NCBI GenBank assembly: GCA_963556255.1 | Contig: OY744604.1 | Location: 21,380,566-21,444,565 of the forward strand | Origin: Allolobophora icterica | Lineage: Eukaryota > Annelida > Clitellata > Crassiclitellata > Lumbricidae | DNA: 64,000 bases | Reading direction: 5' to 3' | Shown here: in pieces, positions 1-64,000 of the stretch | How positions within the stretch are numbered: position 1 is the stretch's first letter | Layout: each line of letters starts with the position of its first letter | Program-made: the position numbers and the translations under genes | The notes under the pieces: model-generated | Seen by the model: the letters and a program-made list of their open reading frames with translations, nothing else | What the model was told of the DNA's origin: nothing | Databases searched by the model: none

Positions 1-1462
1 GCGGAACACATAGTTTAACAGGGACCCACAGAGTTCTAGATTCACCAGAGATAACCATCTGAGTGCGATCAGATAGGTAGTTGCAAGCTATAGTTTCCAG
101 TTTTATAATATCACGAAAATACACACGTCCTACATTCTCCTGGTAAAGACTCGGAGGAGGTTACAGAGCTCCTAATGAGTCTTTTAAATTTTTAATGGTT
201 GGAATAAGTTTTGAGCTAAAATGCAGATAGGGGCCTACAATCATAGCTTGTGCTGAAGATTATGCATACACTCTAATAAAATGCAGGACTCTGATGGACT
301 AGTTCTGGTATTGCAGAGGTTTTCAAACTTTTTGGATCACGGACCCTTATTTTCTTTCTTTCATTCATTCATTTGAGCACTTATATAGCGGCCCTTCAAG
401 GGTACTACTCGTAGGCGCTCTCGACTCCAGCACGAACATAAAGAACAGTTTATAGCGCAGTGTAGAAAGACTCGTGTTGTGTTTTAGGGAGGAGACGCAG
501 CTCCAGAGGAAGCCCTTCCATACCACAGGACCAACCACCAAAAAGGCCCGATTTTGCATAGTGGCAGTACGAGCAAATGGCACAACGAGCTCTACGCGGA
601 GCGAGCTACCACGGGTCTCGCCGGCAGGCTGGCAGCGGGACCTTTCTAGGCATTGCTCGCGGACCCTTGTATTTAAAAAAATAAAATTAATCACTTAATA
701 TATAATCAAAGTAGGCCTAACAGGAAGACTATTTCAACAATACAAGCTTGCTTACGATATGACGCTGAGGACTTTATAATATAAAAAAGTAACACTCAAT
801 AAATTGTTATTGACTTCCTGCAATAATTATGGAACACGGTCATTTTTAAAGAAATCAATAACATCGCTTTCGCCAAAAACAGTAATCGTTTCGCATCTAG
901 TAATTTATAAGGCGGTCACGCAGTATAAACTATTCAGAAGTGGCTTAATGTAGGAGCCCCGTGGAAACAGAAACATCTTGAGCGAGCGAGAAGATGCCGG
1001 CGAGATTTCAGTCATGAGCTTAGTTCGTAGTGGAGGAGGAAGACCATTCCAGGCAGAGGGACCTGTCACAGCAAAAGCTCAACATTGAGCCAGATTGGTT
1101 CTAGTATGAGGAACAAAGAGAGCAAGACGGTCAGTTGAGCGCAAAGGACGAACAGAAGTTGCAGAGAGAGGTTGCCGCATCAGGTCAGAGAGGTATTTAG
1201 TGGCGAACCCTAGCTGGGACTTCTAAACCAGGAGGAGGAGGAGCCAGTGTAGATTCTGCAGAACTCATACTTGTGGAGATATGAGCAAAGCGAGGAAGGC
1301 GTAATATGAGTCGAGCAGCAGCATTTAAGACTGATTTGAGGAATAAGAAGAAATAATTAATGAATATTTTCAGAACGCTCTCGCGGACACCTCACCATAT
1401 CCTTAGCGGACCCCTCTTGGTCCACAGACCACAGTTTGAAAAACTCTGTGGTATTGCATTGA
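1..1462. other. Gene-free host flank with repeat debris
   Basis: I see no supportable gene here. Around 355-425 there is a short interspersed-repeat end (TCATTCATTCATTTGAGC, then a 'tatagcggcccttcaag' motif) that recurs in related form at about 11700-11785. Positions about 900-1340 are more GC-rich and look like old transposon sequence, but no domain is readable. Confidence 0.4.
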
Positions 1463-3175
1463 TGGCCGTCATTTCAAGTAACCAGTATATACAATATATA
1501 TTCTCAGTTCTTTAAATGTGTACAGAGTGAGTCATTAATTATGCTTATGAGTTTTGAAAAAGTAACAAATAATATGTAAACACAGAGGGCAAAATTTGTT
1601 TGACGTCAGTTAATTCCGCGTACATATAAAGCATTAGCGTATGGTCACACTAGATTTCGAGAAAAAAGCGCCTCAGGCTTACCGAAAGTTATCCCCTTCT
1701 GAGTACTTAGGCCTATGTCATAACCGATGGATAAAGAGCCTATAGAAATCTAGGAAGCTAGTAAAATGGATCGTTGTGCATTCTGTTCTTGTGCATCATC
1801 ACAACTCCGTAGATGCTAACAACACAAAGATGCACATACAAGAAATGGAGAACAAACAATTTCTTTCAATGCAGCAAAATACAAAATGATAATTTAGTAC
1901 AATTTAGGCCTACTATTTGTTTCCCATGTATATAAAGAATTACTACGGCAGAGCGCATTTTGTAGTGAAAACTTCCTTATAAACTGTTTTTCACTTAGGT
2001 CATGCACGTTGACTCTTTGTTTCTAACTTCTGGTAGCGCTGTGTTTTCTCTCACAACCTAATGTAATTATTTCTTCTAATTTCAATCAACACAGTATACG
2101 TCAACCGCTGGAATTTTGTACCTGGACCTTCCTTATTTTCCTCTAAACATGCATCGCATGAAACTCTTGGAAACGCAGACTGATCTTAAATATTTCCACT
2201 TGTAGGCTATCAGCTTCTCAAAGGAGAAAATTATTATTAGGATCGCCATAGACTTCAATGCAGCACGTGATTATATCCTCGACCGCTTCCTTTTCAACAA
2301 TACTACAACCAGTGGCGTAGCTAGGATATTTTGCGCCCGGGGAAGAACTATGAATTTGGCGCCCCCCACCCCGTTTTACTATTTCACATTTTCCACATAA
2401 TCGAATGGCAATTTTAATTTTTTAATGAAATAAAATATGAAAAATACAGAGTGTACATGCATGTTTCCCCTTAGTGCTCAATGGGACGCCAAAATCATAC
2501 CTAAGAACTTATTTGTAAGTAATGAGGATATAATTGGATATTTGGGGCGCTAAAATTAAATCTTATGCATTCATTTGTGATAAATTAGTAGTCTACAACT
2601 GTACTCTGTAAAAACCATCTCGTCGTATAAGTCCAAAATTCTAAGCACTTTCAGTTTCACTATGGCCATTACTGCGTTATTTTTATCATGTACAGCACAG
2701 TACAGGTACATGTAGACATGTCCTCGCTTTGAGCATCGGCTTATAAGAGTAGCTTTGACCGAGTAAATATAAGAAGACTTCTCACAAAATACCTGAACGC
2801 AACTGTTGGCGTTACTTGGTCCTAGTAGGAGTTTGCTGTCAGGACATATTCGTTATACATAGAGTTATGGATTAAAATGTTGATAGTTATTACAAGCAAT
2901 TGCGCTTAATCACGCGACTGACCCTCGATATCTAAATGTCCGTGACCTAACCAAACAGCAACAATTACTCTTTATTTAGCCCATGACTTTTTAAGCAGAT
3001 ATACAGATACATAATCTTAAATTAAAATTCAGACATAGATGTGTTAAGTTTTTTTTTAAATTTAATGATCAAACCTGAATTTTCAACAAGGTTCTTTTGG
3101 GAACATATAATTTTCTCAAATGCCGACATTTTGTTTATCAGTTTAAGAATTTTGCCTTGAACAACACAAAAATAG
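1463..3175. repeat. Segmental duplication, copy A (partner 17823-19420)
   Basis: Long collinear similarity with 17823-19420. It includes the shared stretches 'gaaagttatccccttctga' (1684 and 18109), 'ataaccgatgg', 'actgcgttatttttat/agta', and the 'gttatg(g/a)at(t/g)aaaat' block near 2866 and 19068. Copy A carries an extra insert at roughly 2313-2600 beginning 'agtggcgtagctagg', probably a transposon. The block contains a decayed TRIM first-exon fragment, so it looks like a duplicated TRIM locus that has since decayed. Confidence 0.7.
2150..2312 (-). pseudogene. TRIM first-exon remnant in duplication copy A
   Basis: The antisense sequence matches the corresponding part of copy B (18630-18868), which in turn resembles the start of the intact TRIM exon at 16387. 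Only short pieces of the RING start and of the region after the RING remain. There is no open frame. The call depends on collinearity with copy B rather than on a readable protein. Confidence 0.45.
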
Positions 3176-5359
3176 TGTGTTGAGCGGTTGAAGTCATTTT
3201 GAAGTTAAATAACGAGAAATCACTCGTGAAACAGATGATAAAGTAAAATAGTTCGGCCATTTCTTATGACAGGTGAGAGGGACACGAGACCCTTTGAACT
3301 GATCTGGTCAAAAAGCGGTGAAATTTGTTTCGGTGTTTCTTCAAAATGTGGGGTATTACTGCATAGTGTGTCCCCCACTGTTAACGGTGGAGGGATTGTC
3401 CCCCTCGACCCCGGGATCGCCGCCCATTAATATTTATATTACATTACATTATATTACATTACATTACAGTGGCAAACCGACAACTGTTTAGAGGTTTAGA
3501 CCTAATAAGGTTATCTTTGCTGCGCAAGTAAAATTAACAATTAGCCTTATCTAGCTGGGTCTTAATAGTCGATTGGGATCGTACGTTGGCAAAAATGGTT
3601 CTAAGTGGCTGGTTAGAATGGTTTGATTGTGTAGTAACTGTCATTATAAATTATTTGTAGAGCACCTCGATTTTCAGAGGCGCTCTCTGGGCGTTACTCA
3701 ATAAAGTCAAAGGATAAATAACTTCTTTTTCAAACTTCTGTATCTACAGCTCTCCCAGTTCAGACGTTTTATAAATATAATATTGCAGTTACTCCGTTTT
3801 CAAAATTGTTCTCTTAGTCGAGTAGCCTGGTCGTTTAAAAGTAGCCATGCATGTCCAAAACGCGAAGCCATTATAGCTTCTGTCATGGACTTCCCTTAAA
3901 AATGTACTGAAGGCCGAAATTCAAAGATTTATATAGTTCCTTCATCACTACCCTAAACCATGTGGCTTCTGTTCAACACAATCAATTCGCCTCGGGGCTT
4001 GATCAAGTTCATCAGAGCGCCTTTGCGATGTTTGGCATCTTAATCAGCTAGTGCGACTTGTCGGAGGTTGCGGAGACTAGGATTTGTATCCTGTGCATGT
4101 TATATGTCATTCTGTGTCTGAACATGCTCGTCAAGAGATACCACACACGTCATGAGATTTCAATGTGTTTTGATATGCTGGCATTGGTGCAGTTTGTCTG
4201 GCTTCCGGGGAGGTAAGGGCAAAATCATTAGCTTCAATAGTAAGAAAAAACTTTACATCATCGAATGCAGAACGATATTTTGAACAACGCTAAGAAGGAA
4301 AAATCACAATGATCATAATTTATCTTTGTGCTTACTCCTCATAAATAGATATAGAACTTGACCAATGGAAACTATGACTCTTGTTCTTCCCCGCACACGA
4401 ACAGCGTTAATGGTCTCTCGGGCTTTATTGGTGGCTGGTCCAAGGATTTGGAATTCGCTGGCCAGTTCAGTTCATTTTGCAAATTAATTATTTGACGTCA
4501 TTCGGGTCCAAAGTTAAGACTCATCTCCTTCAACGTATATGCTTACCAAATGTACACTGTCTTCTCGTTGTTCAAATTTATCAACCTAGTTTTCTCCTTG
4601 GATCGTGGTTTTGATTTGGTTTCATGTCTTGGACATTTTTATGCATAACTGCACTACAGAAGTCTATAGCTTACAATAGAATGAGAATAGTTTGAGTTGA
4701 CGATTGCAGCTTCAGTTAGGCTACAACGACCACCGTACGTATGATCATTATAGCTCTTAATTTTTGCCGGACTTCAGCGTGCACTTCTGAATTTTGTAAC
4801 GAGGACAGTGTGAACTTATAGTTGATTTGAATTGTAATATCATGATCGATTTTTAAGAATCAAACACAAAGATGCTTTAATTTCAATCAAAACTTCAGAT
4901 AAATCAAAAGAAGCACGAGTATATTTGATAGCTTGAGAAAAACGACTCATTCTGACAAAAGATCCACTGGAATTCTTATGCGATTCACTGGGATTCAGAC
5001 TAGGCCTACACCGCAGGCAAGGACCAATAATAAATGTACAGGACTGGAAACAAAACTCATTATTATCAAGTTATTTTTATAGTAACATGGTAGATTCAGT
5101 GCACGGTGGCCTTTATCAAAATAGTCTATGATGCTTTTCACTTCAGTCAGGAGTGTCCATTAATATAAGCATTAACTGTACTTAAAACTCGTAGGCGTGC
5201 TGCATGCTGCGACACAGAAGTCAACCATGTGATTCTCTCTATAACCAAACTGGCGGATTATTAAATTTTGCACATAGATTATTTCCTAGCAAGACTTATC
5301 CATTAGGTTCGTTGTTGCAATAGAAACTACCGAATTAAATTTACATTTTACTGTAACTG
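3176..5359. other. Gene-free intergenic stretch
   Basis: AT-rich host DNA with no supportable exon. A simple ATTAC-type repeat lies at about 3433-3468, following a C-rich patch at 3370-3425 that may be the end of a transposon. Confidence 0.4.
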
Positions 5360-5810
5360 TTAGTACAATTCGTCTCTAAACCGTGCAGGACATTTTATGG
5401 CCCGTCGAGGGCGCGGGGGCAAAGGAAGGGGTTCTTCCTCCTGTTCCTCAATTTCTCTCTGCCTGTCATTCTGGACGTCATTCTCAGCCAAACTATGACT
5501 CAGCTTGCAACCTAACGGTGGTTCACCATGAAAAGGTCTTAGCTTGTCGATACAGATCAGTTTAAGTTGAGACTTCCGTGACTTCTGGATGCTGATCAAC
5601 ACTGGGCCAACTTGATCCATTACTCGGTATGGACCCTTATACATTTTAGCACATTTTTCGTTAATGCCAACCCTTTTCCAAGGGTATAATTGCCAGACCC
5701 AATCGCCTGGTTTGAACGCCATGGGTCGAACCCGCAAATCATACGGTCGCGCTCTAGAATTCGCCATCCACTTGGTGAACTTTCTAACAGCATCATATGC
5801 AATATTTCAA
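5360..5810 (-). pseudogene. Ty3/Gypsy-like integrase C-terminal remnant
   Basis: A 135-codon open frame (5360-5767, open a little further upstream) matches the C-terminal end of Gypsy-type retroelement Pol. It has a 'KPGDWVWQLYP' SH3-like start, then 'KMYKGPYRVMD' and 'IDKLRPFHGEPP', followed by an acidic/proline-rich tail ending 'RPRRAIKCPARFRDELY'. In full elements this domain follows the DDE integrase core and helps chromatin binding. No integrase core, reverse transcriptase or LTR is readable upstream (higher coordinates), so this is a 5'-truncated fragment. Domestication cannot be excluded but nothing supports it. Confidence 0.75.
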
Positions 5811-6611
5811 TTCCTTCTCTTTATCAAGCACATATTCATCTAAAATTGCTATACCATGTACAACAGATTGACAATTGCCAACAATAAATTGACTGTAAGA
5901 CAATTTTCCTTCCCATGCAAGAACAGACGACAGGAACTCGCGCTCGGTCAATCGCTAGGCCGACATCAGGAGAGGCGAATGCAGTCGCGTTGGTTTTGAG
6001 ACACAACCTTGTCCAGCAACGCATTTAGTGTTCTATGGGCAGCTTAGTGTGGGTGAAATGATGATCATGATGATTAAAACTCGTCTTAATGGACTTAAGC
6101 ATAGGCTCTGTGACTGCAGTCATAAGACGATGAGTTTCCACATAGTCATTCTCTGTTCTCGCTTGGCTTCTCATCTGGAACGCTCCTGTGCTTCAGCCGA
6201 TCATCTCCTGCCATCAAAGTTTTTGGAGAACTCTGGCCAGGAGACCAAGGCTTTATTTTCACTCGATAAAGCTTTGTTCCAATTGGAACTCTGAAACGAT
6301 TGTTAACCTACAAAATCGAAAATTCACTTCAATGACGATCACTGTTGCAATAATATTAACGCAGGAATTACTTCACATATGCTAGTAGGCCTATAGAATG
6401 ATTAGGCCTACCTAAGTTGCCCACGACAGAATGTTTTAATCAGGCCAAAACGAACCCATACATTTAGAGTCTTTTCAGATGACAAAATATGCTCCACATA
6501 CAGGTTACTTTAAACTGCAAATGCAGTAAACTTCACAAACAACGACTATGATATTATATAAAGAAGCATATACGAAATGATGCTGCTGCCATTGTTCGTA
6601 ATACTTTTTAA
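5811..6611. other. Intergenic stretch, nothing recognised
   Basis: Short open frames on both strands show no domain or codon signal. Two TAGGCCTA-type palindromes occur near 6387 and 6404. Confidence 0.35.
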
Positions 6612-7092
6612 TAGGGCTGCGGATTTAAACGATTAATTAATCGATTAATCGTTAATCGATTAATTTTGGCTTGTTTGATAAATTTTCTTACTTATTTCAT
6701 GATGTCGAGCTACCCATTTCCGGAGTAAACAGTATGGTGAACAATGATAAAGTGAAACATTTGAATGGAAAATTAAGCGATCGTTTTGCACTTAAGGTAA
6801 ATAATGCTGATGGGAAAGTCGACGATGGGAATAAAATTAACTGTGTGAAGTTTTTTTGTACATAGAAAGTAATAACTACTGACTACATTTTTCAGTTTGT
6901 CAATTTGAATTTTAGCATGTGGAATGATTGAAGTTTTTTTGTAAAAAGAAAGTAATAACTGACTCAGTGACTATATTTTTAACAGTTTTTCATGCTTTAC
7001 CCAAAAGATACCAAATTAATCAAATTTTATGGAATAATCGAAGTTAAGTTTTGGAGATTAATCGATTAATTTTTAAATCAGTACCAGCCCTA
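6612..7092. mobile_element. hAT-like non-autonomous DNA transposon (MITE)
   Basis: The ends are inverted: TAGGGCTG at 6612 and CAGCCCTA ending at 7092. Each is followed inwards by GATTTAAA and then an ATTAATCGATTAAT palindromic block. This is the well-known layout of hAT-type ends. The flanking 8-mers (ctttttaa left, cttattat right) agree at 6 of 8 positions, compatible with an aged 8-bp target duplication. The interior holds an imperfect direct repeat ('gaagtttttttgta' at about 6847 and 6930) and no transposase. Confidence 0.7.
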
Positions 7093-7560
7093 CTTATTAT
7101 ATTTCACATAATAGTAGCAGTCTCCACTATTTACACAATGGAAACTTAATGTGAATTCTGTGTCTCAATATAGAATGCATACATATTATACATAAAACAG
7201 CATGAGTCAGAAGACAAATAGGATTTCAAATAATGAGCCATGGAAAAAAGTTTTGCGAAATCACTCATTTACGTTGTAATAAATCCAAAGGAGAAAGAAA
7301 ACTAAAAACATCACATAGCACCTCCAGAATTAATGCTTTAAACATATTTAGAATGATTCAAAAGAAATAATTACAGATGTATTTTGGTTTATTGGGGTAC
7401 ATAGATTCTAACTGTTACAGTGCTCAGGACGTCTAGGTTCTCCTAAGACCTGCACTGCAGCAACACAGTAATGTGCTGCGTAACAGAGAAACAGAGCACT
7501 ATCCTAAGATCAGCCTCAGAAACCTTTAGGCCGAAAATATGAACGTCGGCAGACTGTTAC

Positions 7561-8217
7561 CTTTTTGGTCATACCAAAATCTCTGCTAACGACTTCAGCA
7601 ATTAACCATTTTCCTACCTCCTTCAGATCTACAAAGAAACAACAAAGTTAAAATACTGAAAGCATCAACCATTACCTCTTTCAACTTGCTTTTCCGCCAT
7701 AGGCTGCCTCTCTGTCTAACGGACTGATCTTCTGGATATTGACCTGATTACGCTTTAATTTTGGTGTGCCGTCGGTTGATGCCTGTGTATTAGACACCGG
7801 CACAATAGAAGTTACTAATTACATTTGACAATTACAAACATTAAGCAACTTACATGGAGATAAGTCCAGGTAAGGTAATATATGACAGCTAAAGAAACAT
7901 TTTCAAGCGATCTTAAGACGCAACTTTTAAGATCTGCTAGATCCCCATGCAAGATTCGAAGAGAAAAGACACAAAGGCAAACCAAGACTACGCTGGATAG
8001 ATAATATAACTGAGGACATAACATCACTTGGACTAACATTAAGGGGGGCAATGGACTTGACAAATGACCGAGGACAATGGTGATCATTTATTTGTAGCCA
8101 TCGCTGCTAAATTGCTGGCGTCAGGAACTGATGATGATGAGATTGACATGATAACTGCACTTGTGAGGTTCTTACAATTTCTATACAAATAGCCAGATAA
8201 ATACATACATACATACA

Positions 8218-8251
<34 letters not shown>

Positions 8252-11200
8252 CATACATACATATATACATACATACACAGGCTGCTTCTACTGCTACTAC
8301 CACCACAACTACTATTACTACTACTACTACCACCACCACCACCAGTAATAATAACATCGTCTTGCCTGCACAACTAGAGACAACAGAGAGACTGCATTTC
8401 TTTTTCTGCGCTTATCTATAATTGTCATCCACACATAAGCCCACATACATACATACATACAAGATAAATTACAGTCAAGTAAGATCAGATAAACTATTTC
8501 TTTTGTGTTTTCAGTAAACCTTCATAGACAATAACATTGTCTTAGTAAAGCAAGGTCCTATTACTTTTCATCTTTCACCATGTGCTGCACATCAACTTCA
8601 TGCAGACAGTTAATTTCAGTTCAAGCCAGCCTCTTTCCTTCGTACCCTTTTGTTTGGGGTCAGTCCTCAGAAAACTATTCTTTTAACAATCATATCTTGA
8701 ATGGCAGGACTGAAGTTTGGGTGAAGCACAACTGAAGAGTGTTGTATTTTTAGTATGAGTTACCTGAGTCGATACTATCAATGAGTCCGGCGCAGTCCTC
8801 ATGAAGAAAGTGGTCAAAACCGTGAGTGACTAGATAGGCCAAGTAGTGACCCAGGTCAGAGTTCCATACGAACAAAGTCACATCACCATCGTGGCATCTA
8901 CATAATAATAATTAATAATAATAACAAGACAAGAATCAACGCATCAATCAAAAATCCATATCCACTCAATCAGTAAGCAAGCAATTCAGTAGGCCGGTTG
9001 GCTGGATGCATTTTATCATGATGCAGTCACCGTTACTGTTGCCATCATCGACACCACCATCATCACATCATATGATAAGATTGTCATTGTCAACACATTG
9101 ATACAGGATGGATGAAGTAGCTTTTCAACAGATTAGAAATTAAGTAAGTAAGTAAGTAGCCTTTATTTGCATATGACGAGCGCACATGCATTACATGAAT
9201 ACAATGATTACATACATTTTGAAAATAAACTATAACACGAGCAGCTTATAAAGTCACTCATTTACAACTAGGTATAATTAAAGATACATCGATTAACAAA
9301 GCTGCTTTTAAACAATTTGGATTTAACAAGAGGCAGCATGAAAGGATGTCCTCTCTTGCGAAGAGGACATCCTTTCATGCTGCCTCTTGTTAAATCTTTG
9401 CTTAAATTACTAGTGTTATAAGTTAATTAAAGGCATGCAATGAAACCTCGTTTTTGCAGATTCAATTGAGGGCTAGTAATTTTTAGCTCCAAATTATCCA
9501 GCTATGGTCATTGCTACCTGCTTGTAATGCTACCTCTGGAAGTACTGCATTCTAATATTAGAAGAAGAAGCGCAGTCCCTTAGGCTACCTCTCAAAATAC
9601 TGAGGCAGCCATGGGTATGAATTGTTAGCGACTTCATTTTCTTAGCCTCGGCATATGAGGGCAGGTGACAAGTCCTCTCCCTCACGGTCTCATCGTCCCA
9701 CTGACAGAGTACAGTTGTTGTACTCATTATAGCTCAGTTTGCTATCGGCGCACGTGGAGCAGAAACCTAGAACCGAATTTCTGCCCTCGCAGAGATTTGA
9801 ACCCCGGCCTCTCGGTTGACAGTGCAGCACGCTAACCACTAGACTATCGAGCTGAATGACAGTGTGACAATCACATGAACCAAAGCTGAATGAAGTCTGG
9901 GATGTATGTCTTCTTTATCTGAATTTGTGTCAGATGAAGCATATCATCAGAGGATTCCAATGTATATACTCGTGCCTGTTTAGGTTTCATTAAAATTAGG
10001 ACTATTATAACAAATTCTTGTGCACTCAGCTTCAGGTGTATAGTGAGTACTTCATTATGCACAAACTTGCACATGCAAAAACTCTAGTTATGATCAGAGT
10101 TCCTCTGATATACTTACAAGTGAACGTTAACACACTGCATATTCTGACACTTCCGAGTAAACGTTCATATGCTGCATAATATTATTCTGATACGTATGAA
10201 TAAACATTAAAACCTTGCATAATCTGATACTCATAAAAATACATTAATGTATTGCATATTCTAATACTTACGAGTAAATTTTAACATATTGCATAGCTAT
10301 GTCCAATCTTCTGCCAGTAATGGATAAGTGCATCTACAACAGAAGCGATATAATACAAGTTAGCAAATCCCACAAAATGCCTGACAATCGGATATTCAAA
10401 TTATAATTTTTATGCTAAGCAAAAAACACAAGAAATTTGTAAGATCAGAAATGAAACTATATAATATCTAATAGTATTCAATGTGCCATCATGTGGCTGC
10501 CACTGAAAAGACAGGCAACCCATGATCCACTGGAGACAAGCGACCTGTTACAGAGGCTCTCAGTCGCTGCCCAACGTGGGAATATCATCTTATCCAGGAC
10601 TTTGCCATGCCTTATAAGTGTTCATTGGATAATCATAATAATAATATAGTAAATGGTAAAAAAAATAATAATAATAATATGCAAAGTAAAGTATGTTTGC
10701 AAAATACATGAAGATTGCCCAGTTATAGTAGAACGGCACTTATGGTGTAAGATACTTAGGAAGTAACAAACACGTTCATACTTACCAATTTCTCTTTGAG
10801 CTTATCGTAATCTTGTTGCGAACGAACCTAACAATTAAAAATGTCCACTTTAAACACACATAACTGAAACGATTAGAAAGAAGACTTTTACCCAGATGGT
10901 GACACAAACTGATGAGAATTCATGCAGACAAGAGGTATGATAACGTAAATAATATTCACTGCTGAGGTGTAAACCTTGTTCAGCAAAAGCACTGACACAA
11001 GAATGCCAAACCAAGAACTGGACGATGTTTTCTTGTCAAGGATTTAACACTTTAATAGTTTCTAAGTCGCTTTTATTACACTGTCGTCGTTAAAGTGCTA
11101 ACATTTATTACATCTCCTTCCCTACAGCCAACTGCCTAAGCAAAGGAAACATCTCCTTCCCTACAGCCAACTGTCTAAGCAAAGGAAACATCTCCTCCCC

Positions 11201-12010
11201 TACAGCCAACTGTATACCATGGATAACTTCTCTTACACGTCACTGTAACTTCACCCAATCAAAGAAAAATGACAAATGCAATTACTTAATGCAACATAAG
11301 TATATATCAGCAACAAACCGGGTCAGGATGTCGCAGAGAATTTGTATGGTCGGTTGCGTCTGAGGGTGGTGAAAAAGACTGTCCCATGATGGACTGGGTC
11401 ATGACCGATTGATCCATGAATGACTGGTCAAAGGAGGAGCTTGACTGGCGTCTCAGTTGACTTTGGAGTCTAAGGATCTCCTGCTTTGCCTCAGCCAGCT
11501 CGTCATCCACTTTACCCTGGACATATCTGGACAGACACAGAACACAGATACAACTCTGAAAATTATCAGAAATAAAAAACACACACTCACAAACATACAC
11601 ACACGCTCACACACAACACATGCCAACACACACTGAGCCAGCAATGCACAAATCCCATTTGCAGATAACTCAGTTATTCAGTTCAACTTCAAATATAGGA
11701 TATTTGCACTCATTCATTCATTCTTTCATTCTGAAAATTTATAAAGCGCGCCTGCAAGATACCTACTCAGGAGCGCTCCCAGCGTAGCCACGGCTAAAAA
11801 TAGATTTAAGTAATCTATGAAACGCAGGCAAATTGTTCAGATGTAGTAATTATGGGACGAGCATGCAATGTGTCATGCATCTAGGCTGAAACAGGGGCAC
11901 ATTTAGGAAGGCGGCCAATGAGACGATCTCTTTTTACCTGGAAACACTGCTGTCTTGAACTGAATCTCCAGCATTTTGACTCGAGGTCTCTGATTTACGC
12001 CCTCCACCAG
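7561..12010 (-). CDS. RB1CC1: RB1CC1/FIP200-like gene, 3' exons including the C-terminal Claw domain
   Basis: Exons read on the minus strand with compatible phases: 12010-11938, 11526-11319, 10827-10786, 8897-8764, 7743-7676 and 7620-7561. The second carries a coiled coil (RYVQGKVDDELAEAKQEILR), then a Ser/Gln-rich linker. The 8897-8764 exon reads GDVTLFVWNSDLGHYLAYLV then FLHEDC. The last reads KWLIAEVVSRDF. The order GD-V-L, H-Y, FLH, then W-hydrophobic-V matches the small beta-barrel Claw at the C-terminus of RB1CC1 (FIP200). That protein scaffolds the ULK1 autophagy-initiation complex, and its Claw binds cargo receptors. At least one linking exon (between 10786 and 8897), the true last exon and all upstream exons are unresolved. 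Without the last exon, similarity rests on roughly 65 residues, so the symbol is probable rather than proven. Confidence 0.55.
7930..8150 (+). pseudogene. LINE 3' end (reverse-transcriptase C-terminus and tail)
   Basis: A frame around 7950-8084 reads a LINE-type C-terminal signature with 'GKPRLRWIDNITEDI' and 'AMDLTNDRGQW' followed by a stop. The 3' tail continues with 'gatgatgatgag'. A second copy of the same family lies in antisense at about 17330-17480. It is a 5'-truncated retroposed fragment within an intron of, or just beyond, the RB1CC1-like gene. Confidence 0.7.
8201..8345. repeat. (CATA)n and (ACT/ACC)n microsatellite tract
   Basis: ATAC/CATA tetranucleotides run from about 8201 to 8276, followed by ACT- and ACC-type trinucleotides to about 8345. 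Long open frames here, rich in Tyr, Cys and Met, are artefacts of the repeat. Confidence 0.9.
9320..9396. repeat. Perfect 35-bp inverted repeat with 7-nt loop
   Basis: The arm 9320-9354 is the exact reverse complement of 9362-9396, with loop CTTGCGA (9355-9361). It lies between exons of the RB1CC1-like gene. A perfect hairpin of this size could be a young palindrome, a small-RNA-type hairpin or a fold-back assembly artefact. Confidence 0.85.
9600..9856 (-). repeat. tRNA-derived SINE, copy 1
   Basis: Read on minus, it begins with a tRNA-like head: box A-like 'tagtctagtggttagcgtg' near 9853-9835 and box B-like 'gggttcaaatc' near 9800. A shared body reaches 'cagccatgggtatgaa' at about 9606. Related copies lie at 29800-30056 and 34771-35010, so this is an interspersed family and not a functional tRNA gene. 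Confidence 0.8.
11700..11790. repeat. Short interspersed repeat end, related to 355-425
   Basis: It has TCATTCATTCATTCTTTCATTC, then 'tataaagcgcgcctgcaag' and 'aggagcgctcccagcg'. The same order of motifs (a TCATTC run, 'tatatagcggcccttcaag', 'gtaggcgctctcg') occurs at 355-425. Confidence 0.45.
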
Positions 12011-12479
12011 CTGTACAACACAAGACAGAGTTCATGTGAGTCTCATAAATTTGCATATTAAGCCTTAACCTAACTAGTTATATTCTATAGTTATTCCAAG
12101 ACGAATGTAATGCATAATTTAAATTAACTGAAACCTCTATTACACATTTATTCAACTTCATTTTTAATACCTTTTGCGACTATACACTTTGTCCGTATTT
12201 TAAAACAACGATCAAGGGCTCTTCCTTCGTCTGATGACAACGCTAGCAAATGACTGATCACAAAACTGCATGTACCAGAGGAATCCTCAAAAGTACTAAC
12301 ACGCGGCTGACAAAGCTATAAAGCTGTAACTCAAATTAAAGTGAAAGCATTTCTTGCACTAATACCGACGGAAACGTACCGCCTGTCACAAGGATGGAGT
12401 AAGAACTATGTGCGCAGACTTCAGGACTTGCAGGTCCTTGTCTGATATTGATCGGTTGTTCATTACATTACATTCCACG

Positions 12480-14440
12480 ACCAAACAGCTTCCTGATGTA
12501 TTCTGAGGCCTCACTGACTATCGAAACCATCCAATAGAGGGAGGCTCATGAACTTAAAGTCCTTATTCATAACCCAAAGCAACATCTCTCTAAATGCCTT
12601 GAACAAAGCAAGCTATTTCGCCTGCCAGAATGGCTATGATCTAGGCCTGGCAGGTCATTACTGGCACCACATCGACAGCGGTAGACGTTGAGGATGGCGT
12701 GGTCAGTTCTTTAGAATCAGTAGCGGTCGATTCGACATTGACGGTTATGGGCGTTACGCCGACGTCGTCGTCCCGAACGGCGTGGCTAAGTTCTGACTTC
12801 ATAGTTCTCGCAATTTCTAGCGGAACATAGAGCGAAACTAATCGTCCATCGGTAGTCCCGTAACTTTTGAATTGTCTCCCGTGTTTCGGCTTGTTCCAGG
12901 TTCGACCGAGCAAGGTTGCGGTTCTCTCGTCGTTCCTTCTGCCATTGGACGGCGATACATCTGATGTTCCCGACACCATAGACGTCATTCACATACGGCG
13001 CCCATGTTAAAGACGTGGAGTTATAAGCTGCTGCCTATGGGTCATCTATGCCGGGGACTCCACGCGATGCACTCCGTTGTCACCGATGCACGCAACTGAA
13101 GTTCAGCGAGAGACAGAGGTAACTACCGTCCATTGTACTAATGTACGGTAGTCACCTCTGTCTCACAGGCGTCGTTCGGAGCGCAACAGTCGCGTTCTGC
13201 TGACGCTGATCTTCAGTTGCGTACATCGGTGACAAAGGAGTGCATCGCGTGGAGTCCCCGGCATAGATCGGCGTGGATCGGTCGAGAATACCTCACCCGA
13301 CAGGAAACGGCCGCTACCACTCTTTGTCTCTGCGTGAAAGAGGTGACAAACTAGACCCAACGTCGGATGGGTAGCTCTAGACCTATAACGGAACACGTTG
13401 AGACGGAAGCGTTGTCGCGACGTAGTTACCAGCCAGGACGCGTGCAGATTCATATTGAAGTGCAGACACTGAGCACGATGACGGAACACGGTAGGGCGGA
13501 ATCGTTGACGCGGCGTAGAAACCGGCCAGCACGTACGCAGGTTCCGTTGTAAAAAGCGTAACACATGTCAACGGTTGTTCCTTTTAGCCAGCGGCGATGC
13601 TTGCGTTATTAAATACTCCAGCTTAGTACCAACTCGATTCATACTTTCACCTACGTTATCTCTATATACTGAACTAAAACGATTTTCTAAGCTGTATTGA
13701 TGTTTAGATTCATTTATATCTAGGTCTACCTCATTACTTCTTGACAAAACATGACTTTCAAGCATATCCCTAGGTCTATATTCTTCTAGGTCGATCAAAT
13801 CTCTTATCTCCTCCTTATGATCATCTCCATTGTTATTTAGCACAGTTACCACAGCACCACCCGTACTCGAGACCCCACTACTGGTACCAGGTGTCGCGTA
13901 CCAGCGCTACGGTGGGCACACGCTGTGTTGGGTCATCGTGCTGTGATGGAAATGCATAGGAGGAGAAAGTCGGCACATGAGGGCACCACCCCTCTTGCCC
14001 GTTTTAAACGGCCGCTATACCTCTTAATCGCTCACAACGACTCAGGGAGCCTAGGAGAGGATTTCCCAATTCTTTTCCTACTTGCTCTGAAGCTCTACCA
14101 GTGTTAACCAGGACCCCAGATAGGCTGTCCACGATTTCCGGTCTGGAAACAAGGCTTGGACGAAAAGTTACCTGAGGATGCTAACTGGACCCAAAAGCCG
14201 TTTTAATTGGAGTATCTATGGAAAATCTCTCCTTGCTAGGGCTTCTTCTCCCTGGGTCATCAACCGATACGTGGGATCGAACCTCCCACGGGTCTAACGT
14301 CTCAACTAAGGAAGCAGTCTCATTGGATGCCTCTTCGAACAGCGCTATAAGCCTTCGTGCTCCTTCATATTCTAAGTGAAGGTTACTAAACACTAGATCA
14401 AACAGTCGAAATTCAGTTAGGCTCATTAATAATTTCACAG
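12480..14440 (-). other. GC-rich block of broken open frames, possible retroelement remnant
   Basis: Several minus-strand open frames (12641-12988, 13568-13852 and 14181-14438) lie in a stretch more GC-rich than its surroundings. None has a recognisable domain, and they are not joined by convincing splice sites. The composition, the block-like limits and an internal large inverted repeat suggest a decayed mobile element. I cannot assign a family. Confidence 0.3.
13044..13268. repeat. Large imperfect hairpin (65-nt outer arms, 20-nt inner arms)
   Basis: The outer arm 13044-13108 is the reverse complement of 13204-13268 with three mismatches. An inner arm (GAGACAGAGGTAACTACCGT, from about 13109) pairs with ACGGTAGTCACCTCTGTCTC near 13145-13164, leaving a short loop and about 39 unpaired bases on one side. 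Just right of it (about 13385-13540) lies an imperfect direct repeat of about 110 bp containing 'acggaacacg'. Confidence 0.8.
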
Positions 14441-14524
14441 ATCGATCAAAACTAAAATGAACACAAACTATTTCCGTAAATATTTAACTCAATATAAACT
14501 TTTCTCTACTGGCACTGATATTCC

Positions 14525-14708
<184 letters not shown>

Positions 14709-15240
14709 GTGGACAAGAGATGCAATCGTCGTAGCAGTCGAGTCATCCGTCAATCGAGTCAGCGGTCAGCGGTCTAGTCGAGTCTGTAGTCAATTCAAGC
14801 GACAAGGTGCCTTCCGAGTCTCCGGTTTCACGCCTGTGGTGAGTGTATTTGGGATTCGTCGTCGCTGAAGCAACGAGTGCCTGTACCGTCGCGGAACGTC
14901 ACTTCCTGGTTCTGAAAACCTGGTTTAAAGTAAGACGTCGCTGAAGTTATCACAGAGAACGAAACGGACAGAAGATGGAAGCGAAACAACCGCCAGCAGG
15001 ACTTCATCATATCAGCAGGACCTCATCATATCACTTTCTAAATGTATCACCGTAGCAACTAGCCGCTGGCTCAAAACTTTGTGTAAGCCCAGCGAACGTA
15101 TACATTAGGATAGGTCTAGAGAAAGATGTTTCGTAGCCTAATTTAGTACGATCAATGAAAAAAACAATAGCTTTTAAAGTGCAAGCATAAAGTAAATTTT
15201 GGCACAGTTTAACTAAAGATTTACAGTGAATGTCACTTAC

Positions 15241-16387
15241 CTTCAATTACCCCTGTCAAGTTGCTGCAGTCGTCCTTTAGAAACTCTTCGAGTTCAGATT
15301 GTCTAAAGCAGAATTTGAAATCCTGAATTCCTCGTTCAATTATAGGTTGGCACTGCTGTTGCAACTCAAGCGCTCTAAGAGATAAGTCAGAAAGTGCGCT
15401 ACAGATGTCGCTAGCTGATCCTTTATCCATTAATCTTTGGAAATAAGAATTGTAACTTTCTAAGTTCGATAGATGAGCATCAATATCATCTGTTGCCATT
15501 TGGATTTCTTTCAATCTGCTTTGTCTTTCGGAACACAGACCTTGTAGAAGATGATTTGCTTGTTTATCTGCAAACTGCTTTATTTCGTCTCTCCTCTTCT
15601 CCACATCAGATTCTAAGCTTTCCACCCTCTGTTGCATTTGTTCCTTTACCTTCACAAGTTCCGTCTTTTTCACCTGAGCTTGAGAGATGCACTCATTTAT
15701 AGCTTCAGTATTGTTTTGTATCTGCATCCGAAAGCTACCCAAATATTTGTTAACTTGAGTACCTTTATGATTGTTATGGTCCTCAATGAAGCAGATGGCG
15801 CATACAACTGTTTTGCAATCAGCACAGTATACATCCAGAACCTTCTGTTCATGAACTTCACAAATACTTGTAGGTAGATAAATCATCACATTTTGGTCAC
15901 CACTGTGTTCATTTAGTGATATCAATTTGTGATTCTTTGTTGCTTTAAATTTTCTATGTTCAGTGCAGCATGCATCGCACAACTGGTGCTTGCACTCAAC
16001 ACAGTATGTTTCAGCTGCTGGAGTTTCTTTACCTTCCAGTTCCCTACTTTCCTCCAAACACACAGAGCATAAGGCTCTTGATACTACAGGTGGGTGTGAA
16101 ACCCTTGAAACTTGTATCAGCCTTTCAATGAAGAAATGCTTAGGCAGTCCAGGAAACCCTTCTGGTGGAATCTTGAACAGTCCTCTACAGATTGGACAAG
16201 GCATCTCATCTCCTGGTCCTTTGTTGTTTTTAATCCCATTTTCTTGGAGACACTTCATGCAGAAAGTATGGATGCATGGCAATGCTTTTGGATCGGTGTA
16301 GACTTCGGTGCATATACAACATGTAGTTATATCCTCCAGCTCTTCTTGCTTTTTAATATCACTACTATCTAAGTCTTTTGCAGCCAT
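15241..16387 (-). CDS. TRIM-family RING/B-box/coiled-coil protein, first coding exon
   Basis: The ATG at 16387 opens 382 codons. The exon ends with a consensus GT donor (GAAG|gtaagtg) in phase 1; reading through it would add Gly-Lys and a stop. A C3HC4 RING (C23, C26, C38, H40, C43, C46, C64, C67) predicts E3 ubiquitin-ligase activity. B-box 1 uses C107, C110, C129, C132, C137, C140, H144 and H153. B-box 2 uses C176, H179, C188, C191, C196, C199, H204 and H207. A coiled coil spans about 215-330. This is the tripartite motif of innate-immune TRIM ligases. In related invertebrate genes the next exons encode an NHL-type propeller, but none is recognisable downstream (below 15241). The exon shows no damage. 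The other TRIM exon in the window (63205-64000) has the same exon end and splice phase. Confidence 0.85.
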
Positions 16388-17329
16388 TTTCTTTTCTAGA
16401 CAGATCCTAAAATTGAAAGCATTTTCTATTTCTCAATTGGTATAGGCCTAGGTCAAATTGGCACTCCCAATGAGAGGCATACTTCGCATAAAAAGAAATT
16501 TCGATCTATAGTCAATCTGAACGCTAGTACAAGGTGTAGACGGTCTTAGTTACAAATATTTGCAGATCTAGATTGATCCAACCAAATAGTCCGTTATAGG
16601 CCTACATGCAAAAAACCGGTTTATATCTACATGTACCAAAAGCTATATTTGTTAACTGAATGTAATGTTGACTGACCAACTAAGTGAAAATCAAAGCGAC
16701 ATGATCATTGTACCTTGCACCTTCCGTTAACACTAGCAGGGAAATGCCTTTTGGCACGCGATGCAAAAAATATTGAACCTGCTGTCTGGCAATAGCAATT
16801 ATGCTACAATCATGTGAAAGCGTTTACTTCCTGTAATGTCAATGCCATAGGTACATGTCGATCTGATCTTCTGGTTTTACCACGACAGGCGCTTTATAAT
16901 TGCCCATATACAAAAGGTCTCTCCTCAGTTTCTTTATAATTACAATCTTTGCAATTTCAGTCGTCCGCATAGCCAATCACTTTAGAGTTCAGTGCAGTAC
17001 TCAGCTCTAACAATACTCTGTCATCCTGCAAGGTTTCGCATTCGCTGCGGGATTAAGTTCTGTCAAGAATAGCAAAGCCGAGTAACCTAAACACAGATTA
17101 GTTGTTGGCGTGCATTATTTAGCAAACATGATTTCAAGTTGCTTTTAAGGCTTACTTGGGTATTAGTTAGTAAGAAGGTAATCCTAGTGTAAGTCAGGTA
17201 GTAGCTACACAGAGTCACATTGAATGCTGGATTTCCAAGTTTTATTGCATTACGAAAATAAACACGTGCCACATCCTCCTGTCACCACAGGTGGTTTTCA
17301 TTTTATTATTGACAAAGACAAGGTGGATG

Positions 17330-17485
17330 CTCATCATCATCACTATCATAAGTTCCTGGCGCCAGCCATTTGGGGCGATGGGTACGAATAAATTATCTCC
17401 AGTGTCCTCGGTCATTCGTCAAGTCCATTTGTCAAGTCCACTGACCCCGTGATGTTAGTGGAGGATACGCAACTACTAGTGATCA
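17330..17485 (-). pseudogene. LINE 3' end, second copy
   Basis: Read in antisense, it contains the same terminal signature as 7930-8150 ('cttgacgaatgaccgagga', then the 'ctggcgccaggaact' and 'gatgatgatgag' tail). It is 5'-truncated and lies on the opposite strand. Confidence 0.65.
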
Positions 17486-17822
17486 TGACCACTTAAAGGC
17501 AATTTCTTAGAAGTATTTCCAATTGTTTCGAAGAATCTTTTAAACGATCATAGCAACTGATCAGCAGGGAAAGTTTTAATTTAACAGTTTCTCATGAAGA
17601 AGTGATCCAGTAGGATGTAATCTGTTGGACTGGATGACCTGGTATTCGGGGTCCTCATATAGCGGGACTTAGGTTCCTTAGAGGTCTCCTTTTGACCCAC
17701 TGCACCTGTTATATTAATTATAAATGAATAATTACAACTGTATATTTGTTACATGATATATGATTTTTATATTTTTACTGTTTGGTAAACACTGGTTTCT
17801 TTGGATCAATAAACGAAACATT

Positions 17823-19420
17823 GATGGTCATCACTTCAAGTAACCAATATATAGTTTTTCTCATTTCTTTAAATGACATTGTGTAGAGTGTGTGTCATTG
17901 ATTAGGCCTTACTAGAGCTTGCTCAGGTTTCGTTGTAAGTAAACTGTAAGTTAAAAAGAACATCATTTATTTTAACGATTTTTGGAAAAGTAATGCGTTA
18001 TGTGATGGAGGTCAACATTTTGATTGCGGTCTGTTAATTCCGTGTGTGTATAAAATCGTAAAGCATTAGCTTAATGTTACCGTAGATTTCGAGAGGAAGT
18101 ATATAGCGAAAGTTATCCCCTTCTGAGGTCTTATATCATAACCGATGGTTGGAGATGTTTTGCAAATCTTGAAAACATTTTCAGCATTATGTTGTGTAGA
18201 GCAGTGCCGGATTTAGACTTGGTGGGGCCTTAAGCTATATAATTGGAGGCCCTTGTTAATAAATTACACCAGGAGGTCCCACGTACGGATACTTGAAAAG
18301 ATATTTTGCCTTTTAATTATTTAATAGCAGGGTATTAAATAAATAAAAAATGAATTCATTTACACAGGCGAGATTAAAGGTATTTTGAAAAAGTATTGTG
18401 TTATTATTAATTGTATATATATCATTGGATAACTTTTTATGCCTGCAACGCTATGTTTACTATCACAATCTAAGATAATTATTTTTTCTGTTTGCAATCA
18501 GTCGCTGGTATACTTTTACTTTGCTTCTTCCTTATGCCTAGTTTCCAACTGACCCCTTTGAATCTTGACCTGGAACCGATTTCATCCTCCGCCTATCGAT
18601 TATGATTTGACTAGGCTAAGCGCCTATGAACAAGCTGGTTCCCGCGACTTCGTTTTTGGGCGCTGTAGAAACCTCGAGATTGCAATTACGACTTCCTCTA
18701 CACATGTATCGCATGGAGTTCTTGAAGATGCAGACAGGTCTGAAACATTTGCCACTTGTATCAGCCTCTCAAGAGAAAATTGTAGACTTCGGTGCACATA
18801 CAATACGTAGTCATATCCTCGAGTTCTTCTATTGTAATACCAACACTGCTGGACTCTGTAGCAGCCATCTGGTTTTAGAAGTCCAAAAATCTACAGCACT
18901 TTCGGTTTCACAACTGACGTTACTGCGTTATTTTTAGTATTTTATCATTGGCTTATACGAGTAGTTTTGATCGAATAAATATAGAAAACCTAACAAATAC
19001 CTGAACTGAGCTTTAGATGGTCCTAGTAGCAAGTGCCTGCCATCACATTTTCGTTATATTATTTAGAGTTATGAATGAAAATATTGTTAGTTAAATTATG
19101 TTAACTGCGCTCAACCACTCGATTAACCCTAGATAACTAAACGTCCTTGCAGCTAACGACCTATTATATATAACGCTTGCAGCTACGCAACCATAGACAG
19201 TTAAGCTACACTTTATTTAGCCCAAGACTTTTGAGTCAGCTAAATAGATCCTTTGGCTGAAATAAAATTGCAGGTAGGCCTATAGGCGTTTTTAAGTTTG
19301 GTCTGAAAGTTTTCACTAGATCATAAAGCCTGAATTTTCAGCAGAATTCTTTATGGAAATTCTCAAATGCTTACAAGTTGCAAAAATGTTTCCTTGAAGA
19401 ACAAAAATATAAGCCTAGTG
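17823..19420. repeat. Segmental duplication, copy B (partner 1463-3175)
   Basis: Collinear with 1463-3175 over about 1.6 kb with many small gaps. Several shared 15-20-bp words are intact, including 'gaaagttatccccttctga' at 18109. It lies just upstream (on minus) of the intact TRIM exon and contains a TRIM pseudogene. Confidence 0.7.
18630..18868 (-). pseudogene. TRIM pseudogene (internally deleted RING exon)
   Basis: An ATG at 18868 starts a frame reading 'MAATESS...ELEDMTTYCMCTEVY', which is clearly the start of the RING found at 16387 ('ELEDITTCCICTEVY'). The rest of the RING is missing. The sequence jumps to the segment corresponding to residues about 88-100 of the intact exon (rlIQVanVS) and then loses the frame. 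It is a decayed paralogue inside the duplicated block. Confidence 0.7.
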
Positions 19421-20306
19421 TGGGACTAAACAGTTTATTTTACTTAAAAGTAAAATAGTAAAAAATTGTTCTTGAAAAAGATGATAAATGTAAGCCCCCA
19501 TCGCGGCGCTTGACGACCGCCACCGCTAGGGTTTGCTTCGCCACATTTGCTCACAACTGCCTCCGTCACCAAGCATAATTAATAACGGCTTTGATTGGGG
19601 CACAGGTTAATGTGCGCAGGGCCTATGCAGGGATTTTGAGTAAAAGTGTGATGGCAGCAGACGATCTTGATGTATAGTTCATCGCCAGATAATCGCAGAC
19701 GTGCAAGGCTTTAGCACTTACACAGGCCTACCGGTAAGTCTGCCACCATCGCAAAGCGGTGCTGGTCATTCAGAATGGCAAGCACCGAATTACACAAAAA
19801 TGGGTGACTTTGACTGTTAACGTAACAAACTATTGTTTATATGTTTATATTCGTTTAATGAAACAACAGACATAACGCTGTAGGTGTACAAGGAAGTGAA
19901 TTACAATTGTTAATTGTTAATAATAGCAAATAGGCCTACTTCAAAACCCAAAACGCTTAAAAGTAACTCCAGAGAACAGTTTGGTTATTCAACCACAGCG
20001 GTTGATAATTTGCACCACAAGAAATGAATGATGATGGAAACAAGACTGATATTGTCAACTTTCAAAGAATCAACAAAACTACTAAAATTAGCAATGGGTT
20101 TTAATAGCCGTTTCTATAATATATACACACACACACGATATATTTATAAATAATCATATGGCATCAATATTGAAGATATCTCATGTAATGAATACATCTT
20201 TCTAATAATAACTCTTATTATAAGCTAACTTAGACAGTTACGGTTTGTTCCGATTTGTTAATGTTTGTATTGAAGAATTCAATCGGAAATAAACTGTTGC
20301 ATCGTC
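19421..20306. other. Intergenic stretch, nothing recognised
   Basis: AT-rich sequence with a short (CA)n run near 20127-20138 and several TAGGCCTA-type palindromes. No exon is supported. Confidence 0.35.
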
Positions 20307-21298
20307 TCATCGTAATAAACTTTCGGATTTACCTAAGGACTTCTCTGTGTCTTCATTTGTTACAAGTACACTTTGTGAATCACGGTCACACTTTACTTCC
20401 CTGGAGTACCAAGAACGATCGTCCAACTCCATGTCTTTTGCAGATGCCATAGATTTAGGAAACTTAACTTTGTAGACCTTTAACGAGCCATCATCAAAAC
20501 CAACGATCAGATGTCCAGTAGTTTTGCTGAGACAGATTCTTGTTGGCGCTGGACTTCCCTCGTCTGTTTTGAGTAAAACTCTCTGTTTATCTAGGCTAGG
20601 GTTTGCCAAGACGATCCTTTTACACCCTCGCTCTACAATAAGAACCTGGTGACAGGAATCTATTGCAAGGTGACAAGGACGTGTTAGTTTGATCGACTTC
20701 AACCTCGCAGCTAATAAGCCGATACTGCCAAGACAGTGTACTGTGCTAACTTTCCCGTCTGTTCTGTCGTAACATGCAATGTAGCGGTCACCTGTGAGTT
20801 GTATAGCATGCCTGGGTCCCTCCGAGGCGAAACCAAAATCGAATGTGTTCAACAGATGTCCCATGAATGTGTATTCAGATACTTTGCATTCTATTGGGCA
20901 ACAAACTATCACGTTTCCTTTTCGGGTTACGGAAAGACCAACGGGAGTGCCAACGGGACTTACCCAAGAGAAACATACCTTATGAACGATTGGGTTGACT
21001 TTAACAATACTGCGATCGTGACCACTGCTGGTGTATAAACACGAGTTTAGGGTACAAGCAACAATGTCGCACAGTCCATCCTTCATATGCTTTGGCCAAC
21101 TAAACAATGTGCTGCACTTGAGTTTTGTCTGGATTGATCCAACTGCTCGAAAGTTGAATAAACTGAAAGCTTTTATCTTCGTTGAATTAAACCTGGTGAT
21201 AAAGATCTGGTTTTTGCATATGGTAATTCCACTTATTGGTCCTCCAATACTTGGTAAGGACTTTATCAGCTGCGGCGGATCAAGGTAGCCTATGAGGC
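20307..21298 (-). CDS. NHL-like beta-propeller terminal exon of a TRIM-type protein (5' exons not found)
   Basis: A 330-codon open frame ends at a TAA at 20307. Its upstream edge is a strong acceptor (pyrimidine tract then 'ctctttgtag') at 21299-21300, giving a phase-1 exon. That matches the phase-1 donors of the TRIM exons elsewhere in the window. The protein shows repeated propeller blades of the kind seen in invertebrate TRIM-NHL proteins, for example ISGITICKNQIFITRF, VGLSVTRKGNVIVCCP, RPCHLAIDSCHQVLIVERG and ICLSKTTGHLIVGFDDGSL. Such propellers bind substrate or RNA. No RING/B-box exon lies between this exon and the CARD gene at 24032. It is either orphaned by exon loss or joined to an exon I did not recognise. 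Confidence 0.6.
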
Positions 21299-21347
21299 CT
21301 ACAAAGAGAAAGTGTTCAGTTTTTAAGTGTGAACGCATAATTAACTG

Positions 21348-21387
21348 AATTTGTAAACGTCTGCAAACTTGCAGACGTTTACAAATT
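21348..21387. repeat. Perfect 19-bp palindrome with 2-nt centre
   Basis: 21348-21366 is the exact reverse complement of 21369-21387, with AC between. It lies just upstream of the acceptor of the NHL-like exon. Confidence 0.85.
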
Positions 21388-21659
21388 ATAATAAATAAAA
21401 AAAGCTCCTTGGTAAAAGCTATTCAGTTGTCATCCATGTTCAGGTTTCTCGTTGTGGTAATCGCGAATCGTATTTCTTCCTCTTTAACATTGCCTAAGGT
21501 TTAGTCGTTTCAGACGTGTCTTTATTTTCTCCGGATATTTCCTTAGGAACCCGAGGGATTACGTCTACCTCGGGTTTTAACATACAATGGTAATAATAAT
21601 CATAATTATGACAATGGCGATAAAAATAACAGGAACAACAACAACAACAACAACAATAA

Positions 21660-21835
<176 letters not shown>

Positions 21836-22664
21836 TAGCGCTATAGTTGGTAATAGTATCATCCTAATAGTTTCATTCTATGTGATTATCGTACGTGCTA
21901 GTTTTCAATAGAAGCAAATATACTGGTCTATGGTCAGAACTGGTCTAACTCGAAATTACTCTGCATATGCAATAACAGTTAATGGTCACTGTATACCTGC
22001 CGACGATGTCGTTGATATTTTGCCACTCTGTGTTTCTTTCTGCGAATCAACTTTAGAAACGCTAGCAGGAGCCTATGAAACAGAAAACATGCTTGTTACT
22101 TACAGCGTAATATGTACACTTTACGTCGTACAGTTTAGTTTAATAAATTCTGTAGTTTATTCATCTACATCTTTATAGCATTATGAGTGTTGATGGTATA
22201 AGTTTGGCAAAATTATAACAGAGGAAGTTGAAACTGCATGCTGGTGCAAACACACACCTACATGTAGAGATAGCTCCAGAAGGAAATAGTCAACACGGCT
22301 TGCTTTGATGTTAATAATTCTGGTCGTTGATTTCGCTGGTACTTTGAAAACAACTAGTCACAATGCAGACAGAAATTTTTCAGATAGGAATCAGTTCATG
22401 TGTAGGTATCAGTGTGGTCATTGTGCTCATTTGTCTTCTTTGTGCTCGTTTTTTTTGTCTTGACATTATGTGTCCTGAATGGGTTTCTTGTTGATCCCTC
22501 CCTCTAGTTCCATCAGTGCTTCCTGCATCTTAGCTACTGACATTCATCTTGAGTCGGTTACTGTATAGGAACCTTAACCAAGATATTGACCTTCTCCTAC
22601 AACTACTCAATGCCAGCCATCGACTGATGCTTGGTCATTAACTGACAGTGCTTAATAAATGCTG

Positions 22665-22801
<137 letters not shown>

Positions 22802-22859
22802 TCCAGTGATTGATTTCTGAATTTCAGGACCTTATGCTGCATAGACTCTAATATCATAC

Positions 22860-22990
22860 CTCAATCGTTGTCGATGGCGCACGAAGAGGTGAAACTGGAG
22901 GGACTATTTCTGGACTCATGGTCGATGAAACAACAGCGGAGCAGGAAGGCAGAAAATATGATGTTGGATTCTTCAAGGGTACATTGCTCA
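22860..22990 (-). CDS. Candidate coding exon (phase 1 in, phase 0 out)
   Basis: It is bounded by an acceptor ('aaattgtttttag') and a donor (GAG|gtatga). One frame is open throughout its 131 nt, giving a Pro/Ser-rich linker-like peptide ending SPLRAPSTTIE. Its entry phase matches the phase-1 exons of the CARD gene, so it could be an alternative exon joined to 24872. Its exit phase does not match the NHL-like exon at 21298. Support is from splice signals only. Confidence 0.3.
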
Positions 22991-24031
22991 CTAAAAACAA
23001 TTTATTATAAGACATTGTAGCTTCCCAATCTATCGGTGAGACTGGAGATCGTTACCCTGCCATTATTCTCAAGTTGGCTCTATAAAGGCCCAGTATAGGA
23101 ATATGGGCTCCACGTGGGCATACTGGCAGAGTAACTGGCGAGTGGCGATCCATCCCTTACGCTCGATCATCAACGAAAGCACCTGCCAATCTTGTAGAAC
23201 TCTAGCTTCGGATAAGCTATAGCTCTTTGTAAGGTGGTTAAAGTGCGATTGTGAGGAACGTAAAAAGTGTTATCGAAATTTCTAAACACAAATTAATAAG
23301 TACCAACTTCTATAGCGCCAGTGTCTAATGCTCAAGACATCAAACCAATGGCGCATCAAAACCAAGTTGCAATCTATTCAAAGTCCACCATCTGTGAGGA
23401 TCTGCTCGGTAATGGGGTTCGTCTTTCGTCGCTCCTCTTCTTCGACGCTATGAGTCCAATAACTCAAAGCGTGGTGTCTACAATCATCTCCAGATGGGAT
23501 CCATTGGTTACGCTATGCATGTATTCGGCAGCTCACTAGTGGTGACTATTCTTTGTTCTTAATGAGTTTAGCTTCATTAAGGCTGACGCAGGCGGAGTTC
23601 TTAAAAGGAGTCTTGAAACACAATTAGGCCTAGCCTACATACAAACGAAATCTTCCCGCGTTAAGTCTGCAATACAGGAACATGTGTAGGGGCCTACCTT
23701 AGAGCTCTAGACTAGACAGGAAAGAGTTATACAAATGCTGATGTAAAACGATACTACGACACTCAAAACTTAACAATAGCTATTGATGGCAATGTTTTGT
23801 AGTAACATGAAGAAACGGTTACAAATATGAATAGACTACGAAGAGTCTGTTCTTTATTGTAACATCTTACTATTTTAAGAGCCTTTCATCTTTATAAAAA
23901 TCTTGTGTTTAAACACGAATTTAGCCATATGGGTACCGTAGTAATGGCAGATCTCGATTTCATGTGTTGTAAGTGCCACCGTTTATCCTGTAAACGTCGA
24001 CCGTTTATCATTATTATAACAAACTCTTATA

Positions 24032-26093
24032 TTACTCACAGTCAACTCCTGTGATTTCTTCAATGAAGAGAATTTCCTCGTCATCTAGCCTGAGCCTGAC
24101 ATCCAATGATCCAACGGTTTCTGTCTTAAGAGTTGTAAATAGGCGATGCAACGTACGCTCTAACATACACCTCAGTCGCCCAGATGTTAAGACTTCAGTG
24201 AATACAATCATATCGTCTATAGTCTTGCAGTAGAAAAAAACAATGATGCTGTGTCCAGGTTTGGAAGCTACCGGGCGAATAGAGTTCTTGTGTAATTCCG
24301 AAAGCACTCTTTCACTGGGATCATCAGGGTCGACAGGGTTATTCTCGTGGAAGATGACGTCATTCAGACTCTGAGACAATTCATCGTCTAGTTCCGGTTG
24401 ATTGGTATTCACGTGAACAGCAAGAATTTCACCTGTAGGCAATAAAATACAAAACTTATGTTACCTGCTTTTCGATTAGTAAATGAATTTAGATGAATAT
24501 AAGAAGCAATTAATGTATTATAATTTATGTGTATATTTAGATCTATGTATATAGGTATAACGTGTTCATGTAGCCTATGTATAAATGTAGGTCCTATGTA
24601 TGTATGCGTGTATGTATATATATATATGTATGTATGTATATACATAGGCCCATGTGTACATATGTGTACATGCATGTGTGTTTTTATTTTTATATGTAGG
24701 CCTACTTAGGTATGTGTGCACCTTTTATCGCTTTTGGATTACAATTCGACCGTCTTTTAAACTCGATTCTTTAATGGCTTCACAATATCCACCCTCTTGA
24801 AACTTTAACGCTTTTATGAAATTCAAATCGAAAAACGTTAATCAGTTTCTGTAAGATCTGTTAGTTCTAACCCTTTGATAGGTAGTCGGTGGCGTGACCT
24901 TGATGAGTTTCTCTTAGTGCTTCTTCGAAGCAAATAAACGAATGGTTGCTGCGTCTCTGAATGGCGCTGATGAGGATCCAGTTTCTTTTGTAGTTGGTCA
25001 GTACATCAACTCGGACATCTTGGCAATCGGTCTCACTTATGGCTCTGTTCGCTTCAAGGCTGGACACAAGCTCTTCATCGTAGTGTATTATCTGCATCAG
25101 TTTTGGCTTCACTCTCTTCAGCCTTTCGTATCTTGAGTCTGAGAGTGGAAGGTGTAAATCTGAACATGCAATCGCATATGTTATCAGTTAGTTGCACAAG
25201 TTTATTTGCATATAATTATACAATTATTACTAAGTGGGATCTATGTATACATAAGTGAATAGGAATTTAAGAACTCAACATGCGTCAGAACTTTGCAAAT
25301 AGTCGAACTACATGTATACACTGTTTAAAAAAGAGCCACCATATAGCCTGGACACAGCTCACTAAAACCAAAAAATTTGGTAATTTAGTCAAATTTCTTG
25401 ACCAACCATCATAAGATTTTCATATCATTGAAACCTAATTTGAATTTTTTTAATTTCATTGATATTTCAATAGGTTCCTTTTTCGCTTTAGCCTATGTCA
25501 TGTGCATGAACGTTTAACCTGCATAATCAGTGAGCACTGTAATTTCTCTTATATATACATGTATATAAACTGTAATTTCTCTCTCACATTATATAAATAT
25601 ATATTATTTGACGCCATACACATGGAAACAGTCCGCATTAAAAAATGTTTCACAATAAAACCACTTGTCACCTTTCTCGTGAATAAGTGAAATTTGAGTC
25701 GTAGCCATTTATGTCTATTGAACGATTGTGGATGAGTCTGGGTTTTCGTTTGACGATTTTAACTAAACTGTACAGAAGCGATCACTGAAAACAATCTCAC
25801 CATCCTTGATTCCCGTCAGAAAGTTTGAAACGTGAACCTGATCATTAGTTTGCATAACATTTAGGAAACACTCGTATAACTCGACACTCGTCTTCATCCA
25901 GTCATAGAGGACTCTGCACTGTTCCCGTGGAGGTTTCATTGTTGTAATCTGGCTAACTTTGTCCTCGCTCAAGGCATCGCCAGCATCCAAACAAGCGATT
26001 ATCATGACGTTGATATTTGTACATCGTAGTAAGGTATGGATGTTGGATTCAATTACAGAAACATAGGACATTGTTGCCAAAGGGCCCACTTGT
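24032..26093 (-). CDS. Tandem CARD-domain protein, three coding exons
   Basis: Exons are 26093-25801 (ATG at 26071), 25159-24872 and 24432-24032 (TAA). All junctions are phase 1 with good splice sites, giving 319 codons. Exon 1 encodes a six-helix CARD-like domain ending with 'MKPPREQCRVLYDWMK...NFLTGI'. Exon 2 is symmetric (288 nt) and encodes a second CARD-like domain ('YDEELVSSLEANRAISETDC', 'ILISAIQRRSNHSFICFEEAL'). Exon 3 is alpha/beta ('GHSIIVFFYCKTIDDMIVF', 'LTSGRLRCMLERTLHRLF') and resembles the C-terminal or TRADD-N-like modules of invertebrate death-fold adaptors; that last comparison is weak. CARDs pair with other CARDs in apoptosis and innate signalling. With no enzyme domain, it is probably an adaptor. 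It is transcribed in the same direction as the neighbouring TRIM genes. Confidence 0.65.
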
Positions 26094-26208
26094 CTGAAAG
26101 TAAACACAATCAGGCCTAGTTCATACGCACACATAATACTGTAGCGAACTGCAATTTGCATTTCTTTTAATCGGTTTTTCCATGTAATTGCGCTATATGA
26201 ACTTACCT

Positions 26209-26330
26209 GAGGGGCGGAGCTTGCCTGCTCTCTGCTGTGTGGTAAGCGGCTCAGTAGTGGTTGGATGGAGTCTTGGTGTCGAGCAAGACGGAGGCCATCT
26301 TTGATGTTGATCACGTTTGGAATTGTTGGC
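26209..26330 (-). promoter_or_regulatory. Probable 5' untranslated exon with a short upstream ORF
   Basis: A strong donor (CTCAG|gtaagttc) at 26208-26207 lies 115 nt upstream of the first CARD exon. The inferred exon contains an ATG in good context (AAAGATGG) that opens a 15-codon frame ending in TGA before the splice site. It cannot run into the CARD frame, so it would act as an upstream ORF damping translation. The exon's 5' limit is a guess. Confidence 0.4.
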
Positions 26331-26895
26331 GATTAAACTCTATATTTAAGAGGTTTAAATCGGTGAAAAGTCGTGTTCAAGGGTTTGTATGAAGGCCTGG
26401 CCTCGTAAGGAAGGGAAAGGTATCTCTTAGGGTGCCCGTTGATGTTGATTTCCTTCGAAATGAAGTGAACGTGTAGTTAGCGAAAGGCAAACTGCGTAGT
26501 AAAGGTTTAGCGTAGTGACCTTTGACCCTTTCCTGTAACTTCATATTTAACTAGTTGATCTTGTATTGGCATGCAAGAGGCCTAGTTCGCTTTGTAGTAA
26601 CTTTGCTCAAAGGTTAGGAGCACGCAATTGTCGTATATTAGCAATTGGTACCTTTTGTGTTCAGAACTGTAGTGAAGAAGCAGCTGACAATGATGAGGCA
26701 TTGCTCTGTTGAACTGTAGTTGACAGTTACATAAGAAATAAGCACTGTAGAGGTATAAGTGTCGTGTAGAAAGACATTGGTGTTTAATTATAAGGAATAT
26801 AATTGTAATTTTAATACCTTTGTTTAAGTTGTAAGAATACAAGCATTTTAAATAATAAGATATTGTTTTGTTCATTTAAATATAATAATAATAAA

Positions 26896-27417
26896 ATGGA
26901 TTCTGACCAATTGTTGGAGGCAGTAGTGAAGAGCCCAGTTCTTAGGCCAGCAATAGCACGTAGATTGCCTGGGTTGCTCAGTCAACTGCTGGAGGAAAGT
27001 TGCAGTCAGATAGATGAATCTCAGCTGCCTAGTGGAAATAGAACCCCAGGGGTTGAGTTCGAATCCAGATCAGAGATGCAAATAGCTTTGGACCCTGACG
27101 ATATAGGTGACAAGCAATGGAGCGATGAGGTCCCCATGAACTCAGAGGCGTTACCCGGGGTAACCTTCACCTCTTGCTCAGAGGTCACGGACATTTCCCG
27201 ACATCCTGTGGTACTAGAATTCGAACCCTGATTCAGGCCAAAGACTGATTTGCATCCGCCCACTTTGCTTAGACGTAGCGAACGCCTAAGAGCAACGGCT
27301 CAAGAGCATTATAGGGAAGTACAGGGTAAGTCCACACCATTGGTCCCTGGCACAACACGGGCCTCATCGCCAACGTATGGGACGGAACAGCGCCCCCGCG
27401 TTTCAATACACACATAA
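26896..27417 (+). pseudogene. Unknown 174-codon frame interrupted by one in-frame TGA
   Basis: The ATG at 26896 opens 111 codons to a TGA at 27229-27231. The same frame then stays open for another 61 codons to a TAA at 27415. The N-terminal part reads like a small helical domain ('SDQLLEAVVKSPVLRPAIARR', acidic linker). The part after the TGA contains 'PPTLLRRSERLRATAQEHYR', the style of basic tail seen at the end of retroelement polyproteins. It is either a retroelement fragment broken by one nonsense change or a gene with stop readthrough. I do not recognise the family. It lies head-to-head with the CARD gene. Confidence 0.35.
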
Positions 27418-27429
27418 ACAATGCATGAA

Positions 27430-28400
27430 TGCTTTCATTCATATAGATCTACACATGCATACATATTTTTACATAACAGGTTAATGCAATGAATTAGTCA
27501 TTTAAACAGGCTTTGTGCCACTGTCAAAGTATCCTACAGCAATTAAGGATAAGCACGAATGCATATAATGGTGCTTGTACTTTCAACTTAAGGAATGCCA
27601 TCATATATACAGTTACTCTCATGCAAGTGAAGTCGTTAAGTACTATAGCAAGTATAGAATAGGCCTACCATCCTACCAAGGCCACAGAAAACTTATAATT
27701 ATGAAAAGGCGAAAGATCAAATCAAGTTCTTCAGACTATCAGGAAGTGCATCAACAAGAATGCTTTTAATATGTCTATTTTAAAACAATAAATAGCAGCT
27801 TACTTCAATTTAGAACATAACGAGTCGCAATTAGACTATCTAAGAAATGTTTTAACAAAATATAGCCTACCTGAAAATTAGGCTAAAATAAATATTTTAA
27901 TTCAAAATACGTACATCCTTCTAAAAGGAAGTCTAATACTGTCAGCATGAGCTAACAACTATAGCCTACGCATGGTTTTAGTTACCCTATTCACAGAACG
28001 TTCGTGATCGCTCCAATGAATAGGCCTAACTAGGCTACGCATTGTGGATTTTCAACAAAAGAGATCTTTTCAACTGGAGACGAAATGCAAATGACTCGCA
28101 CCACCCATTTCAATACGTCAAGCCTTGAGACGCAACAGCTAGCCAGTCACCGGGAAAAACCAACGCGGTGCTAGTCACCGTGAGAACTTTCAACAGAAAG
28201 GCTCTAGGATAGGGCCTTCCTGTGCTCGGCCCGCAAATACCTCATGAATATTCAGTACATTTTCGCCTCGCGCGTGTTGAAGTTTGTCAGAATTGACCAA
28301 TACATATACAAGAAATGAAAATACAGTACGCCTAAATAAATTACTTGGCAGTTTTTTCTCCAAAATCCAAGAATTTTTTCAATTAAGTCTGGGTAAACTG
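27430..28400. other. Intergenic stretch, nothing recognised
   Basis: AT-rich host DNA with a few TAGGCCTA-type palindromes (about 27660, 28020). No supported exon. Confidence 0.35.
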
Positions 28401-28479
28401 AAGGCGTTTTGCTAATACGTAACCCAGTTTGGATGCTCTCTAGTACAGATAAAAGCGAGCTCCCGAATATGTGCTTTGT

Positions 28480-29030
28480 AACTGTAACTCCGCCTCAGAT
28501 AATTCCGCCTCAGATAACTCCGCCTTAGATCATCTCCGGATGGTCTGAGCCTGTCCCAAGCCAGGATAAAGGAGGAGGGTTCCTCGGTGGGTCTGCAACC
28601 CACCCGGGTAAAAACACATTCGCAACAGAAACGACTCAACAAATTCACAAACCTAACTACATGGTAAAAGACAAGGAGGGAGAATGGAGGATTCACGGGT
28701 CAGGGATTGTTCAGGAACACGGACAAACGAAGCATGGACCTCCAATCTGCTACATTAAGGATCCAGATGAAAGCCGATTCTCGGAAGCTCCAGACGTATT
28801 TGGCAAAATATAATTATAACTATCATCGGCACCTGGAATGTAAGATCACTGAACATTACTGGAAGGTTGTCATAGGTGGAGAGAGAAATGAGGGAATACA
28901 AACTGCAGATCCTTGGGATAGAGGAAATGCGATGGACTGGAAGTGGAAGGATGGGGTCACACCGTCACAGGGCACAACAATATTGGATTCAGGAGAACCG
29001 CGGCTTGACAGAGGAGCAGTGATGGCAATA
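28480..29030 (+). pseudogene. LINE 5' region with broken endonuclease start
   Basis: From about 28824 the sequence reads 'IGTWNVRSLNITGRL', then after an in-frame stop 'REYKLQILGIEEMRWTG'. This is the start of the apurinic endonuclease of RTE/CR1/Jockey-type LINEs. A short triplicated word ('ctccgcctcagata') lies at about 28488-28527, and a G/C-rich segment with 'gggtctgcaacccaccc' follows, as in LINE 5' regions. No reverse transcriptase follows, so it is a truncated, dead copy. Confidence 0.65.
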
Positions 29031-29168
29031 CTTAACTAAAAGTTGCTAACTTTTAGTTTAACTAAAAAATTTTAGGTAAGGAAGAAGTTTAACTAAAAAA
29101 TAGTTTAGTTAAAACCATAGTTTAACTAAAAAAATTTAGTTGCTAATTAAAAAGTTTAACTAAAAAAC
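29031..29168. repeat. Irregular tandem repeat of AGTTTAACTAAAAAA with a palindromic unit
   Basis: About five copies of a unit containing 'agtttaactaaaaaa' lie at irregular spacing. The first forms a palindrome, AACTAAAAGTT-GCT-AACTTTTAGTT (about 29035-29059). Confidence 0.75.
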
Positions 29169-29799
29169 TCAGCAATGTGCAACTATTTTTACACAGTGAA
29201 CATTGAACAGTGTAGCAAAAAAACATTTAAATACTGCATGGTTTTAGCATTAACAGCCTGTGTTTTCAAATTCATACACTACTTACAGTACACATGTAAC
29301 TGGATGCCAGAACAGTACACATTGCATAGTTTGAAGGTGAAATTGTCATTGACGCTTTGCATTATTACAGTTCACTTAACGTCTTTTATTGTGAAAACGT
29401 TTGTCGTAAAAAGTTGTGACAAACCTTCTTAAACTATATTAAAATATCTCTAAGAAAGCAAGAGAGAAATGAAGATTTAATGATAATTAAATGTTACATT
29501 CTAATAGTTCTACGTAGCTTTTTTCAGCCGGAACGCGCAGGAATACCGGCACCTTTTTTCAGCTACTAAAAATAATTTATTTATTTTAATAATTAAAACA
29601 ATAATTTAGTTATTTTAACTTAATTTCAGTGTTTTCAACTGTTTTCAGTGTTTATTGAGAGCCCTCCCATCCCCGAATCCCGTTTTTCTCGAGATTTTAG
29701 CCCACCCATAATTGTTCCGTTCTGGAACCTGTCTTCGCAGAAAAAAGCACTGGTTCTTTGTCCTCAATTTGCAGCTCACGAAGAAGGAGAAGAGCTAGC

Positions 29800-30056
29800 C
29801 TTGGGCAGCCATGGGTATGAAGTGTTAGCGACCTCATTTTTTCTTAGCCTCGGCGTACGAGGGCGGGTGGCCACTGGCCAGTCCTCCTCGCCGTCTGATC
29901 TTCCCACCGACAGTGTACGGTCAGTGTACTCATTATAGCTGAGTTGGCTAGGAGCGCAGATGGAGTTGAAATCTCGAAAAAAATTCTGCTCTGGCGGGGA
30001 TTTCAACCCCGACCTCTCGGTTGACAGCCAGCTAACCATTAGACTGCTGCGCACTC
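29800..30056 (-). repeat. tRNA-derived SINE, copy 2
   Basis: Same family as 9600-9856. The body starts 'gcagccatgggtatgaagtg', and the tRNA-like head is in antisense ('tttcaaccccgacctctcgg', 'gctaaccattagactgc'). Confidence 0.8.
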
Positions 30057-31175
30057 AACAATGTCTTTGCTAAATGGATATATATATTTATTTCTGCCGC
30101 ATGTAATTAGGTAAATTTCATAACAACTTTGACAACAATATGATTCCGTAAAAAAGAAATAAAATTAGTCCAAATAGGCCTAACTCAAAATGACCACTCC
30201 ACCTCACCATTTGGGTCACAGCCTTCGCCAGATGACACTGTAAAGTACAAAGATTTCGCAGCCATTCGCCAGATGTCGCATGTTAAGAGCGACTGAACTA
30301 TTGCGTTCCGATTCGTGAATCACCCATTAGAACAATCGATCTCTGTCAAGCGTTCGCACAGTATAATATAGGCAAGACATGATTAGATTTAAGGAACCTC
30401 TCGCGACTGATAATACAAGACCACGATCCAATAGAATGGTCTTCAATGCTGACAAATTAAATTAGACCCTGTCACATGCCCACTTTGGGCACACATCGGA
30501 TCCATATTCCTATAAGAGACCAATATAGCGCCCATAAGAGACCCATCTAATATTGATATAGGCAAAAAGCTCACGTGGTATGTGACATTGCAGTCTGTGC
30601 AAGATTGAGTGACCAACCATAGCGAAACTACGATGTTGTGTTGCGAAAGCAGAGGACAATGGGACAACCAGAACCTTGTGCTGCAGAGCGAAGAGAGCCA
30701 GTGGCTGATTTACTATACGAATTTTAAATAGGCCTATAGATGTGTTGCAAATTTTGGAATTCGACAAAACTTAGAAATACAAAAATGAACATTCGATTTA
30801 ATTTAAACTGCGAGCCTGTCTACAATAAATAACTATAATTACGAGAGGCCTATTATCTAAAGTTAAAACCATGGAACATGAATATTGGGCCTATGGGCGG
30901 GAAAAATTTGACTGAAAGGTGGCAGATTGTTAAAACTATCCATGGATACATAGATCCTTAGGAGAGGATGGAGCACATGCCACCAGCAGATATCTTCTGG
31001 CTGTTGCGTAACAGCATCCGAAAGAGGATGCTCTTACTGTTAAGAGATCATGCTCTCTTAAACTTATGCTAAGATTATAGAGGTATTTAGCCAGAGGCGG
31101 TTAGACGATATCCATCTGGAGAGATTTAAATCTGCATGACTTTAATTGCATGATTGAATTTAACACTGCACAGTT

Positions 31176-32325
31176 TTAGGCCGTTGCAGCAGATGAAATC
31201 GTGGCTGTGGCAGTTGGCTGAATTTTCAGCTGACGTTTAATTAACCTCCATCGGACTGAGTTAACGAAGAGCGTCAACAGACCGACCGTTCCAAAGGAAA
31301 TGACGATTGCGATTCCCGCATTCCCGCATTCTTGCCAACTTCCGCTCCTTTGTGAGGATCGATGCTGTCTACAAAACACAATGTGTCACATCGCTTAGTT
31401 CTCCGAGTTCTGAACGGTAAAATTTCAAAGAGGCGTGGCAACCATTCAGACTGGCAGCGGTGGTGAACGATCTCACCCGATCAATTCATTGAGATAGGCC
31501 CTATATAAGCAGTGGCGGAGTTACAGATGATGACAATTGTCTGTTACTGTACCACTTTGTAAACCAAAGTGCGGTTAGCAATTGGTAGAATAAAGGCGTA
31601 GTCCTCCATTTCTCTAGGCTGTGCCTGCTTGGGTATTACGAGTAGGCCTACTTCATTGTGATTGTGTATTACGAGTAGGCCTACTTCTGTGTTATTGTGT
31701 ATTACGAGTAGGCCTACTTCATTGTGATTGTGTATTACGATTTACGAGTAGGCCTACTTCACTGTTGTCGATACCAATAGGCCTACCTGAACCATTTATC
31801 CATTATTGTGTCTTTCACTAGTGTTAAATTCAAGTTTGGGTCACCTGATCACAGAATAGTTCTGCTCTGTATATCGGATCAAAGTAAAATCGTGTCACAT
31901 GTATATTACAAGGTTAGAATAAGGGTTCCGCAGAAGTGTAGGCCTCTAACTATAGGCCTAATGCATAGAGGGTTTTGAACAAGGATTTAATGGTCCAGTT
32001 TTAGAAAGAGAAGTTCTCGTGACCTGCGTAATAAACAAAAACAAATTTAATGCTATATTTTCAACTGGTAGACCTACTTTTCGTGTTCGTCATCTAGCTC
32101 ATCAACATAATGGCGACCACAATTGTGTCAAGACATAATATTTTAATAGTTTAGAAGAGTAAAGCGAATTTTACCATTAAAATAAGTGCAAGGCTTCTAA
32201 AAAGCATTTTACTTTTGATCAAATCCAGAGCAAAATTTTGCAAACATTTTACCAACTTACCGCCTTGTGTGTAAACATATTCCACCAGAAAATGATAGAA
32301 GTAAAGCGGCAATAACTTGATTCAT
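31176..32325 (-). CDS. Small signal-peptide plus single-membrane-segment protein (minus copy)
   Basis: Two exons, 32325-32261 and 31368-31176, have good splice sites (GCG|gtaagt; 'gtgttttgtag'). The frame is exactly 86 codons including the stop. Exon 1 is a signal peptide (MNQVIAALLLSFSGGICL). Exon 2 ends in a membrane helix with flanking RW (GIAIVISFGTVGLLTLFVNS, then VRWRLIKR). It is homologous to the plus copy at 34605-36006 (same exon plan, RW after the helix). An 8-bp tandem duplication (AATGCGGG twice, about 31316-31331) puts the segment before the helix in a different frame from the paralogue. The phase-2 donor of exon 1 happens to keep the frame open. It may therefore still be expressed with a novel extracellular stalk. 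Confidence 0.5.
31632..31775. repeat. Minisatellite (about 33-36-bp unit) carrying GTAGGCCTAC
   Basis: Four imperfect copies of a unit 'gtattacgagtaggcctact...attgt'. Each contains the 10-bp palindrome GTAGGCCTAC. Confidence 0.85.
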
Positions 32326-32329
32326 CGTT

Positions 32330-34560
32330 GTCTTTCTAAACCTGTTGTGCTGGCTAAATCTTCAAATTTTCTACAAGCGCTTGACCATCTAACGATATGC
32401 AAAAGCGTATCTGCGAATTCTAAGTGTTGAGTCGAAGTTCCTCTGCCTTCACTTTCTCCGGCTCTCTTGGCTGCTTCTTAAAGAAATGTCCTCCAGTCGC
32501 TCTTCATTGCCACAGCTCTAGTTCTGTCCGGTTCCCGAAAGTCTTTTAGGCCAATGGCACAATTAGTATTCATTCTCATGGTCAATGCGTTTACCAGCTT
32601 ACCTATAGGTCGGCTCTGAGAATAGACCTATGAAGACAATAGTCGACGCCAATCGCCAGAACAGCTGATTCAATTTGCTGTGGGGAGCAGGTGAAGCGTG
32701 ACGATTAACTGGAACAAAGGACCTGGTCCTTTCATAGTTACAACAGTAGATGAAACGTGCCTTTGATTCTCTTAAGGACCAGTGCCTGGCGCTAATGAAT
32801 GAGTGCAGCTATCCAGCGTAGCTAAGGCGGAAGCAAATGCCAACCCATGGAGATACGAACAGTTCAATCAAGCATTTGATTCCTTAAATCTAAACACAGT
32901 TTGTCACTGGCCATGAGAAGGAAGAACCCAAAATGCAATCACCCTAGATATGAGAATGCGTTAATTATTACTGCAAGCTTCTCCTGTTATAAATAGTTGC
33001 CCGTAGCTGCAGTCTTTTTTTAAAATGCTCATGGCTTGTTTTCGCAATTACCTTATTCTCTTAGAATTACTTAAATAGATGAGGATAAGTAAATAAGAAT
33101 TGTTTGCCATAATTCATGATTAACTTTGCCTCTGCTTTTTTCGAATAGTGCCAGTCCGAAGCCTAGACAAAGGAGGAGGGCAACGCTAATCATCAGCGTC
33201 GTTAAACAGCAAATAACCAATCAAGAGATTCATACAGCGCCCAATAAGCGACGTCGACGGAACCAGCCTATTCGCAAGTACTCAGTCAAAGCAAAATCAA
33301 TAGCCAGGTTAGATAAGAATCTGCTGCAGATCAGATACCAAGGGTCAGGAATCTACTTGTTTTAGACGGATTTATAACGAGATAATGGGTGTCATAAATC
33401 TCTACATCATATATATCATGTGAAGATATTGGGCCTATATATTATGTAGAGGTAACCTCGCAGTGCGCAGATCGAGACAAGTAGGCAGTAGCCATACATC
33501 TTCGTCTGAGCTACAGCTTTCTGGTTGAAACCAGTTGAAGCAAGCAAAGAAGAAGCCAAGTAGGACGGTCCATGTGTCGCTTCAATGATCACCTAAAGCT
33601 ACCCAGCGCCCAACATACGCAGTCCTCTAGAGCAACATATAGTTGATACATATATTGGCTACTTATTATGCATTTGTAGGATACGCCTGATATGTTGTGT
33701 CAACAGTGTACCATTCATTCGAGAAAATTAGTGTGGCCAGGCAAAAGTAAAGTCTCTGCTAGAAACTGTTGTCTATTCTGTAGTTCACTGCGTCTGTTAT
33801 CCAACGATTGACAGTTCGTGTCTGTTGTTCGGACTTTCTGTAATGACTCCGGACACGTTATTTGGACATGTTTTCTTGCGCCTCACTTTATGGCTACTTG
33901 ACTGCACGTTAAATAAATAACTAATAAATTAGTTAATTACTTACTAAAAAATAAAACCTGAAGAAGAACCGTTCTACCCTTGTTAGACAGCTATCGGTGT
34001 GACGAGGCCAGCACGCTAACCGCTATATCACCATGCTCCCTTAAGAACCTTAAGAAATATCTGAGTAAAATATATTAAAACACGGCCAACGTTTTCTAAT
34101 ATTCATGACCTGTATTCTAATTACTGCAGAACTGTCTGGCTGTATGCCACAGCATTCAGTTTGGCTTCGTCAACGAATAAATGATTTTTATTACGAATTC
34201 ACTTGAATCGAACATCGATTGATGTCTTTGGAATCAAGATAATGGCGCTATAGAAGTCATTAGATCAGATTATATTACAGTGGCTCTTTTTATTGTCTAA
34301 TTCCTGCCACTAGTTTTCTATCAACAATGGTGTATGCCATGATTAGACATTGCATTTAGAGCGTACACGCTAGCGTATAGCCCGGTGAGGGCACAATAGC
34401 ATTGGGTTAACTGCAAGCCATCCACTCCGTACGCCATACACAGTTGGTGGCTCTTTGAAGTTAAGGCTATACATGTTGGGTTGGCTGGATTGTTTGTTCG
34501 TTTGGTTTGTCAGTTACCTAAAGCTAATCCGTTGTAGAGTTGGTTAGATTAGTTGGTCCA
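32330..34560. other. Intergenic stretch with one weak exon candidate
   Basis: Mostly featureless. At 33150-33365 (+) an open, very basic frame (PKPRQRRRATLIISVVKQQI..., ending at a TAG at 33363) follows a plausible acceptor ('ttttttcgaatag'). It could be a terminal exon, but no partner exon is visible. At about 33995-34035 there is a partial tRNA-SINE head ('ccagcacgctaaccgctat'). Confidence 0.3.
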
Positions 34561-34604
34561 TCTGGATTTGTCAGTTATTATCGTCAGAGAAACGTAGAAG
34601 AAAG

Positions 34605-36006
34605 ATGAAGACTGCGATTCTGTTGCTTCTAATGGCCGTCGTCTTCGACAGCGCAGTGGGACAGTTTAGTAAGTATGTTCCCGGTCGTGCGGTTGCTTTT
34701 CATGATTCCAGTTAGAACTAGAGTGTCTGATGATGCCAAGAAGAAGACGAAATACCTTAAGTTAGCATGTTGCGCAGCCATTGGTGTGAAGTATTGGAGT
34801 TAATTTTTCTTAGCTCCTGCACATCAGGGCGGGTAGATACTGGCCAATCCACTCCCTTGCTTCACGTAGGTCTCATTATAGGCCTAGCTGAGTTAGCTAT
34901 TGAGCGCAGATGGAATAGATATCTCGAAGCAAATTCTGCCCTGGTGGAGCTTGAAGCCCCGAGCATCCGTTTGTCAGTCCAGCACGCTACCTACTAGACT
35001 GTGGCGCAGCCAAGACCAACTGAAATTTATGTTTCTACAGTTGAATCCATTGACCATTCGTTGACTAAACCATCTCGGTTTGGTACACACATACGCACGT
35101 TACGTCACAGTACACGTAATATAGGTCTTATGTATGTATACATACATACATGTATACATGCATACATACATACATACATTCATACATACATACATACATG
35201 AACATGTGTGTTTTGTGCTTGTGCTATGTGTTTGTATGTAATGTGTGTTTATGTAATGTGTATCTGTATGTAGCGTGTGTGCATGTAATGTGTGTATGTA
35301 TGTAATGTGTGCATATATGTATGTAATGTGTTTATGTAATGTGTGTATGTATACATAAATACATTATTACGTGTTGTGACGTGATGCATGTATGGATGCA
35401 TCACGCATACGTACATTAGAGTAGAACCCCATACGCAAGAATGTGCATTTTGGTTAACCCTTTACCTCCCCTCCATGCTTACATATTAAATCGATGGCCA
35501 CTTGTGCCTTGATCCTAAGACGAATTAGGATTTTTGATTACACAATTTCACTTGAAGCCACCATCGGGTTTCTGTGAGGATTATGATACCTGCTGTAGTT
35601 GTCATTGGATTAGATTAGAAATATCATCACATTTTAATCAGTGTCTATGTGGATTATCATGCTGCAGGTAGGCCATACAGTTAGTATAGGCCTACAGGTA
35701 AACGGAATTTCCATCGCACCGATGTCCAATGCACAGGGCATCTACCGATGGCGAACCAAAACCAAACCTAATCAGTTTAACATCCAGAAGTCAGTTCGCA
35801 ATATTAGTACGCAGGTTTTAAGAACAAGAGCATCATCCAAATAAACTTTTTATTGTTCCTCTTTTCAAGGTTTTGACATCTACAAGGGTGTGAATGTCGG
35901 TAAAGACGCCGGAATATCTACAGCCATTTGCATCTGCGTTCTGGGATGCGTTATTCTGCTCGTCAACCTTCTTCGTTGGAAGTGCATCAGAAGCAAGAAA
36001 ATCTAA
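34605..36006 (+). CDS. Small signal-peptide plus single-membrane-segment protein (plus copy)
   Basis: Exon 1 (34605-34668) encodes a signal peptide, MKTAILLLLMAVVFDSAVGQ. The donor A|gtaagtatg is phase 1. Exon 2 (35870-36006), after the acceptor 'ttcctcttttcaag', gives a stalk 'FDIYKGVNVGKDAG', a hydrophobic helix rich in Cys/Val/Leu, then LRWKCIRSKK and a stop. The product is 66 residues: after cleavage, a roughly 15-20-residue lumenal stalk, one helix and a short basic tail. The family is unknown to me. The exon plan and the residues GK-N/D-AG, N-x-x-RW and K-rich tail are shared with the copy at 31176-32325, and exon 2 is repeated nearly unchanged at 57655-57791. An intronic SINE (34771-35010) and ATAC-type repeats lie between the exons. 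Confidence 0.6.
34771..35010 (-). repeat. tRNA-derived SINE, copy 3
   Basis: Same family as 9600-9856 ('gcgcagccattggtgtgaag' at 34772; head 'agcacgctacctactagact' at 34981). It is more diverged than the other two and lies in the intron of the small membrane-protein gene. Confidence 0.7.
35140..35370. repeat. ATAC/TGTA-type simple repeat with (TAATGTGT)-like variants
   Basis: ATAC tetranucleotides at about 35136-35200 are followed by irregular 'tgtatgtaatgtgt' units to about 35360, all within the intron. Confidence 0.8.
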
Positions 36007-36168
36007 CGGACAAAGGGAATGACTTAGAACTTCGCATCCTACGCAAACATTAACTAAATCAATTTCTAAACGATGTATATTAATAACCTGATGCACAAAC
36101 ACTCACGAAAATTGTACACACATTACAATGTGACTTTGTGTTTAGTTTGTAATGATAATTATATTATT

Positions 36169-37660
36169 ACTAGCTGGTTTACCCGGCGTTGCCCGGGGTT
36201 ATAAGTTTCAATCCCTGTAGCACCACCACCACCACCACCACGCCCGGTTTAGTTGAGTGAAAGTTTTAATCCCTCTAGCGAATCCGTACCTGCACCGGCG
36301 TAAACTTGTCCAATATATTGGTGGGGCAAAATATTGGTGGGGCATGCGGTCTGGACCAGAGGTGCAAAAAAGGTGTTTCAAGATGAAAAGTTGTTTGTTG
36401 TTTTTATCGGTTTTTTGGTTTTTATGGTTTTTTGTTGTTTTGGTTGTCTTTAAGTTTTTATGATTTCGGATCATAATCATCATGAAATGGCATGAACAAG
36501 AGCTCCAACTCAGTTTAATTCAGTTGCGATTTCCGAAAATTAAAAATCATTTAATCAATGGTATCAAAATAATTTCTACAAAAATAAGAAATTTATTTTT
36601 TTAAACAAAAACAAATTTTGTAGTTATCTCTTTGTTGTGGTTTGAAACAAAATCCGAAAAAGCTTTTTTCACCTCTGGTCTGGACAGTCAGCAGAGGCTT
36701 CCGGTGTTACGTTAATGCGTATTAAATGGGTGTTTTGTTTGATATTGAAGATAAAAATAAATCTTTGTTTCCATTATCAATTTCTGATAGTATTTCAGTT
36801 CTGTGTCTCTGTTTCTCTGTTTCTAAAGAAATTTGTCTGTATTGAAACATAATATTTTAATATTTGAAGAAATTCTCCTCTCGATTTTTTTGGGGGGGAT
36901 TGCCCCGGCTCCTCAATTATTGGGGGGGGGGGCACGTGCCCCGACTGACCCCCCAGAGTCTACGCCTATGCGTACCTGTAGCACCACCACCACCACCACC
37001 ACCACAAGAAAAGTTAATGTGAAGTGAAATCCTTACGGCGCACCTTTAGAAATGCATGCCGGTGAAACAGAATTAGCTATGAAACACAGAGAATCTTCTC
37101 GGGTGGCGCCATCTGGGGAATGAAAATAGGTCGACTGGAATTTGTTTGGTGGGGGGTTAGGGAGAGGATTTCGCCCGTTTTCACCATGGAAGCGGTGAAA
37201 ACGGAGGACGCGAAGCCTCACACTGGGTGTGTAATGCCCACCCCGAGACAGTAGTGAAGGTTTCGAGTGAAAAGGTCGAAAACTGTAGAAATGCATTCCG
37301 GTCAAAGATCGCGGTGCTACAGACCACCACCACCACCACCACCACGACCACCACGACCACCACCACCACCACCACCACCCTGTCCTGGTGACAGAGAATA
37401 ATCTTCTCGGGTGCGCCATCTGTTGACGGAAAATAGGTCGACTCGAATGTGTAAAAAGTCGGATTTTGGAGAGTTTTTTGCCCGGGACACCATAGAAGCG
37501 GTCAAAAGGTGGACGCGAAGCCTCACACTGGGTGTGTAATGCCCACCCCGAGACAGCAGTGAAGGTTTTAAGTGAAAAGCTCGAAAGCTGTCGAAATGCA
37601 TTCCGGTCTAAGATCGCGTGAGGGACAGACAGAGTTTCTTCTTTATATATATAGATAGAT
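36169..37660. mobile_element. Inserted composite repeat beginning ACTAGCTGGTTTACCCGGCG
   Basis: It is absent from the partner duplication at the position corresponding to about 57950, where flanking 'ataattat/aataatgct' is continuous. The insert starts with 'ctggtttacccggcgttgcc' and ends in TATATATAGATAGAT. It contains (CAC)n tracts and two tandem copies of a roughly 240-bp unit (about 37080-37310 and 37395-37615; shared 'gcgaagcctcacactgggtg'). A second repeat end at 36885-36985 ('gtgccccgactg', 'cagagtctacgcctatgcg') recurs in antisense at 60127-60185. The family is not identified. Confidence 0.65.
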
Positions 37661-38152
37661 TATGCTATTTTCTGTGTCGAACTGAGACTGTGATCGGCTG
37701 AGAATGTATTTGCGAATGCTTAGAAGCAATTTATAAACACTGTGCATTCATTACTTTGTGTACTCAAACTGCGCGTGTATACATGCGTGTGCATGATCGG
37801 TGGATGAGATGGATTACAGGAAGATGTGATGTTATAATTCTTACCAATATCTATATGGAAATAAGGAGAATGTCAGCGTGGAATGTATTTGAATTTGTTT
37901 AGTATAGAGTACGGACTTGCATCCAGCTAGGAGAATCTTCTCTGGTTTAGATTACAATGGTAAAGAAGCTGGTAGGAAAATTGCTTCGAAATAAAATTTG
38001 GTGAAAAGGTTGGCGCAATATAAATGTACAAATGTGCAAGGCACTTAATATAGCGCGTTTCAGGCACTCCACAACAGCGCTGTTACAGTAACATAGTATT
38101 ACTTCTGACCCTAGCCTCTGCAAGAAAAACAACAACTTGCAATGTTCTTGGT

Positions 38153-38858
38153 GGTAAACGGACACTTACCCCCCTGGACATATTCCCCCCGGACATATTC
38201 CCCCCGGACAGTTACCCCCCGGACAATTTCCCCCCCCCCCCCATACTAGGACATTTCTCCCCAGTGCAACATACACAAAGCTTTCTGTTTTAATGATCAA
38301 AACATACATACATACGTACATACATAAATCTATACATGTATACATACATGCATACATGCATACATAGTTACATGCATACGTACATGCATACGTACATACA
38401 TACATACCTGTATACATACATGCATACATGCATGCATACATACATACATACATACATACATGTATGTATGTATGTATGTAAGTATGCATACATGCATACA
38501 TACATGCATACATACTTGCATACATACATGCATACATACATACTTACATACATACTTACATACACACTTACATACATACTTACATACATGCATGCATACA
38601 TACATATATACATACATACATACTTACATGCATGCATACATACATATATACTTACATACATGCATGCATATATGCATACATACATGCATATATTCACATG
38701 TACATACATACACACATAAATCCATAGAAGGGGAATTTGTCCGGGAGGGAAAATGACCTACCTAGATTCGGGGGGGGGGGGAAACTGTCCGGGGGGTAAC
38801 TGTCCGGGGGGAATATGTCCGGGGGGAATATGTCCAGGGGGGTAACTGTCCGGCATTC
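38153..38858. mobile_element. Foldback-type element with tetranucleotide core
   Basis: A perfect 9-bp target duplication GTTCTTGGT (38144-38152 and 38859-38867) flanks inverted ends of about 85-90 bp. The ends are built from tandem units of the type 'ggacatattcccccc' (left 38159-38240, right complement about 38765-38853). The core (38295-38720) is an (ATAC)n/(GTAT)n array that switches strand around 38460-38480. This is the classic layout of foldback elements. No coding sequence. Confidence 0.85.
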
Positions 38859-39282
38859 GTTCTTGGTAGGGGAGAAAGAAGACATTTGTTGTTTGTGTCC
38901 AGAAATTTGCATGAAGAAAGGTTATCTTTATGAAAACCAAAAGATATATGAAAAATTGGACGTTATAAACCTACTTCAACAGCGATATGAGTTTGTAACA
39001 TCATCTTTGAAGAAACCATGTAGAGCCTACGGCTTATGAATATTTATGAATATTTACGAGCCATTGAGGAACAAAGCTGGTTACTACGGTATGAAGATGA
39101 TAATGATGCAACGGCGAAAGACAGAGTTGGAGACTAAATTTTAAAAGTCAATAAATTCTACCAGATTAAACGTTTTTTATAGTCGAGAGAAAGACGCAGG
39201 CAGATTTATAATATATAATATATTGGAGAGGCGGACAGAGATACCTATATTACATGTAGAGAAACAGAGACACTCCTAAAAC

Positions 39283-39289
<7 letters not shown>

Positions 39290-39329
<40 letters not shown>

Positions 39330-39332
39330 GAC
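39290..39332. repeat. (GACA)n microsatellite
   Basis: Eight to nine GACA units following 'agagagagaca'. Confidence 0.9.
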
Positions 39333-40170
39333 AGCCACAGCGACAGAAATATTTAGGTACTCTCTTTAATAAAAGAAATTCGTAATCGAAAAGATGCGGC
39401 AGTAAAGCATCGTTCGATTAGTAGAGTGCAGTTGTTTTTTTAGCTCCACCTTTGTGCATAACGTGCTAAGCATGATTCAGGCAGCTATAAAGATAGCCTA
39501 TCCTATATCCACCATGTTTACGCTTTGGTACACAACTAGCATTAATTATGCAGAATAGACGTGCAAGTTGACAAAATACATTAACTAGTCTCCATTCAGA
39601 AGTTTCAGAAAGGTGCTAAGGGTACGCCGACGGTTATAGAGAATTGTAAACGGGCCTGGTAAGCGAAAGTTATCAGTAATGATAACTTATTGATAACTTC
39701 TATCGCGCCAATGTCCAATGCACGAAACACCAAAAATAAGCCGCATTCTGGTAAATATTCAGGCGAATGTATAATATGCAATTTTCAAAACGTTGCTTTC
39801 AGCGAAATATTTGGATGTCCTCTCTTTTTATTTTACGACCAATATCATCACAACTTTCATTAGATTGTCTGACTCCTTACATACTATGTTTACCTAAAGA
39901 TTGAGCATACCAAAGTATTTTTTTATATTTTTGGGTCAAGAGTGAAGACTCAAGGTTTTCACGCTGTCACCACTTTGTTCAATAATGTCCATGGCTATAG
40001 CCGCGCCGGTCTTCGATGACGTCCTTCACTTTCGCTTAGGCATGAGGGTGGTCTTTTGTGGAAAAGCGTTTCTCAGCGACCCTATCAACGGCAAAACTCT
40101 CATAATTAGACTTTTGTAAGTGTGAATTTGCGGCACTTACTTTGGAAAACACTAATATGACGTTTGGGAT

Positions 40171-41187
40171 TCCTGAATTACAATAAAATACAAACTACAA
40201 CTAATTTGTTAATATCCTCCTTAAGAAGTTCAGAAGTGCACATTGAAACTGAACAACTATTGTCACGCTTGGAGCGATGTTTTCAGTTTAGAGCGAAAGG
40301 CAGTCTCGCAAAGAGAGTTGCAAACGTGAGATGGTAGAGAGTTTCAGCTGATGAAACTTAATTAGATTGACTTTACATGTTGTGAAGCAGAATGGATTCT
40401 TAGGTGTGCCCAGCCACATGTGCTGTTCTTAGAGGCTCTTAAGGTTTGCATTGCATAGGCATATGTACCTCGATTTTCTCAAATTCATCCGAAGCCGATT
40501 TACATACACATGTTTTTTTTGCCAAGGAATCTATGTGGACAAACGCCCGTAGTTCTCTACTAATTATTTCTCTGTTTCATTACTGTAAACGAAATAAACA
40601 CGAAGACCCTTTTACCGATTACGATACCAGTGAATAACGTCACCCAAACACGAAACATAAGATTAAATATTTGCATCTTTATAGGACTACTATTTATAAA
40701 TAAGTTTGGAAATGCATTAAGCTTACTAAGCTAAATTTTTAAACGGAACGTTGTGTTTGAGCAACCACCACCACCACCACCGCCGCCGCCGCCGCCGCCG
40801 CTCTCATACAATGCAGCGCTCGTGAATCCGTTGGTGCCCTGCGCCTAGCTTTAGAGAACTGTAGCGCTTTAGAGATTTGAAATTCACGATAACAACAATA
40901 ATAACAACACCTATCATATCAAGAGCTCATGTTTCGACTTATCTTTTATTTACATCCTGCCTTATTTGAATACTCTCCTGTTTCAATTTGATTCTGGTTT
41001 CCCAGATCTATCGGATTTGTGTATGGATTCTACAACGTAATCAGTTAAAGATTCAGAAGTCAGTCCGTAACATCAGTACTATCACATAATTAGTTTTCTG
41101 CTATACATCTGGCGCGAACTATCGGACTTTTATTGTCTCTGTAGAAATGTCTTTATTATCATTCATTACGAATGTCTCTTTACGCAT
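40171..41187. other. Host DNA left of the Polinton
   Basis: No supported exon. A (CCA)n(CCG)n tract lies at about 40765-40802. The stretch 41038-41085 ('taatcagtt...cagaagtcagt') resembles intron sequence at 35773-35820 of the small membrane-protein gene, so the element may sit in the second copy's intron. That stretch could equally be part of an interspersed repeat. Confidence 0.4.
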
Positions 41188-41307
41188 AGTAGGGGTCCTA
41201 TGGGGTCTTGGGGGCAGCACCGTAATTATGTTAAAATTACCAGGGGATGGTCTCCACCACCCCAATTTTTTTGTCCCCACCATCCTGTTATTTCATTGAA
41301 TTAAGAG
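41188..41307 (+). repeat. Left terminal inverted repeat of the Polinton
   Basis: Identical over 120 bp to the complement of 56864-56983. Two further, diverged blocks of inverted similarity follow inwards: 41341-41394 with 56623-56675, and 41443-41498 with about 56431-56478. Confidence 0.95.
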
Positions 41308-41547
41308 AATGCTGGTCCAAGCCTTCTCGTGACCACCTAGCCCTTATAAACAGATCGGCTTTAAAGCTGTGCCTTTGGATATCATTGCTTAGAACTCTAC
41401 CAGCCCTAAGTCTGTCAAAGAAGCTTTTTTAAAATGTAAAGTACCGTTTGCTGCCGGCCGAGCCACCTCCCACGAGGCCGGCCCAAACCATTCGGGTCAT
41501 TTTTTCAATTTAAATAAATGAATAGGTTGTGGTATACATAAAACATA

Positions 41548-41823
41548 ATGTTAGGGCAAAACTTTTGCAAATGGCTTATGATAGGCAAAACAACTCTCTG
41601 CTGTCACAGATGCATTGGGGAGTACTGTTTCAAGCATTTAGCACGACTGCGAAACGGTTGCGGGACAAGACCATGCGCCAAATGTGGAAGGGGTATCAAA
41701 AACCACTTAGGTGAGTGTATGAAGTGTGGGTATTATGCTATACAATCAAGAATACGACGTGGTGGGTTAGTCCGTGAATTTAATAAAGAATGGAAGCGAC
41801 TATCGAATATATCAGTAGAATAA
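41548..41823 (+). CDS. Small Cys-rich zinc-finger protein of the Polinton
   Basis: A 91-residue frame opens the left end of the element, 162 bp before the polymerase. It carries CHRC, a C-x-x-x-x-C-x-x-C cluster (GCGTRPCAKCG) and ECMKCGYY, so it could bind two zinc ions. The C-terminal third is basic and Trp-containing (REFNKEWKRL). Small zinc-finger genes near the left end are common in such elements, and a regulatory or DNA-binding role is plausible but not shown. The codon pattern and position favour a real gene. No homologous family name is known to me. Confidence 0.55.
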   Translation: MLGQNFCKWLMIGKTTLCCHRCIGEYCFKHLARLRNGCGTRPCAKCGRGIKNHLGECMKCGYYAIQSRIRRGGLVREFNKEWKRLSNISVE

Positions 41824-41985
41824 AACAATTATCATTTGAACAAACGACATAGTTATTGTATTGTGTTAATACAGATGAGCAAGCGACAATCGAACATCAG
41901 TAAACAAAAATTATCATTTGAACAAACGACATAATTATTATATTAAAGAAAAGTTTGCCATAGTAGTATAAAATAATTTATAACT

Positions 41986-44900
41986 ATGGCATTGTCTACG
42001 AATGAAAAAATTGAACAATTGCTGAGTGAGTTTACTGGTCCCCCAGCTCTTCGAGGTGTTCTACAGAATATCTTAGACGAACCCATTCCAGACGCAGTCA
42101 AGCGACGCTTACTACAGCCACTCCTTCCAAGGCCAATTCCTCCAGTGCGCAAGCATAGAGGGGCGAAACGTAAGGCCTTTCTGGCAGAATTCGACCCACT
42201 CCTAAATAAGAAGGATAGAGGTGGACCACCACCCTTTCTAGTGCACAGAGAGCTAGCCAATCAGCATCTGAGAGACTTCCGCGCAGAAGTGCCGCTTAAT
42301 CACAGGCTGGAAGGAGATGCGTTGGCTTTCTTGAGTGCAATGGAGCACAACATTGAGGCGCAGCTCAATGAAGAGCTGTTGAAACAAGACGGCCTGAAAT
42401 ACTCGCAAGTGTTAACGGTTGAGTTGGAAAAGTTGGCACCAACCGTTGATAATGTGTATGATGGCAACGCGCCCCCTGGCATCATTACCAACACGGCCTA
42501 CTTTCGAAGCAAAGCAGAACCAATTACCAATGCGGGTAAAATCCAAGGGGCTGTTCGGAAGGCCAAGGCCGAAGTACTAAAACTCCTCGAGGAGTACACC
42601 AATGAGGGATCGGGGTGGAGGGTGAGGCGGATTGTGGCGCTAGACCTCGGTGTTGCAAGATATAAACCTTTCAGAGGTAAGAGCTACTTTCCCACACCAA
42701 AGTATATACCCCCTCGTACGGTTATTAATGTAAAGAATAAAGATAACCGATGCTTCGAGTGGGCCATACTAAGCGCCATGTATCCAGTAGGTCATGGTCA
42801 AAATCCGGATCGCCCAACTAAGTATCAGACCCACCTTCAGGAGCTAAAGTTTGACGGTATAGAATTTCCAGTGAAGGTCACAGATATCGACAAGTTTGAG
42901 CGTCAAAACCCAACTATAAGCGTCTCAGTCTTCGGGTGGGATAAAGCTTTGTATCCAATTCACATTTCAAACCGGGCCAGTGTCCACAATATTGACCTTC
43001 TACTACTGGCCGACGACGCAAATGAAAATTTTCATTATGTCTGGATCAAGGACTTGGCCAGAATGCTGTACAAAAACAGCGATCATAAAGAGCGAAAGCA
43101 CCCATGTCGCCGCTGCCTACACATATTCTGTAGACAAGACTTGCTGGATGCCCATATCAAAGATTGTCAGGGCATTAGTAAGAAGCCTCAGCGGATTGAG
43201 ATGCCAAAAGAGGATGAAAATATACTCAAATTCCAGAACCATCGTAAACAGATGCGAGCCCCGTATATCATATACGCAGACTTCGAGGCGTTGAACGTGC
43301 CAGTCCTAAATGCGGCCATGAATCCCAACGAGAGCAACACCAGACAGATAGCTGAGCAGAAACCGTGTAGCTTCTGTTATATAGTGGTCCGATACGATGG
43401 CCGCACGAAGAAACCAGTTTTATACCGCGGAGAAAACGCCGTGGAGGAGTTCCTACAACAACTACAAGGCGAGCTAGCCTCTATCAAACAAAGGCTGGCC
43501 ACCCCAGCTAAGATGGTTATGTCAGCGGCCAATCGTCAATCATTCCGCGAGGCTGCCGAATGTCACATCTGCGGAGAAGCGCTCGAAGAGGATAGAGTTC
43601 GCGACCACTGTCACATTACTGGTAAGTACCGAGGTGCTGCTCATAACGCCTGCAACCTCAAGCTTCGAATATATCCAGATAAGTGCAAGGTACCAGTGGT
43701 CTTCCACAATCTACGAGGTTACGACAGCCACCTCATAATGCAAGCGATAGGCGGCTGTGAGGCCGCACAGGATGAGGAAACTGAAATTAACTGCATCCCA
43801 AACAATATGGAGAAATATATGACATTCAACATTGGACAACTACAGTTCATTGATAGTCTCCAGTTTCTAAACAGCTCGTTGGATAAATTATCAGGAAATC
43901 TGATGCTAGAGGATCTGAAAGTCACAACAGCATATATAAAGGAAAGTTTCGTTCACAATGATAGGACAAAACTAGATCTTTTGAGGCGAAAGGGCGTATA
44001 TTGTTACGAGCACATTGACGATTACCACCGCTTCGAAGAAGACCGACTTCCACCCAAAGAAGCGTTCTACAGCAGGCTGTCCCGAGAGAACATCTCTGAT
44101 GAGGATTATCAACACGCTCAAAGAGTATGGGATGAATTCGAATGTAAGACTCTGGGTGACTATCACGACTTGTATCTCCGTACGGATGTACTCCTACTAG
44201 CCGATGTATTCGAGACCTTCAGAAACACATCGATGAAACACTACAGTCTGGACCCGGCTAACTACTTCAGCCTGCCAGGAATGGCCTGGGACGCTTTGCT
44301 GAAAAAGACGAAAATCGAGCTCGAACTTCTCACCGATATAGACATGCACTTATTTGTAGAGAACGGTCTCCGAGGTGGAATTTCGATGGTATCTAAGCGC
44401 TTCGCAAAGGCTAACAATCCGCAATGCCCAGATCACGATACCACGAAGCCAGACAACTGGATCATGTACCTCGATGCTAATAACCTCTATGGCTGGGCGA
44501 TGCAACAGTCATTGCCAGTTGGAGGATTTAGCTGGGAAAGTCCAACTCTCGATGAAGTGTTGGAAACTCCAGACGACGCGCCTGAAGGCTTCCTGCTCGA
44601 AGTCGATCTTGAGTACCCGGAGCACCTCCACGAATCACATAGCGACTATCCCCTAGCACCGGAGACCCTGACAGTCCAAGAGGAGTGGTTGAGTGACTAT
44701 CAGAATGTGCTTATGAACGAGTTGGGAGGCAAGTTCACAAAGCATGTGAAGTTAGTACCAAGCCTGCGACCTAAGGAGCGGTATGTGGTCCATTATAGAA
44801 ATCTCAAACTATATCACTCGTTGGGGCTGCGAGTTTCTAAGATCCATCGTGCCATTAAATTTAGACAGGAGGCGTGGATGGCTCCATATATCGAGATGAA

Positions 44901-45735
44901 TACAAAATTGAGGGCGAAGGCAACGTCGGAGTTTGAGAAGGATTTCTTCAAACTGGCTAATAATGCGGTCTTTGGAAAGACCATGGAAAATCTTAGAAAA
45001 AGAATCAGAGTTAACCTGGTACCGACCTCAAAAGTTGACAAACTTCGTAAACTAATTGCTGACCCGGCCTACATATCACACAAAATCTTCAACGACCAAC
45101 TCGCCGCGATTCACAGTTTGAAGAACAAGCTCAAGTTAAACAGACCTGTATATGTCGGCCAGGCTGTCCTCGACCTCAGCAAGCATCTGATGTACGACTT
45201 CTGGTACAACGATGTGAAAAACGAGTACGGAGAAAAAGCCCAGTTGCTATATACAGACACAGATAGCCTCTTATTTCAGGTGGAAACTCCGAACGCTTAC
45301 GCCGATATGTGGAATAAAAAACACTTATACGACTTTAGTGAGTTTCCAAAAGACAGCCCATACTACGACGTCGAGAACAAGAAAGTCGTGGGCAAGTTCA
45401 AGGATGAATGTAACGGAGTCGCCATCGCGGAATTCGTAGGATTACGCCCGAAGATGTACTCGATCTTAAAATCGGGTGGTTCAGAGATCAGGAAAGCAAA
45501 AGGCGTTCAGAGAGCAGTTGTGAAGAAGGATCTGCACCACGAGCTATACAAGGAATGCCTGTTCGAACGAGAAGAGATGCGACACACACAAGTCGTGATT
45601 CGAAGCCACGACCACCAAATCGGAGTATACGAGCAGAATAAGATCAGCCTCTCTCCATTAGACACAAAAAAGTGGATATCTCCGGACGGAATAAGAACGC
45701 TGGCATACGGGCACTACAAAATCAACGACGGTTGA
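41986..45735 (+). CDS. PolB: Protein-primed family B DNA polymerase
   Basis: A frame of 1,249 residues starts at the first ATG after an AT-rich leader. An N-terminal region typical of polinton polymerases (CFEWAILSAMYPV, about residue 256) and a C2HC finger (CRRCLHIFCRQDLLDAHIKDC, about 367-387) precede the 3'-5' exonuclease (Exo I YADFEA near 431; Exo II HNLRGYDSH near 574). Between the exonuclease motifs sits an HNH/endonuclease VII-like zinc insert (CHICG..., DHCHITGKYRGAAHNACN, about 525-560). Polymerase motifs follow: A (DANNLYGWAM, near 828), B (NNAVFGKTMENLRKR, near 992) and C (YTDTDS, near 1089). The family copies linear DNA from a protein primer. All catalytic residues are present. 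Its last 14 bp overlap the end of the convergent integrase gene. Confidence 0.95.
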   Translation: MALSTNEKIEQLLSEFTGPPALRGVLQNILDEPIPDAVKRRLLQPLLPRPIPPVRKHRGAKRKAFLAEFDPLLNKKDRGGPPPFLVHRELANQHLRDFRAEVPLNHRLEGDALAFLSAMEHNIEAQLNEELLKQDGLKYSQVLTVELEKLAPTVDNVYDGNAPPGIITNTAYFRSKAEPITNAGKIQGAVRKAKAEVLKLLEEYTNEGSGWRVRRIVALDLGVARYKPFRGKSYFPTPKYIPPRTVINVKNKDNRCFEWAILSAMYPVGHGQNPDRPTKYQTHLQELKFDGIEFPVKVTDIDKFERQNPTISVSVFGWDKALYPIHISNRASVHNIDLLLLADDANENFHYVWIKDLARMLYKNSDHKERKHPCRRCLHIFCRQDLLDAHIKDCQGISKKPQRIEMPKEDENILKFQNHRKQMRAPYIIYADFEALNVPVLNAAMNPNESNTRQIAEQKPCSFCYIVVRYDGRTKKPVLYRGENAVEEFLQQLQGELASIKQRLATPAKMVMSAANRQSFREAAECHICGEALEEDRVRDHCHITGKYRGAAHNACNLKLRIYPDKCKVPVVFHNLRGYDSHLIMQAIGGCEAAQDEETEINCIPNNMEKYMTFNIGQLQFIDSLQFLNSSLDKLSGNLMLEDLKVTTAYIKESFVHNDRTKLDLLRRKGVYCYEHIDDYHRFEEDRLPPKEAFYSRLSRENISDEDYQHAQRVWDEFECKTLGDYHDLYLRTDVLLLADVFETFRNTSMKHYSLDPANYFSLPGMAWDALLKKTKIELELLTDIDMHLFVENGLRGGISMVSKRFAKANNPQCPDHDTTKPDNWIMYLDANNLYGWAMQQSLPVGGFSWESPTLDEVLETPDDAPEGFLLEVDLEYPEHLHESHSDYPLAPETLTVQEEWLSDYQNVLMNELGGKFTKHVKLVPSLRPKERYVVHYRNLKLYHSLGLRVSKIHRAIKFRQEAWMAPYIEMNTKLRAKATSEFEKDFFKLANNAVFGKTMENLRKRIRVNLVPTSKVDKLRKLIADPAYISHKIFNDQLAAIHSLKNKLKLNRPVYVGQAVLDLSKHLMYDFWYNDVKNEYGEKAQLLYTDTDSLLFQVETPNAYADMWNKKHLYDFSEFPKDSPYYDVENKKVVGKFKDECNGVAIAEFVGLRPKMYSILKSGGSEIRKAKGVQRAVVKKDLHHELYKECLFEREEMRHTQVVIRSHDHQIGVYEQNKISLSPLDTKKWISPDGIRTLAYGHYKINDG

Positions 45736-46735
45736 GTATTCTATCGGGGGGTAACTCAGTGCCCATAGGAACCAGAAGTAGCTCTTCACGCACAAAACCG
45801 CGGCCAGGCCCATCAACTAGATGGTACAAAGCCGGTTGACCAGCCCGCCGAACAACATCCAAAATAGCGTGGATGGTGAGCGACCAGTTAGGGTCGGTGG
45901 CTCGTTTGCTTCCACCTTCGAGCTCGCCGGGAGCGTACAAATATCGGACGAGAACGTCGTGTCCGAGAATAGGCTCATCCATTCCCCACAAACGAGTTTT
46001 CATTTGTGAATGAGAGGGCTTCTGTGTCACTTTAGCAGCTTTCATCGCTTCAACCGGCTTCATCTCGAGCAAGCGCGTCGGCTCATCGTTTAGTGCAGCA
46101 ACAACTTCGGGCATCCGGCGAACCCATTCCACTGACCGTTCGGATGACCCCCTTGCAGCCAGGAGCAATTCCTGAGCGTACTGGGCACCGAAAAGTCGCT
46201 CAGCTAGAGTACGGTTAAAGCGTTCAACGATGCCCTGTTGACGATGATTTGCGGCCTGTCCGCGTCTTACAAGAACGTCGTGCTTCGTCAGCAACGGTGT
46301 AAAATCACCCATAAATTCGCGTCCAGGATCGACCTGAAAGAGTCGAGGCCAAGTTAATGGGCCCCTCTTATAGATCCGGCTTAAAGCGGCGGCGACTTCG
46401 GTCGAACTTTTGTTGATCAACGGTTCAGCTTCTTTGTATCGTGAGGCAACATCAACAACAGTGAGAGCGTATTTATAAGTCTTTCGACCTACTTTATCGT
46501 GAGGTAAAAACAAGAGATCGGCTTGGTGTACGGCGTTTGGTCGATTTTCATCGAACTTTGGACGCGGTATGCGGCGTGGAACGGGAAGATAAATCTGCCA
46601 CACCGCTTGTTTCTTCAGCCAATCACGAGCCTCCGCCTCGGAAACTTTGGCGGCTGAGGCTAGTTTCTTCACCGCAGCCTTACCTCGCCAGTAACCTCTA
46701 GGGCTGTAATAGACGGCTGAAAGGTGCTTAGACAT
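45722..46735 (-). CDS. INT: Polinton integrase (retroviral-type DDE)
   Basis: 337 residues from the ATG at 46735. An upstream hydrophobic extension from 46801 is open but lacks integrase character, so I chose the inner start, 75 bp after the preceding gene. The rve core shows D73 (HQADLLFLPH), D136 (QVDPGREFMG) and E171 (GIVERFNRTLAERLF), spaced like retroviral integrases. The C-terminal part has a small beta-barrel/chromo-like region ending YHLVDGPGRGFVREELLLV. It inserts the linear element and produces the 5-6-bp duplication seen here (CGCAT). It is convergent with PolB (14-bp tail overlap). Confidence 0.93.
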   Translation of the reverse strand: MSKHLSAVYYSPRGYWRGKAAVKKLASAAKVSEAEARDWLKKQAVWQIYLPVPRRIPRPKFDENRPNAVHQADLLFLPHDKVGRKTYKYALTVVDVASRYKEAEPLINKSSTEVAAALSRIYKRGPLTWPRLFQVDPGREFMGDFTPLLTKHDVLVRRGQAANHRQQGIVERFNRTLAERLFGAQYAQELLLAARGSSERSVEWVRRMPEVVAALNDEPTRLLEMKPVEAMKAAKVTQKPSHSQMKTRLWGMDEPILGHDVLVRYLYAPGELEGGSKRATDPNWSLTIHAILDVVRRAGQPALYHLVDGPGRGFVREELLLVPMGTELPPDRILNRR

Positions 46736-46800
46736 TTCAGTAATACTATATATTACAAACAGGTAAACACATACACAAATGAATTTCATTTGCGTTTTCA

Positions 46801-46817
46801 TAAATGAAACTCATTTA
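46801..46817. terminator. Short inverted repeat at the 3' end of the PLA2-like gene
   Basis: TAAATGA-AAC-TCATTTA is a perfect 7-bp stem overlapping the stop codon of the gene on minus (46811) and preceding the integrase leader. It might mark an RNA end or a regulatory site. A terminator role in a eukaryotic setting is a guess. Confidence 0.3.
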
Positions 46818-47383
46818 TGGCCCTTCGTTCTGACACCCATCCCCAGCCTCGACTTCGCTGACATAATGGCCGATACCAGCCGCGCATCCTTCTTCTCATA
46901 ATCCGGAGTTTCATCGGTGAGTGCGATCTTCGACGCGGCTGCAGCGAGGATGTCATCTGCGTGATTACGCCCTGGGGTATCTCTATGAACTGCGTAAGCC
47001 ACATCGTGGTGGAGGCACGCACGGTCGAGCTGATTAACACCGTGATAGCGCTGTGACAGCCGTTTATCGAGTTTTGTGAATGGTCCACAGTAAGAGTACT
47101 TTCCTGTATTCTGAAAAGAACCTCCCGGATTATCTTCCGAAGACATACCGGATGGAAGGCTCATATGCATTTCTGGTAGAGGTAGAGCGTTGAGGGCCCT
47201 ATTCAGTAGCGAGCCTCCATAAGTCTCACGAGACTTATGCTTTCGCACTTTAGAAGGCAAAATTTGGCTCTTCTTTGCACCGCAGACGGCACAGGTTCCC
47301 TTCTTGGCTGGCCGACCGTTTCGTAACTCGACGATTGTTTCATTTGAAGTCTCAGTATGTTTCTTACATCGTAGGCAATACAT
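46811..47383 (-). CDS. Zinc-ribbon plus parvovirus-type phospholipase A2-like protein
   Basis: 190 residues from the ATG at 47383. An N-terminal zinc ribbon (C3-x2-C6 ... C31-x2-C34, with NGRPAKKGTCAVCG) matches the small ribbon seen in many adenovirus-like and polinton proteins. Residues 98-145 match the PLA2 fold of parvovirus VP1: a calcium loop YCGPFT, then D120-RAC-LHHDVAY with the catalytic H126-D127 pair, then HADDIL. In parvoviruses this enzyme opens endosomal membranes during entry. Oddity: the calcium loop has Phe where the family normally has its second Gly, so activity may be reduced. It is divergent from the ATPase gene with only 38 bp between the start codons. Confidence 0.85.
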   Translation of the reverse strand: MYCLRCKKHTETSNETIVELRNGRPAKKGTCAVCGAKKSQILPSKVRKHKSRETYGGSLLNRALNALPLPEMHMSLPSGMSSEDNPGGSFQNTGKYSYCGPFTKLDKRLSQRYHGVNQLDRACLHHDVAYAVHRDTPGRNHADDILAAAASKIALTDETPDYEKKDARLVSAIMSAKSRLGMGVRTKGHK

Positions 47384-47421
47384 TGTGTTCGTTGAATACA
47401 ATCATAACTCGTTGTCTCTAT
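47384..47421. promoter_or_regulatory. 38-bp bidirectional gap between divergent start codons
   Basis: The ATGs of the PLA2-like gene (minus) and the ATPase (plus) are separated by only 38 bp, so promoter elements for one must lie in the other's coding region or be extremely compact. No TATA box is visible in the gap. Confidence 0.5.
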
Positions 47422-48108
47422 ATGGAAATAACAAATTTTGACCTCGAAGCCGACGATGGGAAAAAACACCACCATTGGTTGTTGCCATCCAGCATACGGT
47501 GTATAATCTGCGGGCCTAGCGGATGTGGAAAAACAAACCTACTACTCAACCTCCTTCTGAAGAAGGGGTACCTACGTTTTGACCGGCTCTATCTATACTC
47601 AAAGTCTCTGGGACAGGAAAAATATCAGTTCCTCCGGGACTGGGTTACAGAGTTGGAAAAAGTTGCCGGGAAGGAAGTGGCTTCCTTTCACTCTTGCTCA
47701 GATGAAATAGTTCCAGTTGAATCATTAAATAAGAATGCCAGAAGCCTTCTAGTGTTCGATGACGTTATGCTTGAAAAACAGTCGCCCATCGAAAGGTATT
47801 TCACTATGGGTCGACACGGTGGCGCGGACTGCTTCTACTTAACGCAGAATTATTTTCGAATTCCGAAGCAAGCGATCCGTGACAATGCCAATCTTATCGT
47901 CCTCTTCAACCAAGACAGTAAAAATTTGCGAGCCATTCACGATACGTTCGTGGGCGGCGACATGTCTTTCGATGAGTTCCGTACGTTCTTCAGCGAGTGT
48001 GCTGCTCAGCCATATGGATTCGCAGTCATAGATTTGACGTCCAAGGTATACGATGGAAAATATCGTTGCGGGTTCGATCGCTTCTATAAGCCCAAGGCAA
48101 GTATTTAA
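47422..48108 (+). CDS. ATP: FtsK/HerA-type genome-packaging ATPase
   Basis: 228 residues from the ATG at 47422; a longer open frame upstream overlaps the PLA2-like gene and lacks homology. Walker A is GPSGCGKT (31-38), Walker B is LLVFDD (109-114), and a sensor-like YLTQNY lies at 140-145, followed by 'RDNANLIVLF'. This is the A32-type packaging ATPase shared by polintons, virophages, adintoviruses and large DNA viruses, which pumps DNA into the capsid. Length and motifs are complete. It begins the rightward virion gene block. Confidence 0.93.
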   Translation: MEITNFDLEADDGKKHHHWLLPSSIRCIICGPSGCGKTNLLLNLLLKKGYLRFDRLYLYSKSLGQEKYQFLRDWVTELEKVAGKEVASFHSCSDEIVPVESLNKNARSLLVFDDVMLEKQSPIERYFTMGRHGGADCFYLTQNYFRIPKQAIRDNANLIVLFNQDSKNLRAIHDTFVGGDMSFDEFRTFFSECAAQPYGFAVIDLTSKVYDGKYRCGFDRFYKPKASI

Positions 48109-48148
48109 AGACACAATATAGGCAACATATAGTCGACATACAACCACG

Positions 48149-49249
48149 ATGTGGACAAAGGTTTCTTCTAAACAGGAGCGAGACGCGTTGACTCAGGATT
48201 ATTTAGCTCGGAGAAATCGATTGAGACAGCGTTTCGTAGATGAGAAGCTCGGTGAAGCCAACCTTCAGTACGATGCGACAAAGCTTTTCAAACCAATCGC
48301 CACAGCCACGGCTGAATCCCAGGCGGCTACGTCTAAGGAGTTGCAGAAAGTTACCAGCGCTTTACAGGATTTGCCGGCGCAGATTTCAGAGTCTGCTAAT
48401 TTTAACCCGATAGCGGCGTTGTTCGGCGATTCAGCAGGAACAGCTGCTCCAGCGCTTCCAGCGCTTCCAGCATCCCGAATCCCCCCCGCACTGTTAGTTG
48501 ATCCAAACAAATATCTCAACGTCGAGGCAATCATAAGGCACGGTTTCAAACCTCCGAGCGAGCTCGATCTAGCCGACAAGGCAGGTGCCGAAAAGATAAT
48601 CGGTGAGGTCAATCACTATAATCGCCACACCCTGGGCAAAGAGAAAAAGCTGGCTAAAAAGCAAAAAGACGAAGAAAAGGTAGATGCGGTGACTGCAGAT
48701 ATCGAAGCCCTAAGGGAATATAAAAAGCGAATCGATACACTGATAGAGGGCCACACCCTCATCAAAAAGGGAAAGGGTTTCAGTGTCCCAGCCGTTCCTC
48801 TTAAATTACAAGGTAGCGCCTTGGGTGAGCTCTCCGTCGATCCCGTCGCGCTGTCTGCTGGTAGACTGAGAGTGTTTAAAGGTGGTAACCTCGTTCTCGA
48901 ATCTCCGGCCGATGAGTCGTTGTTCAGCCTGTTAACGAAACGCTTCGTTAAGACTAAGCAATACTCGCCTCAAGCAATTGAAACTTTTAAAAAACTCGTA
49001 CAGATGTCTGGTCTGCCTATTCATGGCCGGAAAAGTAAAAAGTTCCAGCTGATTCGAGGCGGCGCGGTGCAGTTCTACAACGACCCAAACGCTCTGGTAG
49101 AGAGGTTGCAGCTTTTGGTGGCCTCTAGGGCCGCGGGAAACACTGGTCTCGGCAACGAAATCTCCGCCATTCTCGACGAGTTACTGCGTTCCGGTGCGAT
49201 CTCCAAAGAGCTGGCACTCGAATTGAATAGAAACATGCTCATAAAATAG
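48149..49249 (+). CDS. Conserved polinton protein of unknown function (366 aa)
   Basis: It starts 40 bp after the ATPase. The N-terminal 80 residues are helical. A Pro/Ala-rich linker follows (PALPALPASRIPPALL, about 105-120), then a strongly charged helix (KEKKLAKKQKDEEK, about 165-180). The C-terminal half is a compact domain with LFSLLTKRFV, 'LVQMSGLPIHGRKSKKFQLI' and 'AGNTGLGNEISAILDELL'. I recognise this C-terminal pattern as common in animal polintons next to capsid genes, but I know of no proven role. A virion-associated or morphogenesis function is inferred from its place between ATPase and penton. Confidence 0.75.
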   Translation: MWTKVSSKQERDALTQDYLARRNRLRQRFVDEKLGEANLQYDATKLFKPIATATAESQAATSKELQKVTSALQDLPAQISESANFNPIAALFGDSAGTAAPALPALPASRIPPALLVDPNKYLNVEAIIRHGFKPPSELDLADKAGAEKIIGEVNHYNRHTLGKEKKLAKKQKDEEKVDAVTADIEALREYKKRIDTLIEGHTLIKKGKGFSVPAVPLKLQGSALGELSVDPVALSAGRLRVFKGGNLVLESPADESLFSLLTKRFVKTKQYSPQAIETFKKLVQMSGLPIHGRKSKKFQLIRGGAVQFYNDPNALVERLQLLVASRAAGNTGLGNEISAILDELLRSGAISKELALELNRNMLIK

Positions 49250-49267
49250 AAATAGAAAACAAAATTC

Positions 49268-50071
49268 ATGGCTCAGATGGAACGCTCGGAGAAACTGCTC
49301 GAAGAAATTAGAGAACTTTTGCAGCCTAAGGAAAATTTTAGTATAGTTGTTTCCTCAGATACTACAGGGTGGACCACGGCTTTCTCACCGCCGCTGTACC
49401 TGGATCCAAAAAGACGCTTTGAGCTTGCTTTGGTCAATCTTGAAACCTATAATTCGATTCCGAACATTGACAGTTCAAATAACAAGTTCGTCTACAGCCC
49501 CACCAATGGACAGACCTGGAAGACGATCATTTTACCCGACGGAAGCTACGAGATCGCACAGATTAATTATGAAATCAGCCGGCAGTTAGAAATGCAAAAT
49601 CCGCCGCCGCCAGGTGTTGCTCAACTCAGCTTTGATTCTCCTATTACTGTAGGAGCTAACGCATCTACCCTTCGCGCCTTCGTAAAGATAACGAAGGCCC
49701 GTTTTAAGGTAGATATGGCCGCATCTACCATCAGGCAAACGCTCGGTTTTAACCCTCAGACGCTTAGTCTTGGTTATAAAGAGGGAGAAAATCCAGTCGA
49801 TATTCTCCGGGTGGACACAATCCTGGTAAATTGTGATATTATCTCTGGATCGTATCGAAATGGTAGCCAGCTGCCAGTAATCTACAGTTTTTTCCCGGAT
49901 GTGTCGCCCGGCTACAAGGTAATCGAGTCTCCGAAAAATCTGGTGTACCTACCAGTTGCACCGGCTGGTAACGTACAGGGCATTCGTGTGTGGCTGACCG
50001 ACCAGAATGGTGAACAATTAAACCTCCGCGGTGAGACAGTAACTATAAGGTTTCACATCCGCAGTGCGTAA
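49268..50071 (+). CDS. Minor capsid (penton-like, single jelly roll) candidate
   Basis: 267 residues, 18 bp after the previous gene. After a short helical start, the sequence is beta-rich: 'SIVVSSDTTGWTTAFSPPLY', 'RRFELALVNLETYNSIPNID', 'ILPDGSYEIAQINYEI'. It ends with 'VRVWL'-like strands and 'GETVTIRFHIRSA'. This pattern (n-terminal strands, L-V-N/Y-N-S-I-x-N-I, G-x-Y-x-I-x-x-I-N) is the one described for polinton minor capsid proteins, related to the virophage penton at the fivefold vertices. Assignment rests on motif memory and on its place just before the major capsid gene. Confidence 0.8.
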   Translation: MAQMERSEKLLEEIRELLQPKENFSIVVSSDTTGWTTAFSPPLYLDPKRRFELALVNLETYNSIPNIDSSNNKFVYSPTNGQTWKTIILPDGSYEIAQINYEISRQLEMQNPPPPGVAQLSFDSPITVGANASTLRAFVKITKARFKVDMAASTIRQTLGFNPQTLSLGYKEGENPVDILRVDTILVNCDIISGSYRNGSQLPVIYSFFPDVSPGYKVIESPKNLVYLPVAPAGNVQGIRVWLTDQNGEQLNLRGETVTIRFHIRSA

Positions 50072-50093
50072 ATGTTCACACTTAAATATTCTA

Positions 50094-50552
50094 ATGTTGG
50101 TTCTTGGAATTAAAAAGCGGCGTCGTGTCGTGGGTGGTGGACTTTTCGACTGGATACCCAAAATCGCGGGTTTCCTTGGCCGTGCAGGCTCCTTCATTTC
50201 GGCGAATAGAGGCACAATCACAAACGTTGCCAAGGCGGTTGGTAATGTCGCGAAAGCCGGCGCCACAACAGCATCTGCCGTCAGGCAAATTGTTGATGCC
50301 GTGAAAGCGAGACGCGCTGCGGCCGTAAATGAAGCTCATTTACGAAATGAAAATTCATCTGCCGCGCCTGTTGTTCCCGCACCTTTGGAGAAGGCGCTCA
50401 GCGACAAGAGCATTGAATACTTAAAACAACTGGCTGTGAGTCCGCCACCCGTTGTTCCGACAATGGCCGACATAAACAGCCGCATTGCTGGATCCGGTTT
50501 CAAAACTATAAAGCCGAGTCGTTGTGGTAGGGGTCTGTTTCTTGCAAAATGA
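50094..50552 (+). CDS. Small basic amphipathic virion-core candidate (pVI/pX-like)
   Basis: 152 residues from the ATG at 50094, 22 bp after the penton stop. The frame is open upstream to a GTG overlapping the penton end, but the ATG is preferred. It opens with a basic patch (IKKRRR) and GGGLFDWIPKIAGFLG, then a long Ala/Val/Gly-rich amphipathic stretch (about 25-75). A Pro-rich tail ends in a Gly/Arg-rich motif. This resembles small adenoviral core or membrane-lytic proteins (pX, pVI) that are trimmed by the viral protease. Function is inferred from composition and neighbours only. Confidence 0.6.
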   Translation: MLVLGIKKRRRVVGGGLFDWIPKIAGFLGRAGSFISANRGTITNVAKAVGNVAKAGATTASAVRQIVDAVKARRAAAVNEAHLRNENSSAAPVVPAPLEKALSDKSIEYLKQLAVSPPPVVPTMADINSRIAGSGFKTIKPSRCGRGLFLAK

Positions 50553-50663
50553 AAAAAATTTCCGACTAATTCACAAAACGGAAAAAAATGTTTAACCCAC
50601 CACATATGAAATTAATTTGCAACATGATTAATAATTGAAGCTTGAACTTTTTTAGCTATAATA

Positions 50664-51959
50664 ATGGCGGCATTTGACGTGCCGAGTGAAATGTTGGACA
50701 TCGCTTCGGCGGTACCCGATGATAATAGCATCGAATCGTTTGAATACCGCGAGTATGAATCACAAAACCCTGCGGCTATTAACAACGGCCAGGCCATACA
50801 GATAGACATCCAGAACCAAGACATTTTCACACAGCCTTCCAAGAGCTACCTTCTTGTGGAGGGCAGGCTTACCACAACAGGCGCAGCTTACATCGCAGAC
50901 TCGTTAGTGTCATTCGTCAACAACGCCATCCCGTACATGTTTTCTCAAATTCGATACCTGGCTAACAATACCGAGATAGAGAATGTTATGTCACCTGGGC
51001 AAGCCACGACGATGAAAGGCATGCTGGTTTACGGCGATGATTTTTCCAAAGACGAAGGTTTAAACATGTGTTGGCAGAAGGACACGACCGCGGCGGCGGC
51101 GGCTGCGAATATCGGCTTCGAGGCCCGTCGACTGATGATCATTGGAAAACCCGTCCCTATTGGAACGTTTTCATTCATCGTTCCCTTAAGACATCTATTC
51201 GGTTTTTGCGATGATTATCACAAGGTCGTATACGGGATCAAACACTCTTTACTGCTGAGCCGGCAGGGGGATGCAGACGCGATCTTCAAGGAAGCCGCTG
51301 CGGCCAATGGCCAGATCGCGCTGACTAAACTCTCCTGGTTCATGCCGCATATAATACCCGCTTTGGAGTATAAAAGCATGCTTATGAAGCAGATTGAAGC
51401 CAAGGTTAAGGTACCTGTAGCATTCCGCGCCATGCAATGCGACAACATTGCGGTGCCACGAGCGACGACTTTTTCCTGGCGTTTGAGCGTTAAGTCGGGC
51501 ACGGAAAAGCCACGCTGGATTCTTGTTGCTTTTCAGACTGGAAAGAATGCACATCAAGGCCAGAATCCGGCACTGTTTGACCATGTGCAGGTTCGCAACA
51601 TTTTCGCTATGCTCAACAGCGATCGCTACCCGGTGGTTGACATGAATCTCGACTTCACCAAGAGGACAACCTCTCGCGCTTACAAGGCCCTACGTGACTT
51701 CAAGGAAGAATATTGCGGCATAGACGCGCGTGAATCGTCATGCCAACCGACACCAATCGAATTTGTAGATTTGTTTCCGATCTTCGTTCTGGACGTGCGC
51801 AGGCAATCTGAACGACTTAAAACCTCTGTACAGGACATACAAATCAAGGTGGACTTTAACGAAGGGGTACCAAATAATACGACGGCATATGCCGTCCTGA
51901 TCAGCGACCGACTCCTGAATTTTGAATCGGATGGCAGCAAATTCAACGTCGTCTACTAG
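50664..51959 (+). CDS. MCP: Major capsid protein (double jelly roll)
   Basis: 431 residues, 111 bp after the previous gene behind an AT-rich leader (AGCTATAATA just before the ATG). The sequence fits polinton/adintovirus hexons: an N-terminal 'ESQNPAAINNGQAIQIDIQN', a mid 'PIGTFSFIVPLRHLFGFCDD', then 'ILVAFQTGKNAHQGQNPALF' and 'VRNIFAMLNSDRYPVVDMNL', ending 'ISDRLLNFESDGS'. Two jelly-roll halves are expected at about 40-200 and 225-425. It would form the trimeric capsomers of an icosahedral shell. A Cys/Ala-rich loop (AAAAAANIG, about 143) is unusual but does not interrupt the fold. Confidence 0.9.
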   Translation: MAAFDVPSEMLDIASAVPDDNSIESFEYREYESQNPAAINNGQAIQIDIQNQDIFTQPSKSYLLVEGRLTTTGAAYIADSLVSFVNNAIPYMFSQIRYLANNTEIENVMSPGQATTMKGMLVYGDDFSKDEGLNMCWQKDTTAAAAAANIGFEARRLMIIGKPVPIGTFSFIVPLRHLFGFCDDYHKVVYGIKHSLLLSRQGDADAIFKEAAAANGQIALTKLSWFMPHIIPALEYKSMLMKQIEAKVKVPVAFRAMQCDNIAVPRATTFSWRLSVKSGTEKPRWILVAFQTGKNAHQGQNPALFDHVQVRNIFAMLNSDRYPVVDMNLDFTKRTTSRAYKALRDFKEEYCGIDARESSCQPTPIEFVDLFPIFVLDVRRQSERLKTSVQDIQIKVDFNEGVPNNTTAYAVLISDRLLNFESDGSKFNVVY

Positions 51960-52016
51960 AAATCGGTTTTTCACATTTAGATACAAGGCCCTCTTTTAGA
52001 TATATTTTTTCCAAAA

Positions 52017-52589
52017 ATGAAAACTGAATACGTTGCGTTCGGCCTTTCACTGACCGAAGGGCAAAAGCAAACATTAGCTAGAGCTGCGCGCGCCGGCACT
52101 GGTGCCACGATCCGACTCGCTCATGGCCAGCTTCGTGGAGAAGATAAGCTCGCGCTTACGAAAGTTCAAGCCGCCCGAATCGTGAGGAAGATTTCGGAAG
52201 GCGTTGGCATGGAGCTGAGATTCACCAAAACACAATTGAAAAAGATGACAAAATCGGGCGGATTTCTTCCACTACTGGCTCTCCTCCCGCTGATTTTTGG
52301 CGGGTTAACCGCGGTGGGTGCCGCGGCTGGAGGGGCCGCCGAGGTGGCAAAGGCCGTGCACAACAAACAGGCCAGCGATGCAGAGGCTCTGCGCAAGAAA
52401 CAGGCCAGCGATGCGGCCCAAGCCGAGAAAAAACGGATCGACGACGCGGCTTTAGCAGAGGCCGCGCGTCACAATCGCGAACTCGAAGCTCAGGTCCGCG
52501 GGACCGGTTTATATCTCGGGCGCCAGACTTATGGTGGTTGCTGTTCAATGTGTAAAGGATCCGGCCTGTACATCGGACAAAAAAACTAA
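52017..52589 (+). CDS. Membrane-active/core protein with C-terminal Cys motif; -1 frameshift donor
   Basis: 190 residues, 57 bp after the MCP stop. The N-terminal half has two related sub-motifs (LSLTEGQKQTLARAARAGTG, then LTKVQAARIVRKISEGVG and FTKTQLKKMTKSGG), a pattern recurrent in polintons. A hydrophobic Gly/Ala/Leu segment follows (about 80-112; GGFLPLLALLPLIFGGLTA), then a charged Ala-rich helix with a duplicated KQASDA. Near the end are a CCSMC motif and twin GTGLYLG/GSGLYIG repeats. It is similar in style to adenovirus pVI. The final codons CAA-AAA-AAC-TAA contain a perfect A_AAA_AAC slippery site, and the protease lies in the -1 frame immediately downstream, so a fused product is likely. 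Confidence 0.7.
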   Translation: MKTEYVAFGLSLTEGQKQTLARAARAGTGATIRLAHGQLRGEDKLALTKVQAARIVRKISEGVGMELRFTKTQLKKMTKSGGFLPLLALLPLIFGGLTAVGAAAGGAAEVAKAVHNKQASDAEALRKKQASDAAQAEKKRIDDAALAEAARHNRELEAQVRGTGLYLGRQTYGGCCSMCKGSGLYIGQKN

Positions 52590-52623
52590 AACCGCTGAGC
52601 AACTTTGACATAGAGAAAGTTGC
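52580..52623 (+). promoter_or_regulatory. Candidate programmed -1 ribosomal frameshift signal
   Basis: The heptamer A_AAA_AAC (52580-52586) is in the correct register with the upstream frame and directly followed by its TAA stop (52587-52589). Downstream, GCAACTTT (52599-52606) pairs perfectly with AAAGTTGC (52616-52623) around a 9-nt loop. An outer ACCGC (52591-52595) can pair with GCGGT (52645-52649), starting 4 nt after the heptamer. The -1 frame (codon CTA at 52586) is open into the protease. All elements of a classical frameshift site are present; function is inferred. Confidence 0.65.
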
Positions 52624-52960
52624 CAGAGCGCTGCCGCATTTCCGCGGTGTTTTCATGCGAGATGGTCTGCCCGCCGTGGCTCGTGAGAAGGAGTGTGGAG
52701 TTGTTAATCTGGATTCCGGTTCTGGTGATGGTACTCACTGGGTCGCCTATTGGATAGATGGACCTACAGCCGTCTATTTTGATAGTTATGGGCTGGATCC
52801 ACCTCTCGAAATTTCTCGATATTTAAACCGTTCCATAAGAACTCAAACATTTCAGCTACAGGGGCCCGATGATGTGGTATGTGGTCATCTCTGCCTGACC
52901 GTGCTAAGAGAGCTCACTGCTGGAAAGAATTTTGAAGATATCATTCTTGACCTATGTTAG
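52586..52960 (+). CDS. PRO: Adenain-type (C5/Ulp1-like) maturation protease, entered by -1 frameshift
   Basis: The first ATG (52655) would give only 101 residues and would cut off the N-terminal part of the protease. The same frame is open back to 52556 without any ATG, and the 23 codons from 52586 contain residues expected at the adenain N-terminus (SNFDIE..., FRGVF). The catalytic set is complete: His in GTHWVAYW (52736-52738), Asp in YFDSYG (52781-52783) and Cys in VVCGHLC (52880-52882). It would cleave core and capsid precursors in the particle. At about 124 residues it is short for the family. Alternatives to frameshifting are a non-AUG start (CTG at 52595) or splicing. Confidence 0.85.
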   Translation, partial: LKPLSNFDIEKVARALPHFRGVFMRDGLPAVAREKECGVVNLDSGSGDGTHWVAYWIDGPTAVYFDSYGLDPPLEISRYLNRSIRTQTFQLQGPDDVVCGHLCLTVLRELTAGKNFEDIILDLC

Positions 52961-52987
52961 ACTTCAATCACCTTTTTGTATATAAAA

Positions 52988-55159
52988 ATGCCGGTTGATA
53001 AATTTGGAAGAGACGGTGGAGGTGGGTTTGGAGGGGGGCAGATAAGCGCCGCTGGGCTCGTCCACAAGGCTGGTGATACCATGATGGGAATTCTGTCGGC
53101 TGGAGGTTTTCGACTGACAAACGTGGGAACGCCCACGATGGAAACAGACGCCGCGACAAAGGCTTATGCAGACATCATAGATCAGGACAACTTACAAATC
53201 ACCGGTGGAACGATGTCTGGTGTTCTAAAAATGGGTGGTCACAAAGTTACTGGGCTGCCCACAGACGCTGGTGCGTCTGAAAGCGACGCTGCGAGCTGGG
53301 CACAAGTGGTACGATACGCGGACCAGAAGGCGACCGCAGCCGAAAATCATGCAGACCAAAAGCTTATCGATGCCAGGCAGTACACGGACGAGAAGAATGC
53401 GGGGCTGAGAGATTCCGTTAGGCGGTATGCAGATGACAAGGACCTTATTGTTAAAAGTTATGTTAACGAGCAAGATGTTATCGTCAGGAATGCGTGCGTG
53501 CTCAAATCCGGCGGCGTAATGACTGGAAGTTTAGTTATGGGTGGCCACCGAGTTACTGGGCTCCCAACAGAAATTTCAGGATCCGATAGCGACGCAGCGA
53601 GTTGGAAACAAGTGTCAACAGCGGTCGCTGGCGCTCTAGTAAAACTCGATAGAGTACCAACGGAGTCGTTGCATGTGGTGAATAAGCGGTATGTAGATTC
53701 CCGCGACGCTTCTTACAGACAGTACGTGGATGAGAAGGTCACCACCGCTAGAAGATATGTGGACGAGAAGCATGCTATCGTAAGAGGCGGGCATGTGCTC
53801 AAAACCGGCGATTCTATGACTGGTGATTTGACCATGGGTGGTAAAAGAGTGACTGGGCTGCCAACAGAAATTCCAGGATCCGATAGCGACGCCGCGAGTT
53901 TGAAACAGGTGACGCAGCTGATCAGCAACGCCACTAAGAATAATGATACGGCGCCGGCTGGACCAAAGTACTTGACTAACAAACGGTATGTGGACGCGAA
54001 AAACGCTGAGATTGGAGCTTCAGTTAGACTCCATGCGGACCAGAAAGCTGAAGCTGCTAAGACGTACGCCAACGAGCAAGATGTTATCGTTAGGAGCGCA
54101 TGCGTGCTTAAAGCTGGTGATGCAATGACAGGTGATTTAATCATGGGCGGTAAAAGAGTTACTGGGCTCCCTACGGGCGCAGCAACGTCCGAAAGCGACG
54201 CGACGAGTATGGCACAAGTATCGAAGCTGATCGCCGACAACATGACAAAGAGTGATAGAGTACCAACAGAACCGTTGCATGTGACAAATAAACGATACGT
54301 TGACGTGAAAAACGCTGAGATTGGAGCTTCCGTTAGACTCTATGCGGACCAGAAAGTTGAAGCTGCTAAGAGGTACGCCAACGAGCAAGATGTTATCGTT
54401 AGGAGCGCATGCGTGCTCAAATCCGGCAGTACCATGACCGGTGATCTGGCTATGGGTGGTAAAAGAGTGACTGGACTCCCAACGGAAATTTCAGGATCCG
54501 ATAGCGACGCTGTGAGTTTGAAACAAGTTACGCAGCTGATCACCAACGCCACTACGGATAATGTTACGCTGCCCTCGGGACCATGGTACCTGACCAACAA
54601 GCAGTATGTAGACAGAGAGATAGCTAATGAAAGGCGATACGCGACGAGCATCAAGATTCTCAACTACAGCGGCCACATTCCGCCCCTATCCAGAAACGTT
54701 TCCGAAACGGGTTTTATTGCCTCGGCCAACGAATCTTTACCCACTAACCCGCCTCATATGGCATTCAACTCGGGAGTGAGAGGTGAGTGGAAGACGGCGT
54801 CCACATCGAGAGCCAGTATTTTGGATCAGGGTAGAGGGACTTGGTTACAGATTGAATGCCCGACGCCTGTGCGAGTATGGAAGGTTAGTCTGGCTGGGGG
54901 ATCTAGTCCTACTGCACCACGTATCACGTCCTGGGAGATTTATGGGACTCCACCCACCGATTCGACGAGATTCAATGCTCTCATTTCCTCCACTGCCACT
55001 TTGACTAATTCTGCACAAGAGTTCACCTTCACTGATGACAGAGTATACAAAAAATTCAGGCTGATGGTCTTGGCCACCAGCCCGCCACAACCTACTTTTG
55101 GAATATCCCACTTCCAGATCTATACATATTTTAAACACGAGGGACAGTCAGTAGTATAG
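52988..55159 (+). CDS. Repeat-built fibre-like attachment protein with discoidin-like tip
   Basis: 723 residues from the ATG at 52988. After a Gly-rich start come six units of about 100 residues (at about 28, 72, 174, 273, 376 and 479), each opening with G-x-x-M-x-G-x-L-x-M-G-G-x-x-V-T-G-L-P and D-A-(A/V)-S. They are linked by 'NKRYVDAKNAEIGASV' and charged coiled-coil-like segments. This is the signature of bacteriophage tail-fibre shafts. The C-terminal 125 residues (from about 600) look like an F5/8-type C (discoidin) jelly roll: 'TWLQIECPTPVRVWKVSLAG', 'ITSWEIYG', 'FRLMVLATS', 'FGISHFQIYTYF'. By position and build it is the best candidate for a receptor-binding fibre. DNA repeats within 53203-54600 are very similar, implying recent expansion. 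Confidence 0.75.
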   Translation: MPVDKFGRDGGGGFGGGQISAAGLVHKAGDTMMGILSAGGFRLTNVGTPTMETDAATKAYADIIDQDNLQITGGTMSGVLKMGGHKVTGLPTDAGASESDAASWAQVVRYADQKATAAENHADQKLIDARQYTDEKNAGLRDSVRRYADDKDLIVKSYVNEQDVIVRNACVLKSGGVMTGSLVMGGHRVTGLPTEISGSDSDAASWKQVSTAVAGALVKLDRVPTESLHVVNKRYVDSRDASYRQYVDEKVTTARRYVDEKHAIVRGGHVLKTGDSMTGDLTMGGKRVTGLPTEIPGSDSDAASLKQVTQLISNATKNNDTAPAGPKYLTNKRYVDAKNAEIGASVRLHADQKAEAAKTYANEQDVIVRSACVLKAGDAMTGDLIMGGKRVTGLPTGAATSESDATSMAQVSKLIADNMTKSDRVPTEPLHVTNKRYVDVKNAEIGASVRLYADQKVEAAKRYANEQDVIVRSACVLKSGSTMTGDLAMGGKRVTGLPTEISGSDSDAVSLKQVTQLITNATTDNVTLPSGPWYLTNKQYVDREIANERRYATSIKILNYSGHIPPLSRNVSETGFIASANESLPTNPPHMAFNSGVRGEWKTASTSRASILDQGRGTWLQIECPTPVRVWKVSLAGGSSPTAPRITSWEIYGTPPTDSTRFNALISSTATLTNSAQEFTFTDDRVYKKFRLMVLATSPPQPTFGISHFQIYTYFKHEGQSVV
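53203..54600 (+). repeat. Tandem repeat array inside the fibre gene (about 300-bp period)
   Basis: Near-identical words recur about every 300 bp: 'gttactgggctccc/gcc', 'ggatccgatagcgacgc' (53580, 53876, 54494) and 'gcaagatgttatcgt' (53471, 54079, 54388). Alternate units are more alike than adjacent ones, suggesting duplication of two-unit blocks. Confidence 0.8.
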
Positions 55160-55165
55160 AAAAAT

Positions 55166-55720
55166 ATGACTGACACGCACTACAAGATTCGGGGGTATCT
55201 CCGTCAACACGGAGAAATAGACATGTGCAAATACAGCATAGACAGTCTAGGTGATGTGGGCCACTGGGGGTACGACATCCCGAAGCCCACCGCAGAGCTA
55301 TTGACCGCGGTGCCTCAACAGCACATCGACTTCGTGTCTGACGATTACCACAGCCGTGATATCTATACGGCGGCCGGAACGGTAACCACGAGTGCGTGGC
55401 AAACTCTTCCATTGACCGCTGCGCGTTTTCCGTGTATAAGTTTGCAAACCACCAATCAGGGGGTTTCGTTAGAGGGCGGGTTCTGGAAGCTTACAGTCTT
55501 TGGTGTTTGCGGTGGTGATGCAACAGTTCGCGTTATAGCACCGGCAGCTGCTGGGGGTAGCATCGATCGTACAGTTGACATTCAAAGTGGACAATTTGAT
55601 GCATCTAGGGCAATATTCGTTCCAGGACAAACGAGTTTCCGAATTGAAGGCAAAAAGAGAGGCGTTGAAAGTACTTCATCTATCGACTTAAACGTAACTT
55701 TACTAATAGAGCAACTATAA
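55166..55720 (+). CDS. Small beta-rich virion-surface candidate (184 aa)
   Basis: It starts 6 bp after the fibre stop behind an AT-rich 'tatagaaaaat'. The N-terminal third is loop-like with Cys and aromatic residues. The rest reads as alternating beta strands (VTTSAWQTLPLTAARFPCIS, GGFWKLTVFGVCGGDATVRV, FVPGQTSFRIEGKKRG, IDLNVTLLIEQL), the pattern of a small jelly-roll or TNF-like head. It is probably co-expressed with the fibre and could be a second tip or base protein. I do not recognise a family. Confidence 0.6.
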   Translation: MTDTHYKIRGYLRQHGEIDMCKYSIDSLGDVGHWGYDIPKPTAELLTAVPQQHIDFVSDDYHSRDIYTAAGTVTTSAWQTLPLTAARFPCISLQTTNQGVSLEGGFWKLTVFGVCGGDATVRVIAPAAAGGSIDRTVDIQSGQFDASRAIFVPGQTSFRIEGKKRGVESTSSIDLNVTLLIEQL

Positions 55721-55726
55721 AAAACA

Positions 55727-56332
55727 ATGGCTTTGTATCCAACGCTTACGGAGCCGACAATTTCGTCAGACACGAAGTCGCAGACGTTTCGTCTGCAGAA
55801 GATCGGTGAAGTAGAAGCATTCCTGAGATCTGAGGCGATAAGTCGAGGACAACTGTGCAAAAAGTATAAGAGGGTTGTAGATGTGGCTAATGGGGCCTCG
55901 GCCGGCCTTGCTATAGTTAGTCTTGGAACTGGGGTGGGTGGGGCAGCTATGTTGGCCACTGGTATTGGTTTTATTCCTGGTATTGTTCTGGAGAGTTTGG
56001 CCATAGCGACCAGTTTTCTGGATATTATCGGGAATGTTGTTAGCCGATCGTTTGTTGCTAAAGCTTCAAAACACGACGAAATTTGTATTTTGGCGGAGAG
56101 TAAGCTAAACACTGTTCATGACCACATTTCTAAGGCGTTAGAGGACACGGCTATTAGCGATGAAGAATATAAACTTATTCTGGGAGAGGAGGAGAAATAT
56201 AGAACGATGAAACGTGATATACAAAGCAAGAATGGAAAAAAAGAGTTGCCGAGTCAAAGCAAAGACCAGATGGTGGCAGAACTAATCAAGAAACTAACCA
56301 GCGCTGGGTCTTCTCCGCGAACCACGATATAA
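55727..56332 (+). CDS. Polinton membrane protein with conserved C-terminal helix (201 aa)
   Basis: It starts 6 bp after the previous gene. An N-terminal helical part is followed by a long hydrophobic Gly/Ala-rich stretch (about 55-108; SLGTGVGGAAMLATGIGFIP) that could cross the membrane once or twice. The C-terminal half is charged and helical, with 'KHDEICILAESKLNTVHDHI' and 'ISDEEYKLILGEEEKYRTMK'. I recall the latter motif from many animal polintons and from host-annotated hypothetical proteins, without a known role. It is the last gene before the right terminal region. Confidence 0.65.
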   Translation: MALYPTLTEPTISSDTKSQTFRLQKIGEVEAFLRSEAISRGQLCKKYKRVVDVANGASAGLAIVSLGTGVGGAAMLATGIGFIPGIVLESLAIATSFLDIIGNVVSRSFVAKASKHDEICILAESKLNTVHDHISKALEDTAISDEEYKLILGEEEKYRTMKRDIQSKNGKKELPSQSKDQMVAELIKKLTSAGSSPRTTI

Positions 56333-56420
56333 AAATTTTCATCGTAGGCGGTTGGGGTGGTGAGTCTGTAATTCCTAGCGCACCACCACCGTACGATTAG
56401 CGGAGTTATAATTTTTACTG

Positions 56421-56863
56421 GCACACTCCAATGGTTTGGGCCGGCCTCGTGGGAGGGTCTCGGCCGGCAGCAAACGACACTCTTGCGGTTTGATGTGTTG
56501 GGGCAATCCACGATCCTTATTTTTTGGCTTTGGCCGAATTGGCTTAGAGACGGTCTTTATATCAAAGGACTTTCTATTGAGCCTGATTTCAAAGACTCAC
56601 TTAACACCACGATTCAAAAGACTTCTAAGCCATGATAGCCATAGGCACTGCTTGGAAACCAATCTTTGATAAGGGTCTGTGGGCCCTGTCCCGAAGCCGC
56701 TCAGTGTGACACTGTGACACTTGTGACCATATTATCAGTCACAACTATGAAAATGGTCACACAAAGCGTTCGTAGGCCCACAGGAGGCCCTGGAAGTCGG
56801 CCTGCTATAATTGTCCGTGGGTTTCAGGACCCTCTGGACGCCTAGATGGCATAGATCGGCATC
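56421..56863. repeat. Right inner terminal region of the Polinton (diverged inverted repeat)
   Basis: It contains two segments inverted relative to the left end: about 56431-56478 with 41443-41498 (core GCCGGCCTCGTGGGAGG), and 56623-56675 with 41341-41394. The spacers are much longer on this side (about 188 and 146 bp against 34 and 48 bp), so the left end has lost sequence or the right has gained it. Confidence 0.75.
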
Positions 56864-56983
56864 CTCTTAATTCAATGAAATAACAGGATGGTGGGGACAA
56901 AAAAATTGGGGTGGTGGAGACCATCCCCTGGTAATTTTAACATAATTACGGTGCTGCCCCCAAGACCCCATAGGACCCCTACT
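56864..56983 (-). repeat. Right terminal inverted repeat of the Polinton
   Basis: Exact complement of 41188-41307 over 120 bp, followed by target duplication CGCAT at 56984-56988. Confidence 0.95.
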
Positions 56984-57654
56984 CGCATACAAATTACATT
57001 GCCGATTATTGTTCAGTGCGACAGACGATGTAGAGATAGTTACGAAACTGCAACGGCTACCAGAACTTCTATACTAGACTTCTTAAGATGAACGGCTATA
57101 GTGTCTGCTTAACACTAGACATGCCAGCTAATACAAAAGGCGCAGTCTGAGCTTTATTCTTCCTCGATAAACTGCTGACTCTGACTCTGACTCTACTGAA
57201 TGCTCACTTCTCTCTCACTTAGGCCCTACATATCTAAGTTATTCTGAGGTCTGTGGTAAAGATGTACTACTGATTGGTTCGTCCATGCACTGTAGGACCT
57301 TAGCTTAGTTCTTAGATTGACATTATTTAAGCTAAACTGGAAGGTTGGCCTACCTAGTTATTCATGGCTAATGGAAGACTCATCCTGCGTGGGTGGCTTA
57401 TCTTCCCAGAAACTTTCAGAGAATGTGCATCTGTTGAATCATCTATCTTCTTGACTAAAACTTGGACTGGTGGATGCATTTAATCTTAATCCAGAGATGG
57501 CATCACAACATCCTATTTATATCTCCGTAGCAGCTTCAATGTCTAGACATTTATCCGTACCTGTCAGTTTGAACTAATAAAGAAGTTATAGTACAGAGGT
57601 TGTAAAAACAAGAGCGTCATCCAAAATAAACTTTTTATTGTTCCTCTTTTCAAG

Positions 57655-57791
57655 GTTTTGACATCTACAAGGGTGTGAATGTCGGTAAAGACGCCGGAAT
57701 ATCTACAGCCATTTGCATCTGCGTTCTGGGATGTGTTATTCTGCTCGTCAACCTTCTTCGTTGGAAGTGCATCAGAAGCAAGAAAATCTAA
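57655..57791 (+). pseudogene. Exon 2 copy of the small membrane-protein gene (exon 1 not found)
   Basis: 137 nt, the same length as 35870-36006 and nearly identical, with the same acceptor ('ttcctcttttcaag') and stop. It encodes the same stalk, membrane helix and LRWKCIRSKK tail. No signal-peptide exon like that at 34605 is recognisable in 40170-41187 or 56984-57540. The gene may have been broken by rearrangement or by the Polinton insertion, or its exon 1 may have diverged. Confidence 0.6.
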
Positions 57792-57999
57792 CGGACTCGG
57801 GACTTCACTTCAAAAAAAAATTAACTAAAACAAATTATAGACGATGTATATTAATAAACTGGTCCAACTGCACAAAAAATGTACACATACATTACCAATA
57901 TGACATTAGGATTACGACTTTGTGTATAGTTTGTAACGATAATTATAATAATGCTACTTTCTGTGTCGAAATAAGAACGAGATCGGCTGAGAATGTATT

Positions 58000-59725
58000 T
58001 GTGAATACTTAGAAGCAATTTCTAAACAATGTGCATTCACAACCGTAAATTCAAAGACAAGTTAATTATAAGTGGATACTTGCGCTGGATCTATTATATA
58101 GGATGGATTAGAATATGCTGTGATGCTACAATCCTGGAAATGAGGAGAATGTCGGCGGTGAATGCATTTGAACATGTGTTGTAAAGACTTGTAACTCGGT
58201 CAAGAAAACTAACTGCTTTTGGTACTGCTAGTAAAGAAATAGGCCTAAGTAGAAATGTTTTTTGCTTAGTTTGCATTTGTTAATTAATTATGAAATACCA
58301 AATGGCCCAGAATGAGGATTTTTGGCGCAATATAACTGTGATCTCCGGTGACGTAAGAAAGCAAGACACATTTTGCTCATAGTATGAAGTTTGTATACAT
58401 AAAGAATGGTCCAACTGCTCAAAATCTAAATATTATGTAAAATTATAAGTTTCAAACAGACTTAAACCAAATGTCAGTTTTCAACATCATCTTTGAAGAT
58501 ACCATGGCTTATGAATATTTACGAGCTGCTATTTAACAGCTCTGTGACTATGACCATGCTGATCATGACAACTGTGAAAAAACTGAGTTTGAAAACAAAC
58601 GTCGTCTATGATTTAAAAACCTCTCCAACGTCTAGAGTCTAGACGATAAAGCTTTCTTATAGCTGAAGTGTCTACAAGTAGCCTAGTCTCAGGCTCCTAG
58701 CTCAACTTTTCACCCCATAGGTTTTCAACTCAAAGTTAGTCACATCTCTTCAAGAATTCTTACCGTAATCCATCCAATACTCCGGCTTCCAAGCGTTCTT
58801 GTTCTAAACGAAACCCGCCTTAGCACCTTCGGATCTTCACCTGACAGTATGGAACTTACGATTACTATACCGAATACATCCGGTGGTTACACCAGCCGCC
58901 AGCCATACATGTATAGTCGCAGTCATTGATTGTAGTTGAATACGTGGTCTTCGGTAACTTTTATTTGAAGAAGTATACACTGCTGACATCAGAGCAGCTC
59001 TTGAGAAGCCAGTGGCAGTTGATACTTGGGCAGTTTGATTCCAAGTAAATTAATATTGTTTCTCGTAGGGTGTGGTATACAAATTTTCAAAACATAGTTG
59101 ATACACTTCTCACAGGTCTCTGTCTGTCTGTTTGTCTCTCTGTTTCTGCCTGCCTGCCTGTCTCTCTGATTGTCAGTTTTTCTCTCTGTCTGTGAGTTTG
59201 TCTGTCTCTGTCTATCTCTGTCTGTCTCTGTCTGTCTATCTCTCTCTCTCCGCACTTACATTACCTCGTAAACGGAAAAGGAGCAACTATTTTATATGAT
59301 CACTCTAAAAGAACCAAGAAGTATGAGTTCATACGCTAAACCATTGGGTAAATCAGCAGCATCATACACGGAGTAATTAGAAACAGAGATTGGCTAACAC
59401 AATACCACACATTCACATCAGTATATGAGTCCAAATCGACGGGCTATTGTGCACCGCGGTTGGGCCAGTGCAGGTACGCTAGGCCAACCCGCTTGAAATG
59501 CTACCAATCATAATGCTGGTGGGATCAGATCGGGTAGGATCCGTGTAGAACCGCCTACAGTGCCTATTTTGCTGACTTTTATATTCCTCCTAAACCGTTG
59601 ACTTAAGAATAACTCTCGTGTTATATACCTCTCATAATTTTCTGAGAGCAAATAAGCTGTGTTTTGCACATAGGTTGTTCGAATTTACTTATCAAATCCA
59701 TGACATAGAGTATTAAGTACTCGGT
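58000..59725. other. Flank without genes
   Basis: 3' flank of duplication copy 2. A (GTCT)n-type tract lies at about 59115-59250. No supported exon. Confidence 0.4.
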
Positions 59726-61537
59726 TTAACCCATTTACCGCCGCTATTAGAAATAGCCACCGGATTAAGCTGTAACTGATACCAGGTCATCAAAATGATG
59801 CCAATAAACTTCTGTCAGTGCATTTTTATTGGAACTATATGTAGTGTCCTAGTTATAGGACGTTGCGTTTTCGCAACATCGGCGGGAAAGATGTATTTGT
59901 TTACAAATAATGATGTTCTATTAGTTATCGATTGTGTTCGCGGTCATTTCAATAAAAATGTTTGTGCATGCTGTAAACTGATTCAAGTTCAACGTCACTT
60001 GTTTCCATGGTATTGAGCAAGGCACTTGACGTGCATGCGATACACGTGTAGTACGTGGTTCTGTGGCACAACCGACAACGCAGTCGACGACCATCTTCGT
60101 TCTTGGCAATGATGTGCAATGCTGTGCATCATAGGCGTAGACTCTGGGAGGAGAGCCGGGGCATGTGCCCCCCAATAATTGGGGTGGACTGTACATTCAA
60201 TGCAACAAGTGTAGAATGAAGAACCAAATCCCCCTATTTTGGACAAGTGTACGCCAGTGCTGTGCATAGGCCTACAGTGTAGGCCCTACTCTGTGTTATC
60301 AGGCTAAACACCTCGTCATCCCAAAATTCTTAAAAGACTCGCTCTTGCTTATCACCTGTGTGATCAACTGCCACATCTTTATCTTCTCCTTTTTGACAGG
60401 GCTCAATGTAAATTTTGGTTCTTGGCATTGCCAATCCTCTTTCGTTGGCTTAGAAGACTTAGGCGGCTTTGAAGGTAGTCGTTGCTTCTTGGCCGGCAAG
60501 GGCGTCCAATCCACTGACTCTTCCATCGGCGTATGAGTATCGGACACGAGATCAGTCTGCCGTCTGGAAGACTTTGAAGATATTCTGGAGCTGTGTCCTT
60601 CGAATAAACACGCTGCAGTGGTTCGTCTGACCTTTCCGCATGCTGCTGCCTGGAAAACTTGTACCTTGCTGACTCCCGTGGCTTTCTTCTTGACTTCGAT
60701 TGCGTTTCACGCGAGGTATGCCTGGTGGGCGATGACCGTTGGTTTGACATTGATGCATCAGTGCAATGGACTTCCACATGCCAGGCAACGTCTTCTGGCA
60801 TCACATCGGAAGTCATGAGCTAATTTTCGTCAAAATGTTCGCTATCGCTTTGCTAATCAACTTAGGATAGGGGTGCTGATATCATCTTCTTCAAATATCA
60901 TTGGGACAGCCTCCCTCAAGCAATAGAACTTCTTCCTCAGTCTCCTCTGAAAAATTCAATGTGTGTCTTTCAAAAGTATGCCCAATAAAGAGTGGCAGCA
61001 CTGAGCATGCCATCATTCATGAATCACTAAACTGAAATTGTTGTAAGTAATCGTAAACTGACATAAGTTTATCTGAATCACTAGGTGTCACACTGTGCAT
61101 ATCGTTTTCCGCCGAAGTTGCGAAAACGCAACAATGTGTATATATAGCATTCCGCCGAAGTTGCGAAAACGCAACATCAAAATTTCGGACATTGGGGTAT
61201 CGGCCTATAATGAGACATACTATTAATAAACAAATAATATTAAATACTCACCTAAGTACTTCAAAAGAGACAGGATCGCTTCTGAGAAATATAACGTCTT
61301 ATGGCAGAAGAAAATTCTTGAACAAAACCACTAGTTAGACGTCAAAACCCACGAATTTTGCGCAACTCAAAAAAAATTGTAGATAACAGCAAAGAATATA
61401 TTTTTGATACCAGCAGACGTAGTGAACACCCAGGAAGTAAGACAAAAAGAAGTTGCGTGAATTTCTCGAGTCTTGATTTTTTTTCAAATTTCCAAACAGT
61501 GCGTTGCGTTTTCGCACGTTGGCGGCAAATGGGTTAA
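59726..61537. mobile_element. piggyBac-like element, decayed or non-autonomous
   Basis: It is bounded by TTAA on both sides (59726-59729 and 61534-61537). The inverted ends CCCATTTACCGCC (59730) and GGCGGCAAATGGG (61521-61533) are the piggyBac hallmark. Inside, the 16-bp palindrome GTTGCGTTTTCGCAAC or its near copies occur four times (59864, 61119-61136, 61162-61180, 61503-61516), clustered near the ends. A broken minus-strand frame (60816-60299) looks like a transposase N-terminus (ending SESFKNF then, in another frame, DDEVFSLIT). The catalytic part is missing. Confidence 0.75.
60299..60816 (-). pseudogene. piggyBac-type transposase N-terminal remnant
   Basis: Overlapping short frames on minus share a low-complexity acidic/basic N-terminus (KPPKSSKPTKEDW, KKEKIKMWQLITQV). 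A one-base shift near 60315 joins 'SESFKNF' to 'WDDEVFSLIT', resembling the start of piggyBac transposase cores. The sequence then runs into another repeat end (60127-60185) and the catalytic Asp residues are absent. Confidence 0.4.
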
Positions 61538-62655
61538 TACAAGAATTTACTCGAAATAGCAAACTATGTACATCGTTCACTGCATAGAGTGCAGTTGTTT
61601 TTACCGTCACCTATTGCTAACATCGTGCATGCACAAATTTTGTCTCTGAATCATTACACACACATGATTCCGACAGAAATATAGCCTAGTCTATCCTCTT
61701 TTCATTCTAGTGTAGGGCCTATATACAACGCACATTAATTAAGCAGAATAACGGTGTAAAGTGATAAAAACATAAGCTAGCTTGCATTCAATAGTTTTGA
61801 CGCAATTTTTAGAGTCGAGATGCAAATTTCGGTTCTAGAAAACTCTGAAAGGGGTCCAGATAATCCAGGTTTCTGAGTGAAAGTTTGTGGACGACTACAA
61901 AGTTCTGACCCCATAGTTTTGCTTCAGATCACAAGGCAATTTCTTTACAATTTCTAATAAAAAATCTAATTTCTTAGACTTATGTTTATTCTTGCAATAG
62001 TGGAAATTCATTAATTCCCGTTATCTGCATTTTGTTAAACAATTTCCATGGCTCGCGCGGTGACCGGTCATCGATGACGTATTTCACTTGCGTTTAGCCG
62101 TGACTGAGAAACCGAGGCTTGTATTGATCAGCGACGAACCTGTGAACAGTAAAACTTGCACAGTTAGAGTACTCTAAATGTAAAATTGCGTTAAGTACGT
62201 GATTTCTGGAGATTCCACAGATATATATTACAAAGACCAGTGTTTTGCGAATGCGCGAAATGTCACGGTAACATAGCCTACGTCTTTCTAGCAGTCCTAC
62301 ATTGAAAAAACAGTTGGTCTTGGAAGTTGATCTTGAGTTTTTCTTGGTGGGATTAAGCATCAGGGCCAACAAAGGGTCTCTGAACAGCTGATAGACCTAC
62401 TATCGTAAGATAATTTGCTTAATAATTCTTTAAATAAGTAATTAATTCAATTTCATCACCGTAATTAGCCTACAGCTGAATATAAACTAATAGCAAGGTT
62501 AAATAAAATCGCTTTTATGAGTTAAATTACACCGATAATATAAAATTATTTTTTTAAAGTTTATTCGTTATGAACAGATAGAAGTGAGCAAGATTGTTTG
62601 CCTCACAACAACATAACTGGTATATCTCGTGATTGGGTGTGGTTTCAATTTTTAC

Positions 62656-64000
62656 CTGCAGAATGGACTACTTTAACATCTGCTTCTTCAAAGATTTCAC
62701 CGCTCAAATGAGCGACTTCTAAAACAAATACGGCAATTCTTCAGCAAACATTGTAAACATCACACAAGTCAGTTCTGCTACCGTATTTAAAGCCTAATAC
62801 GGACTAGCATCATACTGAAAGTAAAGCAGGGAGGGCACCTCCAGGAGAAATCAGCAACTGTGTTAAGGGAGGAAGGGAGGTATCAACACAGTAGGGTGGG
62901 ATCTTGCTTGCAGCAGTTAAGCGGATAAGAAAAAATGCGAATGAGAAGATGAAAGTGGTAGAATTTCATTTAAAGTCATGTTTTGAGTTTCAAATAAAAC
63001 TGCAGAGGAATGCTTGCAAGTGAGACCAACAAGAAACCTCTACTTTTTCTATCTATTCTAACTGCTTGCTCTTCCTATCCTACCTTTTCCCAATCACCTA
63101 TTAACTTTATTAAACTCTAATAGAAAGAGTATGTTGTGTTTCATTTAAACGTACCTACCCATATTCCGTCTCCCATTGCGGTCATTCATGAACTTGAAAC
63201 TTACCAGAAAAGCAACCAATCATGCCTGTCTCTCCAAGTCCAAGGAAGTCATCTACTGATGATTTCTTCAAAACAGTATCAAATGGACGAACTTCAAGTT
63301 CCATTACGGTATCATGTTGTGCTTTCAGTTCAGCGATCTTCTCGGAAAAAACGTCCATATCTTGACAAACGTCTACCTCTGATCCAGCAGCAGCTACGTC
63401 GTTACAATAACCTCTGTGCTTCGCCAACTCTCCTGCATGTTTTTCCAGATCTTCTTTCATATCAGCAACTCTTTCAGTTTTATCTGTGGCATGCTCTCCA
63501 ACCTCAACAGTAAAACCTTCAATTGTTTCTCTCCTGCTTCTTTTATTTGCTCATAGTGCTGCATCACCTCTTTCTCTAGATTTTCCAGGGCTTGACAAAA
63601 TTCAGATTTACTCTGATTCAACTTGGAACATTTGCCATCAACTTCATTCTCCTTCTGTCCTAGCTCAAGTACCATTTCCTTAATCTGGTTACGAAAATCC
63701 TCGGCCACTTTGTTGACTTCAGCGCCTTTATGGATCTGATGAGTTTCGATAAAGCAGACGGCACAAACAACTGTTGTGCAGTCGAAGCAGAATATCTTCA
63801 GTTTCACTCTTCCATGAAGAATGCACAGAGTTTGAACAGGTTTCTCCGAAAACACTTTGGTCTTCGTATGCTCTCCAACATCAACAACCTTGTGCAGTTT
63901 GGTTCCTCTGAACCTGCTGTGTTGTTTGCAGCATTCTTGACATAAGTTCTGCTCGCAATCCTCACAGTACATTTCCGCATATGGAATAGCTCTCTCCGAT
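62656..64000 (-). pseudogene. TRIM-family gene, B-box/coiled-coil exon (5' end outside window) with frame break
   Basis: Exon 1 runs from beyond the window edge to a phase-1 donor at 63205 (TCTG|gtaagttt). It starts within B-box 1 (YCEDCEQNLCQECCKQHSRF), then B-box 2 (C-x2-H, CFDCTTVVCAVCFIETHQIHKG) and a coiled coil. At 63459 a TGA ends the frame. The coiled coil resumes in the -1 frame (ATGA overlap; KEDLEKHAGELAKHRGY) to the donor. A one-base loss or a sequence error would explain this. A second exon, 62718-62656 (63 nt, phase 1 to 1), encodes VAHLSGEIFEEADVKVVHSA, typical of the exon joining the tripartite region to the propeller. No propeller exon follows. It is a paralogue of 15241-16387. 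Confidence 0.65.

What the first reader, a model, noticed from the sequence alone, without database searches (positions are those of the whole stretch)
52575..52740. Probable programmed -1 ribosomal frameshift making the Polinton protease
The protease frame has no ATG in front of its conserved N-terminus. At the end of the preceding gene the codons read CAA-AAA-AAC-TAA, a perfect in-register A_AAA_AAC heptamer directly before the stop. The -1 frame from that point is open into the protease. An 8-bp perfect hairpin (52599-52623), with a possible outer stem starting 4 nt after the heptamer, lies downstream. The protease would then be a low-level C-terminal fusion to a membrane-active core protein, a retrovirus-like way to dose and package a protease. 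I do not know of this being described for Polintons.
Basis: partly seen in the sequence, partly recalled or inferred. Interest (0 to 1): 0.88.

Follow-up and report, generated by a model that had tools for sequence, protein, structure and literature searches.

The report
Polinton protease via ribosomal frameshift
A virus-like transposon in this 1.1-billion-base genome has no ordinary start codon in front of its protease; a slippery seven-base sequence kept in its relatives would likely make some ribosomes slip back one base at the end of the preceding core-protein gene and add the protease to that protein, much as some retroviruses make theirs.

Summary
In a complete ~15.8-kb Polinton, the core-protein gene (52017-52589) ends CAA-AAA-AAC-TAA, and the adenain-type protease lies in the -1 frame from that heptamer, with no ATG before its conserved N-terminus.

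It is not chance. In 80 copies read from the same genome, all have TAA at this point and 74 keep A7-C before it. The 21 protease codons before the first in-frame ATG show pN/pS 0.10, so they evolve as protein; 75 of 80 copies have no ATG that could start them, and the other five carry indels. A Leu codon there varies (CTG, TTG, CTT), against CUG initiation. In related elements the core ends K-N-stop (23 of 38) and the protease frame reads KKL; three overlapping gene pairs fit only the -1 register. The predicted fold begins at the junction.

The downstream stem exists in the window, but its pairs are not conserved; the stimulator is open. The core protein is pX/mu-like with an adenain-type motif, suggesting self-release. 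Other Polinton lineages appear to use their own start codon. A preprint already floats a Hexon-Adenain frameshift in adintoviruses. No frameshifting was measured.

The parts
41188..56983 (.). Polinton/Maverick element (15.8 kb)
   Evidence: terminal inverted repeats flanked by a 6-bp direct repeat CGCATA that overlaps the left end by one base; DNA_pol_B_2, rve integrase, Pox_A32-type ATPase and double-jelly-roll domain by Pfam
41188..41327 (+). left terminal inverted repeat arm
   Evidence: 140 nt, 96% complementary to 56844-56983
56844..56983 (-). right terminal inverted repeat arm
52017..52589 (+). pX/mu-like core protein gene (190 aa), the zero frame
   Evidence: open frame; Adeno_PX in 25 of 36 aligned family members at E<=0.1, window E 0.026
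52494..52508 (+). VRGTG, core residues 160-164: adenain-type cleavage motif (L-x-G-x-G in most relatives)
   Evidence: column 160 nearly invariant Leu, G162 and G164 invariant in 36 aligned rows; AVP motif from PMC4246237 (passage); cleavage inferred
52553..52555 (+). TAA in the protease frame upstream of the site; no ATG between it and the conserved N-terminus
52580..52586 (+). slippery heptamer A AAA AAC in register with the core gene
   Evidence: run A7-C before TAA in 74 of 80 copies; A AAA AAC or AAT pinned in three relatives by overlapping proteins
52587..52589 (+). zero-frame stop TAA, directly after the heptamer
   Evidence: TAA at this point in 80 of 80 copies
52586..52960 (+). adenain-type protease in the -1 frame (LKPLSNFD..., 124 aa)
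52595..52626 (+). stem-loop downstream of the heptamer, 8-nt spacer (possible stimulator)
   Evidence: z -2.82; not supported by covariation
52655..52657 (+). first ATG in the protease frame, inside the fold; too late to give the conserved N-terminus
   Evidence: the 21 codons before it have pN/pS 0.10

Best explanation
The protease of this Polinton is most likely made by programmed -1 ribosomal frameshifting: ribosomes ending the pX-like core gene would slip at the conserved A AAA AAC in front of the stop, and a minority would go on into the protease frame and make a core-protease fusion. Shown: the heptamer in register, its retention in paralogues and relatives, the absence of an upstream ATG in 75 of 80 copies of this genome, and protein-coding constraint on the codons just after the slip point. 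Inferred: that slippage really occurs and at a minority rate, so that far more core protein than protease is made; that the core part carries the fusion into particles; and that the protease then cuts itself free at the L/V-x-G-x-G motif about 26 residues before the slip point. Adenovirus offers a comparable imbalance: about 7-50 protease copies against 100-300 of processed mu per particle (PMC7998265, passages).
For: Register and heptamer in the window. 80 loci of the same family: TAA at the site in 80, run A7-C in 74; no ATG in the protease frame upstream in 75, a stop within 13 codons upstream in 44. Codons 1-21 before the first in-frame ATG: pN/pS 0.10 against 0.16 for the rest, 68 distinct frames, mean identity 93%. 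Predicted fold (mean pLDDT 93.4) aligns from residue 2 with adenain 4ekf residue 1. Relatives: three core/protease pairs, matched by source and contig length, fit only in the -1 register, overlaps 37-40 nt; zero-frame KN-stop with -1-frame KKL forces A AAA AAC or A AAA AAT. 10 of 15 protease upstream peptides decode the core motif CxGxGLY in the -1 register, 1 of 15 in +1; controls 0 and 3 of 1240. Of 38 near-clade core proteins that reach the motif, 23 end KN-stop and 7 KN plus one residue; of 143 other core-like proteins 2 and 5. A AAA AAC is listed as gag-pro slippery site of MMTV, IAP, BLV and HTLV (PMC3835772 table, passages).
Against: No translation data. The stem breaks in many copies and shows no compensatory support (80.1% of cells paired; all 500 shuffles as high; sliding the partners gives 29-55%, but the stem was drawn from one of these sequences), and some copies fold no better than shuffles. 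In the 15 relatives decoded, the gene caller found some start upstream of KK: 12 proteins begin with M, 2 with V, 1 with L; some sources may print M for any NTG start, but a real ATG is not excluded there, and P0016 has M directly before KKV. Inside the window's clade P0009 lacks KK; a neighbouring group begins MPLSNFD. Two near-clade cores read on in the third frame through a shorter A run (P0122, P0244), and one pair fits the +1 register (P0249/P0012); I read these as indel copies. In-frame fusions occur: P0250, one of 150 core matches with a 326-aa frame, one of 150 protease matches with 327 aa.
Confidence: 0.82

Rival explanations
1. RNA polymerase slippage on the A run adds one A to some transcripts, so the fusion is made by ordinary translation of edited mRNA.
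For: The window has seven As in a row; run-length variants A6, A8 and A9 exist in 4 of 80 copies; an added base would give the same fusion.
Against: Five relatives read Phe directly before KKL (P0002, P0003, P0007, P0008, P0010); Phe codons end in T or C, so their run is at most six As, which by general knowledge is short for polymerase slippage, while a heptamer A AAA AAC or AAT still fits. In this genome the base after the run is C in 78 of 80 copies, which slippage on As alone does not need.
Confidence: 0.07
2. The protease starts at a codon of its own: a non-AUG codon such as the CTG of PLSN (giving SNFD... as in lineages whose protease begins MSNFD), or, in some relatives, an ATG buried in the core gene.
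For: Other lineages have a Met at that very position (P0092, P0102 and others); the window has CTG there; 12 of 15 decoded relatives begin with a printed M upstream of KK.
Against: The codon is CTG in 39, TTG in 20, CTT in 20 and CGG in 1 of 80 copies: Leu is kept, the start-like codon is not. KK and P before it are kept in relatives. In this genome 75 of 80 copies have no ATG upstream. The starts called in relatives lie at different places, and many decode as NTG made by the core motif's Cys codons.
Confidence: 0.06
3. The protease has its own spliced or internally started mRNA, and the heptamer is a by-product of a conserved K-N ending of the core protein.
For: Transcription of this element was not examined; one AG lies at 52598-52599 inside the CTGAGC of PLS.
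Against: Splicing there would leave PL non-coding, but Pro is kept in 68 of 68 distinct frames and Leu in 67 of 68 through synonymous change. Upstream exons could not supply the KKL kept in relatives. A K-N ending alone does not force an A before AAA nor the -1 register.
Confidence: 0.04
4. Decayed transposon: the protease is dead and the arrangement is an accident.
For: 96% of vertebrate Maverick loci were reported as eroded (PMC8097293, passages).
Against: pN/pS 0.10-0.16 over 68 distinct frames and 78 of 80 full-length frames (but the sample was drawn from the best protease matches); the same arrangement in metagenome proteins.
Confidence: 0.01

Closest known systems
Retroviral gag-pro -1 frameshifting (MMTV, IAP, BLV, HTLV)
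   Same: same heptamer A AAA AAC; spacers of 6-8 nt listed there, 8 nt here (PMC3835772 table, passages); structural protein in the zero frame and protease in the -1 frame
   Different: DNA transposon/virus with a cysteine protease of the adenain type; stop codon directly after the heptamer; no conserved stem found here and pseudoknots not scanned
Predicted adintovirus Hexon-Adenain fusion (PMC11071296, section 16, read)
   Same: adenovirus-like element, structural protein joined to adenain by a putative -1 slippery site
   Different: there the partner is the major capsid protein, mentioned in one sentence after KnotInFrame analyses; here it is the pX-like core protein, with evidence from codons and overlapping frames
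Adenovirus protease and its pVI-derived cofactor (PMC4246237, passages)
   Same: adenain fold; an (M/I/L)xGx|G-like motif in a core protein, followed by a Cys-bearing peptide
   Different: in adenovirus the protease is a separate product that is activated by a peptide cut from pVI; here it would arrive fused to a core protein
African swine fever virus pS273R
   Different: one larger protein; that it is a single-frame gene is recalled, not checked

Membership tests
programmed -1 ribosomal frameshift site | X XXY YYZ heptamer in the zero-frame register | tested here: met
   52580-52586
programmed -1 ribosomal frameshift site | -1 frame open downstream into a coherent protein domain | tested here: met
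   124-aa adenain fold
programmed -1 ribosomal frameshift site | heptamer and register conserved in homologues | tested here: met
   exceptions in the Against line
programmed -1 ribosomal frameshift site | stimulatory RNA structure several nt downstream | tested here: inconclusive
   present in the window, pairs not conserved; pseudoknots not scanned
programmed -1 ribosomal frameshift site | measured frameshifting or a fusion product | not testable with these tools
   needs reporter assay or mass spectrometry
Polinton/Maverick | PolB, rve integrase, packaging ATPase, double-jelly-roll capsid, protease, inverted repeats, 6-bp target duplication | tested here: met
adenain (adenovirus-type cysteine protease) | fold, and aligned HW and CG motifs (catalytic role of His and Cys recalled) | tested here: met
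adenovirus pX/mu core protein | Adeno_PX profile match | tested here: inconclusive
   25 of 36 aligned members at E<=0.1, best 3.2e-6; window 0.026, below Pfam's cut-off
retroviral gag-pro | protease homologous to retroviral aspartic protease | tested here: not met
   the protease is adenain-like; it may work like gag-pro but is not a member

The most novel reading that the evidence does not exclude
A DNA transposon-virus lineage independently arrived at the retroviral gag-pro solution with the same heptamer: it makes its protease only as a frameshift extension of a core protein. The fusion sets the dose and carries the protease into the particle, and an adenain-type site in the core part frees the protease together with a Cys-rich peptide that could act as a built-in cofactor.
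Probability: 0.5. Interest if true: 0.88.

Novelty: new variant of a known kind. Interest (0 to 1): 0.76.

Why it matters
Whether Polintons form virions is an open question. Constraint on what looks like a dosing and packaging device for a maturation protease, also seen in metagenome relatives, argues that particles mattered to this lineage. It would be a gag-pro-like frameshift in a eukaryotic dsDNA element with evolutionary rather than only motif-based support, and a simple reporter can test it. It also warns that gene callers cut some of these proteases short (several start at the internal MRD).

Tried and rejected
Stop-codon readthrough: after TAA the zero frame stops again after two codons (TAA AAC CGC TGA). 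Reinitiation at the next in-frame ATG (52655): it would drop the first helix and strand and strongly constrained codons. Upstream ATG in the -1 frame: absent in 75 of 80 copies; not excluded in relatives. Stem conservation: tested, not supported. Rfam over 52400-52900: no match at E<=1. Relatives' DNA in viral contigs and phage records: none found; genome contigs gave one, L001, whose protease has its own ATG. A second Polinton family in this genome was sought with P0009 and P0116; neither query was answered. One search read the zero frame one base off; one search replaces it. Papers: the listings of searches showed no paper that I could recognise as describing a Polinton core-protease frameshift; of the papers opened I saw passages, and one whole section (PMC11071296, section 16). 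PMC5009743 has none of the terms polinton, maverick, adenovir, dsDNA virus, DNA viruses in its held part. Starrett 2021 (PMC8502044) is not held.

Full report

The observation. The core gene ends CAA-AAA-AAC-TAA; A AAA AAC occupies 52580-52586 in register and TAA follows at once. The protease frame is closed by TAA at 52553-52555 and has no ATG until 52655. Readthrough of the stop cannot reach the protease. The predicted fold begins at the junction: model residue 2 is the first aligned, with adenain residue 1 (4ekf), and the first helix and strand (residues 6-13, 19-24) lie before or up to that ATG (codon 24).

Is the N-terminal stretch translated? The host genome (1.12 Gb) gave 1653 and 1641 first-look candidates for two protease queries and 1566 for the core protein, of which 150 each were scored, so the family is very large. 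I read 80 junctions (selected, not random). 78 have a full protease frame, 68 distinct. The 21 codons before the first ATG show pS 0.234, pN 0.024, ratio 0.10; the remaining codons 0.16. These codons therefore evolve as protein. Yet 75 of 80 copies have no ATG in the open protease frame upstream (up to 171 codons, as far as the fetched stretch goes), and 44 of 80 have a stop within 13 codons. The five with an ATG are the four with a changed A run (L051, L066, L072, L073) and L031, whose core reading is out of frame further upstream. The Leu codon of PLSN is CTG, TTG, CTT or CGG in 39, 20, 20 and 1 copies, so it is no conserved CUG start.

Is the site kept? The run is A7-C before TAA in 74 of 80; the others are A7-G, A7-A, A6-C and A8-C (one each) and A9-C (two). 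Of 150 scored core matches one has a 326-aa frame, long enough to include the protease, and of 150 protease matches one has 327 aa: in-frame fusions occur but are rare.

Relatives. Protease homologues (120 of 139 listed) carry KKL, KKV, KKQ or KKR shortly before PLSN in the window's clade and beside it. On a tree of 70 rows the label KK (17 rows) needs 4 changes against 15.4 in shuffles; 15 of the 16 rows in the window's clade carry it (P0009 does not), and P0017 and P0020 lie beside groups that begin MPLSNFD or MTNFD (36 of 120 rows without a usable N-terminus were first dropped, four of them put back, and 19 near-copies thinned; many forks are unresolved). Three core/protease pairs that agree in source and contig length fit together only in the -1 register, with 37-40 nt overlap. 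A zero-frame K-N-stop with a -1-frame K-K-L leaves only A AAA AAC or A AAA AAT. Of 15 protease upstream peptides, 10 decode the core motif CxGxGLY in the -1 register and one in +1; of 1240 control peptides none and three. All 15 have a start called upstream of KK by definition (12 print M, 2 V, 1 L), so absence of ATG is shown in DNA for this genome only. Of 64 near-clade core proteins (my cut by rank), 38 reach that motif in frame: 23 end KN-stop, 7 KN plus one residue, 1 KK-stop, 2 read on in the third frame, 1 is an in-frame fusion with the protease (P0250), 4 are other; 26 do not match my pattern, two of which also end KN. Of 143 other core-like proteins 2 end KN and 5 KN plus one residue. 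One further pair fits the +1 register (P0249/P0012); the core motif is out of frame in P0249, so I read it as an indel copy.

Structure. The 54 nt after the heptamer form a stem-loop with 8-nt spacer, z -2.82; three longer pieces are unremarkable. Across 28 distinct copies the stem keeps 80.1% of its cells, against 29-55% when slid, but 14 rows break one A-U pair and 12 another, and there is no covariation over shuffles. I treat the stimulator as unproven. Deltaretroviral gag-pro sites with the same heptamer were generally believed to use simple stem-loops (PMC3835772, passages, which also propose pseudoknots).

Mechanism. The best reading is -1 slippage of ribosomes on A AAA AAC, giving mostly core protein and some core-protease fusion. 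Polymerase slippage could also act on seven As, but five relatives have a Phe codon right before KKL and so at most six As. The core family has a near-invariant L-x-G-x-G (V in the window) about 26 residues before the slip point, like the AVP motif (M/I/L)xGx|G (PMC4246237, passage); 26 of 47 near-clade proteins have the strict form in their last 40%, 32 with V, Q or N allowed (some of the 47 are incomplete). I infer self-release there. Adenovirus packages about 7-50 protease copies and 100-300 of processed mu (PMC7998265, passages), a ratio that a minority frameshift would give.

Limits. No expression data; relatives are unnamed proteins; the copies are related to one another and selected; other Polinton lineages (MPLSNFD, MTNFE, MSNFDL groups; L001 with a verified ATG) appear to use their own start, so this is a lineage trait. 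The concept has a one-sentence forerunner for Hexon-Adenain in adintoviruses (PMC11071296, section 16).

Noticed in passing
whole genome G000: About 1600 first-look candidates each for the protease (1653, 1641) and core protein (1566): an unusually large Polinton expansion; mean pairwise synonymous difference among 68 distinct protease frames is near 0.2.
   Followed up: partly
50049-50552 (+): Small protein with two adenain-type motifs (VVGGG at residue 27, IAGSG at 146) and a Cys-bearing C-terminal tail; could be a pVI counterpart that supplies a protease cofactor.
   Followed up: no
P0250 (ENA contig of 3107 bases): A natural single-frame fusion of core protein and protease, joined at ...GLFLSKK-ISPLSNFD; either a fixed fusion or a homopolymer error.
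   Followed up: partly
G000:C4:69585290-69585856 and L066: Two genomic copies in which core and protease seem to share one long open frame (326 and 327 aa).
   Followed up: partly
P0105 and P0108: A distant protease clade has KKL several residues before PARPLTN; possibly a second slippery site; decoding was inconclusive.
   Followed up: partly
52961-55159 (+): Long protein with repeated GGxxVTGLPT units, by eye like trimeric tail fibres; not searched.
   Followed up: no
L001 (JAKSCW010000563.1): A Polinton-like contig filed under a Balneolales bacterial MAG, probably mis-binned; its protease has its own ATG.
   Followed up: partly
46811-47401 (-): ORF joining DUF5679 and a phospholipase A2-like domain next to the integrase.
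   Followed up: no
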